NCBI GenBank assembly: GCA_016125475.1
Contig: WGLR01000005.1
Coordinates: 75,859 to 128,789, forward strand
Source: Betaproteobacteria bacterium
GTDB taxonomy: Bacteria > Pseudomonadota > Gammaproteobacteria > Burkholderiales > Ga0077523
Reading direction: 5' to 3'
DNA length: 52,931 nt
Shown here: positions 1 through 52,931 of the stretch, piece after piece
Position numbering within the stretch: position 1 is the stretch's first letter
Layout of the letters: each line of letters begins with the position of its first letter
Program-made: the position numbers and the translations under genes
The notes under the pieces: generated by a model
Seen by the model: the letters and a program-made list of their open reading frames with translations, nothing else
The model's database searches: none
What the model was told of the DNA's origin: nothing

Positions 1-2256
1 CCACAGCGGCGTCGTGTCGACGACTCCGGTCTGCAGGTCGATCGCGAACTTGTTGATGTCACCCGACCAGGCCCCCGAGTTGTACGACGATGCATAGGAA
101 TAGTTGTCGCCCGGAGAGACGTTCGGATTCGCGACCGACACGGCCGCACCGGCGCCGCCCTTGGCGCCGATGTTGTTCACGATGTCGATCACGCTGAGGC
201 GGGTTTCCTCGGGCGAACTCGCCGAGAGCATCCGGCCGCGGCCGTCGACGGTGGCGTGCCAGAGCTCGTCTATGGTCGCGGGCGAGAGCACGTAGCCACT
301 GCCGGTGCGCACGGGAGGCCAGCTCGTGATCGTGTAGGGATCGTCGTTGTTCTTCTTCAACTCGTCCGTATCGCTTCTGCCGAAGATGAAGCCCTGCACG
401 CCCAGCCCGAGTGCGTAGGTGTTCATGTGCAGGTAGTCGTTGCGGTCGGCGTTCTTCGCCGTGTCGTTCTGGTTGATCGGTACCTGGCGTATCGCCATGT
501 CGGGGCGCAGGTTCGTGCTGTAGAAGTGCATCGAGATGTCGGCGAGCGTGTTGTCCTCGGCGTCGGCGAACGGGCTCGCGGGTGTGACGCTCGGCGGTGA
601 CGTGATGTCCGCGGGGGGGCGGGGCAGGTCGCCGGCCGGCTTGTAGTTCAGGGCGGGATCGGTCGGGTCGTACGGGATCGTGAACCGGTTCGACGAGTCC
701 GCATCGGCATTTCCGAAGTCCGTCGGCGGCGCGATGCTGCGCGCGAATCCGTCCGTGATCACGAGGGCCGCGTTGTACTGGCACGCGGCCGTGATGGGCG
801 CGCCGTCACCCGTGCGTTCGTACTGGCGCCCCGCGAATTCCAGCGCAGGTCGGGTCGGCGTGCTTGCGGTGCCCTTCGACCGATAGAGGTCGTAGAGCAG
901 TCTGCGCCCGTTGTCGGTGTCGCTCGCGCTGTCGAAATCGCGCATCGTGACATCCTGCAGGTTATTGAACTGGAACGATCCTGCACGCAGTCCCTTCACG
1001 TCGTCGAACGCGCTCCCGAGTGCCGCGTTGAGCATCATGTGCCGCTTGCGGTCGTAGGCCCACCAGTTCGCGAAGTTCGTCATCTCCTCGGCATACGTGC
1101 ACGTGCTGCCCTGGCAGTCGGTCCGTCCCGAAGCCCTGGCGAAGCTGTTTCCCGTGCGGATCTCGACGCGCGCGATCCGGCGTCCGTCCGGACCGTACGC
1201 CTCGTTCGGCGCGAGCGCACCCGTTCCGGTCGAAGGAACCCAGTACGTGGCCGGGAAATACGGGATCTGCGCCTCGATGCGGTTCGTGAGCCCCGCCCCG
1301 GTCGTCGCGGCACCGACGGCGATCGTGGCCGTGACGCCGTAGACGCCCGCGAAATGGCAGTAGCTCGCCGTCTGGACGGTGTCGTCCTCGACGATGCACC
1401 GGTCGACGGTCGACCCGCTCGGCTTCCAGTCGCCGCAGAACGCCCCGTCGTGGCGGCAGATGCGGTAGCGGGCGCCGGGCGGCAGGATCATGCCCGCGAA
1501 CATCACGAAGATGCGGTTCTTGGACACGTCGTCGCTCGCCGGCACGGCGACGGTCGTGAGATCCATGGTTTCCCCGCTCCCGGTAGTGGGGTAGACGGGA
1601 TGGCTGCGGACGCTCGTCCACGATCCGGCCGATCCGTCGTAGTCGACCGGTGTCGTGGTCGTCGTGCCGTTGTTGAACGGGCGCCACGGGTCGTAGCGCA
1701 CTGCGGGGTTGTAGTACTGCGCGTTGTATGCGGCACTGCGCACCCAGCCGAACTCCCGCGTCGGCGGCACGGCGAAATCCTCGAACGCACCGTCCGCATA
1801 GCTCCGCGTGTCGCAGTTCGCGCCGCACTGACCGTTCGGGAACAGATAGACGTACTTCCGCCACTCCGCGCTGGCGTTGCCCACCTGGTTGAAATTGACG
1901 GGGCCCGCCGGGGGTGTGGTGCCGAAGAAGCCGGTCCCGCCCGCGGTCGGTGTCGCGCCGCCACCCTGCCAGGCATCGTTCGAGTCGTAGCCGAAGAACG
2001 AACGGCTCACGGTGTTCCACCAGAGCGCACCGTCGTTCGTGGAGTAGCCCGACACCGGCAGGTACTCGAAGTCCATCGAGCCGGAGTCGTCGACGGCGAG
2101 AATCATGTTCGGCTTGGCGTGCCCCTCGATCGCAATCGGGATGTTCGAGATGTCCGTCGGGGCGGCGTATGCCACGGAGGCGACATCCGCCCAGACCAGG
2201 CAGACCGCGGCGAGGCCTGCAAATGCACGACGAACTCGGTCATGGCCGGTTTTCAT
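1..2256 (-). CDS. pilY1: Type IV pilus tip adhesin/assembly protein PilY1 (N-terminal 752 codons; gene continues beyond the left edge)
   Basis: PilY1 is the large tip-associated adhesin and assembly factor of type IV pili. Translation from the ATG at 2256 is open to base 1 without a stop, so the C-terminal beta-propeller lies outside the window. Residues about 1-32 form a signal peptide ending in VAYAAP. Near residue 48 the segment ILAVDDSGSM carries a DxSxS metal site typical of a von Willebrand A-like domain. The next 700 residues are rich in W, Y, N and G, with the paired Cys usual in PilY1 N-terminal regions. An AGGAG ribosome site lies at 2264-2268 on the minus strand. It is the last gene of the pilE-fimT-pilV-pilW-pilX-pilY1 run, as in other minor-pilin operons. 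Product confidence is high; the gene is partial only because of the window edge. Confidence 0.85.
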   Translation of the reverse strand, partial: MKTGHDRVRRAFAGLAAVCLVWADVASVAYAAPTDISNIPIAIEGHAKPNMILAVDDSGSMDFEYLPVSGYSTNDGALWWNTVSRSFFGYDSNDAWQGGGATPTAGGTGFFGTTPPAGPVNFNQVGNASAEWRKYVYLFPNGQCGANCDTRSYADGAFEDFAVPPTREFGWVRSAAYNAQYYNPAVRYDPWRPFNNGTTTTTPVDYDGSAGSWTSVRSHPVYPTTGSGETMDLTTVAVPASDDVSKNRIFVMFAGMILPPGARYRICRHDGAFCGDWKPSGSTVDRCIVEDDTVQTASYCHFAGVYGVTATIAVGAATTGAGLTNRIEAQIPYFPATYWVPSTGTGALAPNEAYGPDGRRIARVEIRTGNSFARASGRTDCQGSTCTYAEEMTNFANWWAYDRKRHMMLNAALGSAFDDVKGLRAGSFQFNNLQDVTMRDFDSASDTDNGRRLLYDLYRSKGTASTPTRPALEFAGRQYERTGDGAPITAACQYNAALVITDGFARSIAPPTDFGNADADSSNRFTIPYDPTDPALNYKPAGDLPRPPADITSPPSVTPASPFADAEDNTLADISMHFYSTNLRPDMAIRQVPINQNDTAKNADRNDYLHMNTYALGLGVQGFIFGRSDTDELKKNNDDPYTITSWPPVRTGSGYVLSPATIDELWHATVDGRGRMLSASSPEETRLSVIDIVNNIGAKGGAGAAVSVANPNVSPGDNYSYASSYNSGAWSGDINKFAIDLQTGVVDTTPLW

Positions 2257-2313
2257 GGTAGGGCTCCTCTTCTTTCTTTGTGCATCGTTCGCGCATCGGC
2301 GCGACGTGCGGGA

Positions 2314-2895
2314 CTACATGGTGATTACCGACTGCGCATAGACGATCGTGTTCTTGGGACCTTCGACACGTATCGTGACCCGGTAGGCCACGCTGATGGC
2401 ATTCGCGCTGGGCGTGAGTTCGCCCTGCTTGAAGCTCATCGTGAGCGCGTTCGGCACCACCGAACAGCGCTCCTCGATTTCGGACGGGGTTGCCACGTTG
2501 TCCGAGCACATGCGTTCGACCACCCACCGCACCGTGTTGCCCGAGACGTCCGTGCCGGGCAGCCCTGCCCAGTCCACGTCGGGCATGCCGTCGGCGGGCG
2601 CCACGTCGGCGAGCAGGACCGGCGAATACTGGCCGGCAGTCGTGGTCTTCGCGACGGTCGGCGACGAGGCGAAGCCGGACGCCCCGGTGATCTCCGAGAA
2701 GGCGGATTCCACGCCCGTGTCGACCGCGTTCAGCGCGGCGGTGCGGAAGGCCATGTTGCCGGAGATGAGGTTGCCCGTGTCCGTCGAGCGCACGAGGGCG
2801 ATGCCCGCGAGCGTGAGCGCCACGAGCACGATCAGCGAGATGACCAGCACCACGCCGGTCTGGCGGGAGCGGACTGCGCGGAAGCCTCGAGTCAT
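2314..2895 (-). CDS. pilX: Type IV pilus minor pilin PilX
   Basis: A 193-residue minor pilin expected in the inner membrane and then in the pilus priming complex. After a short basic leader (MTRGFRAVRSRQTG) comes the hydrophobic helix VVLVISLIVLVALTLAGIAL. The usual Glu at position 5 of the mature pilin is absent, as is common for PilX and GspK-type tip subunits. The body has the Cys pair typical of pilin globular domains. The ATG at 2895 is chosen because a GAGGAGA ribosome site precedes it. An upstream ATG at 2922 would overlap the end of pilW. It sits between pilW and pilY1 in the same orientation. Confidence 0.85.
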   Translation of the reverse strand: MTRGFRAVRSRQTGVVLVISLIVLVALTLAGIALVRSTDTGNLISGNMAFRTAALNAVDTGVESAFSEITGASGFASSPTVAKTTTAGQYSPVLLADVAPADGMPDVDWAGLPGTDVSGNTVRWVVERMCSDNVATPSEIEERCSVVPNALTMSFKQGELTPSANAISVAYRVTIRVEGPKNTIVYAQSVITM

Positions 2896-2909
2896 GATCG
2901 CGTGTCTCC

Positions 2910-4070
2910 TCAGTACTGCCACATCACGTTGCGCAGCGGCACGATCGTTTCGTAGACGCGGTACCGGTAGTGTTTCCAGTTCGGATCACCGGACAGATCG
3001 AATATCGGCGCCGGGCTCGCGGCCGTGTCGCGCCACGCGCAGGGCCCCTTGTTGTTCGTGCCCGAGGTATTGTTGCAGGTGAGGTCGATGCTCTGCACCT
3101 CGTTCTTCTCGAGCAGCTGGCTGCGTGCGACGAGCGCGATCCGGACGGCCTTGATCCTGCCCTGGTCGACGGCTGCCGGATTGGCCCAGCCGCCCGTCGC
3201 GTTCACCCAGCTCGTCACTTCCTGCGTGTTCGTGGCGTTCGAGATGCCGTACTGGGCCTGCATGTTGATCACGCCACTGCCCACCGGCACGGGTGCGGCA
3301 CCTGACGTGAGATCCTCCGACTGGATGAAGCCGTTGTGATCCGAGTCGAGCGAGATCGAGAACGTGACCCGCCGCATCTGGCCCATGTTCGCGACGACGC
3401 TCGGGCGCGTGCGATCGTTCGAGTAGCCTCCCGCCGGCAGCAGCGCCGCGAGCTGGTCGGCAGGCGGATTCGCGGGCGTCGACGACCCAGATTCCACCCT
3501 GAGAGCGAGAAACTTCGGATTGGTCGCGTCGCTGCGCAGACTGCTCACCTGCAGGCGCGTGCAGGGCTGGCCGGCCCGGCCGACGAGCACGCGATCGCCC
3601 ACCTGGAAGGCTTTCGAGCCGATGGAGTTGTCCACGATGACTTCCGGCGCCGATCCGTTGAAGTCCACCTGGACCTGGGACGGCGTCGCGCCGAAACTCG
3701 AGGTGCTGTAGGTGATGGTGACCGAGTCCGGGGCGTCGCTGGCGCCGTCGGTGATGTTCACGGGCATGAAGGTCGGGATGTCGTCCACCGCCGAATTCGC
3801 CCACTGGCGGTAGCCGGTGCAGATGGTGTCGTTCTGGTAGAACATCCCGTATCCGGCAAGACGCAGCTCGCGCTCGATCGCGGTCAGCGCCATGAGGCCT
3901 GCCTCCTGCGCGTCGTTGGTCACCGTTGTCGTGCGCTTCCGCCCCTCGAACGCATTGAACGACTGGAACACCACGATCATGCCGATCAGGCCGATCACCA
4001 TGCCGACGAGGATGTCGACGATGCTCATGCCGGACTGCGCGCGTGGCCGGGCAAATCGTGTTCCGCTCAT
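2910..4070 (-). CDS. pilW: Type IV pilus minor pilin PilW
   Basis: A 386-residue PilW-family minor pilin. The prepilin cleavage site reads AQSG|MSIVDILVGM, followed by a hydrophobic helix, then a long mostly beta globular region that begins with the typical PilW stretch ELRLAGYGMF. Residue +5 of the mature protein is Asp instead of the near-universal Glu, and +1 is Met instead of Phe. The ATG at 4070 is preceded by a GAGGAA-like ribosome site. A GTG one codon upstream is an equal alternative. The gene follows pilV with a 10-base gap and overlaps the extended pilX frame, so it is probably co-transcribed with the whole pilin run. Confidence 0.88.
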   Translation of the reverse strand: MSGTRFARPRAQSGMSIVDILVGMVIGLIGMIVVFQSFNAFEGRKRTTTVTNDAQEAGLMALTAIERELRLAGYGMFYQNDTICTGYRQWANSAVDDIPTFMPVNITDGASDAPDSVTITYSTSSFGATPSQVQVDFNGSAPEVIVDNSIGSKAFQVGDRVLVGRAGQPCTRLQVSSLRSDATNPKFLALRVESGSSTPANPPADQLAALLPAGGYSNDRTRPSVVANMGQMRRVTFSISLDSDHNGFIQSEDLTSGAAPVPVGSGVINMQAQYGISNATNTQEVTSWVNATGGWANPAAVDQGRIKAVRIALVARSQLLEKNEVQSIDLTCNNTSGTNNKGPCAWRDTAASPAPIFDLSGDPNWKHYRYRVYETIVPLRNVMWQY

Positions 4071-4080
4071 CACTCGTTCC

Positions 4081-4539
4081 TCATCCGCTGATCTGTGTCG
4101 AGACGACCACGTTGTGCCGCCCGGTACGCGATTCCCAGCAGACGCTCACGGTGACCTGGCCCGTTGCGGCGTCCACGTTGATCTGCTGCAGGTTGTCGGT
4201 CGCACCCGGGAGCAGGGCCCGCACGTTCGAGAGCCAGGTCGCGACGTTGCCGTTGTTCGATGTGGCGCCGCCGGGCGCGCACGGAGCCCCGGTCGGGTGG
4301 TGGACGTACTGCGCGAGGTTGGCGCGATCCGCCCACATGTAGCCGATGATCTGCGATGCGAGGAAGCTCGCGTCCGCGCGGTACTTCGCTTCCGAGGAGT
4401 TCCGGATGGACTGCGCCTGCAGCCCGATGATGGCGAGGATGCCGAGCGAGAAGATCAGGATCGCGATCAGCGCTTCGAGCATCATGATGCCCGACTGCGA
4501 GCGCCGCACGCGGCTGGAGATGGCTGGACGTGTCGTCAT
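4081..4539 (-). CDS. pilV: Type IV pilus modification/minor pilin PilV
   Basis: A 152-residue PilV/GspI-like minor pilin. The leader ends in RRSQSG and is followed by IMMLEALIAILIFSLGIL, so Glu is at mature position 5 as required for PilD processing and filament packing. The mature region contains GLQAQSIRNSSEAKYRADA, the conserved PilV stretch after the helix. The start at 4539 is supported by a strong GGAGGAA ribosome site at about 4543-4549. A longer frame back to 4590 would overlap fimT and has no such site. It lies between fimT and pilW in the operon. Confidence 0.88.
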   Translation of the reverse strand: MTTRPAISSRVRRSQSGIMMLEALIAILIFSLGILAIIGLQAQSIRNSSEAKYRADASFLASQIIGYMWADRANLAQYVHHPTGAPCAPGGATSNNGNVATWLSNVRALLPGATDNLQQINVDAATGQVTVSVCWESRTGRHNVVVSTQISG

Positions 4540-4549
4540 CGTTCCTCCG

Positions 4550-5086
4550 TCAGCACGCTGCCGGATTGCTGGACGGCAGTGCCGGATCACACATCCGGAT
4601 CTGGCCTGCCGCGCTCACCGTGACGCGCAGGCAGCGGATCTCGCCGTCTCCCGAGGACGTCACGCAGGCCCCTCCGGTCGGATTGGTGACGTTGAACGTG
4701 ATGGGCTGGGCCGGCAGGGGCGAGACGAAGCCGTTGCCGAGGAACGTCACGGTCGTCTGCGACGCATCGACGCGCGCATTCGGCGTGCCTTCGCTCTGAT
4801 CGCGGACCTGGACGCGGGTCCATGCGCCGGTGTCCCGGTCGAAAGCCTCCACCACCCACCCGGCGCGGTCCGCGGTCGGCAGGGTGAACCGCACGGGCTG
4901 ATTGCGATGGACCGCCTCGGCGCGCGAGAGCTGCAGGCCGTTGGTGATCGCGTCCGTCGCGGTCCGGACCTGGCTGCTCTGGATCCAGTTGCGGAACGAC
5001 GGGGCGGCGAGGGCGGTGAGGAGGCCCACGAGGATGATCCCGATCATCAGCTCGATGAGGCTCACCCCGGACTGGCGCGCACGCAT
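4550..5086 (-). CDS. fimT: Type IV pilus minor pilin FimT/FimU (GspH-like)
   Basis: A 178-residue GspH/FimT-family pilin. MRARQSG|VSLIELMIGIILVGLL gives a very short leader, a PilD site and Glu5. The following APSFRNWIQSSQVRTATD and GLQLSRAEAVHRNQPV are typical FimT segments. FimT proteins form part of the pilus tip complex and, in competent bacteria, can bind DNA; whether this one does cannot be judged from sequence alone. The ATG lies one base after the pilE stop (TGA-G-ATG), and no strong ribosome site is visible, so translation is probably coupled to pilE. Confidence 0.85.
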   Translation of the reverse strand: MRARQSGVSLIELMIGIILVGLLTALAAPSFRNWIQSSQVRTATDAITNGLQLSRAEAVHRNQPVRFTLPTADRAGWVVEAFDRDTGAWTRVQVRDQSEGTPNARVDASQTTVTFLGNGFVSPLPAQPITFNVTNPTGGACVTSSGDGEIRCLRVTVSAAGQIRMCDPALPSSNPAAC

Positions 5087-5087
5087 C

Positions 5088-5534
5088 TCAGCAGGAACCC
5101 GGCTTTCTGACGACCCAGCAGTTGCTCTGGGTCGACCAGCCCGACGGCACGGCCGTCGTGGCGCGCGTGCCCTGGTCGTCGATCGTGTAGGTGAACCCGC
5201 CGGTACCGCCGTCCGACTTGCCCGTGGCCGTCAGGACGAAGGTCTGGCCGGCCGTCGCGCCGGCACCGCACGTGTACGTGAAGTACTGGCTCGTGGGGAG
5301 GGTGAATGCCGGCAGACCCGCCGACGTGCCGCCGCACTGCGGCGGGTAACTGCGGTTGTCCTGGTAATACTGTTCCAGGAGGGTCCGGGTTCCACCCAGC
5401 ATGGACTGCGCATCGGAGAGCTTTCCGCGTATCACGTAATCCCGGTAGGCCGGCAGGGCGATGGCTCCGAGGATTCCCACGATTGCCGCGGCGATCAGGA
5501 GTTCGATCAGCGTGATGCCATGTTGTCGCTTCAT
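5088..5534 (-). CDS. pilE: Type IV pilin PilE-like (first gene of minor pilin operon)
   Basis: A 148-residue type IV pilin. MKRQHG|ITLIELLIAAAIVGILG gives a six-residue leader, a Gly at -1 and Glu5, followed by ALPAYRDYVIRGKLSDAQSM, the classic PilE transition into the globular head. Four Cys in the C-terminal half could form the D-region disulfides. The last residues, WVVRKPGSC, end with a Cys close to the C-terminus as in PilE minor pilins. The ATG at 5534 follows a TTGGAGAA ribosome site. It could be a minor pilin rather than the main fibre subunit, because it heads a minor-pilin operon. Confidence 0.88.
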   Translation of the reverse strand: MKRQHGITLIELLIAAAIVGILGAIALPAYRDYVIRGKLSDAQSMLGGTRTLLEQYYQDNRSYPPQCGGTSAGLPAFTLPTSQYFTYTCGAGATAGQTFVLTATGKSDGGTGGFTYTIDDQGTRATTAVPSGWSTQSNCWVVRKPGSC

Positions 5535-5711
5535 CCGGATTTCTCCAAGTCTGACAGGTTTGATGCTACGAACGGGGCCGGGCGGGCCGCAAGCGCAGCC
5601 GACGAATGGTCGGATAGCGGGAACGACCGGCGGAAATGCCGTGGGCCCGGACGCCGTGCGGGTGAGGCGGCGGGTTAGACAGAGTCCAATTCTTATTCTA
5701 GACTTCGACCC

Positions 5712-6182
5712 ATGGATGCCTCGGAACTCACACGCGAGGCCGTCACCGGCAAGCTGCGCTCGCATGGTGTCGGCCCGACCCACCAGCGAATCGAGATCGC
5801 GCATGCGCTCTTCTCGCGCATGGAGCATCTGTCCGCGGACCAGGTGCTCGCGATCGTGAACCAGCACCACGCCGAGACCTCGAAGGCGACCGTCTACAAC
5901 ACGCTCAAGCTGTTCGTCGAGACCGGGCTCGTGCGCGAGGTCATCGTCGATCCGACCAAGGTCTTCTACGATCCCAACGTCGAGCCGCACCACCACCTGT
6001 TCGACGTCGAGACCGGCGAGATCACCGACATCGACGCTGCGGCCATCTCGATCACCGGGCTGCCGGACCTCCCTCCCGGCAAGATGTGCGCGGGGATCGA
6101 TCTCATCATCCGTGTTCGCGGGAAGTCCACGGACGCCGGCTCCCGCGAGGATGGCCGGCTGTTCGAGTCGCCGCAGGGCTGA
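5712..6182 (+). CDS. Fur-family transcriptional regulator, Irr-like
   Basis: A 156-residue Fur-superfamily repressor. The N-terminal winged helix includes GPTHQRIEIAHAL and the recognition-helix segment ETSKATVYNTLKLF. The dimerisation domain carries VEPHHHLFDVETGEI, which supplies the His/Glu regulatory metal ligands. The two CxxC pairs that hold the structural zinc in typical Fur and PerR are absent; only one Cys (KMCAG) remains in the C-terminal half. That pattern and the HHH motif resemble Irr, the haem-responsive branch. Irr identity is an inference. It is divergent from pilE with about 177 bases between start codons. The start has no strong ribosome site, but the conserved N-terminus fits. 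Confidence 0.8.
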   Translation: MDASELTREAVTGKLRSHGVGPTHQRIEIAHALFSRMEHLSADQVLAIVNQHHAETSKATVYNTLKLFVETGLVREVIVDPTKVFYDPNVEPHHHLFDVETGEITDIDAAAISITGLPDLPPGKMCAGIDLIIRVRGKSTDAGSREDGRLFESPQG

Positions 6183-6205
6183 CCCCCCTCGGTTCCGCCC
6201 GCCCG

Positions 6206-7003
6206 TCAGTCGCCGGTAAAGCGCGGCTTTCGCTTCTCGAGGAACGCACGGATGCCTTCCCGCGAGTCCGCTCCGGCCGCGACCTCGCGCTGCAGTCGGA
6301 CCTCCCGCGCGAGCTGGGCGCTGTATTCGCTGTCGAGCGACGCGTAGAGGGCTTCCTTCATCGCGGCGTACGTCCGCGTCGGGCCTTCGGCGAACTTCCG
6401 CGCGAGCGCCGCCACCTCCGAGCTGAACTGGTCGTCGTCGACGCATCGCCAGATGAGCCCCCACCGCTCGGCCGTCTCGGCATCGATCTGTTCGGCAGTC
6501 ATGGCGAGCCCCATCGCGCGCGGCAAACCCACGAGCCTCGGCAGCAGGTACGTTCCCCCGGCGTCGGGAATCAGGCCGATCCGCGCGAATGCCTGCAGGA
6601 ACGTCGCGGAACGCGTCGCGATCACGATGTCGCACCCCAGCGCGATGTTGGCGGAGGCCCCGGCGGCGACGCCGTTGACCGCCGCGATGACCGGCATCGG
6701 CAACCGTCGCAGACGCAGGAGGAGTGGGTTGTAGTCCTCCTCGAGGGCCCGTCCCGCATCGAAATCCTCGGACTGCCGCGAGGCTGCGGCTTCCTCGAGA
6801 TCCTGACCGGCGGAGAACGCGCGGCCGGCGCCGGTCAGCAGGAGCACGCGGGCCGTCCCGGGAGCCTCGACGACCGAAAGCGCGTCGTGAATCTCCTGGC
6901 GCATCGTGCGGGTCAGGGCATTCAAACGCGTCGGGCGGTTCAGGGTGATCGATGCGACACCCTCCGTGATATCCAATAGAATCGAACTGTATTCGCTGCT
7001 CAT
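6206..7003 (-). CDS. Enoyl-CoA hydratase/isomerase, PaaG-like (epoxyphenylacetyl-CoA isomerase family)
   Basis: A 265-residue crotonase-fold enzyme. The oxyanion-hole regions are [11 protein letters not shown] and [16 protein letters not shown]. The active-site segment [16 protein letters not shown] has Asp where hydratases have their second Glu, and the first Glu is also missing. This is the PaaG pattern, whose family opens ring-1,2-epoxyphenylacetyl-CoA to the oxepin or isomerises double bonds of acyl-CoAs. No other paa genes are nearby, so phenylacetate catabolism is not shown; a fatty acyl-CoA isomerase role is possible. The ATG at 7003 (MSSEYSS) is preferred to a longer frame that enters the divergent promoter region. 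It is divergent from the next hydratase gene. Confidence 0.8.
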
Positions 7004-7080
7004 CGCGCCCCTCGCTGGCGAGCGGCCGCACGAGCGACCGTCCCCGATTATCCCATCCCGAATCACGGAACGATAAACCC

Positions 7081-7863
<783 letters not shown>

Positions 7864-7884
7864 CGCGCATCCGTTGCCGCAGAT

Positions 7885-7910
7885 CCCCGGAGGCCCAGTG
7901 GGCCTCGGGG
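7885..7910 (+). terminator. GC-rich hairpin after the enoyl-CoA hydratase gene (terminator-like, no T-run)
   Basis: The arms CCCCGGAGGCCC and GGGCCTCGGGG pair around an AGT loop with a single bulged base, 22 bases after the stop codon. No run of T follows, so factor-independent termination is uncertain. It separates the hydratase gene from the tRNA-Thr promoter. Confidence 0.4.
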
Positions 7911-7972
7911 GGGCTCCCGGGGCAGGGCGAGATTTCTCGCTTTTCGGGGTGCGCGATCGCGGAAACGTCGGC

Positions 7973-7978
7973 TATAAT
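7973..7978 (+). promoter_or_regulatory. Probable -10 box of the tRNA-Thr gene
   Basis: A perfect TATAAT lies 15 bases before the first base of the tRNA. No convincing -35 hexamer is seen at the usual spacing, so the call rests on the -10 box and its position. Confidence 0.5.
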
Positions 7979-7992
7979 CGCGACCCTCGCGT

Positions 7993-8068
<76 letters not shown>

Positions 8069-8579
8069 ATTGTCCTCCCGTAAGAGAAGATCCTGAGCCG
8101 GGCTCGGTTCCGGAGCCAGGACCGATTCCAGATTCTGTCGTAACAGCCCAGTCACTCTGTGGTCCTTCGGGAAAGGCTCTTGCCTGCGTCCGATGTCCCG
8201 CAATGGGGCGACGTCGGGCATTCTCTCGTCCGCAGACCTGTGCGGAGCAGCCAGGATTCTCGGTGTCCCGGCACCTGTTTCTTGCGCGTCATCAATGCAA
8301 CATTTCTGGCGGTTGGCGAATGCCTGGGTACCTCGCACGGTGAGCCCCGACGCATTCGCCTTCTCCCGAGTATTCGGGTGTTCTGTTGGCCTTTGGATCG
8401 TTCTTCGAGATCGTTACGGTCCATGCGCGACGCTTCCCCGGGTGTTCTTGGATTTCTTGCGCACTTGTAATATCGGCACCGACGGGAGTAAGCCAAGGTG
8501 GCTTGACCCTAGCCAGGATCGCTCCGGGAAACCCGGATCGATCCAGATCGATCATGAAAGAGTGTTTGTGGGGATGCCC
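8069..8579. other. Non-coding, lower-GC stretch downstream of tRNA-Thr
   Basis: About 510 bases with no frame that looks like a protein. By eye it is clearly less GC-rich than the flanking genes, with AT-containing words such as CACTTGTAATATCGG. A short direct repeat of GATCGATC sits near 8538-8552. No transposon ends, integrase fragment or RNA gene was recognised. It may be remnant foreign DNA. Confidence 0.4.
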
Positions 8580-8897
8580 ATGGCTGCCTATTTTGTTTGC
8601 ACGATGCGGATCCACGATCCGGAGACCTACCTCAAGTACACGGCACTGACGCCGCCCATCGTGGCCCGCCACGGCGGGAAATTTCTCACGCGAGGCGACG
8701 TCGTCACGACGCACGAGGGGGAAACGTTCACCGAGCGCATGGTCCTCATTGAATTCCCGGATCGTGCGGCAGCCGAAGCCTGGTACAACGACCCCGATTA
8801 CCAGAGCGCGTCGCAGTTCCGTCGGGCGGCTTCGACGGGGCGCATGATCCTTCAGGAAGGCCGTGCCGAGACCGGAGCACCCGACCCCAGGATCTGA
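8580..8897 (+). CDS. DUF1330 domain protein
   Basis: A 105-residue single-domain protein of the DUF1330 family, a small ferredoxin-like dimeric alpha-beta barrel fold of unknown function. The conserved pattern is present: MAAYFVCTMRIHDPETYLKY at the start, VARHGGKFLTRGD in the middle and MVLIEFPDRAAAEAWYNDPDY in the second half. The ATG at 8580 is preferred because GGGGA precedes it by six bases and the family starts at MAxYxV. An ATG two codons earlier is possible. It is isolated in the low-GC region after tRNA-Thr. Confidence 0.8.
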   Translation: MAAYFVCTMRIHDPETYLKYTALTPPIVARHGGKFLTRGDVVTTHEGETFTERMVLIEFPDRAAAEAWYNDPDYQSASQFRRAASTGRMILQEGRAETGAPDPRI

Positions 8898-9032
8898 ACG
8901 TGCATCGGGCTTCCCGGGCCGTTCCAGGAAACGATCACGCGGCCGTGGCCCACACACGTTGCCATTGATGGAAGAAGCTTCGCGCCCCTTGCCGGCGCAC
9001 GGGACGGCGGAATAGAGACGTACCGCCCCGAT

Positions 9033-9400
9033 TCACGCGGTCTGGACGGGTGAGTCCTGCATCAGGTGCCTGATGCCGCGTATCGGCGGAGGGCCGAATT
9101 GACGGGCGTACTCCCGGCTGAACCGGGAGGGGCTTTCGTACCCCACTCTGAGCGCGGCCATCGAGGCATCGACGTGCTCCGTCAGCATCAGTCTGCGCGC
9201 CTCGTTCAGTCTCATCCGTTTCTGGCACTGCAGCGGGCTCATGGCCGTCATGGCGCGGAAATGGTCGTGGAATAAGGAGAGGTTCGGGCCAGGCCCGCTC
9301 GCCCGAGAGCAGGCGGCAGGAGATCTCGTGTTCGAAAAGCGGTGCGGGGGCCGGAATGTCTTCCGGTTTTCGCGCAGGTCGATGATCCCTCCACGAACGA
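9033..9400 (-). pseudogene. AraC-family regulator remnant (deletion plus frameshift)
   Basis: On the minus strand the last 70 or so codons encode an AraC C-terminal helix-turn-helix: FHDHFRAMTAMSPLQ, NEARRLMLTEHVDA, then GYESPSRFSREYARQFGPPP. Just upstream the frame changes: EDIPAPAPLFEHEISCRLLSGE, split here as EDIPAPAPLF then EHEISCRLLSGE, matches the end of an AraC_N cupin domain but lies in another frame and joins directly to the HTH. The first HTH helix region (about 30-40 codons) and most of the N-terminal domain are gone. The remnant runs head to head into an SDR remnant. A functional product is very unlikely. Confidence 0.75.
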
Positions 9401-9401
9401 G

Positions 9402-9752
9402 CAGAAGTCCGGTCACGTCATCAATGTATCCTCGGTCTACAGGCACAAGGTCGTCGCCACCGGGGCCGTCTATTGCGCGACGAAGCACGGGGTTCGTGCC
9501 ATTTCCGAAGCGCTGCGGCAGGAGGTGAACGATTACAGCATTCGCGTGACGACGATCTCGCCGGGCGCCGTGCGCACGGAACTGACCGATCACATCACCG
9601 AGCCCGGACTGGCAGAGAGCGTGCGTGACGGCGTGGCGAAGATCGGCGTGCCGGCCAGCACCATGGCCAACATGGTGGCATTCGCGATTTCCCCGCCCGA
9701 CGACGTGGACGTGAACGAGATCCTGTTCCGCCCGACCGTGCAGCCGACCTGA
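9402..9752 (+). pseudogene. Short-chain dehydrogenase/reductase remnant (C-terminal half)
   Basis: The frame reads KSGHVINVSSVYRHKVV, then AVYCATKHGVRAISEALRQE and IRVTTISPGAVRTELTDH, the SDR catalytic Ser region, YxxxK motif and PG segment, and ends normally with LFRPTVQPT. The Rossmann half with TGxxxGIG and the NNAG motif (about 120 residues) is absent. No credible start codon lies before the homology. Its truncated end abuts the truncated end of an AraC remnant, so both lost their 5' halves together. Confidence 0.8.
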
Positions 9753-10064
9753 CTGTCGCCGTGAGCGGCGTAAATGGACCTTCCCGTGCAGCGCGGATGC
9801 GGCCCTCGCCCGTGGTTCGCGACCGGGGGCAACGTGGTCACTGCCCGAATCCACCCTAAATCCTCGTGCGTCGCGGTCGTTCACGAGAGGAGGCCGTGGT
9901 CTTCACGCGAGCGGAAGGCAAGAGCAGTGATTCCCTGCAATGCGCCTGCTTTCCGGCGTTGAACGTCGAGGTGCCGCCGAACGGGCGGTCGGTTCGCGCG
10001 GGCACGGATCCGGGCTGCATCGGCGCACGCTCGCCCGGCCCATTCACGAGGGAGTGACTGGCTC
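9753..10064. other. Intergenic stretch between SDR remnant and small membrane protein gene
   Basis: About 310 bases. Short frames exist on both strands, but none shows family motifs or a credible ribosome site. GAGGGAGTG near 10049 is the probable ribosome site of the next gene. No repeat or RNA structure was recognised. Confidence 0.4.
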
Positions 10065-10517
10065 ATGGATTTCAAGTTGACGGGTTGGAAGGCGATCGCT
10101 GCTCTCGTCGTGGTGATCGCCTTCGTCGCCTTCAGGTTCGGGACGCGCAGCTCCGCGATGGAGTCCCAGGGTGTGGAGCAGGTCAGGCACTGGCTGGTGG
10201 CGGAATCCATGCGGGCCGCGCTGCCTCGGATGCAGGCGGCGATGGACGGCAGGCAAGGCGGCGACGATTACCTGACGGAAACAGCCGAAGACCTGCAGGA
10301 GAAGAATTTCGAGATCGTTTCCGTGACGACGCACGGACTGGGCTCGCGTGTCGTCGCCCGGGTGGAAGTGCGATTCAAGGGGCAGCCACCGCCGGACGGC
10401 AGGAACGTCCGATACCTGACGATGACGTATTCGATGGTAACCGGCTGGATCGTCGAGCGCGAAGCCACGAAATGGGACTACTACATGGCCGTCTTCGGCT
10501 CGCCCAGATCGACCTGA
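10065..10517 (+). CDS. Hypothetical protein with one N-terminal membrane segment
   Basis: A 150-residue protein of no recognised family. Residues about 9-26 (AIAALVVVIAFVAFRFG) form one hydrophobic segment, and the rest is soluble and mixed-charge, so it is probably anchored in the inner membrane with the body in the periplasm. The C-terminal 70 residues contain alternating hydrophobics (VVARVEVRFKG, RYLTMTYSMV) suggesting a small beta-sheet. The ATG at 10065 has GAGGGAG nine bases upstream. It is flanked by gene remnants on one side and the convergent PEP-CTERM gene on the other. No function is proposed. Confidence 0.6.
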   Translation: MDFKLTGWKAIAALVVVIAFVAFRFGTRSSAMESQGVEQVRHWLVAESMRAALPRMQAAMDGRQGGDDYLTETAEDLQEKNFEIVSVTTHGLGSRVVARVEVRFKGQPPPDGRNVRYLTMTYSMVTGWIVEREATKWDYYMAVFGSPRST

Positions 10518-10523
10518 TCCGGG

Positions 10524-11558
10524 TCACGCTGCCCGACGTGATCCGGCCACGGACGGCCGCGCGTCGTTCCGTGACCGGGTAGAGAGGCGCACACGCGTTA
10601 TCGGCGGGCCCTTCCTCTTCGGATGCCCGCGACCCAGCCAGACTCCAGCGAAACCACCGAGACCGATCAGCGCGAGCGTGTTCGTCTCGGGCACGGCACG
10701 GATCGTATATCCGTAGCGGAACGAAGCCTCCGGGCCTCCGGACTGCGCGACCGTTCCCTCCACGTACAGCCAGCTTCCGAGAGAAAGGCCCAGAAACCCG
10801 AATGGTCCAGACTGCGAGTCCGGCGAAAGATCCAGTGAGTCGCTTCCTGCGCCGAACCGGCTGCTGAAAGACTTGAAGCCGCTTTCCGTACCGATCGGCA
10901 TCTCCTCGGGAAGTGCGGAATCGCTGACGAGGTAGCGCAGTGACGCGACGTGCACCGAAGTCCCCCCGGGGTTGCTCACGGTGAACGCGAAGTCGGGATC
11001 ATTCTCGGCCCCGTTCAACGTCGGACTCACCCAGAAGTCGATCTGCACCGGGTCGATCGCAAGCCTGTAGTTCCTGACGGAGCCGTCCAGGCTCTCGTAT
11101 TTCATGGTAGCGCCGGAAATGCCGATTCTCAGCGCTTCTGGCGGAGCGCCCTGGACGCCGCCCCCGAATTGCACCTTCGTGGTGGCGGGTGGTATGGGCG
11201 ACACGAAATCGAAAGTGTATGGCCCGTCGGACGCATAGGCGTCCGGTTTGCCCGGCACAGGCTTTATCGCAGGATAAGGCTTGTTGACGCCGACCAGTTG
11301 CAGGCTCTGGGAGGAATTGTCGAGCAGCTGCGAACCACCGGGTACGAAGTCGAACGAAGGTCCGCTCCCGCCTACCTGGTACGACAACTGTCGAATGTAG
11401 ATCGTCATTGGGTCGATGAAGATCTCGCTGGTCACCGGGGCTGCCCAGTACACGCTCGCCCAGCTCACCACAGGTGTGGCCAGCACCGGGACCGGAGCGA
11501 TGGCGAGCCACGCCCCGATTACGACGACGAACTTCGCACACTGGTGCACGGTTTTCAC
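10524..11558 (-). CDS. PEP-CTERM sorting-domain protein, unknown function (possible C-terminal frameshift)
   Basis: A 344-residue exported protein. A GTG start at 11558 with an AAGGAGA ribosome site gives a signal peptide ending APVPVLA. The body is Gly/Ser/Pro-rich and beta-like. The C-terminus has VPETNTLALIGLGGFAGVW, a PEP-CTERM-type signal (PEP motif, hydrophobic helix) recognised by exosortase. The family normally stops within a few residues of a short basic tail, but this frame runs about 30 residues past the helix. A shift to the +1 frame just after the helix gives ...RRGRARR and a TAA at 10600-10598, a perfect family ending. Exosortase genes are not in the window. Confidence 0.7.
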   Translation of the reverse strand: MKTVHQCAKFVVVIGAWLAIAPVPVLATPVVSWASVYWAAPVTSEIFIDPMTIYIRQLSYQVGGSGPSFDFVPGGSQLLDNSSQSLQLVGVNKPYPAIKPVPGKPDAYASDGPYTFDFVSPIPPATTKVQFGGGVQGAPPEALRIGISGATMKYESLDGSVRNYRLAIDPVQIDFWVSPTLNGAENDPDFAFTVSNPGGTSVHVASLRYLVSDSALPEEMPIGTESGFKSFSSRFGAGSDSLDLSPDSQSGPFGFLGLSLGSWLYVEGTVAQSGGPEASFRYGYTIRAVPETNTLALIGLGGFAGVWLGRGHPKRKGPPITRVRLSTRSRNDARPSVAGSRRAA

Positions 11559-11782
11559 TGGCGCGCTCTCCTTATCAGGGAATCGCCGATAGATCCATCG
11601 CGCCAATTTTCCTGCGTACGCGGGGCGCCGGTGAGTGAGCGATGTCAACTGCCGTGCATCGCCATCCGATCTTGATCGTCTGGTCTGCGAGCGTCGTGGC
11701 CCGGCCTCGAAGCGGTTGCGCGGGAAAACCGCGCCTCGATCGGCGCGCTCACGCGGAAGCCCATCTGCCGCTCCGCCGCGCC

Positions 11783-12610
11783 CTACGCCGACTTCCCGAG
11801 CAGTCTCACTTCCCTTTGCGGGAACGGGATCACGATGCCGCGCTCGCGGAACCGTTCCGCGACGGCCTGGTTGATCTCGCCGCACGCGGCGTTGTAGTCC
11901 GGCACGGCGACCCAGGGCTTGATCGCGATGTTGATGGACGAGTCGGCGAGAAGCTCCACGCGTACGTCCGGTGCAGGGTCGCGCAGCACGTGGTCGTTCG
12001 CATCGAGGATCTCCCGGATCACGCCGACCGCCTGGTTGAGGTCCGTGTCGTAGGCGACGCCCACGACGACGTGCACCTGACGGATCGTGCCGAAGTTGTG
12101 GAGGATCTCGCCGACGATCTTGCGGTTCGGAATCACGACGCGGGAGCGATCGATGTGCAGCAGCCTCGTGTTGAACAGCGTGATCATCTCCACCTCGCCT
12201 TCTTCCTCCACGATCGAGATGTATTCGCCGACCCGATAGGGCTTCGTGAAGATGATCGTGAGCCCGGCGACGACGTTGCTCAGCACGCCCTGGGTGGCGA
12301 GCGCGATGCCCGCCCCCGCCACACCGAGTCCCGCGATGAGGGGCAGCAGTTCGACGCCGAGATTCTGCAGCGCCATGATCAGGAAGAGTCCGAACACGAC
12401 CACCCGCACGATGCGGATCAGCAGCAGGCGGACGGGCGGTTCCAGTTCGAACTTGCTCAGCGCGCTGTCCATGAGCCGTCCGATCCAGCGACCGACGAAC
12501 GCGCCGGCCACGAGAATCAGGATCGCGGCGAACAGCTTGGGGCCGAACTTGATCGCGAGGTCGATGGCAGTGGCCTTCACCTGCGCGATGGTCTGCAGTT
12601 GATCGTCCAT
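11783..12610 (-). CDS. mscS: Small-conductance mechanosensitive channel, MscS family
   Basis: A 275-residue inner-membrane MscS channel that releases solutes on hypo-osmotic shock. Three N-terminal membrane helices occur at about 20-40, 62-85 and 88-125. The pore-lining TM3 reads GLGVAGAGIALATQGVLSNV with the Gly/Ala packing pattern, followed by FTKPYRVGEYI. The beta domain contains TLFNTRLLHIDRSRVVIPNRKI, the family signature (split as TLFNTRLLHID and RVVIPNRKI). The length is close to E. coli MscS (286). It is preceded by the DUF1015 gene in the same orientation with 34 bases between. Confidence 0.92.
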   Translation of the reverse strand: MDDQLQTIAQVKATAIDLAIKFGPKLFAAILILVAGAFVGRWIGRLMDSALSKFELEPPVRLLLIRIVRVVVFGLFLIMALQNLGVELLPLIAGLGVAGAGIALATQGVLSNVVAGLTIIFTKPYRVGEYISIVEEEGEVEMITLFNTRLLHIDRSRVVIPNRKIVGEILHNFGTIRQVHVVVGVAYDTDLNQAVGVIREILDANDHVLRDPAPDVRVELLADSSINIAIKPWVAVPDYNAACGEINQAVAERFRERGIVIPFPQREVRLLGKSA

Positions 12611-12644
12611 GGTGGGCGTTCTTCGAATGGAGATTCGGGCTGGG

Positions 12645-13880
12645 TCAGTCGATCACGAGCGAAGCCATGCCGTCGGCGAGCTTCGGTTCGAACCAGGTGG
12701 ACTTGGGCGGCATGACCTCGCCGGCATCCGCGACGGCCATGAGGTCCGCCATCTGGGTCGGATACAGCGCGAACGCCGCAGCCATCCCGCCGCTGTCGAC
12801 GCGGGCCTGCAGACCCTCGAGTCCGCGAACGCCGCCGACGAAGTCGATGCGCACGTCGCGCCTTGGATCCGTGATGCCGAGCAGGGGTTCGAGCACGTGC
12901 TCCGCGAGCAGGCTCACGTCCAGGCGGCGCACCGGGTCGTCCTGCGGGATCCGGTCAGCGTGCAGACGCAGTCGATGCCACTGACCACGCAGGTAGACGC
13001 CGAATTCTCCCGATACCGCCGGCGACACGGCGTCGGCGGACGGTGCGAGATCGCCCAGGGGGCGCAGCGCGTCGAGAAAGGCGTCCGGGCTCATGCCGTG
13101 CAGGTCCGCGACGACGCGGTTGTACGGAAGGATCTGCATCTGGTCGCGCGGAAAGGCGACGACCAGGAATCGCTGGGCGGGGCCGTCGGGTCCTTCCCCG
13201 CGGGAACGTCGGGCCGCCGCGACCCGCGACGCGGCTGCCGAGCGGTGATGACCGTCGGCAATGTAGAGCGCCGGCATCGCGTCGACGCACCGCGTGAGTT
13301 GCGCCGTGACCGCCTCGTCCCGAACCATCCACAGCGTGTGCCGGATGCCGTCGTCCGCCGTGGCGTCGGCGTCGGGCGGGGCAGCCGTCACACGCGCGAG
13401 AAGCCCGTCCACTTCCTGCGAGTCCGGATACGCGAGCAGGACGGGCCCCGTCTGCGCGCCGACGGCCTCGATCTGGCGGACGCGGTCGTCCTCCTTGTCC
13501 GGCCGCGTGAACTCGTGCTTGCGAATGCGGTTGGCATCGTAGGCCTCGACGGACGCGGCAGCGACCAGGCCGGTCTGCACGTGCCGGCCCATGGTGAGGC
13601 GATACACGTAGTAGGCGGGTGCGGCATCGCGCGAGAGCACGCCCGCGGCGATCATGCGCTGCAGGTTGTCGCGGGCCTGCGCGTAGACGCTGTCGTCGTG
13701 CGGGTCCAGGTCCGGCGGGAGGTCGATCTCCGGCTTGGATACGTGAAGGAAGCTCCAGGGCTTGCCGCTCGCGCGAGCCCTGGCCTCGTTCGCGGACAGG
13801 ACGTCGTAAGGGGGGGCGATCACTTCGCCGGCGCGGCCGGCCGCAGGTCGCAGTGCTGCAAAGGGTCGAATCAGGGTCAC
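12645..13880 (-). CDS. DUF1015 family protein
   Basis: A 411-residue DUF1015 protein. The start IRPFAALRP and EVIAPPYDVLS, the central HEFTRPDKEDDRVRQIEA, and ALYIADGHHRSAAASRVA are the conserved blocks of this family, which has a ParB/Srx-like nucleotide-binding core and includes the ADP-dependent serine kinase SerK of archaea. The bacterial members are mostly uncharacterised, so kinase activity is only a possibility. It lies upstream of mscS in the same direction and could be co-transcribed. The ATG at 13880 agrees with the family N-terminus. Confidence 0.8.
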   Translation of the reverse strand: MTLIRPFAALRPAAGRAGEVIAPPYDVLSANEARARASGKPWSFLHVSKPEIDLPPDLDPHDDSVYAQARDNLQRMIAAGVLSRDAAPAYYVYRLTMGRHVQTGLVAAASVEAYDANRIRKHEFTRPDKEDDRVRQIEAVGAQTGPVLLAYPDSQEVDGLLARVTAAPPDADATADDGIRHTLWMVRDEAVTAQLTRCVDAMPALYIADGHHRSAAASRVAAARRSRGEGPDGPAQRFLVVAFPRDQMQILPYNRVVADLHGMSPDAFLDALRPLGDLAPSADAVSPAVSGEFGVYLRGQWHRLRLHADRIPQDDPVRRLDVSLLAEHVLEPLLGITDPRRDVRIDFVGGVRGLEGLQARVDSGGMAAAFALYPTQMADLMAVADAGEVMPPKSTWFEPKLADGMASLVID

Positions 13881-14079
13881 GATGGACAGGCCGTATTGCG
13901 GTTGAAAGTGCCATTCTACTGGTGCGAGTCAAGCTGGGGGCGCAAGGCCGGCTCGCCCGTGTGCCTGCCGGGGGCATGGCGCGCGTGTGCTACCGTGCCC
14001 GACGGTGGCGCTTCCGGCAGCACGGCCGGTCGGGCGCTATCCCTGAAAGAAGACGCAACCACACCGATACGGAGGAAAG

Positions 14080-14742
14080 ATGAGCAGACTGTACGGAACG
14101 CACCACAGGGCATTCCAGGATCAGCACGATTCCCGTCGTCTTGCGGACAAGATCGAGGCGCTCGCGGTACACACCGAACTCGGGGACATGGACAGGGCGT
14201 TCATCGAGTCGCGCGACATGTTCTTCCTCGCGAGCGTCGACCACGAAGGCCGGCCCACCGTGTCCTACAAGGGCGGAGATCCCGGGTTCGTGCGCGTGCT
14301 CGACGCCACGACGATCGCGTTCCCGCTGTTCGATGGCAACGGCATGTTCTACTCGGCAGGCAACTTGGCGGGCAACGCGAAGGTCGGACTGCTGTTCATC
14401 GATTTCACGACACCGAACCGCATGCGCGTACAGGGCGAGGCCAGCATCGACCCCAACGATCCGCTGCTCATGGAGATCTTCGAGGCGCAGATGATCGTGC
14501 GCGTGAAAGTCTCGGAGGTGTGGCCGAACTGCCCGCGTTACGTCCATCGGCACGACAAGCGCCAGGCGTCCCGCTACGTTCCGCGCGCCGAGTGCGAGAC
14601 GCCGCTGGCCGGGTGGAAGCGCATCGATCTCGTGCAGGACGATCTGCCGGCCCGGGATCAGGGCAGGGCCACCTCGGCCGGAGGCCTGCTCTCGATCGAG
14701 GAATGGTTCGGCAAGGTCGCGACGGGCGCCGAGGACGCCTGA
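14080..14742 (+). CDS. Pyridoxamine 5'-phosphate oxidase-fold flavoprotein family
   Basis: A 220-residue protein with the split-barrel FMN-binding fold of PNPOx-like proteins. The segments [20 protein letters not shown] and [20 protein letters not shown] followed by [20 protein letters not shown] (long stretches given in part) are characteristic of the PNPOx-like family found next to various catabolic genes. [11 protein letters not shown] near residue 147 is a further family block. The true substrate is unknown; it is not the vitamin B6 enzyme PdxH, which has different signatures. The ATG at 14080 has a GAGGAAAG ribosome site. It is divergent from the DUF1015 gene. Confidence 0.82.
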
Positions 14743-14980
14743 TCCACATCCGGCCCCGTGGCGCGGTTTGCCTTTCCTCGGGGGCGCGCCACGCGGGGGC
14801 CAGGCGTCGATCCGTCACGGCGATGTGCGTGGCATGCGTATCGTGTTACAGTCCGGCGCGCGGCATCGCAGACCAGTCCCCTCGCCGCGCCCGTTCATTC
14901 ACCTCGCTACGTCTTCCTCGACTGGTAACGCCCCCCGGGCGGCACGGGTCGACGCGGTTCATCGCACACATCGGAACTCA

Positions 14981-16717
14981 ATGTCATTTGCAGATCTCGG
15001 GCTCTCCGAGCCCATTCAGCGCGCCATCTCGGAGCGCGGCTACACCGAACCCACCCCCATTCAACAGCAGGCCATTCCCGCAGTGCTGTCCGGTCGCGAC
15101 CTGCTCGCAGGCGCGCAGACCGGCACCGGCAAGACGGCCGGATTCACGCTGCCGCTGCTGCAGCGGCTGAGTGAAGGGGGCGGCGCAAGACCTGCGGCAG
15201 GCCGGACCTGGCCCGTTCGCTGCCTCATCCTCACACCCACGCGCGAACTTGCGGCACAGGTCGAGGAGAGCGTGCGTGCCTACGGCAAGTACCTGCCGCT
15301 CGAGTCCGCCGTCATATTCGGCGGGGTGGGCATCCAGCCCCAGATCGCGCGTCTGCGCAGCCGCGTGGACATCCTCGTGGCCACGCCGGGCCGTCTGCTC
15401 GACCACGCGCAGCAGAAGACCGTGGATCTGTCCGCCGTCGAGATCCTCGTGCTCGACGAGGCCGACCGTATGCTCGACATGGGCTTCATTCACGACATCA
15501 AGCGCGTGCTCGCGCTGCTGCCCGGGAAGCGGCAGAACCTGCTGTTCTCCGCGACGTTTCCCGAGGAGATCCGGCAACTCGCCAATCGCCTGCTGGACAA
15601 CCCGGCAATGGTCGAGGTCGCGCGGCGCAATGCGACGACGGAACTGGTCGACCAGCACGTCATCTTCGCCGAAAAGGGTGCCAAGCGCGCGCTGCTTGCC
15701 CACCTCATCCGCACCCGGCACTGGTCGCAGGTGCTCGTGTTCACCCGGACCAAGCACGGCGCGAACCGACTGGCGGAGCAGCTCTCGCGCGACGGACTGC
15801 CCGCGCTCGCGATCCATGGCAACAAGAGTCAGGGTGCGCGAACCCGGGCGCTCGCGGAGTTCAAGGACGGCCGCACGCGCGTGCTCGTCGCGACGGAGAT
15901 CGCCGCGCGAGGCCTCGACATCGTCGAACTTCCGATCGTCGTGAACTACGAACTGCCGAACGTGCCGGAGGATTACGTCCACCGGATCGGGCGGACGGGT
16001 CGCGCCGGAGCGGCCGGCGAGGCCTATTCGCTCGTGGCGCAGGATGAAAAGGGGCTCCTCGCCGACATCGAGAAGCTCGTGAAGCGGGAGATCCCGCGCG
16101 AGGTGCCTGCCGATTTCGACATGAAGGCCGCGCTCGCGGCGAGTGCGGCCGCAAAACCGGCGCAGCCGGACGGGCCGCGTCCGTCGCGGGGTCAGCAGAC
16201 GCCGGGGCGCCGGGCCCGGGACACCGGAGGCGGAGGAAGCCCGAAACCTGCAGCCGCGAGGAGTTCCGGGACGGGTGCCGGCGCGGACCGGACGCCCGGA
16301 TCCAGGACCGGCAAGCCGCGTCCGGACGGCCAGCGCCCCCAGGGGAGCGGACGAGGAGCCGGAGGAGGGGCCAGGCGGCAGGAAGCGGCCGGCGGGGCAC
16401 AGGGCGCCACACAGGGACCCAAGGCAGCGCAGGGGACGCGGTCGACACGTGATTCGCGGCCGGCGCAGGGGGCGAGGGGTGGTGGTGTCGCGGAGGGCCC
16501 GAGACGAGGTGGCGCGCGTCCCGCCCAGGGAAGCAACGACCGGAAGCGCGCGAGGACCGGCGACGGGGGCAGGCCTGTCTCGTCCGGCACCGCGGGGGCA
16601 CACAACGCGAAGAGCACGGCAAAGAGCACGGAATCGATCGACGCGGCCGAGGCCCGCAACGGCCGTCTGAAGGGCGCGCTCGCGCAGGCGCTGACCCTGT
16701 TTCGCCGGCTCGGCTGA
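14981..16717 (+). CDS. rhlE: DEAD-box ATP-dependent RNA helicase RhlE
   Basis: A 578-residue DEAD-box helicase for RNA remodelling in ribosome assembly and decay. Motifs in order: Q-motif [14 protein letters not shown] (about 20-33), Walker [27 protein letters not shown] box [16 protein letters not shown], then [10 protein letters not shown] in the second RecA domain. From about residue 385 the tail is a low-complexity run of Gly, Arg, Pro, Ala and Gln typical of RhlE RNA-binding extensions; it is unusually long at nearly 190 residues. The ATG at 14981 starts with [13 protein letters not shown], the family N-terminus. An upstream extension to 14768 is not supported. Confidence 0.92.
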
Positions 16718-16846
16718 GTCGGCGACCTCCGCGCGAGGTCCTGCGAGCGCCTTCGCCCGACGGTCGGCGTTGTATGCTCGCGTGCCGACGACGACCGGCG
16801 CGCACACGGTTGGCTCGTGCGCGTCGAACACCGGGGATGTTCCATC

Positions 16847-17938
16847 ATGGACCGACAGCACGCATTCGGACGACGACGGTTCCTGCGGGCCGGCGCGATC
16901 GGCACCGCTGCCGCGGCACTCCCCGTTCTGGGAGCCGAGACCGCCGATGCGAAACCGAACGTCCTGACTGTCCGGGTCTGGGGCGGGAACTGGCGGTCGG
17001 CCATCGAGACGGGTGTCTCGCGTGGTTTTACCGCGCGCACGGGCATCGCGATCCGTTACGACGAGAGCGACGAACGGGAACTCCTGGCCCGCCTCGCGAC
17101 GGCTGCGAAGCAGAAGCAGGCTCCGTCCGTGCACGTCTGCTGGACCACGTCCAACACGGCGACGCGCGTGGCGCTCCGCGGCAACGCGGAGGAACTCGCG
17201 GGCCTCACCAACCTCGACCGTCTCCTCGCCATCGCGAAACCGGAGGGTTTCGACACGTGGCCGTACGTGAACGCTTACAGCTACACGTACGTGCTCGCCT
17301 ACCGCCCGAAAGCCTTCCCGAAGGTGCGCCCGGCGAGCTGGAAGGCGCTGCTGGATCCCGGCGTCCGTGGCCGTGTCGCGCTCTACCACGACGGGATCGG
17401 TCTGTATGCGGCGGCCCAGGTCGCCGGTGGCGGGAAGATCGCGGACATTCCCAAGAACATGAAGGCGTGCTGGGAGTTCGTCTCGAAACTCCATGACCAG
17501 CGCCCGCTGTTCGGCGAGGATCCCGATCTCCGGAGCTGGTTCGAGCGCGGCGAGGTGGATCTCGCGTGCATGCTCCTGCCCAGCGCCCGTCGTGCCCGAC
17601 TGGAGGGGCTGCCGATTTCGTGGGTGGTGCCGGTCGAAGGGGCCAAGCTGGACACCGACGCGCTCTGGATTCCCAGGGGCTGGCCCGCCCGTGACGTCTA
17701 CTGGGCCCGGCAGTACGTGAATCATGCCCTGTCGACCGAGGCCCAGCAGGCATGGTGCGGGCACCTCGGACTGCCTGGCGTCAACCCGCTCGTGCGTGCG
17801 CCCGACGACATGGTGGGCGATCCCGCCTACCCCACGCGTGACGCGGATTTCCGGAGGCTGCTGCGCATCCCGAACACGATCCAGGTCGAGAACGAGAAGG
17901 ACTGGGTCGAAAAATTCCGGGACGTGATGCAGGGCTGA
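16847..17938 (+). CDS. Orphan Tat-exported extracellular solute-binding protein (spermidine/putrescine or Fe-type)
   Basis: A 363-residue periplasmic binding protein. The N-terminus GRRRFLRAG followed by a hydrophobic stretch and ETADAKP is a twin-arginine signal. The mature part begins LTVRVWGGNWRSAIETG and continues with WTTSNTATRVAL and the late block DALWIPRGWPARDVYWA, which fit the family of type 2 binding proteins for polyamines or iron. No permease or ATPase gene is adjacent: rhlE is upstream and oxyR downstream. Tat export may mean it folds or loads a ligand in the cytoplasm. The ATG at 16847 is favoured over a GTG 30 bases upstream because it places RR near residue 9. Confidence 0.75.
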   Translation: MDRQHAFGRRRFLRAGAIGTAAAALPVLGAETADAKPNVLTVRVWGGNWRSAIETGVSRGFTARTGIAIRYDESDERELLARLATAAKQKQAPSVHVCWTTSNTATRVALRGNAEELAGLTNLDRLLAIAKPEGFDTWPYVNAYSYTYVLAYRPKAFPKVRPASWKALLDPGVRGRVALYHDGIGLYAAAQVAGGGKIADIPKNMKACWEFVSKLHDQRPLFGEDPDLRSWFERGEVDLACMLLPSARRARLEGLPISWVVPVEGAKLDTDALWIPRGWPARDVYWARQYVNHALSTEAQQAWCGHLGLPGVNPLVRAPDDMVGDPAYPTRDADFRRLLRIPNTIQVENEKDWVEKFRDVMQG

Positions 17939-18026
17939 CGGCGGGCGACCGCCGCCGACGTCCCGCACGGGCGGTGCGATACACTGATCGGCTCTGTCGA
18001 TCGGCATTCACTCGAGTCATCAGTCC

Positions 18027-18995
18027 ATGGCAGCGTCGACCGCCCTACCGTCACTGCGTCAGTTGCGCTACCTCGTCGTCCTGTCGGAGAAGCTCTCGTT
18101 CCGGCAGGCCGCCGAGGCCCTGTTCGTGACGCAATCCACGCTCTCCTCGGGGATCAAGGAGCTCGAGGCCACGCTCGACGTCCAGCTCTTCGAGCGGGAC
18201 CCACGGGGGGTACGGCTCACGGCCGTGGGCGAGGAGATCACGGCGCGCGCGCGGGATCTCCTCGCGCGTGCCCAGGACCTCACCGACTTCGCGCGGCGTT
18301 TCGCGGAGCCGCTCACGGGGCCGCTCACGCTCGGCGTGATTCCGACCATCGCGCCGTTCCTCCTGCCCCGGCTGCTGCCGGCACTGCACAAGGCCTATCC
18401 GGCACTCGAGCTCTACCTGCGCGAGGACCAGACCGAGCACCTGCTCGAGCGTCTCAGGTCCGCACAGCTCGATGCCGTGCTGATGGCACTGCCCTGGGAC
18501 ACCGGCGATCTCGACGTGCGTCCCCTGTTCCGGGACGAGTTCTGGTTCGTCGCGCGCGAGGACGACCCGGCGACCGCACAACAGGCCGTCGCGGTTCGGG
18601 GCATCGACCTGGGGCGACTCATCCTGCTCGAGGAAGGGCACTGCCTGCGGGATCACGCGATCACGGCGTGCGGTCGCCGGGCCACGGGTGTCGCGCCCTC
18701 CGTGGAGGCCACGAGCCTGCAGACGCTGATACAGATGGTGGACGGCGGGCTCGGCGTCACGCTTCTTCCGGAAATGACGCTCAAGGCCGGCCTGCTGAAG
18801 GGCACGGGCCTGGTGGCCCGGCCATTCTCGACGAACGTTCCTTCCCGCACCGTCGCGCTCGTCACGCGCCCGACGTCCGCGCGCGGGGAGGACTTCACGC
18901 GACTCGCGGAATTCATCGAGCAGTACGCGCGGGAAGGGGGACGCGTCCACTCGCCCTCGCGCGTCCGGGGAACGAAACGGACCGCCCGGAATTGA
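18027..18995 (+). CDS. oxyR: LysR-type peroxide sensor OxyR
   Basis: A 322-residue LysR-type regulator. The N-terminal helix-turn-helix reads SLRQLRYLVVLSEKLSFRQA and FVTQSTLSSGIKELE. In the sensing domain LLEEGHCLRDHAITACG places two Cys nine residues apart, the spacing of the peroxide-reactive Cys199 and Cys208 of E. coli OxyR, with the flanking GHCLRD motif conserved. It should activate antioxidant genes on disulfide formation. The start ATG at 18027 fits the family. The stop overlaps a probable TTG start of the downstream ABC transporter gene, suggesting co-expression. A TACACT -10-like box lies about 45 bases upstream. Confidence 0.92.
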   Translation: MAASTALPSLRQLRYLVVLSEKLSFRQAAEALFVTQSTLSSGIKELEATLDVQLFERDPRGVRLTAVGEEITARARDLLARAQDLTDFARRFAEPLTGPLTLGVIPTIAPFLLPRLLPALHKAYPALELYLREDQTEHLLERLRSAQLDAVLMALPWDTGDLDVRPLFRDEFWFVAREDDPATAQQAVAVRGIDLGRLILLEEGHCLRDHAITACGRRATGVAPSVEATSLQTLIQMVDGGLGVTLLPEMTLKAGLLKGTGLVARPFSTNVPSRTVALVTRPTSARGEDFTRLAEFIEQYAREGGRVHSPSRVRGTKRTARN

Positions 18996-20758
18996 CGTCC
19001 TCCCCGCTGCCGCGCGGTCGCCCCGACCTGCGATCCCTCGCGGCTCTCTGGCGGTTCGTGCACCCCTATCGCGGGCGTCTCGTGCTGGCGGGTGTCGCTC
19101 TGCTCATTGCCGCCGGCTGCTTCCTCGTGATCGGTCAGGGCCTGAAGCGCGTCGTCGACTCGGGTTTCTCCAGTGGTGACGCGGGTGCACTCAACACCGC
19201 GCTGGGCTGGCTCTTCGTCGTGATCGTGCTCATGGCGGGGGCGGTGTATGTCCGCTTCTACAGCGTGTCGTGGCTCGGTGAGCGGGTGGTGTCGGACATC
19301 CGGCGCGCCGTGTTCGACAAGCTTCTCCTGCAGTCGCCGGCGTTCTTCGAGGACGCGCGCACGGGCGAGCTGATCTCCCGTCTGACCACGGATACGACGC
19401 TGCTCGATCAGGTCGTCGGCACCAGCGTCTCGATGGCGGTGCGCAACACGCTGCTCGGCGTGGGTTCCCTGGTCATGCTGGCGCTCACGAGCTGGCGACT
19501 CACGGCGCTCGTGCTGCTCGTCGTGCCGGTGGTGGTCGGACCGATCGTGGTGTTCGGACGTCGGGTGCGCCGGTTGTCGCGGGCGAGCCAGGACCGGGTC
19601 GCGGATCTCGGCGTCTACATCGACGAAACCCTGCACGAGATCCGGACGGTGCAGGCCTACACCCACGAACCCGAGGATCGCGACGCGTTCGCGCAGCGCA
19701 TCGAGTCCGCCTTCGATACCGCGAGGCGCAGGATCCAGGTCCGGGCCTCGCTCGTCGCCGCCGTGATCTTCCTCGTGTTCTCCGCGGTGGGGGTCATCCT
19801 CTGGGTGGGAGGCCACGACGTCCTGGCCGGGCGGCTGACCGCGGGCGAACTGTCCGCATTCGTGTTCTATGCCGCGATGGTGGCGTCGTCGGCGGGGGCG
19901 ATCAGCGAAGTGGTGGGCGATCTGCAGCGTGGCGCCGGCGCGGCGGAGCGGATCGTCGAACTGCTCGAAGCGCCGGTCACGGTCGCGACCAGCGGGCACG
20001 CCGTCGACCTTCCGGACCCACCTCGCGGTGATGTCGTGTTCGAGAACGTCGTGTTCTGCTATCCGTCCCGGCCCGATGCTCCGGCGCTCGACGCGTTCTC
20101 GCTGCACGTCACCGCGGGCGAGAAGGTTGCGCTCGTCGGGCCGTCGGGCGCCGGAAAGTCCACGGTCTTCCAGCTCCTGCTGCGCTTCTACGATCCGGGG
20201 GCGGGAGCCCTTCGCATCGACGGTGTGGACCTGTCCCGGGCGGACGTGACGGCCCTCAGGCAGCGCGTCGCGCTCGTGCCGCAGGAACCTGCGATCTTCG
20301 CGACCAGCGTGCGCGAGAACGTGCGGTACGGACGGCCGGATGCGACGGACGACGAGGTCGAGGCCGCGTGCGAGGCTGCCTTCGCGATGGAGTTCGTCGC
20401 CCGTCTTCCCGCGGGTTTCGACACGTTTCTCGGCGAGCGCGGCGTGCGTCTGTCGGGCGGGCAGCGGCAGCGGCTCGTGATCGCTCGCGCGATCCTCGCG
20501 AACCGGCCGATACTCCTGCTGGACGAGGCGACGTCGGCACTGGACGCCGAGTCGGAACGCATGGTCCAGCAGGCGCTGGAACGTCTGATGGCCGATCGCA
20601 CGGTGCTCGTGATCGCGCACCGGCTAGCAACCGTCCGCAACGTCGACAGGATCGCGGTGATGGATCGGGGACGAATCGTCGGGACCGGCTCGCACGAGTC
20701 CCTCATGGCCGACAACGGACTCTACGCGCGCCTCGCCGCGCTGCAGTTCGGGCACTGA
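18992..20758 (+). CDS. ABC exporter, fused membrane and ATPase domains (MsbA/LmrA-like half transporter)
   Basis: A 588-residue half-transporter. The transmembrane domain has about six helices across residues 20-300, beginning after LRSLAALWRFVHPYRGRLV. The ATPase domain has Walker A GPSGAGKST, Q-loop PQEPAIF, signature LSGGQRQRL, Walker B ILLLDEATSALD and H-loop IAHRLATV. Such proteins export lipids, drugs or peptides; the substrate here is unknown. The only start that gives the full family N-terminus is TTG at 18992, which overlaps the oxyR stop (TTGA). The next in-frame candidate, GTG at about 19059, would remove the conserved first segment. Translational coupling to oxyR is likely. Confidence 0.85.
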   Translation: MTSSPLPRGRPDLRSLAALWRFVHPYRGRLVLAGVALLIAAGCFLVIGQGLKRVVDSGFSSGDAGALNTALGWLFVVIVLMAGAVYVRFYSVSWLGERVVSDIRRAVFDKLLLQSPAFFEDARTGELISRLTTDTTLLDQVVGTSVSMAVRNTLLGVGSLVMLALTSWRLTALVLLVVPVVVGPIVVFGRRVRRLSRASQDRVADLGVYIDETLHEIRTVQAYTHEPEDRDAFAQRIESAFDTARRRIQVRASLVAAVIFLVFSAVGVILWVGGHDVLAGRLTAGELSAFVFYAAMVASSAGAISEVVGDLQRGAGAAERIVELLEAPVTVATSGHAVDLPDPPRGDVVFENVVFCYPSRPDAPALDAFSLHVTAGEKVALVGPSGAGKSTVFQLLLRFYDPGAGALRIDGVDLSRADVTALRQRVALVPQEPAIFATSVRENVRYGRPDATDDEVEAACEAAFAMEFVARLPAGFDTFLGERGVRLSGGQRQRLVIARAILANRPILLLDEATSALDAESERMVQQALERLMADRTVLVIAHRLATVRNVDRIAVMDRGRIVGTGSHESLMADNGLYARLAALQFGH

Positions 20759-20776
20759 CGCGCGGACTGCCGATTC

Positions 20777-21982
20777 TCAGTCGACGCCGACGACGTCCAG
20801 CGCCGCGAAGCACGCCCCCATGTTGTGGTAGTCGACCTTGCCCGCGGGGCTCTTCTCGTTGGTGAGCTTCCGGTTGTCGCGACGCAGGACCCGATACCAC
20901 GCACCGTACTCATGGTCGATGAAGTGGTCCCAGCAGTACGACCAGATGCGCTCGTACCAGTCCCAGTAGCGCTGTGCCTGGGTGGCGTCCGCGAGCAGCG
21001 CGGATGCCGCGAGGGACTCCGCCTGCACCCAGTGATGCTTGTGGTCGTCACTCACGCTGCCGTCCGGAGCGAGTCCGTACTGGATGCCGCCGAAGTTCCG
21101 GTCCCAGGCGCGCTCGAGCGCGCTGTCGAAGAGTGCCTCGGCGCGGGGCAGCAGCCAGCCGGTGTCCTGTTCGAGGTGCTCGCCGTGGCGCCGGAGACTC
21201 AGCAGCAGCCTGGACCATTCCGCGAGATGCCCTGGCTGGTACCCCCACGGACGCAGAGCGTCGGGAGAGGCTTCACGGTTGTAGTCCCAGTCCACCGACC
21301 AGTCCTCGGCGTAGTGTTCCCAGATGAGGTTTCCCGTGAGCGACGCCTGTCTCACCGCGATGTTGCGTGCGACGAGATAGGCGCGTTCGAGGTACGTCCG
21401 GTCGCGGGTGGCCTCGAACGCGGCGAGCAGTGCCTCGCACGCGTGCATGTTCGCGTTCTGGCTGCGATACGGGGAGGCCGCGCGCCAGTCCGCACTGGCT
21501 TCGTCCGCATAAAGCCCGTGGTCTTCCGACCAGAATCTTTGCTCCATGAGCGCGAACGTCTCGTCGACGTGCGCGCGAGCGTCCGGCAGGCCGACCATCG
21601 CCGCGTGCGCGTACGCGAGCAGCACGAACGCGAGTCCGTGGCAGCGATTCGTCGCGTCGATGACCCCGTCGTCCGCGAGCAGCCACGCGTAACCGCCCGT
21701 CTCCGGGTTCCGGTGACGTTCGCGTACGAACTGGATGCCGTGCGCGGCGACGTCACGCCAGCGTTCCTCCCCGAGATGCCGGTAGGCCATCGCGAAGTTG
21801 AACACGAAGCGCGTGCTGCTGACGAGGTGACGCGTCTCGGGGTCGTAGACGGTGCCGTCATCGAGGAAGTGATGATAGAACCCCCCGTCCGGATCGATCG
21901 CCGCGGGGTAGTAGAAGTCGAGCGTCTCCCTGACATGGCTCAGAAGGAACGCACGGCTGCGGAAGGACTGGGAATGCTGCAT
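20777..21982 (-). CDS. AGE-family epimerase/isomerase (N-acylglucosamine 2-epimerase or mannose isomerase type)
   Basis: A 401-residue (alpha/alpha)6-barrel protein of the N-acylglucosamine 2-epimerase family, which interconverts sugars at C2 or acts as an aldose-ketose isomerase. Family blocks include DPDGGFYHHFLDDG near the N-terminus, STRFVFNFAMAY, NRCHGLAFVLLAY, NANMHACEALLAA, WGYQPGHLAEWSRLL and HKHHWVQAESLA, which supply the catalytic His and Arg/Glu residues. The pattern is closer to YihS-like mannose isomerases than to the mammalian epimerase, but the substrate is not fixed. The start is uncertain: ATG at 21982 is chosen; a GTG at 22024 would add 14 residues without a visible ribosome site. 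Confidence 0.82.
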   Translation of the reverse strand: MQHSQSFRSRAFLLSHVRETLDFYYPAAIDPDGGFYHHFLDDGTVYDPETRHLVSSTRFVFNFAMAYRHLGEERWRDVAAHGIQFVRERHRNPETGGYAWLLADDGVIDATNRCHGLAFVLLAYAHAAMVGLPDARAHVDETFALMEQRFWSEDHGLYADEASADWRAASPYRSQNANMHACEALLAAFEATRDRTYLERAYLVARNIAVRQASLTGNLIWEHYAEDWSVDWDYNREASPDALRPWGYQPGHLAEWSRLLLSLRRHGEHLEQDTGWLLPRAEALFDSALERAWDRNFGGIQYGLAPDGSVSDDHKHHWVQAESLAASALLADATQAQRYWDWYERIWSYCWDHFIDHEYGAWYRVLRRDNRKLTNEKSPAGKVDYHNMGACFAALDVVGVD

Positions 21983-22061
21983 CTTGCTGCTCGTCGCGAG
22001 GGCGCCCGGTGACGCGGACGTCACGATGGTCCGCGCGTGCGGGAGCGTCGGGGGCGCGCGG

Positions 22062-22672
22062 TTACTGGTTTTCTTTCGGGGCCTGGATGTATTCGAAGAG
22101 CGTCACGACCTTCTTGACGTCCGGGGTCGTCGAGGCGATCTCGGACGCGTCCCTGGCCTCCTCCCGGGTCACGAGCCCCATGAGGTAGACGACGCCGGCC
22201 TCGGTGACGACTTTCACGTGGTTGACCTGAAACTTGCGCGCATCGATGAAGCGCGTCTTCACGCGGGACGTCGTGTACGTGTCGCTCGAGCGCGCGGACA
22301 GCGAGGACACCGGCCCCACCGCGAGTTCGTTGTCGACGATGCGGACGCCTTCGATGCCGCGCGCGATGTCTCCGACCTGCCGTCGCACCTCCTCGGACGG
22401 CACCTCGCCCGTCAGCAGCACGACCTTGTTGTAGCTCGTCGCGTTGACGTGGGTGTCGTCGGGAAACTTCTCGTTGATGCGCGCGACAGCCTTGATCTCG
22501 ATGCCTTCATCGTCGAGATACGTGCCGCTCGTGCGCCGGTCTTCCGCGATCAGCGCGCCGGTTCCGACCGCGCCCGCCGCCACGAGCGGGACACAGCCCT
22601 GGAGGGCGGGCGCCACCGCGGCCGCCACGAGGGCGAGCCAGCATCCTCTCAACAACACGGACATCCTTGACA

Positions 22673-22673
<1 letters not shown>
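22062..22673 (-). CDS. dolP: Outer-membrane lipoprotein with two BON domains, DolP/YraP-like
   Basis: A 203-residue lipoprotein. The signal ends in the lipobox-like ALQGC. Two BON domains follow: IEIKAVARINEKFPDD to the IVDNEL region, and RVKTRFIDARKFQVNHVKVV to the end. E. coli DolP (YraP) supports outer-membrane integrity and activates NlpD-dependent amidase activity at the division site. The ATG at 22673 overlaps the stop of the upstream SIS-domain gene by one base (TGATG), so translation is coupled. Order lpoA-yraN-diaA-dolP with divergent rsmI matches the enterobacterial cluster, which supports the name. Confidence 0.85.
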
Positions 22674-23290
<617 letters not shown>

Positions 23291-23369
23291 TTATTGCACA
23301 CGCTCACCCGAATGCCCGAGTGCGTGACCCGGTCGCCGTGAACGCGGTCGCGACTCCTCGCGCGCCGAC

Positions 23370-23708
23370 TCAGGCGCCGAACGCGTCGCGGATCCAGTCG
23401 ATCCTTCCGTCGCGGTCGACGAGCACGGCATCGAATCGGCACGGACTGTCGACGCGGGCCTGCGCGAGGTAATGCCCCGCAGTCGCGATCAGCCGGGAGC
23501 GCTTCTGCTGCGTGATGCTCTCGGCCGCGGTCGCGAAGCGGGGATTGGTGCGCCTGCGAACTTCCACGAACACGAGGGTTGCCCCGTCCGTCATCACGAG
23601 GTCGATCTCCCCGAAGCGGCACCGGTAGTTCCGCGCCCGGAGCACGAGCCCGCGCGAGCTCAGGTGAGCGAGTGCGAGATCCTCGGCGTCGCGACCATGC
23701 GCGTTCAC
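23370..23708 (-). CDS. yraN: UPF0102 family protein YraN (putative endonuclease fold)
   Basis: A 112-residue UPF0102 protein. The family core is clear: RNYRCRFGEIDLVMTDGATL then VFVEVRRRTN, an arrangement like the D-ExK site of Holliday-junction-type nucleases, followed by KRSRLIATAGHYLAQ. The family's function is not established. The GTG start at 23708 overlaps the lpoA stop in a GTGA four-base overlap, so the two are translationally coupled. The frame stays open upstream through lpoA, but the homology starts at this GTG. Confidence 0.85.
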   Translation of the reverse strand: MNAHGRDAEDLALAHLSSRGLVLRARNYRCRFGEIDLVMTDGATLVFVEVRRRTNPRFATAAESITQQKRSRLIATAGHYLAQARVDSPCRFDAVLVDRDGRIDWIRDAFGA

Positions 23709-24946
23709 TGGACCTCGAAGCTCTCCATGGCGCGAACGCCCGTCTGCGTCATGACCGCGGGAATGTCCTCGCGCTGGAACTCGTGCGCGGGTCCCGGGGT
23801 GATGTAGCCGCTCACGCCGTCGAGCATGCCCATCTCGTTGTAGGTCGTGTTCAGGAGCAGCTGGGAAATGCGCCACGCGTCGATGCCCAGTGCGTAGAAG
23901 CGCTGCTGCTCGAAGTTCGAGAACACGCCCTCCGGGCGTGGGTAGGCCATCACGACCGGGTCGTCGGGCTTCACCATCCAGGGCATGTCGACGAAAACGA
24001 GCCCGCTCAGGTCGAGCTGGCCGACGACCGTGCTCTCGACCGAGTACACGAGCGACGTCGCGTAGCCGGCGATCTCCTTGCCCAGGTAGGGGCGGATCTG
24101 CCGCGCGCGCGGCCCGTCCAGTGCGAAGAACAGGGCATCGACATTGTCCGAGGTGATGCTGTCGCTCATGGCCTTGAGACGCGTCTGGTCCGTCGTGAAC
24201 GCGTACTGGCTCACCACCAGGCGACCTTCCTTCGCCCACTCGTTCGCGAAGGCCTGGCTGATGCGGCGGGAGAGGCTGTTGTCGGCCGTGATGATGACCG
24301 CGCGACGTTTGCCCTGCTTGCCTGCGATCTGCGCGACCTGCCGTGCCTCCGCCTCCATGTCGATCCCGATCGCGTACATGCCGTCGGGCAGCAGGACGTC
24401 GCTGTCGGGAATGGACAGGCCGAGCGTGGGCGAGGTGACGGCGGAACTGTTCGCGATCGCGTGCACGGCACTCTTGGTGAGCGGGCCGATCACGAACTGG
24501 GCACCCATCCTGAGCGCCTGATCGTACGCGTTCACGATCTCGGTGGGGTCGTCCCCGGTCGGGTAGAGCAGCACGGGCAGGCGACCGGGGTGGTCCGGCT
24601 CCGCGGCCATGCCGGCCTCTATCCCCCTGCGGACGGCATCCGCGATGCGCCCGAACACCGGAGACTTCAGTGGCAGAAGTGCCGCGATGTGAGGCCTCTC
24701 CGCGTTTTGCGGCGGAGGCGGCGGCTGATCCTGCCGCGGCGTCACGGTGATGTCGGCGGGCGGAGGCGTTTCGCCAGGCGCGGCCGGCACATCGACCGGT
24801 GGCGGAATCCCTTCGGTGCGGACGGACGGAATGGCGTGGTCGGGGGGCGGGGACTCGTTCTGCGCGCACGCCGTGCCGGTGGCGAGAGCGGCGAGCGCAC
24901 CGTATAGTACGGCGCCTAGCAGAACCAGGACGCGAGATCGTTGCAT
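23705..24946 (-). CDS. lpoA: Penicillin-binding protein activator LpoA (short form, C-terminal domain only)
   Basis: A 413-residue periplasmic protein whose C-terminal part (from about residue 84, RPHIAALLPLKSPVFGRIAD) has the periplasmic-binding-protein fold of LpoA, the outer-membrane activator of PBP1A. E. coli LpoA (about 680 residues) also has an N-terminal TPR domain; here it is replaced by a Pro-rich linker of about 50 residues. The signal peptide ends ATGTACAQ: a Cys is present but the -3 residue is not the usual Leu, so lipidation is uncertain. The ATG at 24946 overlaps the divergent rsmI start by six bases. A TATAAT box lies at 24981-24976 inside rsmI. Confidence 0.85.
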   Translation of the reverse strand: MQRSRVLVLLGAVLYGALAALATGTACAQNESPPPDHAIPSVRTEGIPPPVDVPAAPGETPPPADITVTPRQDQPPPPPQNAERPHIAALLPLKSPVFGRIADAVRRGIEAGMAAEPDHPGRLPVLLYPTGDDPTEIVNAYDQALRMGAQFVIGPLTKSAVHAIANSSAVTSPTLGLSIPDSDVLLPDGMYAIGIDMEAEARQVAQIAGKQGKRRAVIITADNSLSRRISQAFANEWAKEGRLVVSQYAFTTDQTRLKAMSDSITSDNVDALFFALDGPRARQIRPYLGKEIAGYATSLVYSVESTVVGQLDLSGLVFVDMPWMVKPDDPVVMAYPRPEGVFSNFEQQRFYALGIDAWRISQLLLNTTYNEMGMLDGVSGYITPGPAHEFQREDIPAVMTQTGVRAMESFEVQ

Positions 24947-25822
24947 TCGGAATCCTCTCGGGCTGCGGCCGGAACATTATATGTGGTGGCCACGCCCATC
25001 GGTAACCTGCGCGACCTGACGCTGCGCGCGCTCGACGTATTGGCCACCGTCGACCGGATCGCGGCCGAAGACACCCGCCATTCCCGACGCCTCCTCGACG
25101 CCCACGGCATCACCGGAAAGCTCGTGCCGGTGCACGAGCACAACGAACGCACCGCCGCGGAGCGCGTGGTCACGTGGCTCGGTGAAGGCGAGAGCGTCGC
25201 GCTGATCACCGACGCGGGCACGCCCGGCATCAGCGATCCCGGCGCGCTCGTCGTGCGGGCGGTGCGTGCCGCAGGCCACCGCGTCGTCCCCGTGCCTGGT
25301 GCCTCGGCCGTCACGGCGGCCGTGTCGGTCGCGGGCCTCGCCGGCCACGGATTCGAATTCGCGGGATTCCTGCCTCCACGTGCGGCGGCGCGACGAAAGG
25401 CCCTCGCCGCATTCGTCGATTGCGATCATCCCGTCGTGTTCTACGAGGCGCCGCACCGGATCCGCGAGACGCTCGACGACCTCGTGGCGACGTTCCCGCC
25501 GCAGACGGGGCTCACCCTGTGCCGTGAACTCACCAAGCTGTTCGAGGAGGTCGGCGAGGTGACCGTGGGCACGGCCCGGGGCTGGCTCGATGCCGAGGCC
25601 AACCGCGAGCGCGGCGAGTATGTTCTGATCGTGCACGCGTCCGTGCGCGACGCGGCCGCCACGGACGAGGCGGGCGCACGGATCGTCGGCGTGCTTGCGC
25701 GCGAACTGCCCGCATCGCAGGCCGCCCGCCTCGCGGCGGAACTGAGCGGGGCGCGCCGAAGCGATCTCTACGATGTCGCCATGCGCATGAAGGGATCGTC
25801 CGGCGAAGCGGATGACGAATGA
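24941..25822 (+). CDS. rsmI: 16S rRNA (cytidine-1402-2'-O)-methyltransferase RsmI
   Basis: A 293-residue tetrapyrrole-methylase-fold enzyme that 2'-O-methylates C1402 in the 16S rRNA decoding centre. The signatures TLYVVATPIGNLRDLTLRAL, AAEDTRHSRRLL, LITDAGTPGISDPG and PVPGASAVTAA are all present. An in-frame TAG at 24917 and the lack of other start codons before the homology leave the TTG at 24941 as the only start giving an intact N-terminus. AGGA lies ten bases before it. This makes the rsmI and lpoA start regions overlap head to head. Confidence 0.9.
   Translation: MHSESSRAAAGTLYVVATPIGNLRDLTLRALDVLATVDRIAAEDTRHSRRLLDAHGITGKLVPVHEHNERTAAERVVTWLGEGESVALITDAGTPGISDPGALVVRAVRAAGHRVVPVPGASAVTAAVSVAGLAGHGFEFAGFLPPRAAARRKALAAFVDCDHPVVFYEAPHRIRETLDDLVATFPPQTGLTLCRELTKLFEEVGEVTVGTARGWLDAEANRERGEYVLIVHASVRDAAATDEAGARIVGVLARELPASQAARLAAELSGARRSDLYDVAMRMKGSSGEADDE
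24976..24981 (-). promoter_or_regulatory. Probable -10 box for lpoA, inside the rsmI coding region
   Basis: On the minus strand a perfect TATAAT lies 30 bases before the lpoA ATG. No good -35 is visible at 16-18 bases. Because lpoA and rsmI start codons overlap, the lpoA promoter must lie within rsmI codons, and this is the best candidate. Confidence 0.45.
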
Positions 25823-25840
25823 CGAATCGAGGAAAGAGAC

Positions 25841-26902
25841 TTGAACCAGATCACGTTGAGACGCCCTGACGACTGGCATCTGCACCTTCGCGACGGCCCG
25901 GAAATGGCGGCAGTGCTGCCCGACACGGTGCGGCGATTCGCGCGCGCCATCGTGATGCCCAACCTGCGCCCGCCCGTCACCACGGCCGAAGCCGCCGCTG
26001 CCTATCGCGACCGCATCCTCGCGGCGCTGCCGCCCGGCGCATCGTTCGAGCCGCTCATGACGCTGTATCTCACCGACAACACGCCCGCGCAGGAGATCCG
26101 GCGTGCCCACGACAGCGGGTTCGTGAAGGCGGTGAAGCTCTATCCGGCAGGCGCGACCACCAACTCGGACTCCGGCGTGACGGATCTGCACAAGTGCGAT
26201 GCCGCGCTGGAGGCCATGCAGCGTCTCGGCATGCCGCTGCTCGTACACGGCGAGGTGACGGCGGCCGACGTCGACGTCTTCGATCGCGAACGTGTCTTCA
26301 TCGAGACCGTGCTCGAACCGCTCGCGCGCCGCCATCCGGCGCTGCGCATCGTCATGGAGCACATGACGACACGCGACGCGGTCGAGTTCGTGATGGGGGC
26401 GGACGACCGCGTGGCGGGCACCATCACGGCGCATCACCTGCTGCTGAACCGCAATGCGCTCTTCCAGGGCGGGATCCGTCCGCACCACTACTGCCTGCCC
26501 GTGCTGAAGCGCGAACTGCATCGCGAGGCGCTCGTCCGCGCGGCCACGTCGGGCAGCCCCCGGTTCTTCCTCGGCACGGACAGTGCGCCGCACGCGAGAC
26601 ACACGAAGGAAAATGCCTGCGGCTGCGCGGGGGTCTACACGGCTCATGCCGGCATCGAACTCTACGCGGAGGCGTTCGAGGCCGCCGGCGCGCTCGACAG
26701 GCTCGAGGGATTCGCGAGTCTGCACGGCCCCGCCTTCTACGGGCTGCCGCCGAACGACGCGCTCGTCACCCTGGTGAAGCGCGACTGGCCAGTGCCCGAC
26801 GAACTGCCCTACGGGGAGCACGGTCTCGTGCCGCTGCGGGCCGGCGGGCACGTGCACTGGGCGCTGCAGGATGGCCCCGACGCAACGGGACAGGCCCGGT
26901 GA
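25841..26902 (+). CDS. pyrC: Dihydroorotase, class II
   Basis: A 353-residue zinc amidohydrolase that cyclises carbamoyl-aspartate to dihydroorotate in pyrimidine synthesis. Metal ligands are visible: [10 protein letters not shown] (HxH), the carbamylated Lys in [33 protein letters not shown] and the catalytic Asp in [13 protein letters not shown]. Length matches E. coli PyrC (348). The start is a TTG at 25841, backed by a strong GAGGAAAGAG ribosome site. It follows rsmI by 18 bases in the same direction, so the two may be co-transcribed. Confidence 0.95.
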
Positions 26903-26938
26903 ATTCGCGGGCAGAGGACCCTTGCGTGCCGGCGCGAC

Positions 26939-27844
26939 GTGAACGGGAATAGCCTCACGCGCTACGCGTGGCTGTCCGTCGCCGTCGCGCTGGCGACCAT
27001 CGCCCTCAAGGTGGCGGCGTGGTGGATCACGGGTTCCGTGGGACTGCTGTCCGATGCGATGGAGTCCGGCGTGAATCTCGTCGCCGCCCTTCTGGCGCTC
27101 TGGATGCTCACGCTCGCCGAGCGGCCTCCCGACGAGGAGCACGCCTACGGATACAGCAAGGCCGAGTACTTCTCGAGCGGCGCCGAAGGCGGCATGATCT
27201 TCATCGCTGCGGCGGCGATCATCTGGTCCGCCGTTCCGAGGGTGATCGAGGCGACACCCATCGAGAAGGTGGGGCCGGGCCTCGTCATCAGCGTCGTGGC
27301 GTCCGTGATCAATTTCGGGGCGGCCAGGATGCTCATGCGTGCGGGCCGGCGCCATGGTTCGATCACGCTGGAAGCCGATGCACACCACCTGCTGACCGAC
27401 GTGTGGACGTCGGCAGGCGTCATCGCGGGGGTCGCGCTCGTCTGGCTCACGGGATGGTATCGTCTCGACGCGATCGTCGCGATCGCCGTGGCGCTGAACA
27501 TCCTGTGGACGGGCTTCCGGCTGCTGCGCCGTTCCGCGCTGGGTCTGCTCGACCGGGCGATCGCGCAGGAACACCGCGAAGCCTTGCAGCAGGTGCTCGC
27601 CTCGCACGAGTCGAACGGGGTCGTGTTTCATGCGCTTCGCACGCGCGAGGCTGCGGGGCGTTCGTTCGCGTCGCTGCACGTGCTCGTGCCCGGGCGATGG
27701 AGCGTGCAGCGCGGTCACGACCTCTGCGAGCGCATCGAGCAGGAGATGCGTTCGGCTGTCCCGAACCTGTCCGTGATCACGCACCTCGAACCGCTGGAGG
27801 ACCCGCGGTCCTTCGAGGACGAGCCGCTCGACCGGGAGGGGTGA
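26939..27844 (+). CDS. Cation diffusion facilitator (CDF) family metal transporter
   Basis: A 301-residue CDF antiporter that exports Zn2+, Fe2+ or related ions in exchange for protons. Six membrane helices lie in residues 8-205. The metal site is spread over [11 protein letters not shown] in TM2 and [14 protein letters not shown] in TM5, both with the conserved Asp. [19 protein letters not shown] is the typical loop after TM2. The C-terminal cytoplasmic domain (about 206-301) has the ferredoxin-like pattern. The GTG at 26939 starts the family N-terminus; no strong ribosome site is seen. It lies 36 bases after pyrC. Confidence 0.9.
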
Positions 27845-27950
27845 TCGTCCCGGGGCACGTGCGGTTCACGGAAACCTGCACGACCTGCGAGCCGAACGCG
27901 TCGCCGCGTGGTCCTAGTCGTCGTCATTCATCGATACACGCTTGAACGAA

Positions 27951-28892
27951 ATGTCAGTCTGCAACCGATTCGCCCGCCGTGCCGCCGCGGCACTGGTATC
28001 CGGCGCGCTCTGCGCGCTGTCGATCGCCGCCGCATCCGCGGCGACCTTTCCGCTCCCGGCCTCCGGCGGGGACATCGTCGGCAAGGAGACGAGCGTCGTC
28101 GTGGGAGGTCAGGAAACGCTTCTGGACGTGGCGCGACGGCAGGATCTCGGCTACGGGGAGATCGTGGCGGCCAATCCCGGGGTCGATCCATGGGTGCCGG
28201 GGTCGGGTACCTCCGTCTCGCTGCCGACGGAGTTCATCCTGCCCGATCCCCCCCGTCGGGGCATCGTGATCAACCTGGCCCAGATGCGGCTGTACTTCTT
28301 CCCGTCGAAGAAGGTCGACGGGAAGCGGGTGGTCATGACGTTTCCGCTCGGCATCGGCCGCGAAGGGGCCCTGACGCCGCTCGGGCGGACCCGGGTCGTG
28401 CGCAAGAAGAAGGGGCCGAGCTGGTTTCCGCCGGCGGACCTGCGCAAGGAGAGGGAGGCGGAGGGCGATCCGCTGCCGCGCGAGGTGCCGCCCGGAAAGG
28501 ACAATCCGCTCGGGGACTACGCGATGTATCTCGGCATGCCCGAGATACTGATCCACGGCACGAACCGGCCATGGGGCATCGGCATGCGCGTCTCGAGCGG
28601 CTGCATCCGTCTGCTTCCGGAGGACATCGAGGCGCTGTTCCGCGCAGTGCGGGTCGGCACACCGGTTCGGGTCGTCTACGACCCCTACGTGCTCGGACGC
28701 CGCGACGGTGCCCTCTACGTCCAGGTCCAGCCCCCGCTCGGGGACGACGTGGCGCACAAGCGGCCCGACCTCAGCGCACTCATCCGCTCGATCGTCGCGA
28801 AGCGACACGACAACGAGCAGATCGACTGGGATGCCGTGGAGCGGGCCTACGACGAGGCCCGTGGCATCCCGGTCCGGATCACGCGGCCCTGA
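27951..28892 (+). CDS. L,D-transpeptidase (YkuD domain) with N-terminal LysM-like segment
   Basis: A 313-residue periplasmic enzyme of the ErfK/YbiS/YcfS type, which makes 3-3 peptidoglycan crosslinks or attaches lipoproteins to peptidoglycan. The signal peptide ends ASAATFP. A LysM-like stretch follows (ETLLDVARRQDLGYGEIV and NPGVDPWVPG). The YkuD core has ILIHGTNRPWGIGMRVSSG then CIRL, giving the catalytic His and Cys. The ATG at 27951 gives a good signal peptide; a TTG three codons earlier is possible. The convergent alanine-rich lipoprotein gene next to it could be a substrate, by analogy with Lpp; that is inference. Confidence 0.9.
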   Translation: MSVCNRFARRAAAALVSGALCALSIAAASAATFPLPASGGDIVGKETSVVVGGQETLLDVARRQDLGYGEIVAANPGVDPWVPGSGTSVSLPTEFILPDPPRRGIVINLAQMRLYFFPSKKVDGKRVVMTFPLGIGREGALTPLGRTRVVRKKKGPSWFPPADLRKEREAEGDPLPREVPPGKDNPLGDYAMYLGMPEILIHGTNRPWGIGMRVSSGCIRLLPEDIEALFRAVRVGTPVRVVYDPYVLGRRDGALYVQVQPPLGDDVAHKRPDLSALIRSIVAKRHDNEQIDWDAVERAYDEARGIPVRITRP

Positions 28893-28904
28893 GGGCCGCG
28901 CGCG

Positions 28905-29303
28905 TCACTTCATCTGGGACTTGCGGAACATGCGGTCGGCGCGCTTGCCGGCCTGGCCCGCGAGTGCCTGGGCCTCGTCGGCCTTGGTGAGCGCGGTTTC
29001 CGCCACGGCCTGAGCCTTGGCGGCCGAGTCGAGCGCCTGGTCTGCCACGGTACGGGCCTGCTGGCCTGCCTGGGAGGCCGCCATCGCGTCCTGTGCCTTC
29101 GCCTCGGCCGCGCGTGCGCGGGCCGCGGCCGCATCGGCGGCGGCCTTGGCGGCTTTCGCCTCGTCCATTGCCTTCTGTGCCGCAGACATCGCGAGATCGG
29201 CCTTGTCGGGCTCCTTCGGGCCGCCGAAGTCGGCGCAACCCTGGGTCAGCAGGAGGGGCGCGGCGATGGCAAGAATGGTGCAAACATGAAGTGAACGTCG
29301 CAT
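28905..29303 (-). CDS. Alanine-rich coiled-coil lipoprotein, Lpp/OprI-like
   Basis: A 132-residue lipoprotein. The signal MRRSLHVCTILAIAAPLLL is followed by the lipobox TQGC. Almost all of the mature part (about residues 35-125) is an Ala/Lys/Glu/Asp heptad-like helix (KAMDEAKAAKAAADAAAARA and similar), which suggests a trimeric alanine-zipper coiled coil as in Lpp. It ends FRKSQMK; a C-terminal Lys is the residue attached to peptidoglycan in Lpp. The ATG has a GAGGAGAG ribosome site. It converges on the L,D-transpeptidase gene with 12 bases between stops. Confidence 0.75.
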   Translation of the reverse strand: MRRSLHVCTILAIAAPLLLTQGCADFGGPKEPDKADLAMSAAQKAMDEAKAAKAAADAAAARARAAEAKAQDAMAASQAGQQARTVADQALDSAAKAQAVAETALTKADEAQALAGQAGKRADRMFRKSQMK

Positions 29304-29447
29304 AGGGTTTCTCTCCTCAACAGATCAGACGCATACCTTAACGAAATTGTCCTTGATTGACGACAGCTAACTTTGTGCCCGGTCAATGATCCGGAAGCAC
29401 TTTCCGACACCGGCCACGGCCGCCGGGGTCGGGATGATGCCCTTCCA

Positions 29448-30257
29448 TCAGGGCGTCCGTGCGATACCGAACTGCGTTCCGGCCGGAAACGCGAGGCCGA
29501 ATTCGTCGTCCAGCACGCGAAGCAGCTCCTCGTCCGTGGCGAGTTGCCGGCTGCTCTGCGTCTCGCCCGTGTCCACGACGAGTTCATGGTTCCGCAGGGT
29601 GACACGTCTTTCCGGGGTCACGCTCTGCGCCGTCAGAGTGGTCACGAAGCGTGATGCCGGATGCGTCGAGACGTAATGGTTGGCGACCTCGTAGTCGACG
29701 GCGAGCTGGGGTTCCAGCGTGAAGGCATAGAGATCCCACCATCGTCCCGCGCGCCACGACTGCAGTGTCCGGATACCGTCCGACTCCGTCACCCTGTAAC
29801 GCCACAGATACTGAGTCACGGGCCGGTCGATGACAAGGGGTACCGGCAGGAGGAGGCCCTCGGCACCGAAGCCGACGTCCGCGATCCACCGGACGTCGTC
29901 CAGATCCACCAGCAGCAGCATGTGCGTGCGCGGCAGCACCGCTTCGGTGCGATACCGCACCCTCGCGGCGAGCATGGTCACGTCGAATCCGAACGTGCGC
30001 AGTACTGCCGCGAACAGGAGGTTCTGTTCGAAGCAGTAGCCCCCCCGACGCGCCGTGACGAGCTTCCCCCAGAGGCTCGCGAGATCGAGCCGGATCGGAC
30101 GGCCGAGCAGGATGTCGAGATTCTCGAACGGAATGTGAGAGGCGTGGGCGAGGTGCAGGCGATGCAGTGCTTCGGGCGTCGGGGCATCAGGTGGCGCGCA
30201 CACGATGCGTGCCAGGTATGCTGCGATCTCCGCGCACGATGGCGTCAGCATCGTCAT
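29448..30257 (-). CDS. nat: Arylamine N-acetyltransferase
   Basis: A 269-residue cytosolic enzyme that transfers acetyl from acetyl-CoA to arylamines and hydrazines. The catalytic triad is visible: Cys in ARRGGYCFEQN, His in PRTHMLLLVD and Asp in WIADVGFGAEG. SHIPFENLDILLGR is the conserved N-terminal block. Length matches bacterial NATs (about 275). The ATG at 30257 is selected because GGAAAC lies just upstream and the family begins near it. An open extension to 30425 is Cys/Arg-rich and has no homology. Physiological substrates of bacterial NATs are mostly unknown. Confidence 0.9.
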   Translation of the reverse strand: MTMLTPSCAEIAAYLARIVCAPPDAPTPEALHRLHLAHASHIPFENLDILLGRPIRLDLASLWGKLVTARRGGYCFEQNLLFAAVLRTFGFDVTMLAARVRYRTEAVLPRTHMLLLVDLDDVRWIADVGFGAEGLLLPVPLVIDRPVTQYLWRYRVTESDGIRTLQSWRAGRWWDLYAFTLEPQLAVDYEVANHYVSTHPASRFVTTLTAQSVTPERRVTLRNHELVVDTGETQSSRQLATDEELLRVLDDEFGLAFPAGTQFGIARTP

Positions 30258-30641
30258 TCGTTCGGTTTCCACTGGTTGCCCGAGGCAGACACGTATTGTC
30301 GACCCGCACGCACGCCGGCGCAAAATGTCGCCGGATGACACCAGTGCACGTGCGCATGCAGTCGAAGTCAGGCAGACTCCCGGGTGTCGACGCAGCGCGC
30401 ACGCGCAGCATCGGCATGCGAGCACGGGACGAAGGGCGCCAGCCCGCAGGGCGACATGCGACGTGCCGCTTGCGCGGGCCCGCCATCGAGGGGGCGTGTC
30501 AACGCCGGTGTCATCGTCGCGTTTTCCCGGGACATCGTGTGTCGGTCCATGGCGACTCTCGCGATGCCGGGTGGGGTGGACGATGTCATCCGTCTCGCTT
30601 GGAAGTCACGCAATAACTTAAACTTTTAGGAGGAACTGGAC
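30258..30641. other. Divergent intergenic region between nat and the SMP-30 lactonase gene
   Basis: About 384 bases with short frames on both strands but no recognisable protein. The last 30 bases before the lactonase are AT-rich (CAATAACTTAAACTTTT) and end in the AGGAGG ribosome site. Promoters for both flanking genes must lie here; no consensus hexamer pair is convincing. Confidence 0.4.
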
Positions 30642-31715
30642 ATGGATATCACTCGCCGCGGATTTCTCGCGACTGCCGCCGCCGCGACGGCGACGACCGC
30701 CGTCTCCCCGCTTGCGTCGGCTGCGGACAAGTGGGCTCGTGACCGTGACTGGAGCGGAGATCCCCCCGTGACCTATCCGGAGCCCGCCTGGGAAGTGATG
30801 GACAAGCGCTTCAAGGGCGTGCAGGGCAACTCCACCCTCCAGCGTCTCTGGCACGGGATGGGTGACAACCGCGCACTCTGGGCGGAAGGACCCGTGTGGA
30901 TGGGCGACTGGGGCTGCGTGATTTTCAGCGACATTCCGAATCACCGCACGCTGCGCTGGTGCGAGGACGACGGTCACGTGAGCGTTTTCCAGACCGAGTC
31001 GGGCTATTCGAACGGTCACACGCGCGACAACCAGGGCCGCCTCATCGCGTGCGAGCACGACACCCGTCGTGTACGTCGCCGCGAGTACGATGGCACGTGG
31101 ACCGTGCTCATGGACAACTACCAGGGCAAGAAGCTCAACGCACCGAACGATGCCGCCGTGCATCCGGACGGATCGATCTGGTTCACGGATCCCGGCTACG
31201 GCATTCTCGGGCCGTACGAAGGCCACAAGGACACGTTCGAACTGCCGACGCGCGTCTATCGGCTCGATCCGAGCGGCAAGGCGACGGTCATGGTCGAGTC
31301 GATGAAGCGTCCGAACGGTATCGCGTTCTCGCCCGACTACAAGCGTGTATACGTCGTGGACACCGGTGCGACGGACGGCCCGCAGTATCCGGCGAACATC
31401 ATGGTGTTCGACGTCTCCGACGACGGCACGCGCGTCAGCGGCGGCCGCGAGTTCGCCGACTTCCGTCCCGGCTTCACCGATGGCATCCGTGTCGACACTG
31501 ACGGCAACGTCTGGTGCGGCTGGGGATGGGGCGGACCTGCGACGAACGGTGTGCGCGTCCATCATCCCGACGGCACGGAACTCGCCTTCCTGCATCTGCC
31601 GGAAGTCTGCGCGAACCTCTGCTTCGGCGGCACCAAGCGCAACCGGCTCTTCATCACGGGCAGCACTTCCCTTTACGCGATCTACGTGAACGCGGTCGGG
31701 CACGCCCTGAGCTGA
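30642..31715 (+). CDS. Tat-exported SMP-30/gluconolactonase family lactonase
   Basis: A 357-residue six-bladed beta-propeller hydrolase predicted to open sugar lactones. ITRRGFLATAAAA is a twin-arginine signal, with cleavage near ASAADK, so it works in the periplasm. Metal-site residues occur in ALWAEGPVWMGDWG (Glu), LNAPNDAAVHPDGSIWFTDP (Asn), KRPNGIAFSPD (Asn) and FTDGIRVDTDGNVW (Asp), in the SMP-30 order. An AGGAGG site precedes the ATG. A strong terminator follows the stop. It faces the dehydratase/lactonase/transporter operon and is a likely first step for a lactone substrate; this role is inferred. Confidence 0.88.
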   Translation: MDITRRGFLATAAAATATTAVSPLASAADKWARDRDWSGDPPVTYPEPAWEVMDKRFKGVQGNSTLQRLWHGMGDNRALWAEGPVWMGDWGCVIFSDIPNHRTLRWCEDDGHVSVFQTESGYSNGHTRDNQGRLIACEHDTRRVRRREYDGTWTVLMDNYQGKKLNAPNDAAVHPDGSIWFTDPGYGILGPYEGHKDTFELPTRVYRLDPSGKATVMVESMKRPNGIAFSPDYKRVYVVDTGATDGPQYPANIMVFDVSDDGTRVSGGREFADFRPGFTDGIRVDTDGNVWCGWGWGGPATNGVRVHHPDGTELAFLHLPEVCANLCFGGTKRNRLFITGSTSLYAIYVNAVGHALS

Positions 31716-31750
31716 TCGCCCGCCTGTCGTCAGACATTCGGTCGGAATCG

Positions 31751-31782
31751 GCCCGCGGCCCCTGGCCCGCGGGCTTTTTTTT
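31751..31782 (+). terminator. Rho-independent terminator after the SMP-30 lactonase gene
   Basis: An eight-base-pair perfect stem (GCCCGCGG at 31751-31758 with CCGCGGGC at 31767-31774), an eight-base loop, then eight T (31775-31782). It lies 36 bases after the stop codon and separates the lactonase from the dienelactone-hydrolase-like gene. Confidence 0.92.
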
Positions 31783-31936
31783 CGTCCGGGCGCCGGCAAA
31801 GGCCGGCCGCGCACCGGTGTCTGAAGACGGAGCGGAACGCTGGTTCGCCTTTCGTGGTCATCACCACATGCCTGCGGCGCGTGCATCCCCGTGAGGCGCG
31901 CAGGACAGGCAGGACTTCAATCAGGAGGACGACGAC

Positions 31937-32605
31937 ATGGGACGTTTCATCGAACTCACCGCATCCGACGGACACTGGCTCGGGGCCTATCGTGCCGAGC
32001 CCGCGGGTACACCCAAGGGTGCGCTCGTCGTCGCGATGGAGATCTTCGGCGTCAACAGCCACATCCGCTCGGTCGCGGATGGCTATGCCGCGGACGGATA
32101 CCTCGTGATCGCGCCGGCACTCTTCGACCGTGCGGAGCGCAACTATGAAACAGGCTATTCCCAGGAAGACATCCAGCGCGGCATCGCGATGATCGGAAAG
32201 ATCGATCTGGACAAGGCCGCCCTGGACGTGGCGAGCGCCGTCGCGAACGTGGCGGGTGCGGGCAAGGTCGGAATGGTCGGCTACTGCTGGGGCGGCACGG
32301 TGACGTGGAAGGCTGCCTGCGCGGTCGACGGGCTCGCGTGCGCGGTGCCGTACTACGGCGGGGGCGTGCCCGGACTGATCGGTCTCAAGCCGAAATGCCC
32401 GGTCATGTTCCACTGGGGCGAGTCGGACGCGTCGATCCCGCTCGAGAAGGCCCGCGAATTCGCGGCCGCCCACGCGGACCAGATTCATCACTTCTACGCG
32501 GCCGGTCACGGCTTCAACTGCGACCAGCGCGGATCGTACGACGCCGAGGCCGCGAGGCTCGCACGCACGCGCACGCTCGAATTCCTCGGCCGGCACGTCG
32601 GGTAG
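31937..32605 (+). CDS. Dienelactone hydrolase family protein
   Basis: A 222-residue alpha/beta hydrolase. The dienelactone-hydrolase triad is present: Cys in GMVGYCWGGTV, Asp in HWGESDASIPLEKA and His in YAAGHGFNCDQRGSY; the Glu of VVAMEIFGVN is the residue that controls the nucleophile Cys in true DLHs. The family cleaves dienelactone in chlorocatechol catabolism, but many members have other ester or lactone substrates, and no aromatic-pathway genes are nearby. An AGGAGG site precedes the ATG. The ThuA-like gene follows after 12 bases, so they form a pair. Confidence 0.88.
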   Translation: MGRFIELTASDGHWLGAYRAEPAGTPKGALVVAMEIFGVNSHIRSVADGYAADGYLVIAPALFDRAERNYETGYSQEDIQRGIAMIGKIDLDKAALDVASAVANVAGAGKVGMVGYCWGGTVTWKAACAVDGLACAVPYYGGGVPGLIGLKPKCPVMFHWGESDASIPLEKAREFAAAHADQIHHFYAAGHGFNCDQRGSYDAEAARLARTRTLEFLGRHVG

Positions 32606-32617
32606 GAGCGTCGTCCG

Positions 32618-33271
32618 ATGCGGACCCGGTCCGCCCTGATCGTCTGGGGAGGCTGGTCGGGACACGCGCCCGAGCATTGCGCCCGGATCGTGCGCGCGAT
32701 GCTCGAGGCCATGAACTTCCAGGTGCGGATGGAGGATTCCCCCCGTGCCTTTCTCGATCCGCACCTGCCGCGAATGGATCTCGTCGTGCCCGTGGTCAGC
32801 ATGGGCACGATTTCCCGGGAGGAGGCCGCGAGCCTGTCCGGTGCCGTGAAGCAGGGCGTCGGTCTGGCCGGATTCCATGGCGGCATGTGCGACGCGTTCC
32901 GGGAGTCGGTCGAATACCAGTTCATGTGCGGGGGGCAGTTCGTGGCGCACCCGGGCGGCATCATCGACTATCGCGTGAACATCACGCGCCCCGACGACCC
33001 CGTGATGCAGGGGCTTCGGGATTTCGACTACCGTTCCGAGCAGTACTACATGCACGTCGATCCCGGGAACGAGGTGCTCGCGACCACTACCTTCTCGGGT
33101 GAACACGCCGACTGGGTCGAGGGCGTCGTGATGCCCGTCGTCTGGAAGCGGCGTCACGGTCGCGGGCGCGTGTTCTTCAGCGCACTCGGTCACGCTCCGG
33201 AAGAATTCGCCGTCGCACCCATGCGCACGATTCTCGAACGCGGCCTGCACTGGGCGGCGGAAAGGGCGTAA
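32618..33271 (+). CDS. ThuA-like domain protein
   Basis: A 217-residue protein of the ThuA family, which has a class-I-glutamine-amidotransferase-like fold and is named after the Rhizobium trehalose-utilisation gene. It has ALIVWGGWSGHAPEHCARIV at the start, MDLVVPVVSMG, GVGLAGFHGGMCDAFRES and FMCGGQFVAHPGG, then the late block GRGRVFFSALGH. The biochemical role is not established; family members sit in sugar-utilisation operons, where a role in carbohydrate ketone or lactone chemistry is suspected. It is the last gene before the long inverted repeat. Confidence 0.85.
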   Translation: MRTRSALIVWGGWSGHAPEHCARIVRAMLEAMNFQVRMEDSPRAFLDPHLPRMDLVVPVVSMGTISREEAASLSGAVKQGVGLAGFHGGMCDAFRESVEYQFMCGGQFVAHPGGIIDYRVNITRPDDPVMQGLRDFDYRSEQYYMHVDPGNEVLATTTFSGEHADWVEGVVMPVVWKRRHGRGRVFFSALGHAPEEFAVAPMRTILERGLHWAAERA

Positions 33272-33274
33272 CCC

Positions 33275-33337
33275 AAAACGCAAGAGCGCAAGCCTGACCC
33301 CTCATGATATGGGGTCAGGCTTGCGCTCTTGCGTTTT
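33275..33337. terminator. Perfect 27-bp-arm inverted repeat between convergent genes (bidirectional terminator, possible repeat element)
   Basis: The arm at 33275-33301 is the exact reverse complement of 33311-33337, with a nine-base loop. The outer ends are AAAA and TTTT, so either strand would give a long hairpin followed by U residues. It lies between the ThuA-like gene and the convergent dehydratase gene, so it can end both transcripts. Arms of 27 perfect base pairs are longer than needed for termination; it may be a copy of a dispersed palindromic element. Confidence 0.9.
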
Positions 33338-33369
33338 CCCCGACGGCTTCGGGCCGCCGGGGAACGGGA

Positions 33370-35178
33370 TCAGTGGTTGTCCCGCGGCACGCCCTTGGTC
33401 GTCGCGACCTTCTGGTACTTCACGGCTGGCTTCAGCACCATGCCGTTGGAGAGTTCGTCCACCATGCCGCGCTGGATCTCCTGCCACGGTGTCTGGTTCT
33501 CGGGAACCGGATGGCCGCCCTTCTTCATGAGCGTCGCCATGCGCTTCTCGTACTCCTCCTTGCTGATGAGGATGTTCGCCGTGCGCTTGTTCAGGTCGAT
33601 GCGGATCTTGTCGTTCGTCTTGAGAATCGCGAGCCCGCCGTTGCTCGCAGCCTCGGGCGACGCATTCAGGATCGACGGCGATCCGGACGTGCCGGACTGG
33701 CGACCATCCCCGATGCACGGCAGCTCCGTGACGCCCGACTTGATGAGCAGGGCGGGCGGCTGCATGTTCACGACCTCGGCCGCGCCGGGGTAGCCCTTCG
33801 GGCCCGCTCCGCGGACGACCAGCATGCACTTGTCGTCGATCTTGAGCTTCGGGTCGTCGATGCGCTTGTGGTAGTCCTCCGGACCTTCGAACACGATCGC
33901 ACGACCTTCGAACGCATTGGGATCCTTCGGGTTCGACAGATAGCGATCCCGGAACTGCTGCGAGATCACGCTCGTCTTCATGATGGCGCTGTCGAACAGG
34001 TTGCCCTTGAGATTCAGGAAACCTGCCTCCGTCTTCATGGGCTTCTTGAAGGGCCAGATCACGAGCGGATCCTGCACCGTGGTGCTCTTGCAGTTGTCCG
34101 CGAGCGACTTGCCGTTCACCGTGACCGTGTTCTTGCGGATCTTCCCGGCCTTCAGCAGCTCGTTCACCACGGCCGGAACGCCGCCCGCGTGGTAGTAGTC
34201 CTCGCCGAGATATTCGCCGGCCGGCTGCAGGTTCACGAGCAGCGGAATGTCGTATCCGACCTTCTCCCAGTCGTCGTTCGTGAGCTTCACGCCGATGTGC
34301 TTCGCGATCGCGTTGAAGTGGATCGGCGCGTTCGTCGAGCCGCCGATCGCGGAGTTCACGACGATCACGTTCTCGAACGCCTCACGCGTCATGATCTTCG
34401 ACGGGCGCAGATCTTCCCAGACCATGTCCACGATGCGCTGGCCCGTGCGGTACGCGTTCTCGTAGCGGTCGCGGTAGGGCGCGGGGATCGCGGCGCTGCC
34501 GGGCAGCGACATGCCGAGCGCCTCGGCCAGGGAGTTCATCGTCGAGGCCGTACCCATCGTGTTGCAGTGGCCCGCCGACGGTGCGGAGGACGCCACGATC
34601 TCGATGAACTGCTCGTGATTGATCTCGCCGGCAGCCAGCAGCTGGCGTGCCTTCCAGACGATGGTGCCGGAGCCGGTGCGCTCGCCGCGGAACCAGCCGT
34701 TCAGCATGGGGCCGCCGGACAGCACGATCGCGGGGATGTCCACCGTCGCGGCAGCCATGAGCTGCGCGGGCGTGGTCTTGTCGCAGCCAGTCGTGAGCAC
34801 GACGCCGTCGATGAAATAGCCGTAGAGCAGTTCGACGAGCCCGAGATAGCACAGGTTGCGATCCAGCGAGGCCGTGGGCCGCTTGCCCGTCTCCTGGATC
34901 GGGTGCAACGGAAATTCGAACGCGATGCCGCCTGAGTCCCGGATGCCTTCACGCACGCGGTGCGCGAGTTCGAGGTGATGCCGGTTGCACGGCGAAAGAT
35001 CGGACCCGGACTGCGCGATGCCGATGATCGGCTTGCCCGATTGCAGTTCTTCCCGGGACAGGCCGAAGTTCATGTAGCGCTCGATGTAGAGCGCAGTCAT
35101 GTCCGGATTGTCCGGATTCTTGAACCACTGGCGGGATCTCAGTCTGGTCGGGTCTCGATCCACGGACTTCTTTGCCAT
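33370..35178 (-). CDS. IlvD/Edd family sugar-acid dehydratase (pentonate dehydratase type)
   Basis: A 602-residue Fe-S dehydratase. The cluster Cys lie in [32 protein letters not shown] (with the carbamylated Lys) and [20 protein letters not shown], and the C-terminal block [20 protein letters not shown] is conserved. The length and [11 protein letters not shown] pattern place it with L-arabinonate, D-xylonate and related aldonate dehydratases, not with IlvD of branched amino-acid synthesis. The expected product is a 2-keto-3-deoxy acid. The ATG at 35178 is preferred; a TTG nine bases upstream is too near the GAGGAGGAG ribosome site. It follows the apionate-lactonase-like gene by 136 bases. 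Confidence 0.88.
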
Positions 35179-35314
35179 GATGCGCAAGCTCCTCCTCGAT
35201 TGTTTGCGGCAGATCTTCCGTACGTGACGGTCAGCCGGGGATCATACTCCTGCGGCGCATCGCCGGGCCGCGGGCGGCTTCGGTGCGGAAGCTGCCCGCG
35301 GTGCCGTCGTGCTT

Positions 35315-37285
35315 TCAGTCGTTCACGCAGATCCACGCGACGCCGTACGCCTTGAGCGAGAGCTTCCCGCCGCTCACTGCCCTGCGCTTCGCCTGGAACC
35401 GGAAGGGTTCGCGTGTCGCCGCGTCGAAGCTGGTCTCGTCGAGCACGCCCACGAAAGCACTCCTGCCGGCGAGGCCGTCGAGTTGCACGGTCTGCGTGGC
35501 CGCGGTCCTGTTCGCGAGCCAGAGCAGCGTCGCGCCCTTCACCTTGTAGGCGAAGCCGTCGACGGTCGTTCGGGCCGAGCTTTCGACGTTCACGATGCGC
35601 GCACCCGCCGCCCGGGCGAGCCCGCTCACGACGTGGTAGGCGGGATACACGGCGGTGCCGGCATCGTCGAGCCCGGGCTGGGCGAAATCCGTCTTCCGGT
35701 AGATGAATCCGAGCGGGCCGGCGGGCGCACCGACGCTGATCGTGTCGATGCCCGAGCGTGCGAACGTCGCGATGTAGCCTGTGAACCACGCCGCGCCGAA
35801 CAGGCCACGCATGCGCGGGTCCATGCGGGCGAGGCACACGCGCTCGTTGTCGGGGTTCGGCGTGAAGGTGGCGCCATGCGGATTGTCGCGACAGCCGATC
35901 GCGCTCGGTCCCACGCGATGCGGCGTCCTGCCGATGAACGACTTTGCCGTCGCGACCTGGTAGGGCAGTGCCTCGAGGGTTTCCATGACCGACCGGTCGT
36001 CCGCTGCGTGCACGATGGGGCAGGTCGTGTTCGTCACGAAGTCGAGCAGCTCCGCGGGCGGTCTCTTGCGGTTGAGTTCCGTGAAGAACGAGAACATGCC
36101 ACCGCCGAGCCTGACACCCGGGAAGGCTTCGCGGGCGGCCGCGTAGAGCGCTTCCAGCGGCGGCGCGGGCGGCCGCTCGCCGCCGGGCAGGACCGATTTC
36201 AGGTCACCCACGGGGCAGACGGCGACGGCATCCGGCCTGAGTCCGGCCTGGTCCACGAGGCGCGCCACCTCCCTGAGCTCGGCCGCGAAGCCTTCGAGGC
36301 TCTCCACGACGATCTCGAGAACGGCCTTCGCCCCGGTCTGCTCGCACAGGAAGCGCAGCCCGTAGAGTTCCCGGAGCCCGTGGCCGGCGCGGGGATCGTG
36401 ATGCCCCACGAGGAAGCCGGGGGACATCGCCCGCAACAGCGCGAGGCGGTCCACGGCGTGCGGAATCTCTTCGGGGGGCATGCCCAGACCGACGGGCGGC
36501 ACCGTGTTGCGCGACGTCGATCCCAGCGAGACGGTGACGCCGCCGGACGAGCGGCGTGCGGCGCCCTTCGGGATCGCGCCCGAGAGCGAGACCCGGATCG
36601 TCTGGCGTACCGTCTCGCCGGCCTTCAGCACATAGGGCCAGGGCAGGGCGAGGGGCCGCACGTAGGTCTTGAACGACGCGTCGGTCCAGTTGCGGTGATC
36701 CTCCATCTCCCACGTGTCGCCTTCCATGCGCACGGTCGCCTTCGCACCCGGCATGAACTCGTGCGTGAGCGCACGAATGTGGAGGAACGGCTGCACGGGA
36801 TTCACGAGCTTCGGGAACACCGATCGCTCGACCTTTCCGTCCACGTGCTCGACCTCGACGCGGTTTCCGACGACACCCTCGAGCGGGTGCAGGACCACGA
36901 ACCCGGTGCGCGCGGTCAGGAAGTCCGTCTTCGGGACCGCGACGCCTTCGAACACGAGGTTGCCGTCGGCGTCCCCGGTGATCGAGACGTCGAACGCGAT
37001 TTCCTGGCGGTCACGCCTGCAGACGGCGTGGTAGGACACCGCGAAGCCGTCCTTGCGCTGATCGATACGGAGCTTGCTGAGTGCGGGAACGTACGTGCCC
37101 CAGTTCTCGTCGCGCACGAGGAACGACACCGCGCGCAGCACTTCGACGCCATTGACTCTCAGGTAGCGGCACTGCCCGCCGTCGAACTCCACCTCCGACG
37201 GTCCGGCCCGCAGGATCCTGCCGGGCACATCGGGTTGGACGGTACCCACGAGCCTGATTTCCCGCGAGGCGTTTTGACCAGCCAT
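35315..37285 (-). CDS. D-apionate lactonase-like protein (three-domain, TIM-barrel type)
   Basis: A 656-residue cytoplasmic protein without a signal peptide. The N-terminal domain has RYLRVNGVEVLRAVSFLVRD (in part) and DENWGTYVPALSKL, a beta-rich region that I recall from the ApnL family of D-apionate lactonases. A middle domain (about 270-520) has GFLVGHHDPRAGHGLREL, KAVLEIVVESLEG, AVAVCPVGDLKS and GGGMFSFFTELNRKRP, consistent with a TIM barrel. The C-terminal part is a small beta-domain. The ATG at 37285 has AGGAGAG. It lies between the transporter ATPase and the dehydratase genes, which supports a sugar-lactone role. The family call is from memory, without a search. Confidence 0.65.
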   Translation of the reverse strand: MAGQNASREIRLVGTVQPDVPGRILRAGPSEVEFDGGQCRYLRVNGVEVLRAVSFLVRDENWGTYVPALSKLRIDQRKDGFAVSYHAVCRRDRQEIAFDVSITGDADGNLVFEGVAVPKTDFLTARTGFVVLHPLEGVVGNRVEVEHVDGKVERSVFPKLVNPVQPFLHIRALTHEFMPGAKATVRMEGDTWEMEDHRNWTDASFKTYVRPLALPWPYVLKAGETVRQTIRVSLSGAIPKGAARRSSGGVTVSLGSTSRNTVPPVGLGMPPEEIPHAVDRLALLRAMSPGFLVGHHDPRAGHGLRELYGLRFLCEQTGAKAVLEIVVESLEGFAAELREVARLVDQAGLRPDAVAVCPVGDLKSVLPGGERPPAPPLEALYAAAREAFPGVRLGGGMFSFFTELNRKRPPAELLDFVTNTTCPIVHAADDRSVMETLEALPYQVATAKSFIGRTPHRVGPSAIGCRDNPHGATFTPNPDNERVCLARMDPRMRGLFGAAWFTGYIATFARSGIDTISVGAPAGPLGFIYRKTDFAQPGLDDAGTAVYPAYHVVSGLARAAGARIVNVESSARTTVDGFAYKVKGATLLWLANRTAATQTVQLDGLAGRSAFVGVLDETSFDAATREPFRFQAKRRAVSGGKLSLKAYGVAWICVND

Positions 37286-37354
37286 GACTCATCTCTCCTG
37301 TGGAAACGGACCACCATGTACGGATTGCACGGATATGTCTCGCGGCGTCGCGGA

Positions 37355-38458
37355 TCAGGACGAGATGACCTTCTCCGTCGCCGCGTCGATCAGCACGGTG
37401 CGATTCATGTCGATCGACAATTCCAGTCGCTCGCCCGGCCGCGACACGTCGTGGGCCTGGAGTTCGGCGACGGCCGCCACGCCTCCCAGCTGAAACGTCG
37501 CGTACGAGCGTGATCCCGTGGGCTGCACGAGATCCACCACGGCCTGGACGGGCGCGAGGCCGGGACGCTGATCACGTCCGGCCGGACCGATGTGCTCGGG
37601 GCGCACGCCGAGCATCAGGGGCTTGCCCTGCCACGTGCCGAGGCCCACGGCGCGCTCGGCCGGCACCGGCAGGCTCGTGCCGTCTCCGAGCCGGACGCTG
37701 ATCGCCGCACCATTCGCAACGACGCCGGCCGGGATGAAGTTCATCGAAGGCGAACCGAGAAAGCCTGCCACGTACCGGGTGGCGGGACGCTCGTAGAGAT
37801 CGAGCGGTGCGCCTTGCTGCTCGATCACGCCCTCCCGCAGCAGCACGATCCTGTCCGCCATCGTCATGGCCTCGATCTGGTCGTGCGTGACGTAGATCAT
37901 CGTCTTGCCGAGTTCCTGGTGGAGGCGCTTGATCTCGCCACGCATCTCGTCGCGCAGCTGGGCGTCGAGGTTCGAGAGCGGCTCGTCGAAGAGGTACAGG
38001 CGCGCATTGCGCACGACGGCCCGTCCGATGGCCACGCGCTGCAGCTGGCCGCCCGAGAGCTGTCGCGGAAAGCGCTCCAGCAGGTGATCGATGCCGAGCA
38101 TCTTCGCGGCGGCGGCGACCTTCGGTCCGATCTCGGATTTAGGTGTCTTCCGTGCGCGCAGGCCGAACGCGATGTTGTCGAAGACCGTCATGTAGGGGTA
38201 GAGCGCATAGTTCTGGAACACCATCGCGATGTCGCGATCGCGCGGTGCGAGGTCGTTCACGCGCTGCCCCCCGATCTCGATGGCGCCCTTGTCGGCGACC
38301 TCCAGGCCCGCGATCGTGCGCAGCAGCGTGCTCTTGCCGCAGCCGGACTGACCGACGAGCACGGTGAACTCGCCCGCAGGGATGTCGAGGTCGATGCCTT
38401 TCACGACGTGCAAGGCGCCGTAGTACTTGTGGAGGCCTGATATCTTGAGATCGGACAT
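37355..38458 (-). CDS. ugpC: Sugar ABC transporter ATP-binding protein, UgpC/MalK type
   Basis: A 367-residue ATPase for a carbohydrate importer. Walker [11 protein letters not shown]-loop [12 protein letters not shown], signature [14 protein letters not shown], Walker [13 protein letters not shown] and switch THDQIEAM are all present. The C-terminal 120 residues form the TOBE/regulatory domain ([13 protein letters not shown]) seen in UgpC and MalK. The gene symbol denotes the subfamily, not glycerol-3-phosphate specificity. It follows the second permease by 106 bases and precedes the lactonase-like gene by 69 bases. Confidence 0.92.
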
Positions 38459-38564
38459 GAGGTTGACGATGCTGAGACGGCTCAGGAACCCGGCGACCCC
38501 GACGGGTCCGGGATGAAGGTCGAGGGCGCTGCCGCCCGAAACGGGGTACGGATGACGGACTGCA

Positions 38565-39395
38565 TCATCCCTTCACCGCCCCGAGAGAGATGCCGCGCAC
38601 GAGATAGCGCTGCATGAAGCCGACGATCACGAAGATGGGCAGCGTGCCCAGCACGGACATCGCCGAGATCTTCGACCAGAAGTTCGACTGTCCGCCGAAG
38701 TAGTGGGTCACCTGGACCGTGTAGGTCGTGACCTCGGTGCGCGTGAGCACGAGCGCGAAGATGAAGTCGTTCCACGCGAACACGAACGTGAAGATGGCCG
38801 TCGCGAAGAGTCCGGCGCGGCACATCGGGAAGACGACCTTCCAGATCACCGCCCAGCGCGAGCAGCCGTCGACGAGCGCGGACTCCTCGAGCGCGACCGG
38901 GATGTCGAGCACGTAACCCCGCATCATCCAGATCACGTAGGGCAGGTTGAACGCGGTGTAGAGCAGGATCATGCCCGCGTACGTGTCGACGAGCTTCAGC
39001 CAGACGTAGAGCAGGAAGACCGGAAACACGATCGCGATGGGCGGCACCATCCGTTGCGAGATGATCCAGTTCGCGAGGTGATCGCCACCGGTCCTGAAGC
39101 GGGCGAGGCTGTACGCGCATATCGTGCCGAAGAACATCGCGAGCACCGTGCTAACGCCCGACACCACGAGGCTGTTCCAGACCGTGTCGGCATCGCCGTC
39201 CCTGAAGAGCACGGCATAGCTGCCGAACTGCAGCGTGGACGGCCACCACACCGGTGGGTACGCGTAGATTTCGTCCGCTGTCTTGAACGAGATCATGAAC
39301 AGCCAGTAGATCGGGAACAGGAAGAACAGCGTGATCGCGATGGCGATGGCGTATCTGAGGCCCAGTTTCAGGGCGCTTCGTGTGCGGACGTTCAT
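38565..39395 (-). CDS. Carbohydrate ABC transporter permease, MalG/UgpE type
   Basis: A 276-residue inner-membrane permease with six predicted helices. The N-terminal [21 protein letters not shown] is the MalG-type signature, and the EAA loop reads [20 protein letters not shown] then P (conserved Gly present). The ATG at 39395 overlaps the stop of the first permease by four bases (ATGA), indicating translational coupling. It pairs with the upstream permease and UgpC-type ATPase as a CUT1-type importer, usually for di- or oligosaccharides and sugar derivatives. Confidence 0.92.
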
Positions 39396-40276
39396 CGGGA
39401 GAGCGACACTCGTCTGAGGGCCGTCAGCACGAGCACCGAGAGCAGCACGATGATCAGCAGCGCGACGGCCGCGGTGTAACTGGTCTCGAACTGCTGGAAG
39501 CCCTTCACGTACGTGAAGATGGAAATGGTCTCCGTCATCGTCCCGGGGCCGCCCTTCGTGAGTGCCCAGACGATGTCGAAGAGCCGGAACAGATCGAGGC
39601 CGCGGATCAGGATGGCGACCGCCATGACGGGCCAGATCGCGGGGAGCACGATCCTGAAGAACGTGCGCCAGTAGCCCGCACCGTCGATCTGCGCGGCCTC
39701 GAGCTGGGACCTGTCGACCCTGGACAGCGCGGCGAGGAGCAGCAAGAACATGAAGGGCGTCCACTGCCAGATCTCGGCCACGAGAATGGCCACGTAGACG
39801 AGATCGGGCTTGACGGTCCAGAGGAGCGGCATCTCCTTGCCCGCGATCCAGCCGATGATCTCGTTCACCGGGCCGAAGCGGTTGTCGAACATGAGCGACC
39901 ACGTCGCGCCCGCCACGATCGGCGACACGACGACCGGGAGCACGAGCAGTGCGACGAAGACCTGCCTGCCCGGCAGGCGGTCGATGAAGAGCTGTGCCAT
40001 CGCGAGCCCCAGACCCAGTTCGATGGGCAGGGCCACGACGGTGAACACGATGGTGTGCAGGAGCGACTGCCACAGGCGCGCGTCACTGAACAGCAGCCGG
40101 TAGTTGAGCAGTCCGTGGAACGAGGTGTCCGTCTCCATCATCGTGATGCCCTGGAAGCTCACGACGAGGAGGTATACGAGCGGGAATACGCCGATCAGCA
40201 GCAGGATGACGATCGACGGCGCGACGAGCGAATAGCGGAATCCGCGATCTCCGGAACGCCCGGCCGTTGCAGCCAA
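39392..40276 (-). CDS. Carbohydrate ABC transporter permease, MalF/UgpA type
   Basis: A 294-residue permease. It has YSLVAPSIVILLLIGVFPLV as first helix, TMSFD-free periplasmic loop regions, LLNYRLLFSD, and the EAA loop LEAAQIDGAGYWRTFFRIVL. Five or six helices follow. A TTG at 40276 with a well-placed GAGGAGAG site is chosen as start. A GTG at 40309 would add 11 residues, but it lies inside a stable hairpin. It is the first gene after the binding-protein gene and is coupled to the second permease. Confidence 0.88.
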   Translation of the reverse strand: MAATAGRSGDRGFRYSLVAPSIVILLLIGVFPLVYLLVVSFQGITMMETDTSFHGLLNYRLLFSDARLWQSLLHTIVFTVVALPIELGLGLAMAQLFIDRLPGRQVFVALLVLPVVVSPIVAGATWSLMFDNRFGPVNEIIGWIAGKEMPLLWTVKPDLVYVAILVAEIWQWTPFMFLLLLAALSRVDRSQLEAAQIDGAGYWRTFFRIVLPAIWPVMAVAILIRGLDLFRLFDIVWALTKGGPGTMTETISIFTYVKGFQQFETSYTAAVALLIIVLLSVLVLTALRRVSLSR

Positions 40277-40296
40277 CAGAGTCTCTCCTCGGAACG

Positions 40297-40326
40297 CCCG
40301 GACGGACACCCGCGTGTCCGCCCGGG
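40297..40326 (-). other. Stable hairpin just upstream of the permease start
   Basis: CCCGGACGGACAC (40297-40309) pairs with GTGTCCGCCCGGG (40314-40326) around a four-base loop with one mismatch. It lies in the 186-base gap between the binding-protein stop and the permease ribosome site. In other transporter operons, hairpins here protect the binding-protein mRNA and lower permease expression; the same role is inferred. Confidence 0.7.
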
Positions 40327-40401
40327 ACTGACAGCATGTGATGGTTGGGTCGCAGCCGACCGGAGTGCACGGCTCACCGGCGCAGCGCTCGACATGCGCC
40401 C

Positions 40402-40423
40402 GCCGGGTGGCGCACCACCCGGC
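40402..40423 (-). other. Second hairpin in the binding-protein/permease gap
   Basis: A perfect nine-base-pair stem (GCCGGGTGG and CCACCCGGC) with a CGCA loop, about 40 bases after the solute-binding-protein stop on the minus strand. No T-run follows, so it is more likely an mRNA 3'-end stabiliser or partial terminator than a full terminator. Confidence 0.65.
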
Positions 40424-40462
40424 GTGTCCGGAAACGCCTCCCGGGCGACGTGCGGGACGGCG

Positions 40463-41944
40463 TCAGCGCTTCGGATAGGCGCCGCTCTTGGCCGCCCAGG
40501 CGTTGTAGATCGCCTTCTGCCGGTCGACGCCCACGCGCTGGGTGATGCTGTCCCACTGCTTGGCGACGTCGTCGAGGATGGCCTTGGGATCATCACCCGC
40601 CCACAGACGGCTGACGCCCTGACGCAGGGCTTCCTCGTACTTGTCCGTCTGGATCAGCGACAGGTCCAGCAGACCCGTTTCCGAGGCTTCCTTGAGCGTC
40701 GCGAGGTAGTTCTTCGCGTCCGGCCAGAGCTTCAGGTAGCCCGGGTTCGTGTAGTGCGAGTTCCGGAAGGGGTCGCGCAGTGCGTACGGCAGCTGCACGC
40801 GCTTGTTGGAGATCTCCTCGCTGTTCAGCCACTGGATCAGCAGGTAGGCGAGTTCCTTCTGCTTGCTGGAGGACGCCACCGACAGCGCGAAGCCGAGCGC
40901 GAGTTCCGGATGTCCGCCCGGGGGCAGCGCGTAACCGACCTTGCCCGCGATCTGCGATTTCGGCACCCAGTCGAGCGCCTTCTCGTTCGCGAGGTAGCCC
41001 GCCGCGAACCGGCCGTACGGCGGCCACGAGATCGTCATCGCGCTCTGGCCCTTCAGGAACACGGCCAGGTTCTCGACGAAGCCGAACTTCTCCACCCCCG
41101 GCGGCATGAAGCGGTTCTCGTGACGCATGCCCTCGAGCGCCTTGACGCCGATCTCGCTGTTGACGGTGGCCTTCATCGTGTTGCCGTCGAAGAAACGGCC
41201 ACCCTCGTTGCGGAAGCGCTCCTCAAACATGAACAGCGCATAGGGCGGGTCGCGGAAGAGCGAGGCGCCGTAGATGCCCTTGCTCTTGAGCTTCTCGGTC
41301 AGGAACGAGCCGATCTCGTCGAACTGCTGCCACGTCTTGGGCGGCGCGAGGTCGTACTTGTACTTCGCCTTGAACTCGCGCTTCAGCTTGGGATTCGCGA
41401 AGATGTCCTTGCGGTAGTACATGATGAACACGTCGCCGTCGTCCGGAAAGCCGTAGATCTTCCCGTTGACGGTCATCTGGTTGTCGCGATACGTCGGCGC
41501 GATGTTCTTCAGCTCGTCGCGGTAGCCGTACTTGTCGACATAGCTGTCGAGCTGCTCGAGCGCCCCGGCCTGCACGAGGTCGGGCATCCACGAGGGGACC
41601 ACGTTGAGCGCGTCGTACGCACCGGTCCCGGCGCGGTACTCCTGCATGATCTTGGTGAACATCTCGGCGGTCGGGACCTCGACGACCTTCACCTTGCACC
41701 CGGTGAGCTTCTCCCACAGGGGACCGGAGTAGTTGAGCGGATCGAGGGACTGCAGACCAGCCTCCCAGACGATGGAGATCGTCTTGCCGCCCGCACAGAG
41801 CGGCTTGGCCGCCTCGACTGCACGCTGGGCCGCGTTCTCGGCGGATGCGGTGCCCGAAAAAGCCAGCAGGCCGGTGGCGGCCGCGGGCACAAGGACGTTC
41901 CGGATCGCGGACGCGACCAGACGCCTCGGGGAAAAAGCGCTCAT
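40463..41944 (-). CDS. Sugar ABC transporter substrate-binding protein (family 1)
   Basis: A 493-residue periplasmic binding protein. The signal peptide ends FSGTASAENA. The mature part has SIVWEAGLQSLDPL, YDALNVVPSWMPDLVQAG, NGKIYGFPDDGDVFIMYYRK and SAMTISWPPYGRFA, which match family 1 carbohydrate-binding proteins; it is longer than usual (about 420). The ATG at 41944 has GGAGGAG. It is the first gene of the transporter-lactonase-dehydratase run and is divergent from the aldolase gene. The ligand is predicted to be a sugar acid or lactone only from the downstream enzymes. Confidence 0.9.
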   Translation of the reverse strand: MSAFSPRRLVASAIRNVLVPAAATGLLAFSGTASAENAAQRAVEAAKPLCAGGKTISIVWEAGLQSLDPLNYSGPLWEKLTGCKVKVVEVPTAEMFTKIMQEYRAGTGAYDALNVVPSWMPDLVQAGALEQLDSYVDKYGYRDELKNIAPTYRDNQMTVNGKIYGFPDDGDVFIMYYRKDIFANPKLKREFKAKYKYDLAPPKTWQQFDEIGSFLTEKLKSKGIYGASLFRDPPYALFMFEERFRNEGGRFFDGNTMKATVNSEIGVKALEGMRHENRFMPPGVEKFGFVENLAVFLKGQSAMTISWPPYGRFAAGYLANEKALDWVPKSQIAGKVGYALPPGGHPELALGFALSVASSSKQKELAYLLIQWLNSEEISNKRVQLPYALRDPFRNSHYTNPGYLKLWPDAKNYLATLKEASETGLLDLSLIQTDKYEEALRQGVSRLWAGDDPKAILDDVAKQWDSITQRVGVDRQKAIYNAWAAKSGAYPKR

Positions 41945-42278
41945 GTCTACTCCTCCAGTGATTTTGTATGAGCTTCTCGACGTGCATCGGCCCGACGTGC
42001 GTGACGCGGTGTTGCGTGACAGCGCCGAGCCGAACGGTACCGACGAAGCGGGATTATGGGAAAGCGGGTGCCCCTAGGCAAGAATTCAGTGGCACGGGCA
42101 CGAGGGGGCGGAAAGGATGCTGCGGCGCGGCACGCGGAATGCGGTCACGGGGGCAGCGGAAGATCGTGCGGAATCCCGTGCCGAGGCTGCGCTGCCGGTG
42201 CGCGTGCGATAGCATGGCACGCGTACTCGTGTCGCATGGACGCTGCGCCGCGATCCGTCACAGTCCGGAGGAAAGAAA
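41945..42278. promoter_or_regulatory. Divergent control region between binding-protein operon and aldolase-hydratase genes
   Basis: About 334 bases with no coding frame. GCGTGAC is repeated at 41999-42005 and 42014-42020, and CGACGTGC at 41978-41985 and 41993-42000; both pairs are 15 bases apart. A TAGCAT -10-like box lies at 42210-42215 on the plus strand, next to a near-palindrome. The region probably holds both promoters and operators for the sugar-acid regulon. Confidence 0.5.
42218..42231. promoter_or_regulatory. Near-palindromic 14-mer, candidate operator
   Basis: CACGCGTACTCGTG is symmetrical except at positions 5 and 10, and is flanked on both sides by GCATGG direct repeats. It lies immediately after a TAGCAT box and 48 bases before the aldolase start, where a LacI- or GntR-type repressor could bind. 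No second copy was found by eye. Confidence 0.35.
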
Positions 42279-43100
42279 GTGCGTAGCAATCCCGTGAAAG
42301 AGGCGCTCGCTCGTGGCGAAGCGAGCTTCGGCACGATGGCCTGGGAATTCTTCACGCCGTCGCTGCCGCAGGTCTGCGCGTCGGCGGGCGCCGAGTTCCT
42401 GCTGCTCGACATGGAGCACAGCGGCGTGAGTCTCGAGACCATCAAGACGCAGCTGGCACTGTGCCGTGGCCTGCCGATCGCGCCGTTCGTGCGTGTGCCG
42501 ACGACCGCGTACCAGTACCTCGCACGCGTGCTCGACGCGGGTGCGACGGGGGTGATGGTGCCCATGGTGGAAACGGTCGAGCAGGCCCGTGACATCGTGC
42601 GCTGGACTCACTACCCGCCGGCGGGCAGGCGCGGGGCCGCCTTCGGGGCCGCGCACGACGATTTCCTGGGCGGGGACGTGCGGGAGAAGATAGCGCAGGC
42701 TCACGACCGCACGTTCCTCATCTGCCAGATCGAGACCGAGGTCGGGTTGCGGAACGTCGAGGAGATCGCGGCCGTCGACGGCGTCGACTGCCTGTGGGTC
42801 GGGCATTTCGATCTCACCAGTTTTCTGGGCATTCCGGCGCAGTTCGATCATCCGGAATATCTCGACGCGATCGACCGGGTCGTCGCGGCCGCGAACGCGC
42901 ACGGCAAGGTCGCCGGCTTCATGGCCGCGGACGAGCGATGGGCGACCGAGTACTACGCAAAGGGCTTCCGGATCATTGCCTACGGTGTCGACACCCTGCT
43001 TCTGCAGACCGGCATCCGTGCGGGGATCGACGCGCTGCGCGCACAGGTTCGCGAAGGTGGTGGAGCGGGTGCGGCGGGCGCCGGGAGGACGGGACGATGA
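42279..43100 (+). CDS. HpcH/HpaI family class II aldolase
   Basis: A 273-residue TIM-barrel, metal-dependent aldolase of the HpaI/RhmA/GarL group, which cleave 2-keto-3-deoxy acids to pyruvate and an aldehyde. It has FLLLDMEHSGVSLETI (catalytic His), APFVRVPTTAYQYLARVLDA (Arg), MVPMVETVEQA and ICQIETEVGLRNVEEI (metal Glu), then VGHFDLTSFLG (metal Asp). The GTG start at 42279 has a GGAGGAAAG site. It overlaps the next gene by four bases (ATGA). With the dehydratase in the divergent operon it gives a dehydratase-aldolase pair. Confidence 0.88.
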   Translation: MRSNPVKEALARGEASFGTMAWEFFTPSLPQVCASAGAEFLLLDMEHSGVSLETIKTQLALCRGLPIAPFVRVPTTAYQYLARVLDAGATGVMVPMVETVEQARDIVRWTHYPPAGRRGAAFGAAHDDFLGGDVREKIAQAHDRTFLICQIETEVGLRNVEEIAAVDGVDCLWVGHFDLTSFLGIPAQFDHPEYLDAIDRVVAAANAHGKVAGFMAADERWATEYYAKGFRIIAYGVDTLLLQTGIRAGIDALRAQVREGGGAGAAGAGRTGR

Positions 43101-43909
43101 AGGCCGGCGACACGTCGAACGGACGCCTCCCGGGCGGCGCCGCCGAGACGCTCGCGTGCCACCGTCTCGCGCGTGAACCGCTGGATTCCCTGCCCGAAGC
43201 GGAGCGGCCGCGGGACGAACGCGAGGCGTACGCCGTCCAGGAACTCGTGCACGCCCGTCTCGAGCGGGCCGGCCTGGGGCCGGTCGCGGGTTACAAGATC
43301 GGCTGCACGACGCCCGTCATGCAGGCATTCCTGAAGATTCCGAACCCGTGTGGCGGTGCAGTCCTCGCCGGGACCGTGTACAGGTCGCCCGCAGTCATTC
43401 CGCACGACGCGTTCGTGCGCGTGGGCGTCGAGTGCGAGATCGTCGCGCGGCTGGGGCAGGACCTGCCCGCCCGTGCCGAGCCCTACTCGCAGGAGGAAGT
43501 CGAGGCCGCCGTCGCGACCGTGATGCCGGGGATGGAGATCGTGGACGCCCGCTACGTCGACTACACGCGGCTCGACACCCCCACGCTGATCGCCGACGAC
43601 TTCTTCGATGCCGGGTGCGTGCTCGGCGATGAACGGGATGCCCGCTCCGGGCCGGACCTGGCCGGGGTTGTCGGCGTGACGCGGATCAACGGCGAGGAGG
43701 TGGGACGCGGTCGTGGCGCGGACGTGATGGGGCATCCGTTCCGGGCGCTCGCGTGGCTGGCGAACTCGCGCTCCGCACGGGGGCTCGGCCTCGAGGCGGG
43801 GCGCTTCGTGTTCCTGGGCAGCGTCGTCGAGACGAAGTGGCTCGCGCGGGGCGACCTGGTCGAGATGGACCTCGCGGGGCTCGGGCGCGTCGAGGCCCGA
43901 TTCACCTGA
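43097..43909 (+). CDS. 2-keto-4-pentenoate hydratase-like protein (FAH superfamily)
   Basis: A 270-residue protein of the MhpD/DmpE/HpaH group. Conserved blocks are GPVAGYKIGCTTPVMQAFL, GVECEIVARLG (metal Glu), MPGMEIVDARYVDYTRLDTP, DVMGHPFRALAWLANSRSAR (in part), and GSVVETKWLARGDLVEMDLA. The family hydrates 2-keto-4-pentenoate or acts on related 2-keto acids with Mg2+. The ATG overlaps the aldolase stop by four bases, so the two are translationally coupled. In meta-cleavage pathways a hydratase and aldolase act in sequence; here the substrate is more likely sugar-derived, by context. Confidence 0.85.
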   Translation: MKAGDTSNGRLPGGAAETLACHRLAREPLDSLPEAERPRDEREAYAVQELVHARLERAGLGPVAGYKIGCTTPVMQAFLKIPNPCGGAVLAGTVYRSPAVIPHDAFVRVGVECEIVARLGQDLPARAEPYSQEEVEAAVATVMPGMEIVDARYVDYTRLDTPTLIADDFFDAGCVLGDERDARSGPDLAGVVGVTRINGEEVGRGRGADVMGHPFRALAWLANSRSARGLGLEAGRFVFLGSVVETKWLARGDLVEMDLAGLGRVEARFT

Positions 43910-43923
43910 GTCGCCCCGTCCGG

Positions 43924-44484
43924 TCAGTCCGGGTCGTTCCCTGCCGCGACGACCGTGTCCCGGTCGGGATCGATGGGGCGCCAGCTCAGCACCTCGACCT
44001 TCACGCGTGCGGTGCCCGCGCGCACGAAGCCGAGCTTCCTCGCGAGTGCGAGGCTCGCGTCGAGAATCCTGCCCTGTGCGTACGGGCCGCGATCCGTGAT
44101 GAGGGCGGTCGCGGTCCTGCCGTTGTCGAGATTCGTGACACGCACTTCGCTGCCGAGCGGGAGATACCGGTGCGCGGCCGTCATGGCCCCGGGATCGAAT
44201 ACGAGTCCGCTCGCGGTCCTGCGCCCCGCGAACTCGTGGGCATAGTAGCTCGCGACCCCGATTTCGCCGCGGCGCAACAGTTCCGCACCCGACGACGGTA
44301 CGTCGTCCAGCGCCTGGCGGTCCACGTCGCGGAGCGGTACCGATGGCGCGGCGGCATCGCCGCCAGCCCCGGCCGCTTCCTCGGCCGTCGTGACGTCCGC
44401 CGTATCGGCCTCGTCGGCGAAGGCACGGCCGGTCGTCGCCAACAGGACCACAAGGGCTCCTGCGAGCCAGGTCATGGATTTCAC
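43924..44484 (-). CDS. rlpA: RlpA-like septal-ring protein (DPBB domain), catalytic Glu replaced
   Basis: A 186-residue exported protein with a double-psi beta-barrel domain, similar to RlpA, a lytic transglycosylase acting on stem-free glycan strands. The domain is clear: GVASYYAHEFAGRRTASG, AMTAAHRYLPLGSEVRVTNL, TALITDRGPYAQGRILDAS, so the His and Asp of the active site are kept. The Glu that normally follows TASG is Leu (TASGLVFD). There is no SPOR domain and no lipobox Cys; the signal peptide ends GRAFADE. The start is GTG 44484; ATG 44475 is an alternative. It converges on the hydratase gene with 14 bases between. Confidence 0.8.
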   Translation of the reverse strand: MKSMTWLAGALVVLLATTGRAFADEADTADVTTAEEAAGAGGDAAAPSVPLRDVDRQALDDVPSSGAELLRRGEIGVASYYAHEFAGRRTASGLVFDPGAMTAAHRYLPLGSEVRVTNLDNGRTATALITDRGPYAQGRILDASLALARKLGFVRAGTARVKVEVLSWRPIDPDRDTVVAAGNDPD

Positions 44485-44709
44485 GGTCTCCGGTCCTCTT
44501 CGTTCGTGCAGGCCGACGAGCATCGGGCAACGCTCGAGCCCCAGATGATGCTGCGTTGCAGCATGCGACGGGCGCGAAGCTTACCAGACCTGACGGCCCG
44601 CCGGTTCGCGGGTTCGTTCGTTCCGGTCTGCAAGTTCGGAGCCAGTGAGCGCGGGGTGGCGATCGGGGCGGCGCCCGGAACGCGTGGGGGGCTCGGGTAA
44701 CATCCCCGA

Positions 44710-45636
44710 ATGATGAGAACAACGAACGATACGAGTTCACGCGCGCCCGGACGGCGCGGTGTCCATCCCCGCGCCGTCGCGATGGTGCTCGCGATGACGC
44801 TGTGTTTCATGGTGCTCGAGACCACGGCGAAATGGCTGAGCCGTTTCTACCCCGTGCCGATGCTCGTCTGGTGTCGCTACGCGGGGCACCTCCTTCTCAT
44901 GCTGCTCTGCTTCGCCCCGAGGCTCGGGTCCCGGCTCGTGCGAACCGCGCAGCCGGCCGGCCAGCTTTCCCGCGCGACCCTGCTGCTCGGGTCGACGCTG
45001 TGCAATTTCGGCGCGGTGAGTTTCCTGCCGCTTGCGGAGGTGAAGGCCATCAGCTTCGTGTCCCCGCTTCTCGTCACGGTCTTCGCGGTCTGGCTGCTGG
45101 GAGAGCGGGTGAACCGCGGTCGCTGGGTCGCGATCCTCGTCGGCTTCGGTGGCACGCTCTTTATCGTGCGGCCGGGCTCCGCCATGCTGTCGCCGGCCGT
45201 GTTCCTCGCGCTGGGGTCTGCCTTCTGCTACAGCCTCTACCAGATCATGACGCGGCGGATCAGCACGGGTGACGACCCGCTCACCACGCTTTTCTACACC
45301 GCGCTCGTGGGGAGCGTGTTCATGAGCTTCATGCTCCCGTACGTCTGGCGTACGCCGGAGCTGCGGCACGTCCCGCTGTTGCTGCTGCTCGGTGTGATGG
45401 GGATGGGCGGGCATTTCCTGCTCATCCGGGCGCTCGCGATCGAGCGTGCTTCCGCGCTCTCTCCCTTCGGCTACTCGCAGCTTCTCTGGATCACGGTGTC
45501 GGGATTCGTCGTGTTCGGCGACGTGCCGGACGCGCGGTCGGTGACCGGCATGGCGATCATCGTTGCTGCCGGACTCTACGTCGCGTGGGGGCACCGCTAC
45601 GCCCGGGAAGAGGAGCCCGAGAGTGCGATCGAATGA
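44710..45636 (+). CDS. DMT superfamily (EamA) transporter
   Basis: A 308-residue inner-membrane protein with ten predicted helices in two EamA repeats. The first repeat includes AMVLAMTLCFMVLETTAKWL and LGSTLCNFGAVSFLPLAEVKA then ISFVSPLLVTVFAVWLLGER, the second VFLALGSAFCYSLYQIMTRR and LGVMGMGGHFLLIRALAIER. This matches the family of S-adenosylmethionine, amino-acid or riboflavin-type exporters and permeases, but the substrate cannot be told. The ATG at 44710 is one of two adjacent. It is divergent from rlpA. Confidence 0.88.
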   Translation: MMRTTNDTSSRAPGRRGVHPRAVAMVLAMTLCFMVLETTAKWLSRFYPVPMLVWCRYAGHLLLMLLCFAPRLGSRLVRTAQPAGQLSRATLLLGSTLCNFGAVSFLPLAEVKAISFVSPLLVTVFAVWLLGERVNRGRWVAILVGFGGTLFIVRPGSAMLSPAVFLALGSAFCYSLYQIMTRRISTGDDPLTTLFYTALVGSVFMSFMLPYVWRTPELRHVPLLLLLGVMGMGGHFLLIRALAIERASALSPFGYSQLLWITVSGFVVFGDVPDARSVTGMAIIVAAGLYVAWGHRYAREEEPESAIE

Positions 45637-45689
45637 CGGTGGGGAGATGCCAGAGGTCACCCGATTTCCGGAAGTAACGTTTCTACGAA

Positions 45690-45695
45690 TACAAT
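45690..45695 (+). promoter_or_regulatory. Candidate -10 box of the methyltransferase gene
   Basis: TACAAT lies 35 bases before the ATG at 45730 in a locally AT-rich stretch. TTCCGG at 45666-45671 is a weak -35 with an 18-base spacer. Confidence 0.4.
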
Positions 45696-45729
45696 AGAGG
45701 TTTTTCTCACTTCCAGGGGGGGCGCCCAT

Positions 45730-46503
45730 ATGCTGAGGCCACTTCATAGCATCAAGTTGCCGATAACCGAGCCGCATCAACTCGATCAGGACGAAGCCTA
45801 CTTCTATCTGCGCGAGAACGGACGCGATCTGCGCATCCGCTTTCACGACTATGGCGAGATCTACCGTCGCCCCGGTCTGTACGAACAGATCTTCTATCAG
45901 CGCCTGAAGTGCGTGTCGCCGAAGAAGGTGGCCAACATCCTGTCGGAAGTGCTGCACGAGAACCGTGTGGAGATCAGCGAGTTGCGCGTGCTGGACCTCG
46001 GTGCCGGCAACGGGATGTTCGGCGAGCAGCTGCAGACCGGGGGTGTCTCGCGCATGGTCGGCGTCGACATCGCACCGGAGGCCGAGGAGGCATGCCTGCG
46101 CGATCGTCCGGGTGTGTACGACGCCTACTACGTTGCCGATCTGTGCAAGATGACGGCCGATATCGAGGAGCAGCTGAAGGCGTGGCACCTCGACTGTCTG
46201 TCATGCGTAGCCGCCCTCGGGTTCGGCGACATCCCGGCGACCGCGTTCGCGAACGCGTTCAACCTGATCGCGCCGGGCGGCTGGGTGGCCTTCAACATCA
46301 AGGAATCGTTCCTGCTGGAAAGCGATCAGTCGGGTTTCTCGAACCTGATCAAGTCCCTGATGATGAGCGACGCGCTGGAGGTCCACCATCTCGAGCGTTA
46401 CCGTCATCGCATCTCCATCGACGGCAAGCCGCTGTTCTACTACGCGCTCGTCGGCAAGAAGGAATACGACATTCCGGCCGACCTCATGGCGAAGCTGGAC
46501 TGA
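45730..46503 (+). CDS. Class I SAM-dependent methyltransferase
   Basis: A 257-residue soluble methyltransferase. Motif I is LRVLDLGAGNGMFGEQL (about 87-103), followed by VGVDIAPEAEEAC (motif II acidic residue) and CLSCVAALGFGDIPATAFAN then LIAPGGWVAFNIKE (motif III/IV region). The N-terminal 80 residues, rich in Tyr and Arg, carry no known domain. The substrate is unknown. GGGGGGG precedes the ATG. It is preceded by a small AT-rich promoter-like region and followed by a cupin gene. Confidence 0.85.
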   Translation: MLRPLHSIKLPITEPHQLDQDEAYFYLRENGRDLRIRFHDYGEIYRRPGLYEQIFYQRLKCVSPKKVANILSEVLHENRVEISELRVLDLGAGNGMFGEQLQTGGVSRMVGVDIAPEAEEACLRDRPGVYDAYYVADLCKMTADIEEQLKAWHLDCLSCVAALGFGDIPATAFANAFNLIAPGGWVAFNIKESFLLESDQSGFSNLIKSLMMSDALEVHHLERYRHRISIDGKPLFYYALVGKKEYDIPADLMAKLD

Positions 46504-46600
46504 CGCACCGCACGCGTCACCAGGTCGCGGGTATCATCGCTCTCCCAGCCGGGACAGGGACGACGGAGTCCGTGTCCCGCACCAATCCGGGAGAGTGATG

Positions 46601-47071
46601 ATGAGTGCCCTGACACCGAAGGTCGCCGACCACGCAAAACTGCCTCCGCTCGCGTCGAGATTCGTCGACGTGCCCTCGATTCCCTGGGACAGTAGCGAAC
46701 TCCACCCGGGTGTCGAGACGAAGACCCTCCTCGTGGACCCCGACTCCGGACTGCTCACCATGCTGATCCGGATGGCGCCAGGTGCGAAACTGCCCGATCA
46801 CGAGCACGTGCTCGTCGAGCAGACGTACGTCCTCGAAGGCAGCCTCGTGTGCCACGAAGGCGAGTGCGGGCCCGGCCAGTTCGTCTGGCGACCCGCGGGC
46901 AGCCGCCACGAGGCCTGGGGAGGCGAGCGCGGCGGCCTCATGCTGGGCATCTTCCAGATCCCCAACCGCTTCTTCGCGAAGGACGGTCGTGGCGTCGACT
47001 TCCTCGGCAACGACTGGGACTCTGTGTGGGGGGCTGCACTCGACCGCCAGGAGCAGGCGCGCTTCGCCTGA
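46601..47071 (+). CDS. Cupin domain protein (ChrR-like anti-sigma C-domain type)
   Basis: A 156-residue single cupin. The two cupin motifs are recognisable: GAKLPDHEHVLVEQTYVLEG (His, His, Glu) and GQFVWRPAGSRHEAWGGERG (His). The spacing fits the ChrR/cupin_7-like group, which bind zinc or iron; the enzymatic role is open. Two further ATG codons (46598, 46601) are adjacent and the second sits at a better distance from the GGGAGAG site. It converges on the acyl-CoA-ligase remnant. Confidence 0.8.
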   Translation: MSALTPKVADHAKLPPLASRFVDVPSIPWDSSELHPGVETKTLLVDPDSGLLTMLIRMAPGAKLPDHEHVLVEQTYVLEGSLVCHEGECGPGQFVWRPAGSRHEAWGGERGGLMLGIFQIPNRFFAKDGRGVDFLGNDWDSVWGAALDRQEQARFA

Positions 47072-47110
47072 TGGAACTGCCGGCAGCGTCCCTGCTGTCT
47101 TCGGGCGGGT

Positions 47111-47515
47111 TCAGCGATCGGTGTCGGGTTGCTGGGCGGTGGACGTGTCCTGCTTGAGACAGCGCACGTCGATCAGGCGATCGCCCCATGCGGCGGTGCC
47201 CGGGTCCGCCTGCCGTTGTCCGTCGCCCGCACGGACGGGCAATTCATCGACGAAAGCCACCCATCCGGGCGCCTCGAAACGCTCGAGACGCCCGAGACAG
47301 AAGTGCACGAGATCCGCCGCGATCGCGGCGCGACACTCCTCGGCGACCTGAACGCCGGGAACGACGCACGCCAGTACTTCCTGACCCGACACGGGATCCG
47401 GCGTCGCGAGCACGCGAACCTGCCACACCGCGCCGTGCTCGCCGAGTACGGCTTCCACGTCCGACTCAGCGACGAGGTGCTCACCGTGCCGGATCATCCG
47501 GGCCGTGACGCCGGG
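47111..47515 (-). pseudogene. C-terminal remnant of an AMP-dependent acyl-CoA synthetase
   Basis: On the minus strand the frame reads MIRHGEHLVAESDVEAVLGE, VWQVRVLATPDPVSGQEVLA, then LERFEAPGWVAFVDELPVRA and GDGQRQADPG. This is the C-terminal lid domain of acyl-CoA/AMP ligases (compare MIRRSGENIxxxEVE and FVDELPRTPSGKxQ), but about 430 N-terminal residues are missing and the catalytic Lys after SG is replaced by Gln. The frame is open upstream through the fasciclin gene in another phase, and the homology begins right after the fasciclin stop codon. It is most likely a decayed fragment. Confidence 0.72.
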
Positions 47516-47520
47516 CGCAG

Positions 47521-48027
47521 TCAGTTCGACGGCGGGGTCAGGACACGGTCGATCGCGAAGATCACGCCGTTCCGCGCGAAGATGTCCGTGCGCGTGACGT
47601 GTGCCCCGTCCACGGTGATGTTCTTGCCATCCACGCGAATGGTGATCGGGTGCCCGGACAGCGTGGTCACGGTGCTGCTGAACAGCTTGTCCGACGTGAG
47701 TTCCGCGGGGACGACGTGGTATTTGAGCAGTTCGGCGAGCCTGGCCTTGTCCTGCACGAGCTTCGCGAACCCGCCGTCGGGCATGCTGCTGAAGGCGTCG
47801 TCCGTCGGGGCGAAGATCGTGAACGGGCCCTTCTCGGAGAGCGTGGTGTCGAGCCCCGCCGCGCGGATCGCCGTGACGAGCGTGCTGAACTGACCATCCT
47901 CCGCCGCCACTTCCACGACGTTCTTGCGGGAGATCGCCTGCTTGGCTTCGTTCATCGCGGTCTGGGTCGTCTCGCAGCCGACGAGCGCGAGCGAGAGGAG
48001 GGCGGCGAGAATGAGTCTGACTGTCAT
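47521..48027 (-). CDS. Fasciclin (FAS1) domain lipoprotein
   Basis: A 168-residue lipoprotein. The signal MTVRLILAALLSLALVGC ends in a good lipobox. One FAS1 domain covers about residues 38-166: GQFSTLVTAIRAAGLDTTLS, GPFTIFAPTDDAFSSMP, LLKYHVVPAELTSD and the last block GVIFAIDRVLTPP. FAS1 domains mediate adhesion or small-ligand binding; the role in this organism is unknown. AAGGAGAA precedes the ATG. It is divergent from the iorA-like gene. Confidence 0.9.
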   Translation of the reverse strand: MTVRLILAALLSLALVGCETTQTAMNEAKQAISRKNVVEVAAEDGQFSTLVTAIRAAGLDTTLSEKGPFTIFAPTDDAFSSMPDGGFAKLVQDKARLAELLKYHVVPAELTSDKLFSSTVTTLSGHPITIRVDGKNITVDGAHVTRTDIFARNGVIFAIDRVLTPPSN

Positions 48028-48388
48028 GTCGTTCTCCTTCGTTGACTGGGTCCGGGCATTCTACAAGCGCGCATCTGCAGCGTTTCCGGCCGCCGGCTGC
48101 GTCGCGCGCTCCCTTCGGACCGCCGCGCCCGTGCGGAGTTCGGGCGATGCAGCGCGTGCCGGAGTCGGGCGGGCCCAACACGTTCGCGGCCGAGCGGACG
48201 ACACATCCCCGCTGCCAGGATCCCGACGGACCCGGGCGTCGGGCACGGGGCTCGTTCCCGGCCCGGAATTGTGACAAAGTACTTCCACGGAGTGCCCGGC
48301 GACGCCTGTGGACCAATGCAGTCCGCGGCCGCATCCGGCCGGATGGTCCGGCCGCGCGACAAGGCGCCCGTGGACGAGGACAGAGACC
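48028..48388. other. Divergent intergenic region between fasciclin and iorA-like genes
   Basis: About 360 bases. Frames are open on both strands but show no domain and are Arg/Pro-rich, as expected for GC-rich non-coding DNA. GGAATTGTGACAAAGTAC near 48267 is the only AT-richer patch and may hold a promoter. No clear hexamer pair or repeat was found. Confidence 0.35.
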
Positions 48389-48844
48389 ATGCTGGAGATG
48401 ACCGTGAACGGCAGGCCGGTCGCGCTCGACGTCGAGCCGGAGATGCCGCTGCTTTGGGTGCTTCGTGACGAGCTCGGACTGACGGGTTCCAAGTACGGGT
48501 GCGGGATAGGGGTGTGCGGGGCATGCACGGTGCACGTCGACGGGGCGGCCGTGCGGGCCTGCGTACTGCCTGCGTCCGAAGTGGCGGGCAGGTCGGTCAC
48601 GACGATCGAGGCACTCGCCGCGGACGACCTGCACCCGATCCAGAAAGCGTGGATCGCGTTACAGGTCCCGCAGTGCGGCTATTGCCAGAGCGGCATGATC
48701 ATGAGCGTCGCGGCCCTCCTCGCGTCCACACCGCAACCTTCCGACGACCAGATCGACGAGGCGCTCGGAAACATCTGCCGGTGCGGAACCTACGTTCGCG
48801 TGCGCAGGGCGATCCACGCGCTCGCGGCGGAGTCGAAGAAATGA
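48389..48844 (+). CDS. iorA: (2Fe-2S)-binding subunit of a molybdenum hydroxylase, IorA-like
   Basis: A 151-residue iron-sulfur subunit. The plant-type ferredoxin cluster is [16 protein letters not shown] plus the fourth Cys in RACVLPAS, and the helical cluster has [11 protein letters not shown] and [15 protein letters not shown]. It passes electrons from the molybdenum subunit. The ATG at 48389 has GAGGACAGAG upstream; a longer frame is not supported. The stop overlaps the start of the large subunit by four bases (ATGA). The pair resembles isoquinoline 1-oxidoreductase; the real substrate is unknown. Confidence 0.9.
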
Positions 48845-51024
48845 GAGAGGCCGGGACGAGTGAAGGCTTCGACGCCTCGCGGCGAGCGTTCCTCCTGAAG
48901 GGTGCCGCCGTCGGCGGTGCCCTCGTCATCGGCGTCGGGACAGGCCATGGTGCCGCGGCCGACGCGGGTGTCGCGCGGGACGGCGGGGCCGGGATCACGC
49001 AGTGGGTCGTGGTGGAGCCGGACGACACCGTGACCGTCCGTATCGCACGTTCCGAACTCGGTCAGGGCAGCTTCACCGGCCTGGCTCAGCTCGTCTGCGA
49101 GGAGCTCGAATGCGACTGGCGGAACGTGCGCGCGGAGTACGCCGACGTGAACGAGCACATGCGGCGCGACTGTCTCTGGGGTTCCATGGTGACCGGCGGC
49201 AGCCGCTCGATCCGCGAGTCCCAGGAGATGCTGCGCAAGGCTGGGGCCGCAGCGCGTCAGATGCTCGTGGCTGCGGCTGCGGCCCGCTGGGGTGTCCCGC
49301 CCGTGGAGTGCGGCGCCTCGCAGGGCGTGATCACGCACGCGGCGAGCGGCCGGACGCTCACGTTCGGTGCGGTGGCCGCCGAGGCCGCGAGGCGCGAGAT
49401 ACCGGGCCAGGTCGCGCTCAAGGGCCCGAAGGACTGGAGGCTGATCGGCAGTCCCGTCCCGCGGTTCGACATTCCGGACAAGACCACCGGGCGCCAGATC
49501 TACGCGGCGGACGTGAGGCTTCCCGGCCTGCTGCACGCGTCGATCGTGCAGGTTCCGGTGTTCGGTGGGCGCCTGAAGTCCGCGGACGTGTCGGCCGTGT
49601 CCGGCACGCGCGGCGTGCGGAAGGTCGTCGTGGGCGACGATTTCGTCGCCGTCGTCGCGGACAACTGGTGGCGCGCGAACCGCGCCGTCCGGGCGCTGCC
49701 CGTCGAGTGGGATGCGGGCGAGCACGCTGCGGTGACGAGCGACGCGATCCGGGCTCGGCTGCGCACGGGGCTCGACGCCGCGGACGTGCCGGTCGCCCGA
49801 CGTGACGGGGAGGCCGAGGCCGTGCTCGCTTCCGCGCCGATGGTGCTCGAGGCCGAGTATCACGCGCCCTATCTCGCCCACGCCACGCTCGAGCCGCAGA
49901 CCGCGACGGCGCTCTGGCAGGACGGCCATCTTCAGGTCTGGGTCGGTACGCAGAACGGCGAGGCGTCGATCCGCGCGGCCGCGGAGGAGGCCGGTCTTCC
50001 GCTGGAGCGCGTCAACGTGCACAAGCTCCACGCCGGGGGAGGGTTCGGGCGCCGTGGCGCCCACCAGGACTACACGCGACAGGCCGTGCGGCTCGCGATG
50101 GAACTGCCGGGCACACCCGTGCGCCTCCAGTGGTCGCGCGAGGAGGACATCCGCCACGACCGCTATCGTCCGGTCGAGAGCGTGCGGCTGCGTGGCGCGC
50201 TGGACGAGGCGGGCAACTGGATCGCGTGGCAGGTTCGTCAGGCCGAGCAGTCCATCCTCGCCTCAGTCCGTCCCGCGGCGGTCAGGGGCGGCATCGACCC
50301 GGTCGGTGTGCGGGCGTTCGCCGACAACCCCTACGACGTCCCGAACTTCACGAACACCTATGCGATGCACGATTCACACGTGCCCCCGGGCTTCTGGCGG
50401 GCCGTCGCGCACACGCACAATCCGTATTTCCGGGAATGTTTCATCGACGAGCTCTGCCGCCTCGCGGGTCGCGACCCCGTGGAGTTCCGGCGGCCGCTGC
50501 TCGCAAAGAGCCCGAAGGACCTCGCGGTCCTGGAGGCCGCGGCGAAGGCAGTCGGCTGGAACGATGCGGCGCCGGAAGGTGTGCATCGCGGCATAGCCGT
50601 CGCGGATGCCTACGGCAGCTTCACGGCAGCGGCCGTGGAACTGTCCGTGCGCGAGGAACGCATCGTCGACGTGCGTCGGGTCGTCGTCGCGCTCGACTGC
50701 GGGCACGTCGTGAATCCGGACGCGGTGATCGCGCAGGTCGAGGGCGGCGTCGCCTGGGCGCTCGGCATGGCCATGCACGAGGAGATCACGATCCGCGCGG
50801 GGCACGTCGAGCAGTCGAATTTCACCGACTATCCGGTGCTGCGCATGCACGAGATGACCGCTCGCGTGGAGGCCCTGCTCGTGCCCAGTGGCGGGTTCTG
50901 GGGCGGGGTCGGCGAGCCGCCGCTCGCGGCGGTCCCGGCGGCGCTCTGCAACGCGCTGTTCGCCGCAACCGGCCGACGCGTGCGTTCGCTTCCCCTGAAA
51001 CGGCACGGGTTTTCCTTCGCCTGA
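48841..51024 (+). CDS. iorB: Molybdopterin-binding subunit of xanthine dehydrogenase family, IorB-like
   Basis: A 727-residue molybdenum-cofactor subunit. The N-terminus [19 protein letters not shown] is a Tat signal, so the enzyme is exported folded, as for IorB and aldehyde oxidoreductases of this class. Family blocks: [20 protein letters not shown] (in part), [63 protein letters not shown], and [15 protein letters not shown], where the Glu is catalytic. A cytochrome subunit, often third in such operons, is not adjacent. It is coupled to iorA by a four-base overlap. Confidence 0.9.
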
Positions 51025-51107
51025 CGATTTGTGGGGACGTGTGGCGTCGGGCCGCACGGGAATCCCCGGCATCTCCAGCGTTGCGCCAGCCGTCCGTTAA
51101 TGACGGG

Positions 51108-52436
51108 ATGCCGACCAGCCGACTCCGCACGTCGTCCGTCCGTACCCGCCGCCTCGCGGGCGCGGTACTCGTGCTCGCGCTGACCGGCTGTGCGCCTTCG
51201 GCGGGGGCGCAGGGTGCCGACGCGCTCGGTCCCGTGCGCGAGGCGATTGCCGCGGGCGCCTGGCTCGAGGCGGAGCGCCGGCTCGCCGCGATCCGCGGGC
51301 GCCTGGACGTCGATCCGCTCGAGATCCTGTTCCTGACGGGCATGGTCGCACGCGGCGAGAAGCAGTACGACCGCGCGATCGACGCGTTCCGCCGAATCCT
51401 CGATCAGCACCCCGAAATCGTGCGCGTCCGTCTGGAACTCGCGCGCACGCTGTTCGAGAAGGGCGACGACGAGGCGGCGACGCATCACTTCGAACTCGCG
51501 CTCGCCGCAAGACTCCCGGTCACGGTCCAGGCGAACGTCGAACGCTATCTCGACGCGATCCGGCGCCGGCGCGACTGGACACTGGACGTGGGGGCGGGTC
51601 TCCTGCCCGACAGCAACATCAACACCGGGACGAACCAGCAGTACGTCACGATCGGGGGGCTGCCCTTCACGCTGTCGGCCGAGGCGCGGCAGAAGTCCGG
51701 GGTCGGCGTGCAGTTGTCGGTCCAGGGCTCGAGGACGTTCCGGGTCTCGGAGCGGCTCCGGATGCGGGCGTTCGCGAGCCTGCTGCGTCGCGACTACCCG
51801 GACAGCCGGTTCGACGACATGACCGTGCGCGCGGGCGCGGGTCCGAGATGGCTTTTCGACCGCGGCGAGGCCGGCATCGCGCCGTTCCACGCGGAGCGTC
51901 GATTCGGCAACGACCTCCTGAACCGTGCCGACGGGCTGAGGATCGACGGAGTCTGGCAGTTCGCGGAGCGCTTCATCGCGGACGGCGCGTTCGAATACCA
52001 GCGCGTGGCCTATCCCGAATCCTCGATGCGCGACGGTGGCGTGACGTGGGGCTTCCTGGGCATACGCCATCTGTGGAGCGCGACGGCGCACGTGCTCGTG
52101 GGGGTCGACTACTATCGCGACGGCGCGCGGGACGTGTCGTATCGCAACGAGTCGGTGGGATGGACCGTCGGGTATTTCCGCGAGTGGTCGCACGGCATCT
52201 CGACGGGCCTCACGGGCAGGCGGGCGGATACGCAGTACGAAGGGCGCCAGCCCCTGTTCGGCGAGTACCGGAACGAACGTCTGGGAACCTACTCCGCGAT
52301 GCTCACGAAACGCGACTGGTCACTGGCGAACTTCGTGCCGACGCTGTCGTTCACGTATTTCGACAACAGGTCGTCGATCCCTTTCCATTCCTTCAGGCGG
52401 CGTCAGGTACTGATCGCGTTCAATCGGCGGCTGTGA
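51108..52436 (+). CDS. Surface lipoprotein assembly modifier (SLAM)-like outer-membrane protein with TPR domain
   Basis: A 442-residue protein. An N-terminal lipobox-like LALTGCAPS suggests a lipoprotein signal, or a signal peptide cleaved at GAQGAD. Residues about 35-140 form TPR-like helices (FLTGMVARGEKQYDRAIDAF, VRLELARTLFEKGDDEAATH). The rest is a beta-barrel domain of the DUF560/SLAM type, starting at DVGAGLLPDSNINTGTN and ending ...FRRRQVLIAFNRRL with aromatic-rich strands. SLAM proteins move surface lipoproteins across the outer membrane. No obvious lipoprotein partner is adjacent. The ATG at 51108 has only a weak ribosome site. Confidence 0.82.
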   Translation: MPTSRLRTSSVRTRRLAGAVLVLALTGCAPSAGAQGADALGPVREAIAAGAWLEAERRLAAIRGRLDVDPLEILFLTGMVARGEKQYDRAIDAFRRILDQHPEIVRVRLELARTLFEKGDDEAATHHFELALAARLPVTVQANVERYLDAIRRRRDWTLDVGAGLLPDSNINTGTNQQYVTIGGLPFTLSAEARQKSGVGVQLSVQGSRTFRVSERLRMRAFASLLRRDYPDSRFDDMTVRAGAGPRWLFDRGEAGIAPFHAERRFGNDLLNRADGLRIDGVWQFAERFIADGAFEYQRVAYPESSMRDGGVTWGFLGIRHLWSATAHVLVGVDYYRDGARDVSYRNESVGWTVGYFREWSHGISTGLTGRRADTQYEGRQPLFGEYRNERLGTYSAMLTKRDWSLANFVPTLSFTYFDNRSSIPFHSFRRRQVLIAFNRRL

Positions 52437-52560
52437 AGGCGAGCGGGTACCTGCCTCCCGGCTTCCCCCGCTGCCGCGGGGGGAGAGGCTTCGTGCGCCG
52501 GTGCGGGGTGGTTTGAACCTGCCCCCAATTCAGCTTGCGGGGAAGGGTCGGGATGGGTGG
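52437..52560. other. Intergenic lead-in with GC hairpin after the SLAM-like gene
   Basis: Contains CCCCCGC-TGCC-GCGGGGG (52465-52482), a seven-base-pair stem 28 bases after the stop, without a T-run. A short block (GGCTTCGTGCGC) at 52488 recurs at 52872. These look like parts of a repeated intergenic element rather than coding DNA. Confidence 0.45.
52465..52482 (+). terminator. Possible terminator hairpin of the SLAM-like gene
   Basis: A seven-base-pair G/C stem with TGCC loop, followed by GAGAGG and no T-run. It could be a weak terminator or part of the repeat region. Confidence 0.3.
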
Positions 52561-52693
52561 CAGGCCCGCAGGGTGCGCACCGCGCACGCGGACGAGGCAA
52601 CGCGTTGTTCGCGACCAGACACTCCGCGAGGGATGAGATGCGGCCCGGTGCGCCGTGCGCACCCTACGCACGTGTCCACCATGTGTCCGGGCT
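52561..52693. repeat. Direct repeat copy 1 (about 133 bp) with internal inverted arms
   Basis: This stretch is repeated at 52718-52850 with roughly ten mismatches by eye. Within it GGGTGCGCAC near the left end pairs with GTGCGCACCC (right arm 52655-52667), so it could fold. It lies in a gene-free region after the SLAM-like gene. Confidence 0.9.
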
Positions 52694-52717
52694 ATGCACT
52701 CACGCGGGGCACGTTCA

Positions 52718-52850
52718 CAGGCCCGTAGGGTGCGCACCGCGCACGCGGACGAGGCAACGCGTTGTTCACCACCAGACACTCCGGGAGGGATGAGATGTCG
52801 CCTGGTGCGCCGTGCGCACCCTACGCACGTGTCCACCATGTGTCCGGGCC
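52718..52850. repeat. Direct repeat copy 2 (about 133 bp) with internal inverted arms
   Basis: The second copy, offset 157 bases from the first. Its 13-base arms GTAGGGTGCGCAC (52725-52737) and GTGCGCACCCTAC (52812-52824) are perfectly complementary. It has no coding potential. Confidence 0.9.
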
Positions 52851-52901
52851 ATACAGCATCGCGGGGGAGGGGGCTTCGTGCGCTGATGCGGGGGCAGTGT
52901 G

Positions 52902-52931
52902 CCCCGAACCCCGAACCCCGAACCCCGAACC
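52902..52931. repeat. Tandem heptamer array CCCCGAA, running off the right edge
   Basis: Four full copies of CCCCGAA and the start of a fifth fill the last 30 bases. The total length is unknown because the array reaches the window end. Confidence 0.9.

Follow-up and report, generated by a model that had tools for sequence, protein, structure and literature searches.

Gene Content of the Island

The window, i.e., the whole stretch of 52,931 nucleotides that was analysed, contains at positions 30642-43909 eleven genes, all of which are intact open reading frames and most of which are preceded by a stretch resembling a ribosome-binding site (Table 1). Profile searches, covering ten of the eleven proteins with Pfam and ten with NCBIfam, agree with the families proposed in an earlier note on this DNA; at the domain level, the importer ATPase carries OB_MalK and TOBE, and the IlvD protein ILVD_EDD_N and ILV_EDD_C (Pfam). 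The N-terminus of the SMP-30 protein bears the sequence TRRGFLA, which we take to be a twin-arginine motif. No regulator was recognized among the eleven genes by these profiles, and a promoter scan did no better than on shuffled sequences (one found against a mean of 1.4).

The inverted repeat already pointed out in the earlier note is confirmed as the longest of the 11 pairs found, with arms at 33275-33301 and 33311-33337. Its RNA fold reaches -60.7 kcal/mol (z -11.2) and its pattern occurs at a single place in the 4.88-Mb draft genome; the terminator-like element separates the convergent genes for ThuA and IlvD, a position that would fit a two-way terminator.

Table 1. Features of the island, in positions of the window.
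Feature	Position	Strand	Profile or structural evidence	Standing
SMP-30/gluconolactonase-family lactonase, Tat-type signal	30642..31715	+	PF08450, 184.5 bits	variable neighbour
Dienelactone-hydrolase-family protein (DLH)	31937..32605	+	PF01738, 127 bits	variable neighbour
ThuA-like protein	32618..33271	+	PF06283, 153.7 bits	non-core
Inverted repeat, terminator-like	33275..33337	none	perfect 27-nt arms, between convergent genes	
IlvD/Edd-family sugar-acid dehydratase	33370..35178 (start 35178 or 35187)	-	NF009560, 1033 bits (cut-off 684)	probably relocated neighbour
D-apionate-lactonase (ApnL)-like protein P0005	35315..37285	-	NF049900, 659.1 bits (cut-off 750)	core
CUT1 ABC importer ATPase, UgpC/MalK type	37355..38458	-	NF008653, 433.5 bits (cut-off 432); conserved order	core
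ABC importer permease, MalG type	38565..39395	-	PF00528	core
ABC importer permease, MalF/UgpA type	39392..40309	-	NCBIfam match	core
Solute-binding protein	40463..41944	-	PF01547 (SBP_bac_1), 115.8 bits	core
HpcH/HpaI-family class II aldolase	42279..43100	+	PF03328, 135 bits	core
FAA-fold, 2-oxopent-4-enoate-hydratase-like enzyme	43097..43909	+	FAA_hydrolase, 60.5 bits; TIGR03220, 111.3 bits (cut-off 408.8)	core in Betaproteobacteria

The eleven genes had been read as a single utilisation island. All of them are real, but their unity does not hold, and a comparison of loci describes the island as a mosaic in which seven genes recur around relatives of the ApnL-like lactonase and the other four never or hardly do. 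The seven-gene core probably serves the import and opening of a lactone of the branched plant sugar apiose, followed by an aldolase branch; the IlvD/Edd, SMP-30, DLH and ThuA genes look like chance or recent neighbours.

The Putative Lactonase and Its Conserved Partners

P0005 aligns with the ApnL profile NF049900 through residues 9-602 (profile positions 2-593 of 595), its score lying below the curated equivalog cut-off. Twelve relatives scanned against the same profile reach 327-666 bits, all below 750, with 327-639 bits for the eight found in OiaX-bearing loci. The protein has no match in Pfam even at E 10, and a PDB search up to E 0.7 yielded no relative of solved structure. It is considered a putative D-apionolactonase. 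The binding protein of the island is 77-82% identical in eight relatives, and only 43% identical in L056 and L069; its PDB matches are weak (the best, a sorbitol-type protein, at E 5.8e-13), and no ligand was deduced from them.

The conservation of this association was followed in 79 loci around ApnL relatives (L020-L098, the best 79 of 406), a set separate from the window and from the G-genome loci L011-L019. Several of these loci come from the same genomes as the G set (L042, for instance, appears to be G002), and the two sets are not independent. In these best 79 loci, gene clustering detected the binding protein in 29 and the HpcH aldolase in 23; a D-2-hydroxyacid dehydrogenase (2HADH) was present in 24, in 19 of them together with the aldolase. 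These counts are slightly low because no genes were called in L054 and L079 and the binding protein of L029 and L031 is visible by tblastn only. The aldolase accompanies the binding protein in 20 of 29 loci against 3 of the 50 others (p 4e-9 by a Fisher test that, like the others on this set, ignores kinship and contig ends), and 2HADH accompanies the aldolase in 19 of 23 loci against 5 of 56, likewise uncorrected for kinship. In all 19 loci holding both, the two genes are on the same strand, and in 12 they are at most 13 bases apart. Control neighbourhoods contained HpcH and 2HADH in 0 of 20 cases, against 24 of the best 79 loci for each (38% identity, E 1e-20). Furthermore, six alphaproteobacterial loci (L038, L039, L041, L051, L053, and L069) share the operon GntR-HpcH-2HADH-SBP-permeases-ATPase-ApnL, three of them with a gene for a small ABM-domain protein, c16, upstream of HpcH, and L095 shows the order 2HADH-HpcH-ApnL-SBP-permeases. 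As judged from gene neighbourhoods, importer, ApnL-like protein, HpcH and 2HADH recur together in Beta- and Alphaproteobacteria as well as on a single Rokuibacteriota contig.

Quick trees, in which long branches were flagged, were built for ApnL (63 proteins of at least 600 aa, namely P0005 together with those of 62 among the 79 loci) and for the binding protein (28 proteins of at least 380 aa). Along the former, the HpcH/2HADH and OiaX states alternate, with 7 changes. A mutual exclusion of HpcH and OiaX had been expected and was not significant (2 of 23 against 9 of 56 of the best 79 loci, p 0.49).

In this genome (G000), the conserved partner 2HADH is outside the window, on another contig (G000:C20), together with a second aldolase and two short-chain dehydrogenases. 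The HpcH residues H47, R72, E152, and D178 are invariant in 27 sequences; against the profiles of named aldolases (HpaI, GarL, and RhmA) the protein scores 168.7, 145.6, 145.0, and 140.0 bits, reaching none of the cut-offs (368.8, 393, 441, and 406.75). All four members of the genus that lack ApnL encode an HpcH of at least 55% identity, and three of them also a 2HADH, with TRAP-importer genes nearby in G004, which indicates that the aldolase unit is also used where ApnL is missing. The FAA-fold enzyme is found in 11 of the best 79 loci, each time with the importer, and in a twelfth by tblastn. It never shares a locus with c16 (0 of 11 against 12 of 68, p 0.20); that the two replace each other as isomerases is a guess.

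Neighbours Outside the Core

The genome-neighbourhood comparison proposed in the earlier note linked lactonase, importer and HpcH across relatives, and did not link the dehydratase. Among the best 79 ApnL loci only one has an IlvD/Edd relative, a 44% paralogue. The orthologues, of 82-92% identity, are placed elsewhere in related genomes; at the threshold applied, ApnL, HpcH and 2HADH are all absent from nine of their neighbourhoods, a 35% 2HADH-like gene in L137 falling short of it. An orthologue occurs in all ten ApnL-positive genomes, with the G001 copy cut by a contig end and the G011 copy in fragments; in eight other members of the genus the protein is 88-92% conserved, including G005 and G006, which lack ApnL. 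A joint distribution of IlvD and ApnL among genomes was considered and rejected on these grounds. In the PDB, a galactonate dehydratase (7m3k) matches the protein at E 5.7e-299. IlvD, to which the island owed its unusual appearance, is by its distribution probably a relocated neighbour and has one of the weakest claims to membership of all the parts.

A similar picture emerges for the other three genes. SMP-30 relatives (45-48% identity) are present in 4 of the best 79 loci, immediately upstream of ApnL in L070, L071, and L085, and the orthologues of G010 and G034 (75-77%) are on contigs other than that of ApnL; a DLH relative occurs in one of these 79 loci, at 32% identity; no ThuA relative occurs in any of them, and among 14 genomes searched only this one has the ThuA-like gene. 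Like IlvD, these three genes are regarded as neighbours, and no part in the proposed route is assigned to them.

Known Pathways and Candidate Routes

Non-phosphorylative pentonate pathways employ an IlvD/Edd dehydratase and a 2-keto-3-deoxy aldolase. The window resembles them in having lactonase, dehydratase and aldolase families side by side, and its dehydratase scores well above the NF009560 cut-off; in contrast to these pathways, the dehydratase is not co-inherited with the lactonase, the importer or the aldolase in the locus comparison. The earlier note had proposed that the set leads all the way from an external lactone to pyruvate and an aldehyde; the comparison does not support the dehydratase as second step, and another route is better supported. 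Spelled out for apionate, ApnL would open the lactone, IlvD would convert apionate to 4-hydroxy-3-hydroxymethyl-2-oxobutanoate and HpcH would remove formaldehyde twice to leave pyruvate. In its favour, the tertiary C3 hydroxyl of apionate resembles that of dihydroxyisovalerate, the substrate of IlvD, and RhmA offers a precedent for the formaldehyde step (PMC8879981, in part); moreover, the gene, whose family is that of sugar-acid dehydratases, comes after ApnL in the same orientation, with a gap of about 130 bases, and has an orthologue in all ten ApnL-positive genomes. However, the linkage to ApnL is confined to this genome, and conservation without ApnL, together with orthologue neighbourhoods devoid of the core genes, makes this scheme improbable. 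The part of the earlier interpretation that stands is the association of importer, ApnL-like protein and HpcH; the IlvD step and the SMP-30, DLH, and ThuA genes fall outside the conserved set.

The canonical oxidative pathway for D-apiose and apionate was reportedly described by Carter et al. in 2018, with ApsD, ApnL, ApnO, OiaK, and OiaX. A canonical cluster is described in PMC11747546, and RuBisCO-like enzymes of the apionate route are mentioned in PMC6302742 (both in part). The present case is similar in its ApnL-like lactonase and in the OiaK/OiaX-like genes of L032 and of other parts of this genome, and differs in a core locus with HpcH, the FAA-fold enzyme, the CUT1 importer and, in relatives, 2HADH, where no ApnO, OiaK, or OiaX was found; in the window, tblastn with OiaK, OiaX, and two ApnO-like proteins gave no match at E 1e-8. 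Apionate could instead be consumed by ApnO, OiaK, and OiaX, the last two encoded on contig C22, leaving HpcH, the FAA enzyme and 2HADH to serve something else. In fact, an OiaK-like (499 bits) and an OiaX-like gene (450 bits) are adjacent at G000:C22:63004-65594, so that the canonical route may serve this genome, and L032 has ApnL and, by the binding-protein tree, the same importer beside OiaK/OiaX-like genes. Nevertheless, both scores are below the cut-offs of 700 each, the eight pieces of this genome compared include no ApnO-like gene, and the alphaproteobacterial HpcH and 2HADH are inside the ApnL operon. OiaX-like genes of at least 434 bits occur in 5 of 10 ApnL-positive genomes and in 2 of 4 ApnL-negative members of the genus; no OiaX match above 122 bits was found in the ApnL-positive G007, G008, G010, G011, and G034, four of which are drafts 64-95% complete, and G034 (99% complete) has ApnL, importer, HpcH, 2HADH, and OtnK with no OiaX-like match. 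On balance, the canonical route is an unlikely account of the core.

A further clue comes from tetronate catabolism. OtnK and OtnC genes are downstream of ApnL in the alphaproteobacterial operons L038, L039, and L041, the only such pairs in the best 79 loci (L054 also has an OtnK relative); the one protein of each kind tested passes its cut-off (OtnK of L038, 596 bits against 350; OtnC of L039, 292 against 250). These 3-oxo-tetronate kinase and decarboxylase genes suggest a formaldehyde loss giving a tetronate. This genome encodes, on contigs outside that of the window, OtnK (623.7 bits, cut-off 350) with an adjoining OtnC gene (54% identity to that of L039) and two OtnI proteins (376.8 and 341.0 bits, cut-off 325), one of which may be a hydroxypyruvate isomerase; OtnK and OtnI also exceed their cut-offs in the ApnL-negative G005 and G006. 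A class III alcohol dehydrogenase over its cut-off, presumably able to handle formaldehyde, is present as well. The OtnK-OtnC genes beside ApnL could also mean that the ApnL relatives open a tetronolactone or another branched lactone, with 2HADH and OtnI/OtnK/OtnC degrading tetronate directly and HpcH in a side role. The sub-threshold ApnL score and the distant likeness of 2HADH to 4-phosphoerythronate dehydrogenase, one among many families, are compatible with this, yet the tight HpcH-2HADH pairing would be left unexplained and P0005 outscores all eight ApnLs of OiaX-bearing loci on the ApnL profile (659 against 327-639 bits), which renders such a substrate quite unlikely.

The interpretation preferred here, held at somewhat short of even confidence, is that the core may constitute a variant module of apionate catabolism. 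The importer would bring in the lactone of a branched sugar, with D-apionolactone as the likeliest candidate; ApnL would convert it to apionate, 2HADH would oxidise C2, HpcH would perform a retro-aldol reaction on the 2-oxo acid from which the hydroxymethyl carbon leaves as formaldehyde, and the resulting 2-oxo-tetronate would reach DHAP through OtnI/OtnK/OtnC, encoded elsewhere in this genome; the FAA-fold enzyme may perhaps contribute a keto-enol or isomerisation step. The breakdown beyond apionate, by way of 2-oxo-apionate, removal of the branch as formaldehyde and the Otn enzymes, is doubtful in this precise form. We know of no HpcH enzyme that cleaves a 3-hydroxy-3-hydroxymethyl 2-oxo acid. 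A chemical precedent for the step is RhmA, which joins formaldehyde and pyruvate (PMC8879981, in part). Compared with the tetronate pathway LtnD/OtnI/OtnK/OtnC (PMC12540250, in part), the C2 oxidation of a hydroxy acid and the OtnK/OtnC genes ending three relatives' operons are shared, whereas here a lactonase and an aldolase would precede and the starting compound would contain one more carbon. The variant apionate module is favoured by the operons, the HpcH-2HADH pairing, the control neighbourhoods, L032, the alternating states on the ApnL tree, the Otn genes, the class III alcohol dehydrogenase, G034 and the RhmA precedent; it is weakened by the ApnL score, the OiaK/OiaX-like genes, the occurrence of HpcH, 2HADH, OtnK, and OtnI in ApnL-negative genomes, the few OtnK-OtnC pairs, the 43% binding proteins of L056 and L069 and the non-exclusive HpcH and OiaX.

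Biological Significance

The branched pentose apiose is a constituent of rhamnogalacturonan II in plant cell walls and also occurs in many secondary metabolites of plants (PMC11747546, in part). No mention of apionolactone was found in the literature searched. The IlvD dehydratase of the island illustrates how gene order in a single genome can mislead. If the conserved association is an apionate route, a substrate can be predicted for a set of Beta- and Alphaproteobacteria, many of which are represented by metagenome bins alone, together with a testable chemistry distinct from the route of RuBisCO-like proteins. Should HpcH indeed release the branch as formaldehyde, a plant cell-wall sugar would naturally supply bacteria with formaldehyde, and the HpcH aldolases would gain a debranching role.

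Gene content and layout

All eleven open reading frames of the sugar-lactone island described in the earlier note are present, with the families named there, and the inverted repeat was likewise confirmed. The source genome (G000) is a 4.88-Mb draft of 48 contigs, with the window at G000:C46:75859-128789; by ApnL (D-apionate lactonase), the closest named loci are metagenome bins of Betaproteobacteria/Burkholderiales. The gene set is real and its families are ordinary, and a good conserved module is concealed within it.

Features of the window and of related loci (L handles)
Feature	Position	Strand	Remark
SMP-30, DLH, ThuA	30642-33271	plus	one unit
Binding protein, two permeases, ATPase, ApnL-like protein, IlvD	41944 down to 33370	minus	one unit
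HpcH/HpaI-family aldolase (HpcH), FAA-fold enzyme	42279-43909	plus	pair divergent from the minus-strand unit
Inverted repeat	between ThuA and IlvD, separating them		perfect 27-nt arms; single site in the genome
Cation-efflux gene	26939-27844		
Two-subunit molybdenum hydroxylase	48389-51024		Fer2_2 subunit and MoCoBD subunit
Tandem gene pair, each gene about 1380 codons long, presumably PilY1-like	L140:9538-18115		adjoin pilin-like genes; window starts within the second (1-2256)
RuBisCO_large, then PGDH_C	L046:3926-4840		304-aa frame between ApnL gene and HpcH-2HADH
OiaK-like/OiaX-like gene pair	L189:8990-11601		contig C22 of G000
c16, ABM-domain protein	L038:3196-3501		also in 11 other loci
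Cyclase-family (PF04199) protein and PhyH dioxygenase	L024:2869-3984, L023:2229-3140		and relatives

The conserved core around ApnL

An ApnL-like protein was found in 10 of 41 genomes searched (8 of 12 in the genus, 2 of 29 others). Across nine fetched regions, one of them a 4-kb contig holding just part of the locus, the importer genes around ApnL keep a single order at 72-89% identity, with the FAA enzyme placed divergently in 7 of the 8 long ones. Named genomes scanned with the ApnL alignment gave 406 relatives, of which the best 79 loci were kept; there, tblastn (E 1e-20, 38% identity) detects the binding protein in 31 loci, HpcH and a D-2-hydroxyacid dehydrogenase (2HADH) in 24 each, and the FAA enzyme in 12. 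The same threshold gave neither HpcH nor 2HADH in any of the 20 neighbourhoods used as controls (together 330 kb, fetched in ten genomes with handles around IlvD, OtnK and SMP-30, plus one upstream piece).

The 2HADH gene of G000 lies off the window's contig, on C20, with a second HpcH (57% identical to the window's) and two short-chain dehydrogenases. HpcH and 2HADH share a strand in all 19 loci holding both, at most 13 bases apart in 12; six alphaproteobacterial loci have the order GntR, HpcH, 2HADH, binding protein, permeases, ATPase, ApnL, and six betaproteobacterial loci carry the pair on the far side of ApnL, accompanied in L021, L024, L027 and L028 by one or two short-chain dehydrogenases. 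Both occur at 55% identity or more in 10/10 ApnL-positive genomes (in G001 the 2HADH is split between two pieces of contig). Residues H47, R72, E152 and D178 of HpcH, which we take to be those of the HpaI active site, are invariant in 27 sequences.

Several further features were observed in these loci. The small, distantly LsrG-like protein c16, possibly an isomerase, recurs near ApnL or HpcH in Alphaproteobacteria, and a Cyclase-family protein with a signal-like N-terminus recurs with a PhyH dioxygenase near the FAA enzyme in Betaproteobacteria. L027 is a metagenome bin titled Bordetella parapertussis; its ApnL groups with uncultured betaproteobacterial bins, and the species name looks doubtful.

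Variable neighbours

The comparison of lactonase-like and dehydratase neighbourhoods that the earlier note had proposed was run: importer, HpcH and 2HADH recur around ApnL, whereas IlvD, which that note had made the key enzyme, does not, and that assignment is probably wrong. Among the best 79 of 406 ApnL loci, one holds an IlvD relative (44%; tblastn, 38% identity, E 1e-20). Orthologues 82-92% identical occur in 11 of 13 other genomes searched, counting a copy cut at a contig end (G001) and one in fragments (G011); their nine fetched neighbourhoods represent about six distinct contexts and yielded no core gene at the same threshold.

In G002, the nearest genome by ApnL, the ApnL gene directly adjoins the cation-efflux gene, so that the 7.5 kb with SMP-30, DLH, ThuA and IlvD was either gained in G000 or lost in G002. 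ThuA was found in G000 only among 14 genomes searched and in none of the best 79 of 406 ApnL loci, and a DLH relative in one of them, at 32% (both tblastn, E 1e-15, no identity limit). SMP-30, found in four of these 79 (38% identity, E 1e-20), has some claim to membership in the set: a relative immediately precedes ApnL in L070, L071 and L085, and G002, G005 and G006 have a paralogue, about 50% identical, close to their HpcH-FAA pair.

A proposed link to apionate, and the canonical route

The window's ApnL-like protein, P0005, scores 659 bits against the ApnL profile over almost its full length (cut-off 750), and eight ApnLs from OiaX-bearing loci score lower, at 327-639 bits. In an Oxalobacteraceae locus, L032, a window-type importer and ApnL adjoin an OiaK-like gene of 415 bits and an OiaX-like gene of 465 bits, each short of its 700-bit cut-off; the L032 binding protein branches within the group from HpcH-type loci. 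On the ApnL tree, a quick, midpoint-rooted tree with long branches flagged, HpcH/2HADH and OiaX states alternate, with 7 changes. The L046 frame looks like a single remnant left by deletion of OiaX- and ApnO-like genes, a putative fossil of exchange beside the HpcH route.

The weightiest result against an HpcH-type route is the OiaK-like/OiaX-like pair that G000 carries away from the window's contig, by which the canonical route (ApnL, ApnO, OiaK, OiaX) may serve this genome. OiaX-like genes of at least 434 bits occur in G000, in four other ApnL-positive genomes and in two ApnL-negative ones. Five ApnL-positive genomes gave no such match, the cleanest being G034 (99% complete) and the other four drafts of 64-95% completeness; in one of these drafts, G010, a contig starts with an OiaK-like gene (417 bits). 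OiaK exceeds its cut-off in only 2 of 14 genomes, G005 and G006, both without ApnL.

The aldolase unit has a use wider than ApnL, as its occurrence in ApnL-negative genomes indicates: HpcH is present in 4/4 such genus members and 2HADH in 3/4. In G005 and G006 the HpcH-FAA pair shares its RlpA-like, SMP-30 and EamA neighbours with G002 but has no importer or ApnL beside it, and in G004 two HpcH genes, an FAA enzyme and 2HADH lie near TRAP-importer genes. Perhaps the unit there serves the same acid, taken up directly.

A proposed route to tetronate

Structurally, apionate is a tetronate that carries a hydroxymethyl group as a branch on C3. Oxidation at C2 would turn the branch carbon into a retro-aldol leaving group, so that HpcH could release formaldehyde from the oxidized acid, leaving 2-oxo-tetronate, which would then enter OtnI. 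PMC12540250 gives 2-oxo-tetronate as the OtnI substrate.

OtnK and OtnI are above cut-off in G000, where OtnC is recognized by 54% identity; OtnK is above cut-off in 10/10 ApnL-positive genomes, and the ApnL-negative G005 and G006 also have OtnK and OtnI above cut-off. A class III alcohol dehydrogenase exceeds its cut-off in G000, and none does in ApnL-positive G027. The molybdenum hydroxylase of the window could convert an aldose into the corresponding lactone by oxidation. Small subunits like its own cluster close to ApnL in L050, L055, L056 and L063, and a pair resembling its subunits lies by HpcH-2HADH in L174.

P0005 stands outside the ApnL equivalog and its locus outside the canonical cluster, since they lack the defining features that were tested. 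The module is probably a new variant of apionate catabolism.
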